From positions 1 through 34,295 of IMG/VR virus record IMGVR_UViG_3300038416_000136: a stretch of 34,295 nucleotides of DNA. One strand, given 5' to 3'. Below the pieces are notes generated by a model that was given only the letters and a program-made list of their open reading frames with translations, made no database searches and was not told the origin of the DNA. The position numbers and the translations under genes are program-made. This document shows positions 1 through 34,295 of this stretch, piece by piece. The DNA is from a virus. Within the stretch, counting starts at the first letter, position 1, and the number at the start of each line of letters is the position of its first letter.

Positions 1-339
1 GTGAAACCCACCTTCACCATCTCCAAGGACAAGTGCTCCATCACCTGCCTCAAGTGCGGCCGGACCAGCCACAACCTGAACGACGTGAAGCACCGGTATT
101 GCGGCCACTGCCACGTCTTCCACGAGGCCAGGACCTGCTCATGCTGCGGGGAACCGTTCACCCACGAGTCGTTCGGTGGGCCCAACATCTGCCCATCCTG
201 CGATATTGGAAAGTGCCGGTACTGCGGCGTACCCATAATGGTGCTCCGGGAGGAGATCGACGGAGGGCGAAGCAAGCGTGCCCTGCTGGATCACATGGCC
301 TGGCACAAGAGGAATAAAATAGTTGAAGAAAGTTGTTGA
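1..339 (+). CDS. Small zinc-knuckle protein, possibly 5'-partial
   Basis: This 112-residue protein has five CxxC pairs, at about C16/C19, C34/C37, C46/C49, C64/C67 and C72/C75, plus a C-terminal H98/H102 pair. It therefore probably binds several zinc ions as tandem ribbons. The N-terminal part (SITCLxCGxTSHNxNDVxxRYCGxC) resembles a small protein family seen in many phages, whose function is unknown to me. The first codon is GTG at base 1, so the gene may start there or continue upstream of the window. It begins the plus-strand block of small genes and is followed by an intrinsic terminator at 466-495. Nucleic-acid or protein binding is only an inference from the zinc motifs. Confidence 0.75.
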   Translation: MKPTFTISKDKCSITCLKCGRTSHNLNDVKHRYCGHCHVFHEARTCSCCGEPFTHESFGGPNICPSCDIGKCRYCGVPIMVLREEIDGGRSKRALLDHMAWHKRNKIVEESC

Positions 340-729
340 CGGATCGGTTAAGGTATGCAAACTTTCCTCCATGCTTTGGCCATCGGTAGTGACTGCGAAC
401 AATATGCTGGCCGTCTTTTCAGGCGGTCGGGCAGAACTCAATGCCGCTTGCCAAAGCACATTGTCCCCGGGGGTCGAAAGACCTCCGGGCTTTTTATTCC
501 CATCGGTTGTTTACATCCCTTCTACCGTTCAAAAGGAAAGGGCTTCATCCCCCGTGATAAACACAAGGTTAATGCCAGAGGCAGAGACCCTGCCGGGGAT
601 TCACAAATAGGTCGGGCGGGTGCCCCTCTGTTGCTCGGTGCGACTACTCCTTTCTCGGACTCGGGGAAAGGGGGAAAAAGGGGGTATGGGGTCAGGCAGG
701 AATTGTAAGCTTAAAAGAAAGGACAGACT
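340..729. other. Intergenic region, about 390 bases
   Basis: This stretch has no ORF that I would defend. The longest candidate, 355-708 plus, has an erratic composition and no ribosome site. It contains the terminator at 466-495, and from about 665 a G-rich run that leads into the ribosome site AAAGGA of the next gene at 730. A promoter for the next transcript would be expected here, but I cannot identify convincing -35/-10 boxes. Confidence 0.6.
466..495 (+). terminator. Intrinsic terminator with GAAA tetraloop
   Basis: A 10-base-pair stem (466-475 paired with 480-489, one G-U pair) closes on a GAAA tetraloop at 476-479. It is followed directly by C and a five-T run at 491-495. This is a textbook Rho-independent terminator for the transcript that includes the zinc-knuckle gene. 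Confidence 0.85.
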
Positions 730-1041
730 ATGAGAACAGACTTGCAGACGCAGATCAACCAGTTGAACAAACGGGTCGAGGACCTGGAGATAAGACTATC
801 GGCTATAGTCCTTAAATCCAACTCTTCTGCTCCTTCCCCTCCCCTCTCTGGTGGGTCGGGCAAGGCCTGGGTCATCACCAAGAAGATCGAGGCCTGGGAA
901 CGGATCATGGATGGCCTGAAGCGGAAGAGCACCATCGAGGTGGCAACGGGAACCAAGTGGCAGAGCGAGAATGCCAGGAAGGAGTACCTCCACATCAAGA
1001 AGGTCGTGGAGGCCCTCAATGCCCAGCTTGCCTCTTTATGA
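730..1041 (+). CDS. Hypothetical protein with N-terminal coiled coil
   Basis: The protein has 103 residues and I do not recognise it. Residues 1-27 form a heptad-like coiled coil (LQTQINQLNKRVEDLEIRL). A Ser/Pro linker follows, then a charged helical part containing KKIEAWERIMDGLKRK. The start is supported by the ribosome site AAAGGA at about 717-722. The stop overlaps the start of the following HNH gene in an ATGA junction. The length, helicity and surroundings suit a small early or middle phage protein, but I can infer no function. Confidence 0.7.
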   Translation: MRTDLQTQINQLNKRVEDLEIRLSAIVLKSNSSAPSPPLSGGSGKAWVITKKIEAWERIMDGLKRKSTIEVATGTKWQSENARKEYLHIKKVVEALNAQLASL

Positions 1042-1631
1042 ACATAAAACACGTCATCGGTAAAACATTTGGGCGACTACTGGTCATTGACCAGGAAGGC
1101 GATAGATGCACCTGCTTATGCGAGTGCGGAAGAAAGAAGTCGTTTCGCACGGACAACCTTAGAAGCGGTGGGACCAGAAGTTGTGGATGCCTAAGAAATG
1201 AAGTAACGTCTTTAGTAAACACTAAACACGGTAGGTGGAAAACCAGGGAGTATAGATGCTGGTACAACATAAGATCCAGGTGCTACTATCCTGGAAACCA
1301 CTCCTTTAAGAACTATGGAGGTCGTGGTATAGTTATGTGTCCCGAGTGGAAGGATTCATTCCTTAAATTCTACGAAGATATGGGTCCATGCCCAAAAGGG
1401 TTTCAGATTGACAGGATCGACAACAACGGTAACTACACTCCATCTAATTGTAGGTGGACCGATATACTGACAAACTCCAATAATAGGAGAACGAGCCATT
1501 TCATAGAGTCAAATGGAGAAAGACACACAATAGCCGAGTGGTCTAGGATAAATGGTGTTAATCTTAATACGGTTTTCTATAGGCTAAGGAATGGCGTGTC
1601 TCCACAAGATGCAATCATTAAACCACTTTAG
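1038..1631 (+). CDS. HNH homing endonuclease (zinc ribbon, HNH, HTH tail)
   Basis: This 197-residue protein has the architecture of a common phage HNH nuclease. An N-terminal FGRLLVI segment and a CTCxCxCG...SCGC zinc-binding part (residues 11-51) come first. Next is EYRCWYNIRSRCYY, then the nuclease core YGGRGIVMCPEW...IDRIDNNGNY.P.NCRW (93-140). The tail GERHTIAEWSRINGVNLNTVFYRL (160-183) is a DNA-binding helix-turn-helix of the NUMOD type. It cuts double-stranded DNA and probably promotes its own spread. The ATG at 1038 overlaps the previous stop as ATGA. The DNA is visibly richer in A/T than the genes on both sides, with AGA and ATA codons, which suggests recent insertion. Confidence 0.9.
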   Translation: MNIKHVIGKTFGRLLVIDQEGDRCTCLCECGRKKSFRTDNLRSGGTRSCGCLRNEVTSLVNTKHGRWKTREYRCWYNIRSRCYYPGNHSFKNYGGRGIVMCPEWKDSFLKFYEDMGPCPKGFQIDRIDNNGNYTPSNCRWTDILTNSNNRRTSHFIESNGERHTIAEWSRINGVNLNTVFYRLRNGVSPQDAIIKPL

Positions 1632-1822
1632 CCGTGGACCCGGACCCAGAAACAACCCCGACTAACGACGGGGTTTCCTGTGGACAATGCACCGGGTTCA
1701 CGGCCCAATTTCCCCCTCCCTTGTTCTTTGTGGCCACGCAGTCACAATGGGCCCCATAGTTGGGTAGCCCAGGCCAAATGCGGGAGGGGGACTTAACCAA
1801 AACCAAAGAGAAAGGACAGAAA
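1632..1822. other. Intergenic remainder after the HNH gene
   Basis: These 190 bases lie between the HNH stop and the TTG start of the next gene. They contain the hairpin at 1654-1675 and several GGGCC/GGACCC-rich words, but no convincing gene. An upstream in-frame TTG at 1760 exists but lacks a ribosome site. Confidence 0.5.
1654..1675 (+). terminator. Possible weak terminator hairpin
   Basis: A perfect 7-base stem, AACCCCG (1654-1660) with CGGGGTT (1669-1675), has an 8-base loop 23 bases after the HNH stop. Only one further T follows the stem before the sequence turns C/G-rich, so termination may be partial. Confidence 0.4.
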
Positions 1823-1825
1823 TTG
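1809..1825 (+). promoter_or_regulatory. Ribosome binding site that selects a TTG start
   Basis: GAGAAAGGACAGAAATTG places AAAGGA (1811-1816) six bases before a TTG codon at 1823. The same GAAAGGA word precedes the genes at 730, 2067 and 3452, so this non-ATG start is preferred over the unsupported upstream TTG at 1760. Confidence 0.65.
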
Positions 1826-2056
1826 ACAAGAGCACAACTATACCGGGAAGCCTGGCTTACCCTCCACCCCGAGGACAAGGGACGGGAGCAGGACTTCAAG
1901 GTGGCCGACGCCTTCGTTCCAGAATCCAACCAGGAGATTCCCGAGGAGTGGGTTGAGGACTTAAGGAAGCTGGCCCTGCTGGTGATTAAAGCCTCCGAAA
2001 CCATGAGCCAGGAAGACATGAATGAACTTCTGAAGAATCACGTAAGCAAGAACTGA
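1823..2056 (+). CDS. Small hypothetical protein, TTG start
   Basis: This acidic, helical 77-residue protein begins MTRAQLYREAWLTLHPED and ends NELLKNHVSKN. I do not recognise it. TTG at 1823 is chosen because a GAAAGGA ribosome site lies six bases upstream, as in neighbouring genes. No cysteine or catalytic motif is visible. It sits between the HNH gene and a run of small conserved phage genes, and the next gene begins 10 bases after its stop. Confidence 0.6.
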   Translation: MTRAQLYREAWLTLHPEDKGREQDFKVADAFVPESNQEIPEEWVEDLRKLALLVIKASETMSQEDMNELLKNHVSKN

Positions 2057-2066
2057 AAGGACAATT

Positions 2067-2285
2067 ATGAACGACATCAGAGAACGAATGCAGGAAACTG
2101 GACGCTATATCGCTACCATACTGCCTCCAAATACAGGATTCATACTGCTCGCTTTCGACTTCGAGGGAAAACCCAATGAGAGCAAAATGGAATACATCTC
2201 CAATGGAGTCAGGGAGGACGTGGTCAAGGCCATGAAGGAGTTCATCGCCAAGAACGAGGCTGGATGGGGGAAGCATCTGCCATGA
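2067..2285 (+). CDS. Small conserved phage protein
   Basis: The protein has 72 residues with the pattern LPPNTGFILLAFDF...YISNGVREDVVKAMKEFI. I know this pattern from small phage hypotheticals that have no assigned function. A beta hairpin in the middle and a C-terminal helix are likely. The ribosome site GAAAGGA lies just before the ATG, and the stop overlaps the next start in an ATGA junction, so the two genes are probably translated together. Confidence 0.75.
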   Translation: MNDIRERMQETGRYIATILPPNTGFILLAFDFEGKPNESKMEYISNGVREDVVKAMKEFIAKNEAGWGKHLP

Positions 2286-2671
2286 AAACCAATCCGCCCA
2301 ACCAGTACCGCCAGAGGGGTCCGGAGTTCGGACTGTGGGCATCGACCGACGAGGACGGCATGAACGGCGCTTTCTGCGTTCCGATCAGGAATGGGGTGGT
2401 CGCCAACTGCATCATCAGCAATGGGGACTGCCTGCCCGACCTGGGGCTGGAGGTCTGGGAACACGTCTCCCTGCACATCAACGACCACGGCAAGGAGCGC
2501 ACCCCCACCTGGGACGAGATGTGCAAGCTAAAGGATACGTTCTGGAACGAGGATGAAACTGTGATTCAATATCATCCCAAAAAGTCAAACTACGTGAATA
2601 TTCATCCTCATGTGCTCCATCTTTGGAGACGTGTTGATGGATTTCCCGAACCCCCAAAGATATGCGTATGA
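2282..2671 (+). CDS. Conserved phage protein, DUF7694-like
   Basis: The protein has 129 residues starting at the ATG in the ATGA overlap (MKTNPPNQYRQRGPEFG). The C-terminal half contains EVWEHVSLHI, PTWDEMCKLKDTFWNEDETV and the aromatic-rich YHPKKSNYVNIHPHVLHLW. This matches my memory of a phage family annotated as DUF7694, whose function is unknown. The His/Trp-rich C-terminus may be a compact fold or a metal site, which is speculation. It ends in another ATGA-type overlap with an inserted HNH gene. Confidence 0.75.
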   Translation: MKTNPPNQYRQRGPEFGLWASTDEDGMNGAFCVPIRNGVVANCIISNGDCLPDLGLEVWEHVSLHINDHGKERTPTWDEMCKLKDTFWNEDETVIQYHPKKSNYVNIHPHVLHLWRRVDGFPEPPKICV

Positions 2672-3138
2672 TAAAACTTGGAAATAACTTTGCTATAAGA
2701 TTACTGTCTAAATGCGTTGTAAACAATAAAACTGGCTGTTGGGAGTGGAAAGGATCAAAGACAAGGGGTTATGGAAGAGTAAGGATTGGCGCTCCTTCCA
2801 GAAAGCGAATATATGCCCATAGAGGTAGCTGGATTTTATCAGGTAGAGTTATTCCAGAAGGGGCCGATGTTCTACATAGATGCGACAACCCGTCTTGCAT
2901 AAACCCAGCACACCTGTTCCTAGGAACCCAACTAGACAACATAGCGGATATGGTTTCAAAGGGACGACATGCGTGTGGCGAGAGATCAAAAAAGAAGCTG
3001 ACCACAAGTCAAGTTCTTAAAATACGATGGATATATTCATACTACCCAAACACAAATCACATAGCTAAGATGTTTGGGGTTACTCGATGTTCGATAGGCA
3101 ATATAGTAAGTAGAAGGGCATGGAAACACATACAATGA
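2668..3138 (+). CDS. HNH endonuclease, HNH_3-like with C-terminal HTH
   Basis: The protein has 156 residues if read from the ATG at 2668, which overlaps the previous stop as ATGA. An in-frame ATG at 2662 would add two residues. Key parts are TGCWEWKGSKTRGYGR, then AHRGSW, then the metal site VLHRCDNPSCINPAHLFLGT followed by DNIADMVSKGR. The last 45 residues form a helix-turn-helix (LTTSQVLKIRW...IAKMFGVTRCSIGNIV). It is likely a free-standing homing nuclease. It is A/T-rich compared with its hosts and has a paralogue at 27311. Confidence 0.88.
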   Translation: MIKLGNNFAIRLLSKCVVNNKTGCWEWKGSKTRGYGRVRIGAPSRKRIYAHRGSWILSGRVIPEGADVLHRCDNPSCINPAHLFLGTQLDNIADMVSKGRHACGERSKKKLTTSQVLKIRWIYSYYPNTNHIAKMFGVTRCSIGNIVSRRAWKHIQ

Positions 3139-3449
3139 AACCAAAGAATAAAAAGAAAAGATTCCTGACATCTCAGCAAATAACTAGAGAAATTGATCTA
3201 TACAAACAGAGGCTCCAGCGCTTGCTGGACCGGGCCACATCCACGGACATTCAGGCGGACGGACTGTTCCAGTCCGGGCTTAACGAGGACGGCGTGTACC
3301 ACCGGGAACAGGCCAAGAAGCTGAGGCGGTCGGCCTTCAGGATCGAGAAGAACCGCCTCCCATACCTGAGCCAGGAGCTGGCGGAGTTCCTAACCCCAAT
3401 GCTACCGGCCCTGGATGACGGCGACCGGAGCATTTCAACGAAAGGATAA
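3135..3449 (+). CDS. Hypothetical basic helical protein
   Basis: The protein has 104 residues and a strongly basic start (MKPKNKKKRF). Long amphipathic helices follow, rich in Arg, Leu and Gln (EIDLYKQRLQRLLDRA, AKKLRRSAFRIEKNRL). The start at 3135 makes an ATGA overlap with the HNH stop. An ATG at 3120 would also be in frame, but its ribosome site is too close. The first 80 bases are A/T-rich like the HNH gene and the rest is G/C-rich, so its 5' end may have been affected by the HNH insertion. I do not recognise the family. Confidence 0.6.
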   Translation: MKPKNKKKRFLTSQQITREIDLYKQRLQRLLDRATSTDIQADGLFQSGLNEDGVYHREQAKKLRRSAFRIEKNRLPYLSQELAEFLTPMLPALDDGDRSISTKG

Positions 3450-3451
3450 CT

Positions 3452-3664
3452 ATGACTGTATGCAGAGAACTGTTTGACGGGGCCTCCAGGAGGAGAAAAG
3501 AACTGGATGCACCTACCCGGGTCTATCCTAGATGCCATCCCACAGCGCATATGGATGTGTTTGTTGACTCCAAGAACCAGACGGTGATATTGTCCTGCTC
3601 GGCGTGCGATCGGACGATCTCAACCATCAAAACCAAGTGGAAACCCAATGCCAATAAAACTTGA
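3452..3664 (+). CDS. Small zinc-binding protein
   Basis: The protein has 70 residues with a likely metal site made of RCHPTAHMDVFV and, after a beta hairpin, LSCSACDRTI (C-x-H and CxxC). Small phage proteins with this CHP...CxxC layout are common and uncharacterised. A good ribosome site (GAAAGGA) stands before the ATG. The 3' end overlaps the following nuclease gene by 17 bases. Confidence 0.7.
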   Translation: MTVCRELFDGASRRRKELDAPTRVYPRCHPTAHMDVFVDSKNQTVILSCSACDRTISTIKTKWKPNANKT

Positions 3665-4106
3665 CCAGATCAACGACCCGAATCTTAGGCAAAGGATCAT
3701 GAAGGCTCTGGATGATGCTGAAAAACTCAGACGCGAGCTTAGTGGGTCGGTTATCATAGATCCCCCATCCTGTTCCAAACCAAAGAAGAAGCGCATCCGC
3801 CAGGACTCAAAGCCTCTGATGAACAAGCTGGAGGAGGAGTACTTCGATAGGTTCGGACACCTCGGCACTTGGACGATACAATCCATGAGGTTCAAACTGG
3901 CTAACGGTCTCTGGTATAAACCAGACTTCCTGGTTTTGGATGACCTATCGTTCAAAATAATCACCGGAATCGAGGTAAAGGGACCGCACTCATTCCGTGG
4001 CGGATTCGAGAACCTGAAGATGGCCGCCCACAAGTACCCCTGGATCAATTGGGTTCTGGTGTGGAAGGAGAATGGAGAGTGGCAGGAACAGACGGTGCTG
4101 CCTTAA
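3648..4106 (+). CDS. DUF1064-like phage nuclease (PDDEXK fold)
   Basis: The protein has 152 residues. The C-terminal part carries the motif set of restriction-endonuclease-like phage nucleases of the DUF1064 type. These are an upstream Glu (E62-E64 region), YKPDFLVLDD with D93, and GIEVKGPHS with E109 and K111, then ENLKMAAHKYPWINWVLVWKENGEW. These would be the metal-binding and catalytic residues. The N-terminal 60 residues are charged and probably unstructured. The exact substrate is unknown to me, but branched or phage DNA is plausible. Its stop codon abuts the stop of the opposing giant gene with no base between them. Confidence 0.82.
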   Translation: MPIKLDQINDPNLRQRIMKALDDAEKLRRELSGSVIIDPPSCSKPKKKRIRQDSKPLMNKLEEEYFDRFGHLGTWTIQSMRFKLANGLWYKPDFLVLDDLSFKIITGIEVKGPHSFRGGFENLKMAAHKYPWINWVLVWKENGEWQEQTVLP

Positions 4107-7100
4107 CTACTGATCCTCGCTCACCCGAGCACCTGTAGCGCTCATCCCGCCCGCAATGATTAGGGTCCGAACCCACTTGCTGGCGTCGGCCTCGCTCATA
4201 CCCTGGCTCATGAATATCCGCTTCACCCCTTCTTCGATCGGGATGGGGGTTAAGGCTTCCGCCGCATACTCTCCAACGCCGTAAGGTTCGATCCCCTGCA
4301 GTCGTTTGGACCGGGACAGCGGCTCGCTCTGGGGCATGAAGCCCAGCGGACGACCGGCATAGTCCTGGGCGCTGGCAATGTCGGTGGCGAAAGAGGACAG
4401 CGGCGACATCTTCCCCCGGGCGTATTGTCCGGCCACCTCCATCAGCGACTTCGTCCGGGAAGTCAGCCTCTCAAACTTGGTCCTTTCCCCGAAGGCCGTG
4501 TGCAGCGCGTTGGCGAACATGCGGATCATCCCCACGAATGGATTCATCACCCCCACCTTAAACCCCGCCACCTTGAACGCCAGGAAGTCAGCCTTTTTGG
4601 GGTCCGTGAAATTGATCTCCTGATTGCTCCCGGCCATCTTCAGGAACGACTGGTTCGCGTACAACGCCATTGCATAAAATCCCACCACCATCGCTTTCTG
4701 CTGCATTTCGCTCTTGGCCCAGGCGCGCTGTTCCAGCGAGGCGGTCTTCCAGTGGGCGATGTAGTTGGCGGCCTTGGCGGTGTCCTTGAACACATAGGCC
4801 CACCGGGAGGCTTCCAGCTTGGGGGCGAACATCAGCCAGTTTAGCGACTCATGGAACTGGGTCTTCACGATCCCGGTGGCGTGGTTCACACTGTCGGCGA
4901 TCAGCCTGGCCGATTCCTGGTTCCGCAGATGTTCCGGCAGTGAGTTCAGCCACTTCTCCGCCATCGCATAGCGCAGGGTCTTGAGCGCGTCAAACCCACG
5001 GCCCTGTAGCCAGCCGCTCATCTTGTCGCCAAAGAGGTATTGCAGAGCCTCGATCTGGTAGTCGTCGGTGTACTTGAACGGGTCGGCTTCCAGACCGGCA
5101 GTCTTCCAGAACTCGAATCGCTCGTGGCCTACGAGTTCATCCATCATCAGTTTGTGGTAGTCGGCCCCCTTAATCCGGCCTTCTCCCAGGGTCCCGAACT
5201 GCATCCGATACATCTCCTGCCAGGCACCCGGCTTCCACTTGCCACCCTGCCAGTGTCCGAAATACTCGGACCAGGCCCGGGGGTTGAACATCATGTTGCT
5301 GGCGTGGGTCACCATCGGGACCAGTCCGTGGCCGACGATCTTGTCCCAGAAGAAGAATCGGGGAAGGAAACGAGCCGCCCGCAACCATCCAGGGTACTGC
5401 TGATTCTTCAGCCAGTTCATGGCTTGGCCCTTGATGCGCGCCTCATCCCTCACCCGCTTGACCAGATCCTGGGTCAGTTCTCGCATGGTCCTATTGGTGG
5501 ACATGGCTCGGAACAACCGGAGCTGGGTGTAGGGGTTGGTGATATTTCCGGTAGCGTCCTTGATGCCCAGCTCAGCGGAAGCCTTGGTCCGGATCTCCCT
5601 GAAGTCCAGCACTCCCTGATCAAAGAACCGCTGCTTGAGGTAATTCCAGATGTGGTAAGCCTCGGCCGGGCTCGGGTGGCGGCCGCTGGGATCGGCTTCC
5701 ATCGCCCGGCGGATGGCGGCAATGCTGACCTCGATGGGCGGCTTCTTCCGGGTGAACATCTTCCGTGCGTCCTTCACCGCCGAACCAGTGCCGACGTAGT
5801 TGTTGATGAATGTCTCGTTGATCTTCTCGGACACTGCCCGGACGTGCTCCAAGTAAGGCTCCAAATCCGGACGTTCGATGTCGGGATCGCGCAGGCGCTT
5901 CTTCATGGCCTCCAGCCAGTTGGCGTCGGTCATCTTGTTGGCCTTGGAAAGCTTCTGCATCACCCTCATCCCGATGTTCCCCAGCTCATCCTCAGTCTCC
6001 GGGTCCAGTGGCGGGAGCTTTCCCTCTTCGCCCTTCATCGCCATAGCGGAAGACTTGGGCTTCTTGGACTTCAGCGATGATGCGGACCCCTGTTCGGCCA
6101 GATCAGACTGCTTTTCCGCTATCGACATGACCCGCTTATTCCCCTCATCCAACGGCTCGTCCACGCCCCTGGATGCCTCTTCCCCTACCGCCATCTCGGT
6201 CAACCGTCGGACTTCTTCGGATGCCTTGGACCGTCCAACAATGCTGGCCACCTCGGCCTCTTCCGACTCGTCCAGATCAATGTCCTCCACTGCCCGACCC
6301 AGCCTGCGCGCCTTGGCAGCCTTCGCCGCATTGCGGACGAAGGTGGTGGACTTCATGTCGTCCGGACCAATCTGGTTCCAGCCCTGGAGCGCCTTTCCGG
6401 TGCGCTCGAACATCTTCTTGCTGGTCTGCCCAATCAGTTTCTGCCACTCAGACGACCGGGACTCAGCTTCTTTATACGCCTTCGACTGTACTCCAGATTG
6501 AGCCGCCACCTCGTCGGCGATCTGCTGTAGCCGGTATCCCCAATAACGGAAGGCAGGAGTGCTGCGCTCGCTGATGTAGCCGGTGCGCTTGGCCTGAATC
6601 ATCTCCTTCATCGGGTTGATCTTCCCCGACAACACATCGTCCCGTCCCCGGGCGATCAGGACTTCCTTGGGCAGCAGCGCCTCTTCCGGTTTCTGGTAGG
6701 TGAGCCGTCCCTGTGCCCTCATCTCGTCCTGGTAGCGCTCCGCTACCCCGTATCCCTTGCGCGTCATCGGCAGCGGCTCTCCCTTTCGCTTGGCCTCCAT
6801 CCGTTGATACATCTGCCTCAGGGTTATGTCCGAGGGAGGAGTCTGGGATGGAACGAATCCCCTCTCCTGTCCGAATCCAACCGGGGTTCCACGCTCTGGG
6901 ATTTTCTCAGGCTTCTTTCCAGTGAATCCCGCACCACCAATATCGCTTGGAGTAACCGGAGGAAATGGGAACGCACCCCTGGGAGGTGGGTATGGTTCCT
7001 GTCTGGGGTATCCACTTGGAAGCATCTCCGGGCCCTGTCCCGGCGGACGTGGAAGTTTCTGCTGGTAGGTGGCAAGCCTTCGGCCTATGGCTGTTCTTGG

Positions 7101-10100
7101 GGTGCCGCCGAACTTGCTACCTGCGAGGAGGCTGCGCTCGCCGCTGATGCTCTTTTCCCGAGCGGCGCGCTGTGCCGATACCGCAGCGAGTTCAAGGTTT
7201 CGTCGAGATGTGTCGCCATACCGATCCAGCGCTCTTGTTCGGAAGGCTTCAGTGTCTGGAGGAACGGCGAGTTTTTCAACAGGTGCGCCCTTACCTCCTT
7301 GTGCAGTGCGTGCTTCATTGGCGATTTCATAAACTTCATTGAATGTCTTGAGGAGGGCGCGGTACTTGAGCGACTCGCGCTCCAGGTAATGGGCCTTCTC
7401 CCCGGGGTTCATGTCCACGTACTCGGTGTCTTTGGGGATTGGCGGGAGCTTGGCTAGCTTGGCCTGCTCCGTGGGAGAGTTGAGCATCCGTTCATAGATC
7501 CGGTTGGCGATCTTGTCCATCGCATACAGGGCACTGATCTCCCTTCCGTTCAACACCCCGGACTTCTCCCGCTTGGCCTGGATCGCATCCAGCATCTTCT
7601 GGAAATCGAGCGGGTGGCTGACCTTGTATTCGTTGGACAACTCATAGAGGGATTCTGCTTCCGATCCCGCTAGAGATTCCCGGGCCAGGTGGCTCAGGTC
7701 GGACTGGAACAGTCCCAGCACATCGCTGCCCGGCCCTCCCCTCAGCCACACTTCCAGCGCAGCCTTGTCCCACTTGCCAACCTTCTTGGACGGAATTTCG
7801 GGTTCCTCGGATTCCGCCCAGGCTCTGGTCTCGCGTTCTTCCCTGGTCTTGGCCATCTGCTCCGAGATGGAGGGTTCTTCTTCGGTTTCCCCTTCTTCAG
7901 TCTTCTCCGGCTCAGCGGCCTCTTCCCCGGCAAGTTCTTCTTCCGTAACCTTCCCAAAGTATCTCTCCTCGTGCTGCCTCTTTTTTTCGGCTTCTCGCTC
8001 AGCTTCAGCCTCCTTGATATACGCCATCCACTGGGCGGTCGATCCCTGTTCCCGGATCTTGGCCACTCCGCCGATAGCCTCCACGTACGTCTTCTCATTC
8101 GGCCACTGCTGGTGGAAGTTATAGACCGGGTCCTTAACCAACAGGGTCGCATTCACCCGGTAGTTGGCCAGGAGCTGGGGAATGGTGATGTGGTTACCAG
8201 CCTTGCTCCCGGCATACACATCCGGGTTGTAGATCATCGGTTCCCCATGCCGTACATAAACCGAGACGGCATGGTGAACTCCGGTCTTGGGGTCCACCAC
8301 GATGGCGATGGACCTGGTAGTGGTGGCGGTCTTGCCTTTGATGCTGCCGCCTTTGCCCAGGACCGACCTAAGGAACTTGGCATCCTCGCCCTGCTTGGTG
8401 GTGTACTCGGCGTAGGCGTGAACATCTTTGCCCTTAACCTCAAACCAGACATCGTCCAAGCCGATAGTCTTCCGGTTAGGGCTTCGCTCTGGGGCAACAG
8501 CCTGCTGGTTGTACCACTTGCTCAGCTCCCGGATGGCTCCACGGCGACGGCGCTGGCCGATGACAAACCCTTCCTTCCACAGCCGCTCAGCCTCGGCCTT
8601 CTCCGCTTCGGTCCGTGGTTCACGAGCAACTCCTTCGCCCGGCTTTGGCGGCGGTGGTCCTTCGCGCGCGGCGAGTCTCTCCGCCATCTCCATATCCCGC
8701 AGTTGTTCGATCAGGGCCTTGCCTTCTTCCGGCGTCAGGTCCCGCACCGCACAGAATCGCTTGAAGGCGGGCGAGTCGGTCGGGTTCTTCCACTTCGCCA
8801 TGTCCTCCAGGATGGGATGAGGGTTGGCGTCGGGCATGTGACGCAGCAGGCCCTCACCTAGGAACCGCTTCTCCAGCCGGGCGGGCCGGAGCAGTTCCTT
8901 GATCCGCTCCCCCGAGGCGTTGTTCAGGACATCGTGGACCGCTTCGTTCCACACGTCCCGGGCGGCCTGTTCGGGGATCTCAGGGTGGTGTTCCTGCAGA
9001 TCGGTCCAGAACTCCTTGTAGTCCCCGACATCGTAGCGCGGCTTCACCGGACCCTCGGTCTCGGTGGGAGTAATGGGTTTCGACTTGCTATTGAGAGTGG
9101 CAATGGCGCTGCGGTAGGTCAGCGCACGGTCGGCGGCACCGAACTGCTTGGCGATGTTGGCCGGGCTCAGAGCTTCGGTCAGGTCCTGGCCGGTGAGACC
9201 GATGGCCTTGGCGGCGATCTCGATGGGGGTGGGCTGGTCTTGGGCCTCCATCTTCTTGGCCGCATCCTGGATCTCTTTCGTCTTCCATTCCTGGTGGAAC
9301 TTGGTCAACTCGGGGCCCCACTGTTCCTTGGGCAGAGCCACGATCCGGTCGTAGTTCTCCTTGACCAGCGCGCGCTTGGCCAGGTCATCATGGATTCCTC
9401 CGATGGAACTGATAAGGCGCGCGGCGACCTCCTCCTCGGGGGTTCGGGTCTTGCGCGACATGGCCAGCGCTTCTGCCGGTGGAGGGGTAATTTCTCCCTC
9501 GGCAATCTGCTCCCCCTTATGCAGCAATCCGGTGGACCAACCACCCTCGGTCAGCCGGGAAACCCACGGCTGCATCTCCAATCCGGTTCCGGCCGCATTG
9601 ACTCCCTGACCCCAGCCCTCGAAGTATCCGGGAATCTCCGAACCTTCAGGGCCACGAAGGACAATCGGCACGCTGGACTTCTTAGCCGGTGGGGGCAGTC
9701 CTTCAAACTTCTTCTTAGAATCTTCAGACAGCGGCTTCCGGCTCATCGCCATAGGTTCTCCACCTTGGGGAGCGGGCCCCACCCCGGCAGCCGCCTCGGC
9801 CTTATCCAGTTCTTCGGTGAGTTGGACCCAGCGTTCGTACTCCGCCTTACTGGGACGGTAACCAGGTGCGGTGATCTTGCGATTCAACGCATCCAATTCC
9901 TCCATCTTGACAGCAGGAAAAGCTGCGCTTATATCTGGAGTGGCAGCAGGACCTCCGGCGGTTAGGGCCGCCGGAGGCGTCGTAGCCAAACCAGTCTGTG
10001 CCTGCGCTGGCTGGGGCTCCCCCGGTTGTGCGGCGGGAGCCGCTTTTGCTGAACCGGTTTTTAGGATCTGGTTCTTCTGTTTCTTGGTAAGTGTGGGATC

Positions 10101-11639
10101 ATTCTGGACGGCCTCGCGTATCTTAGTGTCCGCCAGATCAATGTCATTGAGAGGACGGTTAGGATCGAGACCGGCGCGCGTCATTGCCTCGCGCACCCAT
10201 ACCGGCATGTTCTTCCCCTCTTTTGTTCCGACCACTTCGCTCAGTGGTACTTGTGCTGCTTGGGCCACTCCCGCTTGACGCCTTCCTTCATCATCTTTCG
10301 GGCCTGCTTTTTCGGCGGGCACTTGACCCGCGCCTTCGACGGGTTGGTCGCGCACAGCGCGAACAGCCGGTGTTGCTTTGGACTCCAGGGCATCTGGTGC
10401 TCCTTTCTTTAGCTCTTGTTTGACTGCTTCTAATCTGCCGTTGACGGTGTCGAGAATCTCGTTGTTGCGCTTGATGGCCTCCTTGCTGGCCTCGCTCCCC
10501 ATGTTCTCTCTGGTCCAGCGCACCACCTTCTGCAGCCCGGACAGGAACTTGGCGGTCCGGTTCTCCGCCTTAACGGAGGAGATGAACTCGGTGGCGCTCT
10601 TTTCCCGGATGAGCTGGGTCCAGAACCGGATGGACTCCGCCCCGTACTGTTCGTCGGTGAGCGGTTTGCCACGGTATAGAGGACCATGAATCCGTCGCTT
10701 CTCCAGTTGCTGCTCGTAGGGGCTCAGGTTATCCCAGAATTCCTTGGCCTGTTCCATCGCCGTGGCACCGTGGACTTCCTCATGGTTGATCAGGTCGTTA
10801 ATCGCGTGCTCGGGGGTAACGTCTTTGGGCAGGTCCTGCTCCAGGTACTCGTGCAGGTTCTTACGGTTAACCGTCACCTTGCCGGTATCCGGGTCCGTGT
10901 TGGCCACATCTCCCGGACGGGCCAGGGGTTCATCAGTGATGGTCCATCGTGGAGCCTTCTCCTTCAGAGCTTGCTCTCGCTCAGCCCGGACTTCTGGCGA
11001 GGCTGGAGGTCGGGCCGCACCCGACTTTGAGAATCTGGCCTCGCCGAACAGGGTTCCCATCGCCACACCGCTGACTAACTCTGGAGCAGTGGGCAGTCGG
11101 TGCTCCTGGATGGCGGGCATTGCCACTCCCATGCCTGCGCCCAAAGCGGCGCGGAAAGGAATCTGAGCCAGCTTGAACGGGGCCATGCGGGCGGAAGCGC
11201 CCATCGCAGCCACGTCACCAGCAGCGCTGGCCCACGGGTGCTCCTTCTCACCGGCTGCCAATTCTTCTTCTGCCTTCTGGGCGAACTGAGGAGCCACTGC
11301 TCTCAGGGCGGCCTTCTGTGCCTTGGCGGCGGCTATACTGGCGATAGTTCCAGTAACCAACCCGCCAATGATGCCACCACCAATTTCTCCAATTCCGGTT
11401 TCGCCAAGCACGGGGATGGCGGCTCCAGCCATTGCTCCGTACGTGGCTCCTGGCCCAGCGGCGGCCATGAATGCAGCGCCGGGGCCTACATTTGCTGCCG
11501 CATGACCTAGAGCCGACCTCAACGCGCTAGGGTGGGGAGTGTTGTAGTTTTCATCCAGGAACTGCTGGATCTCCTCCGGATTCGCGTCGTCGGGAAATTC
11601 AAGGACCCCTGCTCCTTCAACTGTGAATGTCTGGGGCAT
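4107..11639 (-). CDS. Giant polyvalent virion/ejection protein with zincin-like domain
   Basis: The protein has 2510 residues. The N-terminus (LEFPDDANPEEIQQFLDENY, about 13-32) is the short motif seen at the start of many phage ejection-type proteins. A Gly/Ala-rich membrane-active stretch follows (about 48-110 and 160-200). Residues 286-290 read HEEVH, a zinc-metalloprotease HExxH site in a helix, with E335 (GAESIRFW) as a candidate third ligand. A beta-rich domain lies near 1055-1165, then a Glu-rich low-complexity stretch. The last 430 residues resemble the C-terminal domain of large polyvalent phage proteins (NHATG near 2252, then LMFAPKLEASRW). The short motif [ML][AP]M[ST]RK recurs at 630, 725 and 1623. 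It is the last gene of the long minus-strand operon, 3 bases after its upstream neighbour. Delivery into the host with the genome is inferred, not shown. Confidence 0.8.
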   Translation of the reverse strand: MPQTFTVEGAGVLEFPDDANPEEIQQFLDENYNTPHPSALRSALGHAAANVGPGAAFMAAAGPGATYGAMAGAAIPVLGETGIGEIGGGIIGGLVTGTIASIAAAKAQKAALRAVAPQFAQKAEEELAAGEKEHPWASAAGDVAAMGASARMAPFKLAQIPFRAALGAGMGVAMPAIQEHRLPTAPELVSGVAMGTLFGEARFSKSGAARPPASPEVRAEREQALKEKAPRWTITDEPLARPGDVANTDPDTGKVTVNRKNLHEYLEQDLPKDVTPEHAINDLINHEEVHGATAMEQAKEFWDNLSPYEQQLEKRRIHGPLYRGKPLTDEQYGAESIRFWTQLIREKSATEFISSVKAENRTAKFLSGLQKVVRWTRENMGSEASKEAIKRNNEILDTVNGRLEAVKQELKKGAPDALESKATPAVRAVRDQPVEGAGQVPAEKAGPKDDEGRRQAGVAQAAQVPLSEVVGTKEGKNMPVWVREAMTRAGLDPNRPLNDIDLADTKIREAVQNDPTLTKKQKNQILKTGSAKAAPAAQPGEPQPAQAQTGLATTPPAALTAGGPAATPDISAAFPAVKMEELDALNRKITAPGYRPSKAEYERWVQLTEELDKAEAAAGVGPAPQGGEPMAMSRKPLSEDSKKKFEGLPPPAKKSSVPIVLRGPEGSEIPGYFEGWGQGVNAAGTGLEMQPWVSRLTEGGWSTGLLHKGEQIAEGEITPPPAEALAMSRKTRTPEEEVAARLISSIGGIHDDLAKRALVKENYDRIVALPKEQWGPELTKFHQEWKTKEIQDAAKKMEAQDQPTPIEIAAKAIGLTGQDLTEALSPANIAKQFGAADRALTYRSAIATLNSKSKPITPTETEGPVKPRYDVGDYKEFWTDLQEHHPEIPEQAARDVWNEAVHDVLNNASGERIKELLRPARLEKRFLGEGLLRHMPDANPHPILEDMAKWKNPTDSPAFKRFCAVRDLTPEEGKALIEQLRDMEMAERLAAREGPPPPKPGEGVAREPRTEAEKAEAERLWKEGFVIGQRRRRGAIRELSKWYNQQAVAPERSPNRKTIGLDDVWFEVKGKDVHAYAEYTTKQGEDAKFLRSVLGKGGSIKGKTATTTRSIAIVVDPKTGVHHAVSVYVRHGEPMIYNPDVYAGSKAGNHITIPQLLANYRVNATLLVKDPVYNFHQQWPNEKTYVEAIGGVAKIREQGSTAQWMAYIKEAEAEREAEKKRQHEERYFGKVTEEELAGEEAAEPEKTEEGETEEEPSISEQMAKTREERETRAWAESEEPEIPSKKVGKWDKAALEVWLRGGPGSDVLGLFQSDLSHLARESLAGSEAESLYELSNEYKVSHPLDFQKMLDAIQAKREKSGVLNGREISALYAMDKIANRIYERMLNSPTEQAKLAKLPPIPKDTEYVDMNPGEKAHYLERESLKYRALLKTFNEVYEIANEARTAQGGKGAPVEKLAVPPDTEAFRTRALDRYGDTSRRNLELAAVSAQRAAREKSISGERSLLAGSKFGGTPRTAIGRRLATYQQKLPRPPGQGPEMLPSGYPRQEPYPPPRGAFPFPPVTPSDIGGAGFTGKKPEKIPERGTPVGFGQERGFVPSQTPPSDITLRQMYQRMEAKRKGEPLPMTRKGYGVAERYQDEMRAQGRLTYQKPEEALLPKEVLIARGRDDVLSGKINPMKEMIQAKRTGYISERSTPAFRYWGYRLQQIADEVAAQSGVQSKAYKEAESRSSEWQKLIGQTSKKMFERTGKALQGWNQIGPDDMKSTTFVRNAAKAAKARRLGRAVEDIDLDESEEAEVASIVGRSKASEEVRRLTEMAVGEEASRGVDEPLDEGNKRVMSIAEKQSDLAEQGSASSLKSKKPKSSAMAMKGEEGKLPPLDPETEDELGNIGMRVMQKLSKANKMTDANWLEAMKKRLRDPDIERPDLEPYLEHVRAVSEKINETFINNYVGTGSAVKDARKMFTRKKPPIEVSIAAIRRAMEADPSGRHPSPAEAYHIWNYLKQRFFDQGVLDFREIRTKASAELGIKDATGNITNPYTQLRLFRAMSTNRTMRELTQDLVKRVRDEARIKGQAMNWLKNQQYPGWLRAARFLPRFFFWDKIVGHGLVPMVTHASNMMFNPRAWSEYFGHWQGGKWKPGAWQEMYRMQFGTLGEGRIKGADYHKLMMDELVGHERFEFWKTAGLEADPFKYTDDYQIEALQYLFGDKMSGWLQGRGFDALKTLRYAMAEKWLNSLPEHLRNQESARLIADSVNHATGIVKTQFHESLNWLMFAPKLEASRWAYVFKDTAKAANYIAHWKTASLEQRAWAKSEMQQKAMVVGFYAMALYANQSFLKMAGSNQEINFTDPKKADFLAFKVAGFKVGVMNPFVGMIRMFANALHTAFGERTKFERLTSRTKSLMEVAGQYARGKMSPLSSFATDIASAQDYAGRPLGFMPQSEPLSRSKRLQGIEPYGVGEYAAEALTPIPIEEGVKRIFMSQGMSEADASKWVRTLIIAGGMSATGARVSEDQ

Positions 11640-11642
11640 GGA

Positions 11643-12620
11643 TCAGTCTTGGGAAGGTGGCGGAAACATATCCCACGTCAGGGGAGGAACCCGAAGCGGA
11701 ACACGGGCAGGTTCTTCCTCCTCGTCGTGACTGGTTTCCGGTATGGGCCGAGCGGGAGGAGTGGTAGCCGTAGTCGTCCCACCGCCGGTTACCACCAACT
11801 TACCTGTCTTGGGATCGCGCACGATCTTTATGGATTTGGTTGCAGCGGATTCCTCAGCCCCAGGATAAGGAGGATCATCTCCACGCTTCTTGAACACGGC
11901 GTTAACTCGCCGCTTCTTGGCATCCAAAGATGCCTCCATCGCCGCCTTGATCTTCGCGTCCATCTTGGGAGTGGTGTCGATCAGGTCCTCGGCCTTGGCA
12001 ATCTCACGTTCCATGATGGCAACCCCGGTGTTCTCCAGAGAGTCAACTGGCTTCCTTGGTTCTGGTTTTGCCGGAGCCCAGGGAGAGGTCGGAGCCCCTC
12101 GATAATAAGATTGTCCGCTTTCGGTGGTCATCTCCTCGGGGATGTAGGCCTGCTTTCCCTGAAGTTGCTGCAGTTGCTGCTGGTTTCTTCCCAGCGAAGC
12201 CATCGCCGCACCGCCAAACCCGGCACCGGGTCCCTCCTGCATCATCACCGTATTGAAATCCTCACCATCCGCCACTCGCTGTTCAATCCTCATTCTTGCC
12301 GCTGCCTGGGCTGCCGCCGCCTCAGTCTTGGCGGTGTTCATCTTCTGCGCCTCTTGTAGTTGCTGCTGACGAATCTGGATCTGCTGCTCGTGATAGGACT
12401 TGGTGATCTCCAGCCGCTGGCGCTCCATCTCGTTCTCGCGCTCCTGCTGGTCGTGGCGCGCCTGCATCGCCAACTGCTGCTGGGCGAACTCCTGTTGGGC
12501 CTGCTGGGCCTGCTGGGCCATGCGCTGGTTGGCCTCGGCAATGCGGGCGCTGGTCTGGTACGCCTCCAGGAAGTTCTTCGCCGGATCGGCGGGCTGTAGC
12601 CAAGGTGCTATTCCGGGCAT
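11643..12620 (-). CDS. Gln-rich coiled-coil virion protein
   Basis: The protein has 325 residues starting MPGIAPWLQPADPAKNF. Residues about 15-115 form a long Gln/Ala-rich helix (AQQAQQAQQEFAQQQ, RLEITKSYHEQQIQIRQQQ) typical of internal or tail-associated virion proteins. The C-terminus is Pro/Thr-rich, with a short beta part KSIKIVRDPKTGKLVVTG and an acidic run. The ATG at 12620 has a good ribosome site (AAGGA, 8 bases upstream). The same GACTTATGCC start context occurs at the next gene upstream (13711). It sits immediately before the giant protein gene and may be its assembly partner, which is inference from position. Confidence 0.7.
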   Translation of the reverse strand: MPGIAPWLQPADPAKNFLEAYQTSARIAEANQRMAQQAQQAQQEFAQQQLAMQARHDQQERENEMERQRLEITKSYHEQQIQIRQQQLQEAQKMNTAKTEAAAAQAAARMRIEQRVADGEDFNTVMMQEGPGAGFGGAAMASLGRNQQQLQQLQGKQAYIPEEMTTESGQSYYRGAPTSPWAPAKPEPRKPVDSLENTGVAIMEREIAKAEDLIDTTPKMDAKIKAAMEASLDAKKRRVNAVFKKRGDDPPYPGAEESAATKSIKIVRDPKTGKLVVTGGGTTTATTPPARPIPETSHDEEEEPARVPLRVPPLTWDMFPPPSQD

Positions 12621-12625
12621 AAGTC

Positions 12626-13711
12626 TTATCCTTCCCCAAATACCCCTATCCAATCCTCTTCGCCGCCTCCACCGCCGCTAGTATCATAACCATATCCAGC
12701 GTACGGATCGTAGTAAGAAGAGCCACCTCCTTCGCTAGAGTAGCCAGTGTCTTCGGGAGTCGTTGAGCCAGAATCGTAGCTTCCTGAGATATAGGAATCA
12801 ATCCATCCGTTGTACTCCTGTTCAGAGCCGAATCCCATCTGCTGCCAGAAGGGAACATTGGCACCGGTGTACATATAACCGCTGCCAGTGGGCTGAACTC
12901 CCCCAGCAGTCCCGGCAGTTCCACCGGTTCCCGCTCCAGCTCCTCCGGTATTAAACAAGCTTTCCCAATCGCTTCCCATGTTGCCGAACACTCCATAGCT
13001 GCCCTCGCCAAGATTGTACACGTCTGGTCCGGTTGTCCCACCGACGGTTTCGGACGATCCGCCCGCAGGACCGGTTCCCGCGCTCCATCCAGAAGCAGCC
13101 GTGCCAGCCCCTCCAGCAGTGGTTCCCATTCCAGCGCGTGCGGCGGCTTGTTGGGCTGCTTGATATGCCGCCTGTTGGGCCGCCAGTCCTCCCCCACCTA
13201 CTCCACCTACCGCTCCTCCACCAGATCTCAAACCAGCCTGTTGTGCGGCCAGATTAGCCATTGCCGCATCGTATGGATTGGGAGCGGCTGCCGTGGTGGC
13301 GGCCAGGACGTTGTTGTCCGTGGTCTGGGTGCCGGTGGTGTTGGTGGTTCGAGGGGCACCGGCCAGAAGGGCGTTGTAGTTCGTCAGGCCCTGCTGCTCA
13401 AGCTGCTGGGCGGATAGACCGAGGAACTGCTGGTAGGCCGCCATATTGTTGGGCGAGTTGAACCCGGTCCCGGTGGCGATGCCGCGCTGGGCCGCCCAGG
13501 TCTGGGCATTGGCCAGGTCCTGGGGATTCAACTGACCGCGCAACTGGTTCCCGACGTTGGCACTGGCCTGTCCCGACAGCGCCGCATAGTCAGGCAGGTT
13601 CGGAGTCCACGTCGAGCTGCCCGTGGTGACGTTGGTTGAGGTCGGCGGGATGACGGGAATCGAACCGTAGGCGGCTGGATTCGTGATGGCGGGATCTGTT
13701 GATACTGGCAT
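12626..13711 (-). CDS. Gly/Ala-rich structural protein
   Basis: The protein has 361 residues. Residues 20-115 look folded (TPNLPDYAALSGQASANVGNQ, then NAQTWAAQRGIATGTGFNSP). From about 150 the sequence turns into Ala/Gln helices and then Gly/Ser/Tyr-rich low complexity, ending in GEEDWIGVFGEG. This composition is typical of phage virion proteins next to ejection proteins. I do not recognise a named family. It lies 5 bases upstream of the Gln-rich gene and is surely in the same operon. Confidence 0.68.
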   Translation of the reverse strand: MPVSTDPAITNPAAYGSIPVIPPTSTNVTTGSSTWTPNLPDYAALSGQASANVGNQLRGQLNPQDLANAQTWAAQRGIATGTGFNSPNNMAAYQQFLGLSAQQLEQQGLTNYNALLAGAPRTTNTTGTQTTDNNVLAATTAAAPNPYDAAMANLAAQQAGLRSGGGAVGGVGGGGLAAQQAAYQAAQQAAARAGMGTTAGGAGTAASGWSAGTGPAGGSSETVGGTTGPDVYNLGEGSYGVFGNMGSDWESLFNTGGAGAGTGGTAGTAGGVQPTGSGYMYTGANVPFWQQMGFGSEQEYNGWIDSYISGSYDSGSTTPEDTGYSSEGGGSSYYDPYAGYGYDTSGGGGGEEDWIGVFGEG

Positions 13712-13715
13712 AAGT

Positions 13716-14786
13716 CTAAATCATCCCAATGCGGATGCGTTCAAGTTTGGCCGAGCCGAATGGGGCGAAGTTGACGGCCGGGTTGTCGAGCCCGTAGTAG
13801 TGGGTCAGCTCGCCGTTGAGAAGCCGCACCGCCTGGATGTGTTTCTCCTGGGCCATAGGCTTAGCGGTGGCGGAATCCATCTCGCTGTAACGAACTGAGC
13901 AGCATTCCTCAATGATCGCCTCCAGGTTATGAAAGAGCAAGTAGTCCGTGTCCACCGTCACCGGCACCAACTCCAGCTTGGCGATGGCCGTCACCTGAAC
14001 CGTCGTGGGCGTTCCTGGAGGCGGCGGCAGGCAGGGGTTGTGATTCCGGCAGCAGTTGAGCGGCAGACCGCTGAGCATGTAGCGGCGGTAACCCGCCACG
14101 AGCTCCCCCGGCTCCATCACGAGCATTAGGCTCTGCGCGGCGGTTACCGGGTCCACCTGGAATATCTGGACCGGTCCCACGGTAGCGTCCTTCTGAATGT
14201 CGAGCACGGAGTTGAACTGCATCGGCTGGTCCACGAACGGGCTCTGTAGGAACACGTAGGAACCCTTGACGAGCTGAACGCCGTCCTGGGTGTAGATCGG
14301 GTTGTTGTTGTTGTCCGTGCCACCCACGAATACTCGGCGCCCCGCCTGGACATCAGCGACATCGCCGGGGTAGATGCGGATGATCTTGGGAGGATTGACC
14401 AGCGGCGCGGGGGTGATTGCGTCGTTCCGCATGTAGGCCTGGATGTCGCGGTGGCCGCAGTGGCGATGGCGCAGCATCCGTCCGTTGCCGAACTGGAGAT
14501 ATTCCGCGAACTGGTTGTTGATCGGGATAGGCCTCCCGCACACGTCGATCATCTCCAGCCGCGCCACCTCACGGGGCACCGTGATGTAGGGATCTCCGCG
14601 CGAGACGTTGAACGCCATCTCGGCAAAGCTGCCGTACCAGCCCTCGTCTCCCGCCTCCCGGCAGAGCAGCAACCGGCGCTGGGCGCTGTTAACGAATCCG
14701 GCAATGGCGGCTACGTCTCCCGGGCACTTGCCGATCAGCGGCGGAAGCCGGGAGTTGAGAACATCGTAAAGTCTTAGTCTTGGCAT
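13716..14786 (-). CDS. Conserved neck/tail-like structural protein
   Basis: The protein has 356 residues from the ATG at 14786 (MPRLRLYDVLNSRLPPLIGK). The N-terminal 120 residues match a pattern known in many tailed-phage structural proteins: a short helix, then 'VNSAQRRLL', then ITVPREVARLEMIDVCGRPI and an 'NQFAEYLQFG' helix. The middle is beta-rich, with a Cys/Pro loop CCRNHNPCLPPPPG. The C-terminus LTHYYGLDNPAVNFAPFGSAKLERIR is well ordered. A role in the head-to-tail connector or tail is inferred from the order of genes. An alternative start at 14810 would add eight residues. Confidence 0.66.
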   Translation of the reverse strand: MPRLRLYDVLNSRLPPLIGKCPGDVAAIAGFVNSAQRRLLLCREAGDEGWYGSFAEMAFNVSRGDPYITVPREVARLEMIDVCGRPIPINNQFAEYLQFGNGRMLRHRHCGHRDIQAYMRNDAITPAPLVNPPKIIRIYPGDVADVQAGRRVFVGGTDNNNNPIYTQDGVQLVKGSYVFLQSPFVDQPMQFNSVLDIQKDATVGPVQIFQVDPVTAAQSLMLVMEPGELVAGYRRYMLSGLPLNCCRNHNPCLPPPPGTPTTVQVTAIAKLELVPVTVDTDYLLFHNLEAIIEECCSVRYSEMDSATAKPMAQEKHIQAVRLLNGELTHYYGLDNPAVNFAPFGSAKLERIRIGMI

Positions 14787-14791
14787 AATGT

Positions 14792-15682
14792 CTAACCGTT
14801 GGGGACCCATCTTCCACCTGAAAGCGGATGGTATCCAGGCTGTCCTTCGTGTGAGACGGTATATCCTCCCACTCGACCCGTCGTTGGGCCCGGCCTCATC
14901 AGTTGGCTGTAGAGGTTCTCTGGGCTTAATCCACTTGCCATCTGATCCCGGATGAATTGTTGCTGATCGGGGAACATCTGCAGCAGTTGATTGTAACCGG
15001 CGGACGCCATATTCGAGTAAGCTCGTTGCTGTTCCTGACCGGCGGGAGAAGCAAGGAATCCAGATGCCTCTAGTGCGTTCTCATTCCCGTATCGGGACTG
15101 TGCCTGCTGCTCCGTAAGGCCGAGTTCCTGCAGGGCTTGTAGATGGGCCGGGTCCTGTAGGTTGTAGCTTCCCCATCCCGTGAAATCATTCGGGCTGCTC
15201 GCTAACCCGCCAGATGTACTGGCGCTTCCAAGCAGAGCTTGAGGAATAACTTCATTGGTATAGAAGGTCGCCCCGGGATCTGGCTGGTGGGAACTTACCG
15301 CCGGGGTTCCTGAGGCTACCGCCGTGGACGTCACCTGGGCGAGGGGCGGAGTCGTGGTCGTAGTGGTTCCGGCTCCTGGGGTTGCCGGGGTCAGTCCCAA
15401 GCTGGCAGGAATTGAGGCGGTCGAAGTCAGCGCGGGCGTGGTGTTGGCTACCGATGCCGTCGTTCCCGGAGCGATGGCCCCAGCCGATGCTCCAACCGCG
15501 CTAGACATCTGGCTCTGAAGCTGGGCCAACTGATCTTGGGTTGAGGCGGCAATCTCGGCTGGTGTTTTGGCTGCCAGCGGATTCTGCTGCGCACCAACCT
15601 GATCAGGGACAGTGGCAACGAGACTTCCGCCCGTCGCATCGAACTGGTTGAAGTAGCTGGGGAGTTGAGCGTTCCAGGCCAT
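14792..15682 (-). CDS. Ala/Thr-rich virion protein
   Basis: The protein has 296 residues. A short ordered start (MAWNAQLPSYFNQFDATGG) is followed by an Ala/Gln helix (IAASTQDQLAQLQSQMSS). A Thr/Ala/Pro-rich linker comes next (about 65-125), then a folded C-terminal half with Gln-rich helices (AYSNMASAGYNQLLQMFPDQQQ) and a short C-terminal tail SHEGQPGYHPLSGGRWVPNG. I cannot name the family. The layout is like its neighbour at 12626 and suggests a minor virion component. It starts one base after the stop of the frame-split Ig protein. Confidence 0.65.
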   Translation of the reverse strand: MAWNAQLPSYFNQFDATGGSLVATVPDQVGAQQNPLAAKTPAEIAASTQDQLAQLQSQMSSAVGASAGAIAPGTTASVANTTPALTSTASIPASLGLTPATPGAGTTTTTTPPLAQVTSTAVASGTPAVSSHQPDPGATFYTNEVIPQALLGSASTSGGLASSPNDFTGWGSYNLQDPAHLQALQELGLTEQQAQSRYGNENALEASGFLASPAGQEQQRAYSNMASAGYNQLLQMFPDQQQFIRDQMASGLSPENLYSQLMRPGPTTGRVGGYTVSHEGQPGYHPLSGGRWVPNG

Positions 15683-15683
15683 A

Positions 15684-16172
15684 TCAAGGGAGGTTGGTGA
15701 AGGTCAGTACGTAGTTGGTGTTGTCGCCTGGATGGCCAATCGTCACCACGATAATATTGTAAGTGTCGTGGGATGCGAGGGGGAACTGGACATCATAGTC
15801 TCCAATTCCAGGACCAAAATCAGTCCCGTAAGCAAAAGTGGCGATCAACGCAAATGATGAGGTTCTTATTTGAACGTTAATGTTTTGGCTTGCGCCAACC
15901 CCAGTAAGATGGACGTGGAGGTTGCAGGTGCAGGGACCGCCTGCCTGAACTACCGTGCTATCCACTTCCATGAGACCGTTAAACGCTCCGTTGACATACG
16001 ACACGATGAGGGAATTTGTCACGCCTACAGCGCTGCCAGTGAAGTCGTGCCCCACCGGAGAACCCCAGGCCGTTGCATTCCAGTCGGCGCACAGATTTAC
16101 TGGCGCATTGATCGTGACGGCCACGTTCTTCTGGCACTTGTGCCCCTCGGCGTCTGTAATTCCCACCAGCAT
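15684..16172 (-). CDS. C-terminal part of a frame-split Ig-like tail protein
   Basis: The protein has 162 residues if started at the ATG within TGATG (16172), beginning MLVGITDAEGHKCQKNVAVTIN. These first residues are the last strands of an Ig-like (He_PIG type) domain whose first half ends the upstream frame. The rest is a beta-sandwich-like domain with two cysteines in GGPCTCNLHVHL and an ending NTNYVLTFTNLP. It may be translated by restart at TGATG or by a -1 shift, or the split may be an assembly or mutational error. The larger in-frame ORF that extends antisense-like to 16529 is not used. Confidence 0.65.
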   Translation of the reverse strand: MLVGITDAEGHKCQKNVAVTINAPVNLCADWNATAWGSPVGHDFTGSAVGVTNSLIVSYVNGAFNGLMEVDSTVVQAGGPCTCNLHVHLTGVGASQNINVQIRTSSFALIATFAYGTDFGPGIGDYDVQFPLASHDTYNIIVVTIGHPGDNTNYVLTFTNLP

Positions 16173-17185
16173 CAGTACGTTCCTGGGGTTGTGGGGGTGC
16201 CGCTGAGCGCCCCCGAGGAGGACATAGATAGACCCGGAGGCAGTGGTCCCAGCGGCACAATCGTCACCGGCAGCGCCACGCCCAGCGCCACCACCTGTCC
16301 GGTGTAGGGATCGCCCACTGTGCCGTCTCCTAGCGATGGTGATTGCAGCCCGATCAGGTGGATCGTGTAGTCCTGCTGGACCGACTGTCCAAAGCTGTTC
16401 TCGGCCTTGATCGTGAAGTTGTATATGCCCGGCACGTCCAGGGTTCCCGCCATAGCGCAGGTGGTGGCGGAATCCTGGAGCAGCCCGGTCCCGATCGGGA
16501 GTTGGCCGTCCGCCAGAGAGAACGTCCACTCGCCAGTGCCGGTGACTTCAAAGACCGGATCGGTAGTCAGCAACTGACCGGCGCAGCAGAACCCGTTGTC
16601 TCCCACCAGGTGTAGGGGGTCGTACGGCTGATGTCCCGGGCGTCTTCGTGCGGGGACCAGACAAACCTTCCTGGAGTTGGCGAACTGGCACACCATAGAT
16701 TCGGCAATCTGATCGGCGGTGGCTTGGCTGACATTGGCCACCACACCGGCCTTTATGGTGTAGGTGAAGGAGGAGCCGGTGTCGCACTTGGCTGTGCAGC
16801 TCTGGGCGTGGTTGAAGAACAGTTGCCTCCCCGGAACCGATGGGTTCACCGTCGGGTCCACCACCGGGAATCCAATCGGCGGCGGGCAATCGCCCATGCT
16901 AGTGCCGCAGGTCTCCGAGGTGAGGAAGGCGCAAGAGTCGGCATCGTCCTGGGAGACAAACGAGTTCGCCATGCCCACACATGGCCACGCTCCCGGGTCG
17001 CTGCCAAGTGGGGGGCCACCACTGCCGGAGAACGAACCCGATCCCGAGATCCTGAACCCGCTGCCCGGCCAGCGCATCGACACAAACTCCGGCCCGTCGT
17101 CGGCCTCGCTCGAATAGTTCGAGACCGGGTAATCGGTTCCGGGGCAGGTGACGCCGGGGTTGGGGCAATCGAAAATCGTGTCCAT
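16172..17185 (-). CDS. Cys-rich tail protein with Ig-like repeats, N-terminal part
   Basis: The protein has 337 residues from the ATG at 17185, two bases after the previous stop. The first 150 residues are Cys/Pro/Gly-rich (FDCPNPGVTCPG, SCAFLTSETCGTSMGDCPPP). Two Ig-like segments of the putative-Ig (He_PIG) kind follow. One is complete (GEWTFSLADGQLP...GIYNFTIKAENSFG). A second one stops abruptly after SGALSGTPTTPGTY, where the family normally continues with several more strand residues. That continuation is found in the -1 frame. It is likely a tail or adhesin protein. Confidence 0.68.
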   Translation of the reverse strand: MDTIFDCPNPGVTCPGTDYPVSNYSSEADDGPEFVSMRWPGSGFRISGSGSFSGSGGPPLGSDPGAWPCVGMANSFVSQDDADSCAFLTSETCGTSMGDCPPPIGFPVVDPTVNPSVPGRQLFFNHAQSCTAKCDTGSSFTYTIKAGVVANVSQATADQIAESMVCQFANSRKVCLVPARRRPGHQPYDPLHLVGDNGFCCAGQLLTTDPVFEVTGTGEWTFSLADGQLPIGTGLLQDSATTCAMAGTLDVPGIYNFTIKAENSFGQSVQQDYTIHLIGLQSPSLGDGTVGDPYTGQVVALGVALPVTIVPLGPLPPGLSMSSSGALSGTPTTPGTY

Positions 17186-17187
17186 AG

Positions 17188-19002
17188 CTAACACACCATA
17201 TCACTGAACAGCTTCCGTTCAATGGGCTCAGCCTTGAGGAACAGCCCACGCACCCGGCAGAAGCCCTTAATCGTCAGCCTCACCTGAAACTGGAACCCGG
17301 TGTTACTGGGCCTGCCCATGACCGGCGCGCACTGAATCGGAGGGTTAGACAGCGTCTTCATCTGGCGGTACGACTCGCGCTGATTGCCTTGGGGATAGGC
17401 CACGGTTCCGGGGTTGTTCGCCTGTGAGCATTCCTCGTACTCAATCCACGGATACCAGCAGACGTATCCGTCCGGTCGGTAGTCCCACCGGAACAGAACC
17501 TTGCCCACCAGCCGGTCGATCCAGATTTCCGCGCTTACCAGCTTCTTGAGTTCGGTCTCGCTGCCGAAGGTGAAGGCGGGGAACTCGATGTACCATATAA
17601 CCCGGTGGTTCTCGTCATTGTCCCAGCGCGCGAAGTTGGTCAACTCCCATAGCTCGATGGTCCCGTTGACCTCAGACCAGACCGTGGCGAAGGCTCGGGG
17701 ATCTCCACCGTAGTCACCCTCCGTCAGCTCCAGGATGCTCATGCCCTCCAACATCCCCTCCCACACCGGGGGAAGCTGCTGGTCCAGGGTTGAGATCACA
17801 TCGAAGTTGAGAGGTATGATGGCCTGGTGGGCTACCCCAACCGGGCACTGGAATGGAAGGCCGGTCTGCAGCAACCGGTTGTCGAAGTAGATCCCGCTGG
17901 CGGCCCAGAGTTTGGACCTGTCGGTGAATTGGAGCAGTCGGTTTTCGTTGATCGAGATGGGGACGTTACCCCACTGCTGGAAGTTGCGGATGGCGGTGGT
18001 GAGGGAACGGATCGAGGGCTCCAGGCACTGGAAGAACAGGTCGCCGTTCACCGCCACAATCGAGCGGTCGTTGACCCAGCCGTTGGTTGAGAGCGCCACC
18101 ACCTGGAGCGGCTGGTTGTTGGCGTCGGCTCCGATCCAGTCGGTTCGGGTGACAGGGACGGTCAGGCTGTAGATTTCCTCGCGCGTGCCAATGTAGAGAA
18201 TCCCCTGTCCCAACTGGCTGTTGATGTTTGAGGCGTAGGCGATGCCCCGGATGTTCCCGGCGTTGCTGGGAACCATGAAACCGTCACCTCCGGCGCAGAG
18301 CGGGTTCTCCTGAACGCAGAGCACTGAGTCCCGGAAGTCGTAGGCCAGGGTCCCGGTCGGCCCGCCCACGATATCCCCGGCGGAGTAGCTGCGACCCTGG
18401 GCGTACCAGACCCGGCCCATGTAGTAGCACATGGCGGTGGCGGCGGGGATCTCATTGGTGTGCGGCGGGCTCGCGCTGGTGGCGTTGACATCGGTGATGC
18501 CCTTTGACCGTCGAAGCACATTGCCGTCCCAGATCAATGGCAGGAAGTGGCCGCTGGCATCGGTGGTTCCAGGGATGACAGGGCCCGGATCGTCTCCTGC
18601 CTGAATGATGAGGAAGATCTCGGCCTGACAGAAATACACCCGGTCGGTGATGGGGTGGGATACGCCAAACATAGCCGACAGATCTACCGCCGAACCCGGA
18701 TTGTTCGTGGGCACCTTCCAGACGTGGCCGTCGATGACGACGATGTGGTAGTTGGCCTGATTGTCGGGCACGTAGATGAAGCTGCCCTGGTACTGGCCCA
18801 GGGCGGGGATGGTGCCGATCTTGTTCCAACCGAACCGCTGGGTGATGCCCCCATCCCGCACGGTGCAGTTGTCCATCCAGGCCACCGCCGTACGCTTGAG
18901 TCCGTTGGGGTTGGAGTCACTGGCCACCGTCGTAACCACGGTGGAGTTGACCCCGCTGCTCCAGTCCAGGCTGCCGTCGATGAGGATGAGGTTGTCGGCC
19001 AT
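17188..19002 (-). CDS. Large tail protein, beta-rich (tube/nozzle-like)
   Basis: The protein has 604 residues starting MADNLILIDGSLDWSSGV. It is predicted beta-rich with propeller-like repeats: GGITQRFGWNKIG, then YQGSFIYVPDNQANYHIVVIDGHVWKV, and later GILYIGTREEIYSLTVP and IAVNGDLFFQC. Phage tail proteins that form the distal tail tube of short-tailed phages share the 'GG..qR.Gw..ig' start and the propeller. I place it in that group by resemblance, not by a firm family match. The C-terminal RLTIKGFCRVRGLFLKAEPIE strand is well ordered. The gene begins one base after the LamG gene stop. Confidence 0.7.
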   Translation of the reverse strand: MADNLILIDGSLDWSSGVNSTVVTTVASDSNPNGLKRTAVAWMDNCTVRDGGITQRFGWNKIGTIPALGQYQGSFIYVPDNQANYHIVVIDGHVWKVPTNNPGSAVDLSAMFGVSHPITDRVYFCQAEIFLIIQAGDDPGPVIPGTTDASGHFLPLIWDGNVLRRSKGITDVNATSASPPHTNEIPAATAMCYYMGRVWYAQGRSYSAGDIVGGPTGTLAYDFRDSVLCVQENPLCAGGDGFMVPSNAGNIRGIAYASNINSQLGQGILYIGTREEIYSLTVPVTRTDWIGADANNQPLQVVALSTNGWVNDRSIVAVNGDLFFQCLEPSIRSLTTAIRNFQQWGNVPISINENRLLQFTDRSKLWAASGIYFDNRLLQTGLPFQCPVGVAHQAIIPLNFDVISTLDQQLPPVWEGMLEGMSILELTEGDYGGDPRAFATVWSEVNGTIELWELTNFARWDNDENHRVIWYIEFPAFTFGSETELKKLVSAEIWIDRLVGKVLFRWDYRPDGYVCWYPWIEYEECSQANNPGTVAYPQGNQRESYRQMKTLSNPPIQCAPVMGRPSNTGFQFQVRLTIKGFCRVRGLFLKAEPIERKLFSDMVC

Positions 19003-19003
19003 A

Positions 19004-19735
19004 CTACGGAGCCCCGTATCCTCCGTTGTAGAGTCTCTTCACTTCGTCAGAGCTTAGGGCTCGATTGTAGTAACTAGCATTCTCTATGGCTCCTACGAAG
19101 TAAGCTCCCGGGGCATCACCAGCTCCAACCGCGCACCCGATTGAAAATGAACCAGTACCATCATTGTAATAAGCGCAGGTAACTGATGAAGTGGAACACA
19201 CCACCGAGTTGGTGTATAGGACCGATCCATTTTGGCTGACGACAAAAACTATTTGGGTCCATACGGCAGTAGGTATGTCGGTTGAACAGGTGACCTGATT
19301 TGCGCAAGGCCCCGCGCCATAGACATAACATCTGATCTTGTGTCCGGTAGAATTCAGATCAATCTTTGGACAATAATCAGGTAATGTTGGCTCGTACTTT
19401 GAAGCCATTGTTCCAAATGCATTTTGAGAACTGCTCGGAAAAACCCAAAGGCACAGACTCAAAGCAGAACCCGGATTTAGAGTGATTGAATTCGGAACTT
19501 TCAAATAACCGGAATAGAAATAGACGCACGATCCTAGAAGCCCATTTGTCCAAGTGTAACCACTGTTCAAAGTTCCGTTATTTGCTAACCCAGAATAGTC
19601 CCGCACGGCGGTCCCGGTTCCTTCATTCATTGGCCAGAACCCGATCAAACCGAACTTCGAGGATGGGTTGATGCCGAACCCCCCAGGAGCCGCCGAGACC
19701 GAGAGTGCAAAAAACAGTAAAAGTAATTGTTTCAT
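19004..19735 (-). CDS. Secreted LamG/concanavalin-A-like lectin protein
   Basis: The protein has 243 residues. A clear Sec signal peptide (MKQLLLLFFALSVSAA, cleaved about residue 16) is followed by a LamG fold. This begins IGFWPMNEGTGTAVRDYSG and ends with the typical last strand VGAIENASYYNRALSSDEVK and LYNGG. LamG domains bind carbohydrates or proteins, so this is a candidate host-surface adhesin. The gene is A/T-richer than its neighbours and its start overlaps the previous stop by four bases (ATGA). A signal peptide on a protein in a tail operon is unusual. Confidence 0.8.
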   Translation of the reverse strand: MKQLLLLFFALSVSAAPGGFGINPSSKFGLIGFWPMNEGTGTAVRDYSGLANNGTLNSGYTWTNGLLGSCVYFYSGYLKVPNSITLNPGSALSLCLWVFPSSSQNAFGTMASKYEPTLPDYCPKIDLNSTGHKIRCYVYGAGPCANQVTCSTDIPTAVWTQIVFVVSQNGSVLYTNSVVCSTSSVTCAYYNDGTGSFSIGCAVGAGDAPGAYFVGAIENASYYNRALSSDEVKRLYNGGYGAP

Positions 19736-21141
19736 GGTTTGATCGTCTGCCAGAGGGTGTTGGTATTTCCCGAACTGTCACCTTGGATGTCCACCCACTG
19801 ACGACTGAAGGCGGTGTTGGTCGGCATCGTGAGGGTTTGTCCGTAGATCGTTGGCTGCGTGTAGTTGGTGTTAAAGAGGACGGTGTTCGTCAAAGCGCTG
19901 CCCTGGATGATTTCCAGCCTCGCCCAGCGCATTGGCGCGGTGTTGGTCGCACGAACGTAGGCGTTGGTCCCGTTCAAGGTCAGCGAGAAGGCGTTGCCCA
20001 AGGAAAGGTCCACCGTCACGTTGGTCCCTGAGATCGTGAGGCTGTTGGTTGCCGGGAAGACGTTGGTTGCCGCAGGCACAATGCCGTTGACTTGGCTGCC
20101 GTCGATTGTGATACCACTGAGCGCCTGTATGAAGTTCACATGGGCATCGTAGATGCCACCGTTGACCAAGTGAATCACGTCGGCCCCGGTCCCGGCGTTA
20201 TCCACCTTGAGAGCGGCAACTAGCCGACTGGAATTGGTGGCGAAGAACGATTGGGTTGTGCTGATCGAATAGTCGTATTCAGTGGGCGGACCCGTCGTGA
20301 TCGTCAGAGGCACTGACTGCCCCAGCTCGTAGAGGACGTTGGAAACCGTATCGTAAACGTAAATCTCATAATGGACCTGGATGGTCCCGCCTCCGCCCGT
20401 TCGGTAAGCAAATGAAGTCACAGAAATTGGCCCCTGAAGAACCTGTGAGATTGCCTGAGTGGATACCGTCTGGCGGATGTAGTCGCCGGTGTTAAACACG
20501 GATATATCCTGCGTCACGGTCACAGAAGAGGCGCTAGTCCATCCCTGGAAGTTGTTGGTCCGACCGGCGAGCGCCCCGGTGTTGGTGGTCGAAGTCAGGA
20601 ACATGAACCTCCCAATGCCCCCGATCTGGTTGATGACGAAGTTTGTTGTGGCGAGGCCGTTTCCATCTGGACCATTGGTGGCGATGCTCGCCGTTGTGGC
20701 CGTCGAGGCCGAGGCAACAGTTCCGGTGACACTGCCGGAAATCCTCACCGTTCCCCCAACTGCCGTGCCAGTAAAGTGGATGTTGGTCCCGTCAACAAAG
20801 TCCAGGTTGGTATTGGAAACTGCCGTCACAGCGACCCCGTTGGTTTTAGTAAGGGAGATGGAGTTGGTCGATGCTCCTCCTGAACTAAACATCATCCAAA
20901 GGTTGTTGCTCACCGTCCAATCTGCATTGCTGACGTAGTACTGGTTGGCGATCTGGAAGAGGAGTTGGTTCGTGAAGTCTTGCCAGGATATTGAGAAGTC
21001 CTGCACGCCGGGATTCTCCCACGGCATGTAATATCCGGCGGGAACTGCCGTGATGTGGGACAGATTGAAGATCGTGGAGTTGGCCGCACCCATTAAATTG
21101 AGGGTGCAGAACAGCGTCAGTAAACCGAGTAGTTTTTTCAT
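19732..21141 (-). CDS. Secreted Asn/Thr-rich beta protein, fibre-like
   Basis: The protein has 469 residues. The start MKKLLGLLTLFCTLNLMGAA is a Sec signal peptide with cleavage likely near residue 20. The rest is rich in Asn, Thr and Ser and short beta repeats (SNTNLDFVDGTNIHFTG, VTGTVASASTATTASIAT), as in tail fibres or Verrucomicrobiota surface proteins. The C-terminus (WARLEIIQGSALTNTVLF to LWQTIKP) appears to be a folded beta domain. Its start overlaps the stop of the collagen-like gene as ATGA. I do not recognise a named family. Confidence 0.7.
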   Translation of the reverse strand: MKKLLGLLTLFCTLNLMGAANSTIFNLSHITAVPAGYYMPWENPGVQDFSISWQDFTNQLLFQIANQYYVSNADWTVSNNLWMMFSSGGASTNSISLTKTNGVAVTAVSNTNLDFVDGTNIHFTGTAVGGTVRISGSVTGTVASASTATTASIATNGPDGNGLATTNFVINQIGGIGRFMFLTSTTNTGALAGRTNNFQGWTSASSVTVTQDISVFNTGDYIRQTVSTQAISQVLQGPISVTSFAYRTGGGGTIQVHYEIYVYDTVSNVLYELGQSVPLTITTGPPTEYDYSISTTQSFFATNSSRLVAALKVDNAGTGADVIHLVNGGIYDAHVNFIQALSGITIDGSQVNGIVPAATNVFPATNSLTISGTNVTVDLSLGNAFSLTLNGTNAYVRATNTAPMRWARLEIIQGSALTNTVLFNTNYTQPTIYGQTLTMPTNTAFSRQWVDIQGDSSGNTNTLWQTIKP

Positions 21142-21635
21142 GGTAAAAGCAGAGTGCCGCCACCGGGTTGGATCAGGTATCCGCCGCCTGGCAGTATGAT
21201 TGAGCCGGGAATGGCGGGAGCAAATGGCGTGATGGCCACCAGCAGGCCGTTGGAGAAAAAGACCGTGTTGGAAAGCCCGGTGTCCTCAAAGAGAAGCGCG
21301 AAGTTGGTAGTCAAGCCGCTCACAAAAGCGTTGGTCCCATTCGCCCCATTGGTGCCATTAACTCCGTTTGTTCCGTTGATTCCATTCACGCCATTGGTGC
21401 CGTTAGCTCCCGGCGGGCCAGCGGGTCCAGGCGGCCCGATTCCGCCGGTCGCGTTGATGATGACGTGGTTGCTGCCGTAGGTGAAGTTGATGTTGGCCCC
21501 GGGCAGCATGAAGAACTGTTGGGCCTGCTGGGCATCGGGTTTAACCTGCCACTGGCTGAACCAGTACGAGGGCGTGGAGGCCAGTACGGTAAAGCAGATC
21601 AGGACCAAAGCGATTATCGGAGCGGCGCGTCGCAC
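21138..21635 (-). CDS. Collagen-like repeat protein with N-terminal signal
   Basis: The protein has 165 residues and starts with GTG, preceded by AAGGTGG five bases upstream. Residues 1-20 are a signal peptide or signal anchor (APIIALVLICFTVLAS). Residues about 66-102 contain Gly-X-Y triplets, first GPPGPAGPPG, then a run of G-[TI]-N-G-[VA]-N. This forms a collagen-like triple helix, here with Asn/Thr/Val instead of proline. The C-terminal part ends with Gly-rich loops (LPGGGYLIQPGGGTLLLP). Collagen-like stalks are typical of phage fibres. It is the first gene of the minus-strand tail operon and is divergent from the terminase, 53 bases away. Confidence 0.8.
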   Translation of the reverse strand: MRRAAPIIALVLICFTVLASTPSYWFSQWQVKPDAQQAQQFFMLPGANINFTYGSNHVIINATGGIGPPGPAGPPGANGTNGVNGINGTNGVNGTNGANGTNAFVSGLTTNFALLFEDTGLSNTVFFSNGLLVAITPFAPAIPGSIILPGGGYLIQPGGGTLLLP

Positions 21636-21688
21636 AAGTCCACCTTACGACCTTGCCGCCGGGAGCGCAATAGCCTATCTTGAGGCCG

Positions 21689-23470
21689 ATGCCAGCATCC
21701 ACCAAGCGCGCTCAGATCGAGAAATACAATCTGAAGTGGCCCGTCGATACCAACCCGGTGATGCTGGAGATGGAGATGATCTTCCGGGGCGGGCGCTGGC
21801 GGAAGCACGACGAGACGATGGCCGGGGAGGGGATGGAGTTCCATTTCAAGGCGCTGATGAAACTGCTATGGCCGTGGATCAAGTGGCATTCCTGGGCCGA
21901 GCTGCAGGTCGAGTGCTGGATAAACTACCGGATCATCGGTCAGATCGGCGCGGCTTCCACCGGCAAGTCCTTCATTCCCGCCGCCTGCCTGCTCACGGAC
22001 TACTACTGCTACCCAAACTCCACCACCGGACTGGTCTCCTCCACCACCCGGGAGAGCCTGGAGATGAGGGTGTGGGGCGAGATCAAGAAGCTGCACAAGT
22101 CGGCCAAGCAGCTCCACGATTTTCTCCCGGGCTATCTGATCGAGGGACGCCAGCGCCTGATCAGCGATCCCAAGACCGAGTCCGCCGAAGGACGGGACTT
22201 CCGCAACGGACTGGTGGGCGTGGCCTGCAAGCGCGGCCAGGCGTTCCAGGGCATGGAGGAGTACGTCGGCATCAAGAACCGTCACCTGCGCATGGTGGCG
22301 GACGAACTGCAGTTCCTGCCGCGCCAGTTCGTGGATGCCATCTCAAACATGAACAAGAACAAGGACTTCAAGTGCGTGGGGTCCGGCAACCCGAAAGACA
22401 CAACCGATGCTCTGGGAGTACTTTGTGAACCAGCGGCCCATCTGGGAGGGTGGGATGGTGGTATTGACCAAACACCGAAAACTAAGACTTGGGAGATCCG
22501 GTTCCCGAAAGGCATCTGCATCCAGTTGCCAGGTAGTGATTCGCCCAACCTGGACGGAAAGCTCGGCATACCCCTCATCACCCAGGAGGCTATAGATTCC
22601 GACATCAAGTTCTACGGCAAGGACTCGATCCAGTACTCAATGATGGACGAGGGCCGGATGCCTCGGGGCCAAGGCGCGCGCCGGGTCATCACCCGCCAGC
22701 TATGCCTTAAGCACGGGGCAACAGAGCAGCCGCTCTGGCTCAACAGCATCCGCACCCACATCGGAGGGTTCGATGCCGCCTACCGGGGAGTGGGCGGGGA
22801 TCGCTGCGTATTTGTCGAAATGCAGTTCGGACTGGACAGCGAACGCAAGATGATCCTGGCCCTGGTCGATACGGTGGTCATTCCAATCAAGGATGCCGTG
22901 GCGGAGACGCCCGAGGATCAGATCGCCACCCAGGTCAAGGACCAGTGCGAGCGCCGGGGTATCGCGCCCGAGAACTTCGGGTTCGACTCCACCGGCCGGG
23001 GCAGCCTGATGGCGGCCTTTGGACGCCTGTGGTCGCCCAACGTGGTTCCGGTGGAGTTCGGCGGTCCGCCCACCGATCGGCCGGTGGCCAACGGCCTCGA
23101 CGTGGTCTGCAAGGACTACTACTCGAAGTTCGTGACTGAGCTGTGGTACTCGGTCCGGCTCATCATCGAGGGCGATCAGTTCCGGGGCATGACCGACGAG
23201 ATGATGGTTGAGGGCGGCAGCCGGGAGTGGACGATCGTGGGGGCCAACAAGATCGAGGTGGAACCTAAGGACAAGACCAAGCTTAAGATGGGGCGGTCAC
23301 CCGACCTGTTCGATGCCCTGGTGACAGCGGTGGAGATTGCCCGACGTCATGGATTCAAGATTGACCGGGTGGTCAATGCCGCCCATTCGCATGGGGACCA
23401 GAAGTGGAAGCAGGAATTGCGGGATCGGGCTCGCTCTCTGTGGAAGAACCACGAGCTTACTTACCGGTGA
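21689..23470 (+). CDS. terL: Terminase large subunit
   Basis: The protein has 593 residues from the ATG at 21689. Its ATPase domain has a Walker A GAASTGKS (87-94), a Walker B LRMVADE (D205/E206) and a coupling SGN (232-234). The nuclease domain shows the RNase-H-like acidic residues in GGFDAAYRG (D362), FGFDSTGRG (D433) and SPDLFDAL (D539/D542). It packages phage DNA into the prohead through the portal and cuts the concatemer. The weak ribosome site TTGAGG lies a few bases upstream. It is the only structural or packaging gene on the plus strand here, convergent with the phosphatase gene (14-base overlap) and divergent from the tail operon. No small terminase is seen next to it. Confidence 0.95.
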   Translation: MPASTKRAQIEKYNLKWPVDTNPVMLEMEMIFRGGRWRKHDETMAGEGMEFHFKALMKLLWPWIKWHSWAELQVECWINYRIIGQIGAASTGKSFIPAACLLTDYYCYPNSTTGLVSSTTRESLEMRVWGEIKKLHKSAKQLHDFLPGYLIEGRQRLISDPKTESAEGRDFRNGLVGVACKRGQAFQGMEEYVGIKNRHLRMVADELQFLPRQFVDAISNMNKNKDFKCVGSGNPKDTTDALGVLCEPAAHLGGWDGGIDQTPKTKTWEIRFPKGICIQLPGSDSPNLDGKLGIPLITQEAIDSDIKFYGKDSIQYSMMDEGRMPRGQGARRVITRQLCLKHGATEQPLWLNSIRTHIGGFDAAYRGVGGDRCVFVEMQFGLDSERKMILALVDTVVIPIKDAVAETPEDQIATQVKDQCERRGIAPENFGFDSTGRGSLMAAFGRLWSPNVVPVEFGGPPTDRPVANGLDVVCKDYYSKFVTELWYSVRLIIEGDQFRGMTDEMMVEGGSREWTIVGANKIEVEPKDKTKLKMGRSPDLFDALVTAVEIARRHGFKIDRVVNAAHSHGDQKWKQELRDRARSLWKNHELTYR

Positions 23471-23915
23471 TCCAGTTGGCAGCGATCTCGGAGTTCCACC
23501 GCCCTTGCAATCCTTGAAGCGCAGGGTGAAAGTAGTGGGCCAGCATCTCCGAGTAGGCGTCGTTCTTGGTCCATCCTTGGCTTAGACGGAAACATCCCAC
23601 GATGAGACCGGTACGGTCCTCGCCGTGCTCACAGTGAACGTAGGTGTGTGGACGCATCAAGGACACGGCAGCCACGATCAGCGACTGGCTCGGCCGAAAG
23701 ATCATCTGCCGCCACCAAGGAATGGGCAGGCGGTGGATGGAGAATCCGGCACCGTCAGGATCAACTCCCTCCTCTTCGGTGTTCAGCTTGATGACGTCGG
23801 TAATGCCCTGGCTCTTGAGGTAATCCCATCCAACCGAGCTGGGTTGTCCTCCGCGCAGGATGTCCTGCTCGACGGCGAACAAGTTCGGTATGCCGTTGGA
23901 GATGGTCACTTCCAA
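23457..23915 (-). CDS. Tyrosine/dual-specificity phosphatase-like protein
   Basis: The protein has 152 residues. The signature VHCEHGEDRTG gives the HCx5R(T/S)G active site with catalytic C95 and R101. The upstream segment RGGQPSSVGWDYLKSQGITDVIKLN is the usual N-terminal pattern of bacterial and fungal Siw14-like or dual-specificity phosphatases. The enzyme would hydrolyse phosphoester substrates, either phosphotyrosine proteins or inositol/nucleotide phosphates. I cannot tell which. It is the last gene of the operon with the lipoprotein and holin-like genes (10-base overlap upstream). A host-directed signalling role is speculative. Confidence 0.85.
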   Translation of the reverse strand: MEVTISNGIPNLFAVEQDILRGGQPSSVGWDYLKSQGITDVIKLNTEEEGVDPDGAGFSIHRLPIPWWRQMIFRPSQSLIVAAVSLMRPHTYVHCEHGEDRTGLIVGCFRLSQGWTKNDAYSEMLAHYFHPALQGLQGRWNSEIAANWITGK

Positions 23916-24358
23916 TGGGGCGGCAGCAGAACCTTGCGCGGCACGCCGTTAACCGTCATGAGCGAAGCAGACGGAAGGGCCTGGGTCAGTCCGTCGCAGA
24001 CAGCCTGGAGGTAGGGCTGGATCTGGTAGGTGGTGTTGGTTCCGATCTGGTCATACACCTGCTCGTACACCCACATCGCACCGTCCACAATGATCTTGGT
24101 CTCGGCGTTGGTGGTGGTGAGTTTTGACAGGTCGGCCACAATAGCGGCCGGGTTCACATTGGTCACCGATGCAGCGCCACAAATGACATCACGCGCCAGA
24201 GCCACCTCCGGCGTGGCCTGAGGGTAAACGTCCAGTCCAATCCGGGTCAGTCCGGCAACATCTCTGGTGACGGCGGCGGTGGTCTTTATGGAGGGAGTGG
24301 TGGAGCAGCCTGTGAACAGGATGCAGGCCAGTGATGCTGCGATAAGTGATTTGTTCAT
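23906..24358 (-). CDS. Phage lipoprotein
   Basis: The protein has 150 residues. MNKSLIAASLACILFTGC is a lipoprotein signal with lipobox LFTGC, lipidated at C18 and followed by STTP. The mature part is a helical domain (about 40-135) with no catalytic motif I recognise. Outer- or inner-membrane anchoring is expected in a diderm host. Its position after a holin-like gene would fit a spanin-type lipoprotein, but it is much longer than usual Rz1 proteins, so exclusion or another envelope role is equally possible. It starts at an ATGA overlap. Confidence 0.78.
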   Translation of the reverse strand: MNKSLIAASLACILFTGCSTTPSIKTTAAVTRDVAGLTRIGLDVYPQATPEVALARDVICGAASVTNVNPAAIVADLSKLTTTNAETKIIVDGAMWVYEQVYDQIGTNTTYQIQPYLQAVCDGLTQALPSASLMTVNGVPRKVLLPPHWK

Positions 24359-24633
24359 ATTTGTTTTCCGTTTTCCAGTTTGCTAATGGCAGCCTCTGTT
24401 GCCCGATTCTTTTCATCCTGCACTCCCTCGGCGTGCGAGGCTTTAGCTGTGGCCGCCACGAGGGCATCCTTCATGCCGTTGGTCGCAGCCTTGATTTCTT
24501 TTGTCTCGGCTTTTAGGTGGTCTCCCACTTCAGAGACCTTTCTTGCCACAATGATCTGATGGAGAAGATTCAAAGCCCCGATAATGGTGGGGCCAATTGT
24601 AACGATCAGCGCAACTTGAACGGTGTCGGTCAT
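24355..24633 (-). CDS. Holin-like small membrane protein
   Basis: The protein has 92 residues. One hydrophobic segment (about residues 5-28, VQVALIVTIGPTIIGALNLLHQ) is followed by a long Lys/Glu/Ala-rich coiled coil (AETKEIKAATNGMKDALVAATAKASH). One membrane helix plus a charged helical tail is common in phage holins or holin-like pore and anti-holin proteins. There is no endolysin nearby to confirm the assignment. Both ends overlap neighbours by four bases (ATGA), so production is coupled to the HTH protein and lipoprotein. Confidence 0.6.
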   Translation of the reverse strand: MTDTVQVALIVTIGPTIIGALNLLHQIIVARKVSEVGDHLKAETKEIKAATNGMKDALVAATAKASHAEGVQDEKNRATEAAISKLENGKQI

Positions 24634-24833
24634 ATGATTTGATTTAGCTCTATCAGTTTACAGTCTATAGCGTAGTGCGTCAACCGAACTGGGTCAATGA
24701 ATCCCAGTTTGCGATTGATGGACATACAATACCAAGCAATCGTCTTGGGGGCGCGGTGCAACAATTCGGCGATCTGCTTGCGGGTGCAGCCCATTGCGGT
24801 CCATCCTACGATCAATTCTTCGGTGATGGTCAG
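24630..24833 (-). CDS. LuxR/GerE-type helix-turn-helix protein, probable CTG start
   Basis: The protein has 67 residues and is an HTH domain with almost nothing else. It reads LTITEELIVGWTAMGCTRKQIAELL, then HRAPKTIAWYCMSINRKLG and then DPVRLTHYAI, which aligns to the LuxR-family (GerE) four-helix domain including the 'KTI..h...i.rKLG' recognition helix. No ATG, GTG or TTG begins the full domain. A CTG at 24833 makes a 4-base NTGA overlap with the preceding Fn3 gene, exactly as the ATGA/GTGA starts of neighbours do, and is my preferred start. A TTG at 24815 or an ATG at 24794 would remove the first helix. A -1 shift from the Fn3 frame is another possibility. It probably regulates phage or host transcription. 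Confidence 0.62.
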   Translation of the reverse strand: MTITEELIVGWTAMGCTRKQIAELLHRAPKTIAWYCMSINRKLGFIDPVRLTHYAIDCKLIELNQII

Positions 24834-25198
24834 TTCCCGTTGATAAGCCTGAGCACGGTTGGCGGAGGTGGGGGAACAGGGGAGTTGGTGGAGACCTCGT
24901 TGCTGAAGTTGGTGCTCTCCAGACCATTCGTATTGACTGCCGTTGCCCCGAAATAGTACGTCACCCCACGAATCAAGTTGGACACCGTTCCTGTATTGTT
25001 TGTGAACGGAAGAGAGTTCGTGTACGTCCTGGATGCCACACCCCAATAAAGCTTGTAGAGAGCAATGTTGTTGCTGGCTGGTTCGGCGTCCCACGCCAGT
25101 CCCACATAAGCCGGGGGCGGGTTGGTCAAAACAAGGTTTTGTGCTGAGGCGAGCAGGGCGACGACCATTACAAGAACGACAGGACATAAGCGTTTCAT
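24830..25198 (-). CDS. Secreted fibronectin type III protein
   Basis: The protein has 122 residues. MKRLCPVVLVMVVALLASA is a Sec signal peptide with cleavage ASA|QN. An Fn3 domain follows: VGLAWDAEPASNNIALYKLYWG, then YTNSLPF, then GVTYYFGATAVNTNGLES and FSNEVS. A Pro-rich linker and a short tail LRLINGN end the protein. Fn3 domains of this style occur in surface proteins of environmental bacteria and in phage adhesins. It is expected to be exported and to bind a surface polymer or another protein, which is inference. Confidence 0.75.
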   Translation of the reverse strand: MKRLCPVVLVMVVALLASAQNLVLTNPPPAYVGLAWDAEPASNNIALYKLYWGVASRTYTNSLPFTNNTGTVSNLIRGVTYYFGATAVNTNGLESTNFSNEVSTNSPVPPPPPTVLRLINGN

Positions 25199-25209
25199 GG
25201 CGCAACGTA

Positions 25210-25572
25210 TCACGGGCTCAGCCTTCCTGCCAAGCGGTAAAAGATGATCGGCTCCAGCTTGTTTACATGGATGTCGCAAGGCCCACTGGCGTTGCTGACC
25301 ACGACCGACCAGGATTGGAAATCCGCGCTCCACTCGATGTTCCACCAGTAGTTCGAGGGTTTGATCGAGGGCGGATACGCCCAAACAGTGGTATTGGTCG
25401 CAACAACCACGGGCACGATCTTGGCAATCAGCTTCGCCGAGCCCGCCCCCTGATGCACCGCCGCGCTCTTATGTGGTCGTTTGATGGTCGGCACTGGCGG
25501 GGGTCCGGTGGCTATGCTCCATGCGCTGACGCAGAGGGCGCAGAACACTAAGGACGGCAATGCGCGTTTCAT
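25210..25572 (-). CDS. Secreted small protein, Verrucomicrobiota-style beta domain
   Basis: The protein has 120 residues beginning MKRALPSLVFCALCVSAWSIA, which is a Sec signal peptide. The mature part has a Pro/Lys stretch, then a beta domain YWWNIEWSADFQSWSVVV...IIFYRLAGRLSP. The 'W.....W..v ... FYRL' layout is frequent in exported proteins of Verrucomicrobiota and is my strongest sequence clue to host origin. Its ATG overlaps the preceding stop by one base (TGATG). I can infer no enzymatic function. Confidence 0.68.
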   Translation of the reverse strand: MKRALPSLVFCALCVSAWSIATGPPPVPTIKRPHKSAAVHQGAGSAKLIAKIVPVVVATNTTVWAYPPSIKPSNYWWNIEWSADFQSWSVVVSNASGPCDIHVNKLEPIIFYRLAGRLSP

Positions 25573-26276
25573 CAATCAGTTGCCACAGCCCACGGAGGGA
25601 CTTCGGCCAGCAGTGCCGCTTTTGCAGCGATCCCATCGGGTGGGCCAACGCTGGGAGGAGCGGCAGGGGTTTGTAAACTCAGATTCACTAATCCGCCCGT
25701 ATTTCCCAGAGCTACTAGCTGAGTCAAAATGGTATTAACTGCCTGAATCGTCAATAGCCCGCTGCTGAAGTTCGCAAAATTCAAAGCAGTCAGACTGCCC
25801 ACGCTCATTGTAGTAAATAGGTTACTGGAAGCCTGAATAGATATAAGCCCCGGACAGTTGCTTACTGTCAGGAACGTGATCCCTGAAAGGTCGGCGCGAA
25901 GAAGCTGTAGATTTGCACAACCAACGAACGTGAGTGAGTTGGTCGCATTATAGCGGGTTGAAAAGTTAATAAGTGCCGGGAGTGCCTGTGGCGCAGTGAT
26001 GGAAGTGACTCCTTGATTATCCAGATTCACGTCTGACACGCTCGCAATATCCGCCGTTGCAAAGAACGTCGCCCGGTCAACGGGACCGAAGTTGCCGTTC
26101 GCGTCGGTCCAATTAATCTGAGCGGTGGGAGGCTCGTAGGAGAATTGAGGGACGGGAGGGCCACCATTGGCCCACTGGCAAATCAAGTAGATCATCACCT
26201 CTTGCAATGATCCCTTGGGGATACACCTGTAGCACTTGGCCGCAGCCATCAGGTCATTGGGATCGCAGGAGATCAC
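25572..26276 (-). CDS. Cys-module plus beta-solenoid/LRR-like adhesin
   Basis: The protein has 234 residues from a GTG in a GTGA overlap (MISCDPNDLMAAAKC). Residues 4-36 are a copy of the cysteine module CDPNxL..A.KC..CIP.G...EV..YL. A linker follows, then irregular leucine/asparagine-rich strands (DLSGITFLTVSNCPGLISIQASSN and similar) that look like a beta-solenoid or LRR-type repeat. The end reads PPDGIAAKAALLAEV. Such proteins often act as phage receptor-binding or tail-tip proteins, which is inference. The A/T-richer DNA suggests a swapped module. A GTG at 26339 would add 21 unneeded residues. Confidence 0.68.
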   Translation of the reverse strand: MISCDPNDLMAAAKCYRCIPKGSLQEVMIYLICQWANGGPPVPQFSYEPPTAQINWTDANGNFGPVDRATFFATADIASVSDVNLDNQGVTSITAPQALPALINFSTRYNATNSLTFVGCANLQLLRADLSGITFLTVSNCPGLISIQASSNLFTTMSVGSLTALNFANFSSGLLTIQAVNTILTQLVALGNTGGLVNLSLQTPAAPPSVGPPDGIAAKAALLAEVPPWAVATD

Positions 26277-26485
26277 TTGTTCACGATCTGGCAGAGCAGG
26301 TAAGTCTGAACCTCCGGCTGCATACCGTTCGGGATACACCTATAGCACTTGGCAGCATCCATCAACTGCTGGGGCGTCAAGCCGGTGCCCAGGATCTGGT
26401 TGAGCAGGTAGATAATGACCTCTGGCTGCATCCCGTTAGGGATGCACTTCATGCACTTGGACGCTTCCAGCAGCGCGTTGGGATC
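26172..26485 (-). repeat. Three tandem copies of a Cys-containing 30-residue module
   Basis: Copies lie at 26393-26485, 26285-26377 and 26172-26264, spaced about 110 bases apart. All encode [DA]-P-N/Q-x-L-x-x-A-x-K-C-x-x-C-I-P-x-G-x-x-x-E-V-x-x-Y-L. The first two copies form one small protein and the third begins the adhesin gene, so a repeat array crosses a gene boundary. A looser version (CLCC...LLCNLMN) ends the gene at 26504. Confidence 0.8.
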
Positions 26486-26500
26486 GCAGTCGATGGCCAT
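26273..26500 (-). CDS. Small two-copy Cys-module protein
   Basis: The protein has 75 residues made of two back-to-back modules: CDPNALLEASKCMKCIPNGM, then EVIIYLLNQI, a short GTGLT linker, then LMDAAKCYRCIPNGM and EVQTYLLCQI. Each module has a KCxxC pair and a helix. The cysteines may bind metal or cross-link virion subunits. I have seen similar small proteins beside tail genes in environmental phages, but I know of no tested function. The gene is three bases from its upstream partner, and its stop overlaps the next start as GTGA. Confidence 0.72.
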   Translation of the reverse strand: MAIDCDPNALLEASKCMKCIPNGMQPEVIIYLLNQILGTGLTPQQLMDAAKCYRCIPNGMQPEVQTYLLCQIVNK

Positions 26501-26503
26501 AGG

Positions 26504-26917
26504 TTACAACTGTTGAGACTGATTCATCAGGTTGCAGAGTAGGAATATCTCCATGTTCAGCATAGTCTTGGGATCGACCGAGCAGCACAGGCAGGACAAG
26601 GCTTTGCGAATGGCTGTCTCGCTGACGGTATCATCCGGGACCCCTGCGGCTTCCGCCGTTTGGGCCAGCATTTCGATGTAGGCCGCTCTTTGGGCATAGT
26701 CAGGGAGAGAGTCATACTGCTTTAGCATAGTGGCAAGTTCGCACCAGTTTGTGTAATCAAACAGATTATCAGATCCTGGTTGAAATCCTCCAGTGACGGC
26801 CTTTAGTATCAAGGCTAGGTAGTAGGTCTTGACCGCCTGGAAGGATTGTTTGTCCATCAAAGTGTTTAACTCTGATCCTTCCGAGGCCAGAGCAGCTATA
26901 TTACATTCTATTGCCAT
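26504..26917 (-). CDS. Helical virion-associated hypothetical protein
   Basis: The protein has 137 residues, mostly alpha-helical, with MAIECNIAAL at the start and a C-terminal cysteine-rich end ALSCLCCSVDPKTMLNMEIFLLCNLMNQ. This end is a degenerate relative of the Cys module in the next two genes, and the MAI[ED]C start is shared with the next gene. It therefore probably evolved from or with them. I do not recognise a family. It is the first gene of this small set after the capsid-flanking gene. Confidence 0.65.
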   Translation of the reverse strand: MAIECNIAALASEGSELNTLMDKQSFQAVKTYYLALILKAVTGGFQPGSDNLFDYTNWCELATMLKQYDSLPDYAQRAAYIEMLAQTAEAAGVPDDTVSETAIRKALSCLCCSVDPKTMLNMEIFLLCNLMNQSQQL

Positions 26918-26930
26918 AGTTTTCCTTTAG

Positions 26931-27245
26931 TTAACCGAGCATCGAACTCATCGGTCCGCCGCCGCCTCCGGGAGCGGCCTGGGGAGGGGGTGCCGAGGGA
27001 GGCTCTTCCTCTTTCTCTTCGGGCTCTGCGCTGGCGTACTTCACCAGGACCGAGTCCTCCATGACCTGCACGACTTGCAGGACTACTTCCTCGCCGGGCT
27101 TGAACTCTTTGCCGCCCAGGACGGCCTTAGGCAGTTCGGCGGTTTGGTTGTCGCTCTCACCTTCCTTGGGCTCGGCAGATTCTTTGGATTTAGGAGCCGT
27201 GGCCGCCGGGGCGGCCGCATCGGAATAGTAATCTTGGCTTGCCAT
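26931..27245 (-). CDS. Capsid-flanking acidic protein
   Basis: The protein has 104 residues from the ATG at 27245 (MASQDYYSDAAAPAAT). A Glu/Ser/Lys-rich start leads to a small beta domain (GGKEFKPGEEVVLQVVQVMEDSVLVKYA). A Glu/Pro-rich stretch and GGGGGPMSSMLG end it. I know this layout from proteins located just after the capsid gene of environmental phages, where a head-associated role is assumed but not shown. An HNH gene on the other strand separates it from the capsid gene. Confidence 0.7.
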   Translation of the reverse strand: MASQDYYSDAAAPAATAPKSKESAEPKEGESDNQTAELPKAVLGGKEFKPGEEVVLQVVQVMEDSVLVKYASAEPEEKEEEPPSAPPPQAAPGGGGGPMSSMLG

Positions 27246-27271
27246 AATAGGGTCCTGGGTTAAATTAAGAA

Positions 27272-27301
27272 TGCGCGTCGGGCCTGTAACCCAAACGCGC
27301 A
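27272..27301 (-). terminator. Hairpin with U-rich tail between capsid region and next gene
   Basis: The pair TGCGCGT (27272-27278) and ACGCGCA (27295-27301) encloses an inner GGG/CCC pair. On the minus strand the stem is followed by TTCTTAATTT, so it may act as a partial terminator that lowers expression of downstream genes relative to the capsid gene. Confidence 0.5.
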
Positions 27302-27310
27302 AATTGAACT

Positions 27311-27823
27311 ATGATAATCAATGATAGCGTTCTTCAACGCTTTTGGCAAAGAGTAATTAAGAGCCAGGAACCAGACGGGTGTTGGCTTTGGAGCGGGGCC
27401 ATTTTTAAGGATACCGGATATGGCCAATTCAGCACCTCTCACAGCCACCCCGTCAGGGCACACCGACTGTCCTGGGTTATTCACTTCGGACCCATTCCTG
27501 AAGGATTGTTCGTTCTGCACCGATGCGATTGCAAGCTCTGCGTTCGTCCCGATCACCTGTGGCTGGGGACTGGGCGAGACAATATTAACGATATGATTTC
27601 CAAAGGACGAAGCCTGATCGGTGAAAGAAACCACAAGGCCAAGGTTACGGCCCAGCAGGTTATTGAAATTCGGTCTCTGTATCATACTGGTCTCTACAGC
27701 CAACAGGAACTTGGTGATCGGGTTGGCATTAACCAAGCCACCATCAGTTCCATCATCCTCCACAAAACGTGGAGGCATTTAACTGAGGGTGTTGGGAACC
27801 ACCAGAACCCAACACCCTCATAA
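27311..27823 (+). CDS. HNH endonuclease, HNH_3-like, inserted beside the capsid gene
   Basis: The protein has 170 residues. It carries DGCWLWSGAIFKDTGYGQF (22-40), RAHRLSW (49-55), the core VLHRCDCKLCVRPDHLWLGT (68-87) and DNINDMISKGR (90-100). A C-terminal helix-turn-helix follows (VTAQQVIEIRSL, then LGDRVGINQATISSI). This matches the HNH gene at 2668 along its whole length, so the two are paralogues. It lies opposite to the head operon, convergent with the capsid gene, as expected for a homing gene that inserted between two late genes. Confidence 0.88.
   Translation: MIINDSVLQRFWQRVIKSQEPDGCWLWSGAIFKDTGYGQFSTSHSHPVRAHRLSWVIHFGPIPEGLFVLHRCDCKLCVRPDHLWLGTGRDNINDMISKGRSLIGERNHKAKVTAQQVIEIRSLYHTGLYSQQELGDRVGINQATISSIILHKTWRHLTEGVGNHQNPTPS
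27784..27820. repeat. Perfect 13-base inverted repeat between convergent genes
   Basis: The arms TGAGGGTGTTGGG (27784-27796) and CCCAACACCCTCA (27808-27820) are exact complements with an 11-base spacer. They overlap the last codons of the HNH gene and lie about 34 bases past the capsid stop. No T-run follows on either strand, so it may act as an mRNA 3'-end stabiliser or processing hairpin rather than a classic terminator. Confidence 0.7.
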
Positions 27824-27853
27824 CCACAACCAAACCTCACCTATAAGAAATCC

Positions 27854-29380
27854 TTATTGGTCGGGTGGATTGGTAGGAGTCTCAGGCGGTGAAGCCTGGG
27901 GTTCCTGCGGGCCTAACGGGCCAGCTCCAGTGCCCTGAGGCGGCGGAGGACTGGTCGTTCCAGCGGGAACGCCCAGCTCTTCCGGCCAACCAGCGGGCAG
28001 CGGGCAAACCGGCAGGCAGCTATTGCGATTCTGCACAGGATAGCCTGGGTCAGGCGAGCAAGGTTCGATCTGCGGGATGCAGAACTGCTCGCGTTTGTGG
28101 AAGAACACCTCGGCGAACTCCGTGTGGAGCGGCCGCACGTAGTACTTGAACCACGCGATGAACTGCCCCTTGTTCTCCCATTTGTTGCTGATGGCCACGC
28201 CCGAGGCGTCAGCGCCAAGGTCGTGCATGGCAAACCGCCATTTCCCACCGAAGTCCCGATGACCGAACGGCATCTCGGGATTGAGAGGGCGCGCATCCGG
28301 CACCAGAAGCTCCATCGCTTTCTTGTGCCAGATATAGCTGATGGCGTAGTGCGCCTTGTCGAAGTCGGGATTCTCGTCGGAACCGAGCCCTGCCGATCCA
28401 CCCGCGCCGGTCGTGATGCCGTTAACATACGGCAGCACCACCTCGTAGCGATAACGGTTGGGAGCCGAGCCCGCGCCGAGGTCGGCCACGAAGTTGAATC
28501 GCAACCCCATTTCGTCCACGCGCACCATGAAGTTGCCGATCTGGCCACTGAAGCCATACCGCCAGTACTTCTCAGTCTCGTTGAAGTTGGTGAAGCGCCA
28601 GTTGCCCAGCACATTCGGGCTGTCACCACCACCGACGCCCTTGTCCCCGCCCAGATGTTCCAGGTTCCAGCAGGTATCCATGTCGGTCACCAGCTCGATG
28701 AACGGGGCGGTGTCCTTGAACGGATTCTTGCCCGCATAGCCTCGCCGCATGAGCGGGCTGAAGCGGTTCTGGAGCATCTGAGGCACCAGCATGAACACGT
28801 TGTTCGGGTCCACCGAGCAATCGAAGAAGGCTTCGTCGCCATTGGCGTCCAGACTCCAGGTGAAGGTGAACTGGGTCAGGGCGGCGTTGGCCGTGTTGTG
28901 CTGCTTGGCCCACAGCAACGCCCGCTTCCGCAGGTAATTGCTGGAGATGTCCGTGGTCGCCGGGCGCAGGATCTCGTTAATCAACTGCGAGATGTGCTGC
29001 TCGGCATGGGTGATGTGCATGTCCTGGTCATAGCACAGAAGCGGCGTAGCCCAGGTCTGCTGTTCGGCGTAGTAAGTGAGCCGATCCGCGCCCCAGCCGA
29101 TGCAGTGTTCCTTGGGATCGCAGGGGGAACCCTGGCAGCCGGGGCCATTGGCCACGACTTTTTCCCACGGCTTCGTGGTGTTGGGGAATACGGAACGGAA
29201 ACGGTCTTGCGTGATCTCAACCGGCGTACCCATAGGGGTCGTGCCGGTGGACACGTTGAGGAGCCAACCGTCGGTCGGTCGGATATCCTCCATGATGAGC
29301 TCATCAAACTTGGGCGTCTGGTCAACGAAGAACTGACCGAAATCGCACGCTTTGATGATGCCCGGTGTTGGACAGGCCAT
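27854..29380 (-). CDS. Probable major capsid protein
   Basis: The protein has 508 residues and directly follows the probable scaffold and its small partner, the usual place of the capsid gene. The N-terminus (FDELIMEDIRPTDGWLLNVSTGTTP) and the long helix MHITHAEQHISQLINEILRP are compatible with a capsid subunit, as is the C-terminal part YAISYIWHKKAMELLVPDARP. It is unusually Cys-rich (about 15 Cys, e.g. GCQGSPCDPKEHC) and ends in a Pro/Gly-rich tail (TTSPPPPQGTGAGPLGPQ). I cannot confirm the HK97 fold by eye. HNH genes flank it on both sides. Confidence 0.7.
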   Translation of the reverse strand: MACPTPGIIKACDFGQFFVDQTPKFDELIMEDIRPTDGWLLNVSTGTTPMGTPVEITQDRFRSVFPNTTKPWEKVVANGPGCQGSPCDPKEHCIGWGADRLTYYAEQQTWATPLLCYDQDMHITHAEQHISQLINEILRPATTDISSNYLRKRALLWAKQHNTANAALTQFTFTWSLDANGDEAFFDCSVDPNNVFMLVPQMLQNRFSPLMRRGYAGKNPFKDTAPFIELVTDMDTCWNLEHLGGDKGVGGGDSPNVLGNWRFTNFNETEKYWRYGFSGQIGNFMVRVDEMGLRFNFVADLGAGSAPNRYRYEVVLPYVNGITTGAGGSAGLGSDENPDFDKAHYAISYIWHKKAMELLVPDARPLNPEMPFGHRDFGGKWRFAMHDLGADASGVAISNKWENKGQFIAWFKYYVRPLHTEFAEVFFHKREQFCIPQIEPCSPDPGYPVQNRNSCLPVCPLPAGWPEELGVPAGTTSPPPPQGTGAGPLGPQEPQASPPETPTNPPDQ

Positions 29381-29389
29381 AGTATTATT

Positions 29390-29464
29390 TCTAAAACGGT
29401 CGTTGTGAACTAGGGGTCCGGCCTTGGCTATGCCAAGCGTCGTTCCACCAACGGGCGTTTTAGA
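29390..29464 (-). promoter_or_regulatory. Structured leader of the capsid gene
   Basis: Two 16-base arms (29390-29405 and 29449-29464) are inverted repeats with two mismatches. Between them is a perfect inner hairpin CTTGGC-TAT-GCCAAG (29423-29437). The closing stem ends nine bases before the capsid ATG, and no Shine-Dalgarno is seen there. The RNA would form a branched structure just upstream of the start. A role in capsid translation or transcript processing is inferred. No known riboswitch or ribozyme signature was recognised. Confidence 0.6.
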
Positions 29465-29543
29465 AGCTACGCCTTAGAAGCGGGCACGGATTACGGCTCC
29501 GATGGGCCACCGGTTTAATCCGAACCGGAAAGATCGAGCGGTT

Positions 29544-29954
29544 TTATCCGCTAGTTGGACAAGTAGTGCATGTCTCTGATCCCGTCAACAAATATTTTCT
29601 GATCTCCTTTGCTGCCTTCTTGCAGGCGGTCATGAACCGATACTTGTCGATCCTGTTTGGGTCTATCTCCTTTATCATCTGATCGAGTATGATCCTTGCG
29701 TTCAGTCCTGGTCTCTTCCTGAGAATATCATGGAACCGATCATGGTGAACCCGGCATAGAGGAACCATGTGCTTTCTTGGGGTTTTCTTCCAGTCCTTGC
29801 TGTATAGCAAGTGATGAACGTCGTTCGACCAGTCCTCCTTCTTGCATACAAAGCACCTGCCTCCGTACTTTGACAGCACCTCAAGTCGAATTCCCCTCCA
29901 CTCCTCTGATCTCAGGAATCCAAATCGGTAGGCATGTTTTGATTCGATTCCCAT
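29544..29954 (-). CDS. HNH endonuclease upstream of the capsid gene
   Basis: The protein has 136 residues with a classic HNH core: YGGRCFVCKKEDWSNDVHHLLY (C34, C37, H47, H48) and HMVPLCRVHHDRFHDIL (H70, H71, H75). A basic C-terminal helix (YRFMTACKKAAKEIRKYL) follows. It lies between the zinc-ribbon gene and the capsid gene on the same strand, so it would be transcribed with the head genes. It belongs to a different HNH subfamily from those at 1038, 2668 and 27311. Its ribosome site is weak. Confidence 0.88.
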   Translation of the reverse strand: MGIESKHAYRFGFLRSEEWRGIRLEVLSKYGGRCFVCKKEDWSNDVHHLLYSKDWKKTPRKHMVPLCRVHHDRFHDILRKRPGLNARIILDQMIKEIDPNRIDKYRFMTACKKAAKEIRKYLLTGSETCTTCPTSG

Positions 29955-29961
29955 TTGAAGA

Positions 29962-30144
29962 TCAGGATGTCAAATCTTTCTTTTTCAAACACCGCCAGTG
30001 CTTGAGGACAATGCGCTCGTAGCCGTCCTCATAATCCCAGATTTCTTTCCAGTAGGTCAGGCGGTGGCCCGGGGTCCAGACGATGGGCTCGCCGCACACT
30101 TCGCAGGTGCCCACCACAGTCTCTTTGTCCAGCACTTCGGTCAT
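29962..30144 (-). CDS. Small zinc-ribbon protein
   Basis: The protein has 60 residues with CEVCGEPIVWT (C14, C17) and a C-terminal ERIVLKHWRC, a likely single zinc site of the CxxC...HxxC type. The start overlaps the scaffold stop (ATGA). The function is unknown. Small zinc-ribbon proteins between scaffold and capsid genes are often assembly-related or act in DNA binding. Confidence 0.68.
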   Translation of the reverse strand: MTEVLDKETVVGTCEVCGEPIVWTPGHRLTYWKEIWDYEDGYERIVLKHWRCLKKKDLTS

Positions 30145-31406
30145 TGAGCCTTCGCCCGCAGAGCGGCGAACACCGATTCCCGGGCGCTGGTAGGTCCGTG
30201 CGGCTCAGGTTGGCGCGGTTCACCGGCCCCAGGCTCGGTGGCTTTGTACTTGTCCAGCTCGGCCTTCAGCTCTGCGACTTTAGCTTCGAGTTGGGAATTC
30301 TGGTAGGCGAGCCTGCCAAAGCCCGCCGCTCGGTTTCGGATAGCGGCGTGTAGTCGTACAACCTCGGCCCGTTGTTCGGTGGTGAGCCGGGGGTCGTTGG
30401 GGTTAACCGTAAAAGCCCTATCGGCCATCTCGTACCCCTTTTGAAGACGAGTATTTCCCTCATCATCCCCCTGAACTGGTTTGAAGAATTTGCCATAGTT
30501 GGGGTCCTCCACCGCCTGCTTGTTGGATTCCGTCCACAGTCCGGTGATCTCCTTGCGGAGGGTCTCCTGTTTCTCCTGCATCTGCTTCTGCATCTGGGCG
30601 ATCCGCTCTCCCCCCATCTTCTTGGCCTCCGTCAACGCCCGCTGCTGGGCGTCGAACAACCCACGGATCTCCTTGCGCGCGCTCATCACATCGTCGGCGA
30701 AGTTGCCGAACGTGGACTCGGCCGCCTCCCGGGCCTTCTGCAGCGGCATGTTCACCAGCTCCAGCAGGTCGGTCGGGGCGATCGGACGCTCCTGGCCGTT
30801 GGCATCCGCCACGGTCAGCTCGCCCAAGTCCGCCATCCACCGCTGCCAGGCGGCGTCATAGGGCTTCTGGTACTTCTCCTGGAACTCAGCGCTCTTGGAG
30901 TAGTCCACATACTTGATGTGGTCGTCCAGTTCCTTGGCCCGCTTCTCGACGGCGGCGTACTTCTCCTCCAACTCCTTAAACTTGGCCGGGTCGGCCATCG
31001 TCTTCCTCAGCTCAACCAGCTCGGTCTCGGCTTTCAGGCGCGCGGCTTTATGCTCGTCCACCAGCTTCCAGGGTGATGGCTTCTTCCCGCCCTTGGCGGG
31101 CTCGGCCGGGGTAGTCTCGGTGGTTTCGGCAGTCTCGGTTGCCTCCGTAGTTTCAGCAGTTTCCTCAGTCTCGGCATTGGCTTTGGCGGGCGTCTTCTTG
31201 GGCGTGGTGACGGGCGGGGTGTCGGTGTCTTTATTGGCCACCTTGTTCAGGTCCTCAAACATCTTCCCCATCGCCGATTCCTTCTTGGGCGGAGGGGTGG
31301 ACGGCCCACGATCCACAGCGGCGGGGGTGACGTGTATCTCCGGCGTCGGCGTTGATGGCGCGGCGGGAGCTGACGGCGGGGCTGGTGGTGCTAAGGTTTC
31401 GGCCAT
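30141..31406 (-). CDS. Probable capsid scaffold protein
   Basis: The protein has 421 residues. The first 110 residues are Pro/Thr/Glu-rich and disordered (PAPPSAPAAPSTPTPE, EETAETTEATETAETTE). Long charged coiled coils follow (ARLKAETELVELRKTMAD...KFKELEEKYAAVEKRAKELD, ERIAQMQKQMQEKQETLRKE), and then a C-terminal helix (LEAKVAELKAELDKYK) with a basic end (SVFAALRAKAQ). Very helical, acidic proteins directly upstream of the capsid gene are typically scaffolds that guide shell assembly and are removed later. Confidence 0.75.
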   Translation of the reverse strand: MAETLAPPAPPSAPAAPSTPTPEIHVTPAAVDRGPSTPPPKKESAMGKMFEDLNKVANKDTDTPPVTTPKKTPAKANAETEETAETTEATETAETTETTPAEPAKGGKKPSPWKLVDEHKAARLKAETELVELRKTMADPAKFKELEEKYAAVEKRAKELDDHIKYVDYSKSAEFQEKYQKPYDAAWQRWMADLGELTVADANGQERPIAPTDLLELVNMPLQKAREAAESTFGNFADDVMSARKEIRGLFDAQQRALTEAKKMGGERIAQMQKQMQEKQETLRKEITGLWTESNKQAVEDPNYGKFFKPVQGDDEGNTRLQKGYEMADRAFTVNPNDPRLTTEQRAEVVRLHAAIRNRAAGFGRLAYQNSQLEAKVAELKAELDKYKATEPGAGEPRQPEPHGPTSARESVFAALRAKAQ

Positions 31407-31407
31407 A

Positions 31408-31719
31408 TCAATTCTTTCCGGTTAGCTTCGAGATGTTTCCCAAAAGGTTGGTGGTGTCGGTCTTGACCTGTGGAACCGGAGTCTCCACCAGGTTCAGGAA
31501 CAGGTCGGCGAACTCCTGGGCCCCCAGCATCCGCAGATGCGAGGAGGCGCAGAAGTTGAAGTTGGTGGCATCGGTGCCAGCCCCCGCCCTCCGCTGCATC
31601 TCCATCAAGGTGATCTCAAAGTGTCGGCGCAGGATCGGATTCTCCACCAGGGCATGGTGGGCCTTGGCGGCGTTGGTGTCTTTACGTAGTTCGTCTCGTG
31701 GTGATGGGTTGTATTGCAT
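31408..31719 (-). CDS. Small head-module hypothetical protein
   Basis: The protein has 103 residues and is mostly helical: NPILRRHFEITLMEMQRR, then ASSHLRMLGAQEFADLFLNLVETP. It belongs to a group I often see immediately upstream of scaffold genes in environmental phages, with the pattern H..L......F...L..M and H.R..GA.EF. Its function is not known to me, although a head-assembly role is suggested by position. It is one base from the scaffold gene. Confidence 0.68.
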   Translation of the reverse strand: MQYNPSPRDELRKDTNAAKAHHALVENPILRRHFEITLMEMQRRAGAGTDATNFNFCASSHLRMLGAQEFADLFLNLVETPVPQVKTDTTNLLGNISKLTGKN

Positions 31720-31722
31720 AAT

Positions 31723-31911
31723 CTAATAGAACTGTACTTGGTGTTTTTTCTTTTGTTTCTTGAGGGAAGTCTTCATCAGCCTATGGGTCTTCGGCTTGAG
31801 CATCCGGTTAAGCATCTTTGTGAGCGGACCCGCCTGCTTCTTCTGGGCGAAGTGGTGGGCCGTCAGGTACTGCGGCAGGGCCGGAACGGGTGGTGGTTGT
31901 TCCTCGGGCAT
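31723..31911 (-). CDS. Small basic protein
   Basis: The protein has 62 residues from the ATG at 31911, which overlaps the preceding stop as TGATG. It has a Pro-rich start (MPEEQPPPVPALPQY) and a very basic C-terminus (KTSLKKQKKKHQVQFY). Such proteins may bind DNA or the head interior. I do not recognise it. Coding is supported by the tight spacing with its neighbours and by consistent strand, not by homology. Confidence 0.55.
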   Translation of the reverse strand: MPEEQPPPVPALPQYLTAHHFAQKKQAGPLTKMLNRMLKPKTHRLMKTSLKKQKKKHQVQFY

Positions 31912-32060
31912 CAATAGTATTTGGTGGACAGGCGCTTATCCCGCCTGATTATTCCAGTCTTGCCCATGACCTGGTTGGGGTTGTGGCCCTTCTTCTTTTT
32001 CTTACGGCCGAAGCTGGGACGCTGATCGACCATCGCCTGGGGCAAACTCGCATGACTCAT
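31911..32060 (-). CDS. Very small basic protein (49 residues)
   Basis: This short gene reads MSHASLPQAMVDQRPSFG, followed by RKKKKKGHNPNQVMGKTG and a basic tail IIRRDKRLSTKYY. It ends in TGATG with the next small gene. An in-frame ATG at 32072 would add four residues (MSCG). Being short, it rests on coupled spacing and a plausible composition. The highly basic nature suggests DNA or RNA binding inside the head, which is speculation. Confidence 0.55.
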   Translation of the reverse strand: MSHASLPQAMVDQRPSFGRKKKKKGHNPNQVMGKTGIIRRDKRLSTKYY

Positions 32061-32103
32061 TCCGCATGACATAATCGTAGAGTAGTTGGTGTTATCAGTT
32101 CTG

Positions 32104-33393
32104 TCAAGGCAGAGCCGTCTCGGGATTGGGAATCGGCTGATCGCTGAACTCCATGCCCTGGGCCTCCGCCTCGTTCACTTCCTTGAGCAGCTCGCACAAC
32201 TGGGTGGCGTCGCACTCACATCCGCACTGCAGCAGCTCGATGTTGTGCTGCAGATGCTTGATCGCTTCCTCGAAGGTATCCCCAATCCCCACGAGCCAGT
32301 CCTCGCAGCCGGTGACGTACTCGCCCGGCGGCAGGCAGAGCATCCCGTCCTGGAACATGCAGTGGGTGGACTTGAGCCATCGGTCCAGCTCGTCGTCCAC
32401 CTTGACGTAGGCCCAAGTGTCCTTGTCCCGATGGAGCTTGCAGAGGGCCTGCACGCCGAACTTGGCGGCGGGCTCAGGGTCCACCAGTTCGCCCTGAGAC
32501 CCGCGCCAAATGACTTCCGCAAGGTTGCCGATCATCTCGGCCTGGACCTGGGATGGCGGGCTACCGGCTCTACACGTCGGATCAATGAAGAAGGCTTCTC
32601 CGTCTTTGGTGATGCGGACTTCGATGGAGAAGAAATTGCGATAACCGTACTCTCCCAGCAGCGGGCCGAACGCCTCGTTAATACGGCGCAGTTCCTCAGG
32701 GAGGTCGTCGTATTGCTGGAACGTCCCCACATACGCTTTATCCTTCGCCTCCATGCCGTGAATGGCGAGGGAGGGAAACTCACCGTCAATGTTGTACGCA
32801 TCACATCCATCTTCCACGTCGGCGTCGATGGGGTCCAGCACGTAGAAGGTGAGAAGTTCACGGAAGGGACCAAGTCGGGCGGCCTTAGCATCGAGTTCAT
32901 TTTCGTCCTCCTCCCAGCTCCGCCAGTGGAACGTCTCCCAGTCCCCCCGGTGGCCGGAAATCTTGATCCACTTGTCCTCCAGGTCCCGCAAGTGGAGCTT
33001 CAGGTTGGTGATGCCTTTGATCTTGGCGTATTCCGGGACTGGAAGTCCAAGGTTCTTGATCGTCTCCAGGAACAACCCACGGTTCAACTCCAGCTCGTCG
33101 CCGCCCCGGGAACCCCAGACGTTTCGTCCCTGACCGGCCAGGTCGGCCTGGAGGTTGGTAAACCCCGTGTCCGGGAAGCACCACACGTCCACCTCATCCG
33201 ACCCCTCCAGGTGGCAGTCCACCCGCTCGATGTCGGGGAACCCATCCCCAATGGAGTCGAGCAGGCTGGGAAAGTCGCGCTCGCACGGCGACCAGTACGT
33301 CACCTTCTTCACGTCGCGCGCCAGCCTGCGCGCCAGGGGAAGAAAGAGACCCTTATCTACGATCCGTAAATGTAAATCAGATACCGATTTCAC
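32104..33393 (-). CDS. ATP-grasp ligase-like enzyme
   Basis: The protein has 429 residues and starts with GTG. The N-terminal half is a pre-ATP-grasp domain (LRIVDKGLFLPLARRLA, then VDVWCFPDTGFTNLQADLAG, then WGSRGGDELELNR). The ATP-binding core has KWIKISGHRGDWETF with K144 for ATP and FFSIEVRITKDGEAFFIDPTCRAGSPP with E258 and D271 for metal. It would join an acid and an amine with ATP. The order and spacing match ATP-grasp proteins, but the substrate is unknown. In the head module, one idea is modification of capsid or scaffold peptides, and nucleotide or cofactor metabolism is the alternative. The last 40 residues are Cys-rich (LQCGCECDATQLCEL). Confidence 0.82.
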   Translation of the reverse strand: MKSVSDLHLRIVDKGLFLPLARRLARDVKKVTYWSPCERDFPSLLDSIGDGFPDIERVDCHLEGSDEVDVWCFPDTGFTNLQADLAGQGRNVWGSRGGDELELNRGLFLETIKNLGLPVPEYAKIKGITNLKLHLRDLEDKWIKISGHRGDWETFHWRSWEEDENELDAKAARLGPFRELLTFYVLDPIDADVEDGCDAYNIDGEFPSLAIHGMEAKDKAYVGTFQQYDDLPEELRRINEAFGPLLGEYGYRNFFSIEVRITKDGEAFFIDPTCRAGSPPSQVQAEMIGNLAEVIWRGSQGELVDPEPAAKFGVQALCKLHRDKDTWAYVKVDDELDRWLKSTHCMFQDGMLCLPPGEYVTGCEDWLVGIGDTFEEAIKHLQHNIELLQCGCECDATQLCELLKEVNEAEAQGMEFSDQPIPNPETALP

Positions 33394-33427
33394 TTGAAGT
33401 GTGCTTTGTTATACCTTATTCTTACCC

Positions 33428-33919
33428 ATGCCGTGGACAAAAGAACAAAGAGACGCCGCTTACCGAATCAACCGTGCCGCTATATTGGCCAGAAAGCACG
33501 AACTTTATTGGTCCGACCCGGAGAAATACAGAAAGAGGGCCGTAGCGTTTGCCAGAAAGAACAGGGAAATGCTGTCGAAGAAAAGGAGAACCGCCAAGTT
33601 TAGAAAGCAGCGGCGGTCGTGGCCAAGCTCCAAGCTTGAGAACTTCAAGTGGTCGTGGATAAAGCACAAATACGGAATGTCGCGCCAAGAATATGAGCAG
33701 ATGCTTGCAGCCCAGAACGGCGTGTGCGCCATATGCAAACAGCCTAATAAGAAGAGGGATCGGTATGGTGGGTTTGAAACCAGGCTCCACGTTGATCACT
33801 GTCACGCCACCGGAAAGACAAGGGGTCTTCTGTGCCACAGTTGTAATGCCGCTCTTGGATTGTTCAAAGAAAACACGGACAGCCTTAAAGCAGCCATCGA
33901 ATATCTTCAACGAACATAG
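33428..33919 (+). CDS. Recombination endonuclease VII-like (HNH/treble-clef)
   Basis: The protein has 163 residues from the ATG at 33428 (MPWTKEQRDAAYRINRA). A basic helical N-terminal part precedes the endonuclease VII core: CAIC (100-103), HVDHCHATG (121-129), GLLCHSCNAALGLFKEN (133-149) and a final helix LKAAIEYLQ. Endonuclease VII relatives resolve branched DNA during packaging or act as homing nucleases. It is on the plus strand between minus-strand head genes, 34 bases from the ATP-grasp start, so it may be a mobile insertion rather than a core packaging gene. Confidence 0.9.
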   Translation: MPWTKEQRDAAYRINRAAILARKHELYWSDPEKYRKRAVAFARKNREMLSKKRRTAKFRKQRRSWPSSKLENFKWSWIKHKYGMSRQEYEQMLAAQNGVCAICKQPNKKRDRYGGFETRLHVDHCHATGKTRGLLCHSCNAALGLFKENTDSLKAAIEYLQRT

Positions 33920-33930
33920 TTCAATCTTCA

Positions 33931-34071
33931 TCATCGCAATCCTCGGGTGGATCGTCGTCTTCGTCCCAGGCCCAACCTTCGGTAGCGCTCTCTTCGTAAC
34001 TGCTTCTCCATTTCATGAGCGATGATATCAACATTGAGACGCGCCAGTTTGCTTACCTTTTCAGTCTTCAT
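33931..34071 (-). CDS. Short basic hypothetical protein
   Basis: The protein has 46 residues and starts at the ATG overlapping the upstream stop (ATGA), reading MKTEKVSKLARLNVDIIAHE and then Arg-rich GLGRRRRSTRG. A second ORF in another frame, 33921-34016, encodes an acidic 31-residue peptide (MKWRSSYEE...DCDDED). Only one, or neither, may be translated. The 46-residue frame has the better junction, and the second has a cleaner composition. Coding is uncertain. Confidence 0.4.
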   Translation of the reverse strand: MKTEKVSKLARLNVDIIAHEMEKQLRRERYRRLGLGRRRRSTRGLR

Positions 34072-34295
34072 TCCTTAGTGGACTTCATCTTCGACTTCTC
34101 TTTGGCCTTCTGACGTTCAGCAGCGATGTCGAGCGCATGTTCCTGGCGGCTGTGGATCAGGCCCTGAACGTGCTCCGCCGTCCGGGCTTCGTGCTCCAGC
34201 CGGTGCTTGGCCGCCTCGCGCTGCAGGTCGCGCTTCAGCTTGGCGTCCTCACGCTTCTGCTCCAGCTCGAACTGAATCTGCCGCTGGGCGGTGCG
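34068..34295 (-). CDS. C-terminal end of a coiled-coil protein, cut by the window edge
   Basis: Only the last 75 residues are present, because the N-terminus lies beyond base 34295. They form one long charged helix (QFELEQKREDAKLKRDLQRE...AAERQKAKEKSK). In tailed phages the portal often precedes the scaffold and ends in a helical barrel or coiled tail, so a portal C-terminus is possible. Another helical head protein is equally possible. The stop overlaps the next start as ATGA. Confidence 0.6.
   Translation of the reverse strand, partial: RTAQRQIQFELEQKREDAKLKRDLQREAAKHRLEHEARTAEHVQGLIHSRQEHALDIAAERQKAKEKSKMKSTKE

Follow-up and report, generated by a model that had tools for sequence, protein, structure and literature searches.

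Predicted exported proteins, several of them fibre-like, beside the terminase gene in a group of uncultured tailed phages

Gene organization and signal sequences

The window analysed here (G000), the whole stretch of DNA under study, is an IMG/VR virus record of 34,295 bases. It belongs to a group of uncultured tailed phages whose host is probably a member of the Verrucomicrobiota. Its relevant features are listed below; a hyphen in a motif marks the predicted cleavage site, and "exported" denotes a prediction.

27854..29380, minus strand: putative major capsid protein, with 43 relatives at 51-100% identity; upstream anchor of the exported-gene stretch
25210..25572, minus strand: exported protein of 120 aa without known domain; SPI-type signal MKRALPSLVFCALCVSA, cut before W
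24830..25198, minus strand: exported Fn3-like protein of 122 aa; SPI-type signal MKRLCPVVLVMVVALLASA, cut before Q (AxA-Q)
24355..24633, minus strand: small holin-like membrane protein with one N-terminal transmembrane stretch (by inspection) and without signal peptide
23906..24358, minus strand: lipoprotein of 150 aa; SPII signal MNKSLIAASLACILFTG, cut before C (lipobox LFTG-C)
21680..23470, plus strand: terminase large subunit (phrog_2, E 6.6e-7), present in 32 loci
21138..21635, minus strand: exported collagen-like protein of 165 aa with an SYWF motif and a collagen repeat at residues 64-100; GTG start, SPI signal MRRAAPIIALVLICFTVLA, cut before S
19732..21141, minus strand: exported Asn/Thr-rich protein of 469 aa, matched at 99% identity by copies in three further phage contigs; SPI signal MKKLLGLLTLFCTLNLMGAA, cut before N, the lowest score among the six
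19004..19735, minus strand: exported protein of 243 aa with a LamG/ConA-like lectin domain (Pfam Laminin_G_3, E 2.4e-19); SPI signal MKQLLLLFFALSVSA, cut before A
18997..21313, no strand assigned: exchanged block of 2.3 kb, 97% identical in contigs L069, L070 and L072
17188..19002, minus strand: conserved tail-type gene without signal, present in 21 loci, downstream of the exported cassette
4107-11639: gene encoding 2510 aa

An earlier note on this DNA had described six open reading frames headed by Sec or lipoprotein signals within the virion operons. All six frames are present, with one start corrected: the Fn3 gene likely begins at ATG 25198, immediately past the upstream stop, and not at 25384, a spurious frame start; for the 25210 gene, the start is ATG 25572. 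No strong Shine-Dalgarno sequence was found in the 22 bases upstream of any of the six starts, which makes these start calls less certain. The genes form two islands. Genes 25210, 24830 and 23906 (island 1) lie in the capsid operon; the oppositely oriented terminase gene separates them from 21138, 19732 and 19004 (island 2), which lie immediately upstream of the tail-type gene in one operon. The terminase strand is opposite to both the capsid and tail operons, an arrangement retained in most relatives.

Signals were detected with a heuristic scorer that looks for a basic n-region, a hydrophobic h-region and small residues at -3/-1 or a lipobox. When calibrated on 40 E. coli coding sequences, the scorer found all six exported proteins (YbgD, TolB, Pal, CpoB, YbgS, ModA) and gave one false hit among 34 at annotated starts, with two more when starts were free; some N-terminal transmembrane helices were also flagged, both in E. 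coli and in five reference phages. Spurious open reading frames scored positive at 4.6% with free start choice. In the window, the six named genes alone were positive (five with SPI-like signals, one with a lipoprotein signal), each with the complete layout of a Sec substrate; the 38 others were all negative. Six positives among the 14 genes between the capsid and tail genes would be expected by chance with P ~2e-5. Cleavage sites of the AxA-Q type numbered 18, compared with a shuffle mean of 6. Thus, the claim of six N-terminal signals held for every protein, and the signals are real sequence features that strongly suggest export.

The capsid gene is putative, named from its position and conservation: its predicted structure was a poor model (mean pLDDT 42), and a fold search with this low-confidence model gave weak hints of capsid proteins (best E 2.9e-3). 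The tail-type function of 17188..19002 is suggested by gene position. The capsid gene was found in 43 IMG/VR loci; many of the contigs concerned measure 54-58 kb, which makes it likely that the window covers only part of a genome. No relatives of the capsid and terminase proteins were found among 50,697 GenBank phage records, and an INPHARED search with the capsid, terminase, 19732 and 19004 proteins gave no match. Searches of PDB sequences with the capsid, 19004 and 17188 proteins were likewise without match, the sole capsid hit (E 0.47) being a chance one. Among bacterial records, the capsid gene turned up only once, on a short contig assigned to a Pedosphaera MAG; 387 other Verrucomicrobiota genomes lacked it. 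This makes a host in this phylum probable but not certain.

Several neighbouring genes deserve mention. A change of frame divides an Ig-like (He_PIG) domain at 15684-17194 (minus strand): GTPTTPGTY-stop closes the frame 16172-17194, and the following frame, with a TGATG overlap, appears to continue the domain. This may reflect a programmed frameshift, translational coupling or an assembly indel. A tyrosine/dual-specificity phosphatase gene (HCEHGEDRT; 23457-23915, minus strand) follows the lipoprotein gene in the late operon, and its homologue at L031:14713-15210 bears an export-type N-terminus. A short LuxR/GerE helix-turn-helix protein is encoded between exported genes of the late operon (24630-24824, minus strand). 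A Cys-repeat family (CxxCIPxGMxxxVxxYLL) is represented at 26273-26500 and 25572-26339 (minus strand) and by about 60 members in relatives; it is essentially never exported and also heads larger adhesin-like proteins.

Conservation of export and exchange of the cassette

The earlier note would count its reading as supported if at least five of the six proteins scored as signal-bearing and were kept in related phages. With the heuristic scorer in place of SignalP, all six score so and exported genes recur at the same place in relatives, in a pattern that is broader than that note could see. Conservation was assessed in the 27 phages whose capsid-to-terminase stretch is complete, the window included and near-duplicates removed. 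From the capsid gene to the terminase and on to the tail gene, 93 of 249 genes (37%) bear signals versus 15 of 465 (3%) elsewhere (odds ratio 18; Fisher p 4e-33, indicative only since the genes are related). At least one such gene is present in this stretch in 26 of the 27 phages, and at least three in 21.

Export status is uniform inside most of the exported families, at median identities of about 40%. Signals were found in 8/8 members of one lipoprotein family, in 3/3 of the 25210 family (position and signal being kept in L010 and L033) and in 4/4 of the motif family as clustered. The Fn3 family is exported in 8/8 cases, four as SPI proteins and four as lipoproteins, a switch that is hard to explain unless the Fn3 protein acts outside the cytoplasm. 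Adjacent cytoplasmic families carry signals in 0/36 and 2/60 members; of the two exceptions, one (L010) joined its family solely via a shared C-terminal domain and the other (L031) is a false start within a repeat. A few small membrane-protein families have mixed export status. Among relatives, the exported proteins carry LamG, collagen, pectate-lyase beta-helix, BNR and Fn3 domains.

In the window, the Laminin_G_3 domain of 19004 scores 70.4 bits against a curated cut-off of 27.6, the collagen repeat of 21138 falls just short of its own (Pfam Collagen, E 3.9e-6; 27.0 bits vs 27.2), and the fn3 match of 24830 (E 2.7e-4) is under the curated cut-off. The counterpart of 21138 in L033 reaches 45.9 bits for Collagen. 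The collagen repeat also links 21138 to phage tail fibre PHROGs, and Pfam detected no known phage fibre N- or C-terminal domain in this protein. Asn plus Thr make up 17.6% of exported phage proteins versus a comparison value of 10.4%. In the Pedosphaera bin sampled, the difference is smaller (11.8% vs 9.8%, from a small sample with several false calls), and the enrichment is thus not taken as proof of host mimicry.

A motif, SY(W/F)xxxxFxRxPxAxxxxxYLxI, follows the cleavage site directly in nine proteins whose C-termini are dissimilar, and a tenth version occurs in contigs L069, L070 and L072. The structure predicted for this motif family was a poor model (mean pLDDT 37). The motif appears to be confined to phages, as no credible match was found in 289 Verrucomicrobiota genomes. 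The sole bacterial match, in L102, was spurious. Motif type may track the tail-gene lineage, since three of the four SYWF-type phages cluster together, which is suggestive only. The C-terminal 260 residues of an exported protein in L010 share 37-39% identity with the ends of Cys-repeat proteins that lack a signal (L040, L007, L009), so the same module is found with and without an export head.

The exchanged block comprises the 3' part of the collagen gene together with 19732 and 19004, and the flanking DNA does not align. The window and the phages that share the block are otherwise distant, with terminases 32-33% and tail proteins 45% identical. Their collagen genes are similar in the signal region and alike after the stalk; the segment from signal to stalk differs, being of the SYWF type in one and the SYFN type in the other. 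Between the two phages, 19732 is under purifying selection (dN 0.009, dS 0.078), and 19004 has few changes (dN 0.013, dS 0.029). Recent mosaicism across families or lifestyles has been reported in a survey to be exclusive to receptor-binding proteins (PMC10684548). Judged from the alignments, the sharing of this block is a recent module exchange of the receptor-binding type between phages.

Possible roles of the exported proteins

Virion assembly in tailed phages is taken to be cytoplasmic, and what these phages export is usually limited to a handful of proteins for lysis or exclusion. For the present phages, we give about even chances to late adhesins that act at the envelope and mask receptors, beside a lipoprotein of the lysis or exclusion type. 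The six phage-encoded proteins would be expressed late with the capsid and tail operons, as gene order suggests, and exported by the host Sec machinery with cleavage or lipidation, as sequence and conservation strongly suggest. Island 1 would supply small periplasmic or outer-membrane proteins by the holin-like gene, with lipoprotein 23906 acting at the outer membrane in exclusion or lysis. Island 2 would supply a fibre-like, lectin-bearing adhesin cassette that is swapped like a receptor-binding module. To judge from their domains, the collagen-stalked, lectin-bearing adhesins may assemble outside the cytoplasm, possibly as oligomers. By analogy with exclusion proteins, they could then bind the surface glycans used by virions and so mask these receptors against further adsorption and keep progeny from adhering to the infected cell or to debris.

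Envelope adhesins are supported by the six signals confined to these genes in the window, the concentration of exported genes around capsid, terminase and tail genes in the 27 phages, the uniform export status inside families with the signal switch of the Fn3 family, the excess of AxA-Q sites, the recent exchange of the cassette and the LamG, collagen, beta-helix, BNR and Fn3 domains of the exported proteins, and precedent is provided by exclusion lipoproteins that are encoded beside receptor-binding genes (T5 Llp, Rtp45). Three points argue against them. Known exclusion proteins are small lipoproteins and not fibres, the conserved motif before the collagen stalk resembles a virion docking domain, and the C-terminal module shared with signal-less proteins works with a cytoplasmic, probably virion-bound head.

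A second explanation, possible if rather doubtful, is that the island 2 proteins are virion fibres that are exported by Sec, fold in the periplasm or outside the cell and dock on the tail at or after lysis via the motif exposed by cleavage. The position of this motif, the variable C-termini, the collagen stalk and lectin domains, the exchange of the receptor-binding type (PMC10684548) and the adjoining tail-type gene would all fit such fibres. However, no precedent for an exported tail fibre in tailed phages was found in the open-access literature searched, and signal-less candidates (the proteins headed by Cys repeats and the Ig-like 16172) could serve on the virion instead.

It is improbable that the small exported proteins of island 1 act mainly in lysis, as spanin or lysis-timing factors beside a holin, with island 2 as a separate matter. 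Lipoprotein 23906, the only lipoprotein among the six, has in its lipobox the mark expected of an outer-membrane spanin partner, and lipoproteins recur at a similar location near the terminase in 20 of the 27 phages; no PHROG match was found for it. The holin-like neighbour 24355 has relatives in L020, L031, L032, L037 and L042, and its family search gave no match above chance. This protein is unlike an i-spanin, however, as positive residues after the transmembrane stretch predict (by inspection only) a cytoplasmic C-terminus. Furthermore, no endolysin was recognized, and neither the Fn3 protein nor 25210 gave a lysis-family match.

Are the signals mere lookalikes? Island 2 would then encode ordinary fibres assembled in the cytoplasm, their hydrophobic N-termini serving as assembly or membrane-contact segments. 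The domains and neighbours of tail-fibre type and the flagging of some transmembrane helices by the scorer lend this some credit, but it is quite improbable given the full n-h-c layout with AxA-Q sites and the switching of the Fn3 family between lipoprotein and SPI signals. In T7, N4, lambda, phi38:1 and crAss001, moreover, the scorer gave 2-5 hits per 40-50 kb, mainly small membrane, lysis or Lom-type proteins, and flagged no tail fibre for a signal-type N-terminus.

The earlier note's alternative of host genes carried by the phage is unlikely, and their chance acquisition very improbable, because the LamG domains 26-38% identical in the Pedosphaera genome bin and the AT-richer composition of the LamG gene relative to adjacent virion genes are outweighed by families that recur at the same position in dozens of phages, a phage-only motif, exchange of the block between phages and the low dN/dS of 19732, which point to phage genes selected for export and not to stray host genes.

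Relation to known systems

In almost all phages sampled, between one and seven exported proteins, many with fibre or lectin domains, are retained beside the terminase gene. Such a conserved set implies either elaborate surface masking by envelope adhesins or an unknown route of adhesin assembly, and the exchange of the cassette ties the exported proteins to host recognition in a group without a match in GenBank phage records.

Verrucophage P8625 infects Verrucomicrobia, the probable host group here; unlike in the present phages, signal peptides were reported in 0 of its 52 proteins (PMC4642752). The closest functional parallels may be T5 Llp, Cor and Rtp45, which are phage-encoded, exported, located beside receptor-binding genes and active at the host envelope (PMC9586334, PMC12685063). 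Each of them is a lone small lipoprotein that lacks fibre and lectin domains, whereas several SPI proteins with collagen and LamG domains are found here. Of the six proteins, only 23906 shares their lipoprotein signal, and no sequence match to exclusion lipoproteins of this type was found. Lambda Lom is likewise exported and flagged by the same scorer, and its gene follows J immediately in the tail region, but Lom is one outer-membrane protein that is not fibre-like and does not belong to a multiplied, conserved island. The collagen-like EPcl tail fibres of E. coli share with 21138 a collagen stalk in a fibre-type protein and modular exchange (PMC3368898); no signal sequence is described for EPcl in that report, and the EPcl phage fibre N- and C-terminal domains are absent from 21138. 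Modular receptor-binding proteins combine a constant N-terminus with a variable binding C-terminus and are recently exchanged across distant phages (PMC10684548), as in island 2, where a signal peptide precedes the constant segment. Exported phage proteins are thus known; what is unusual here is a set that is fibre-like, multiplied and conserved.
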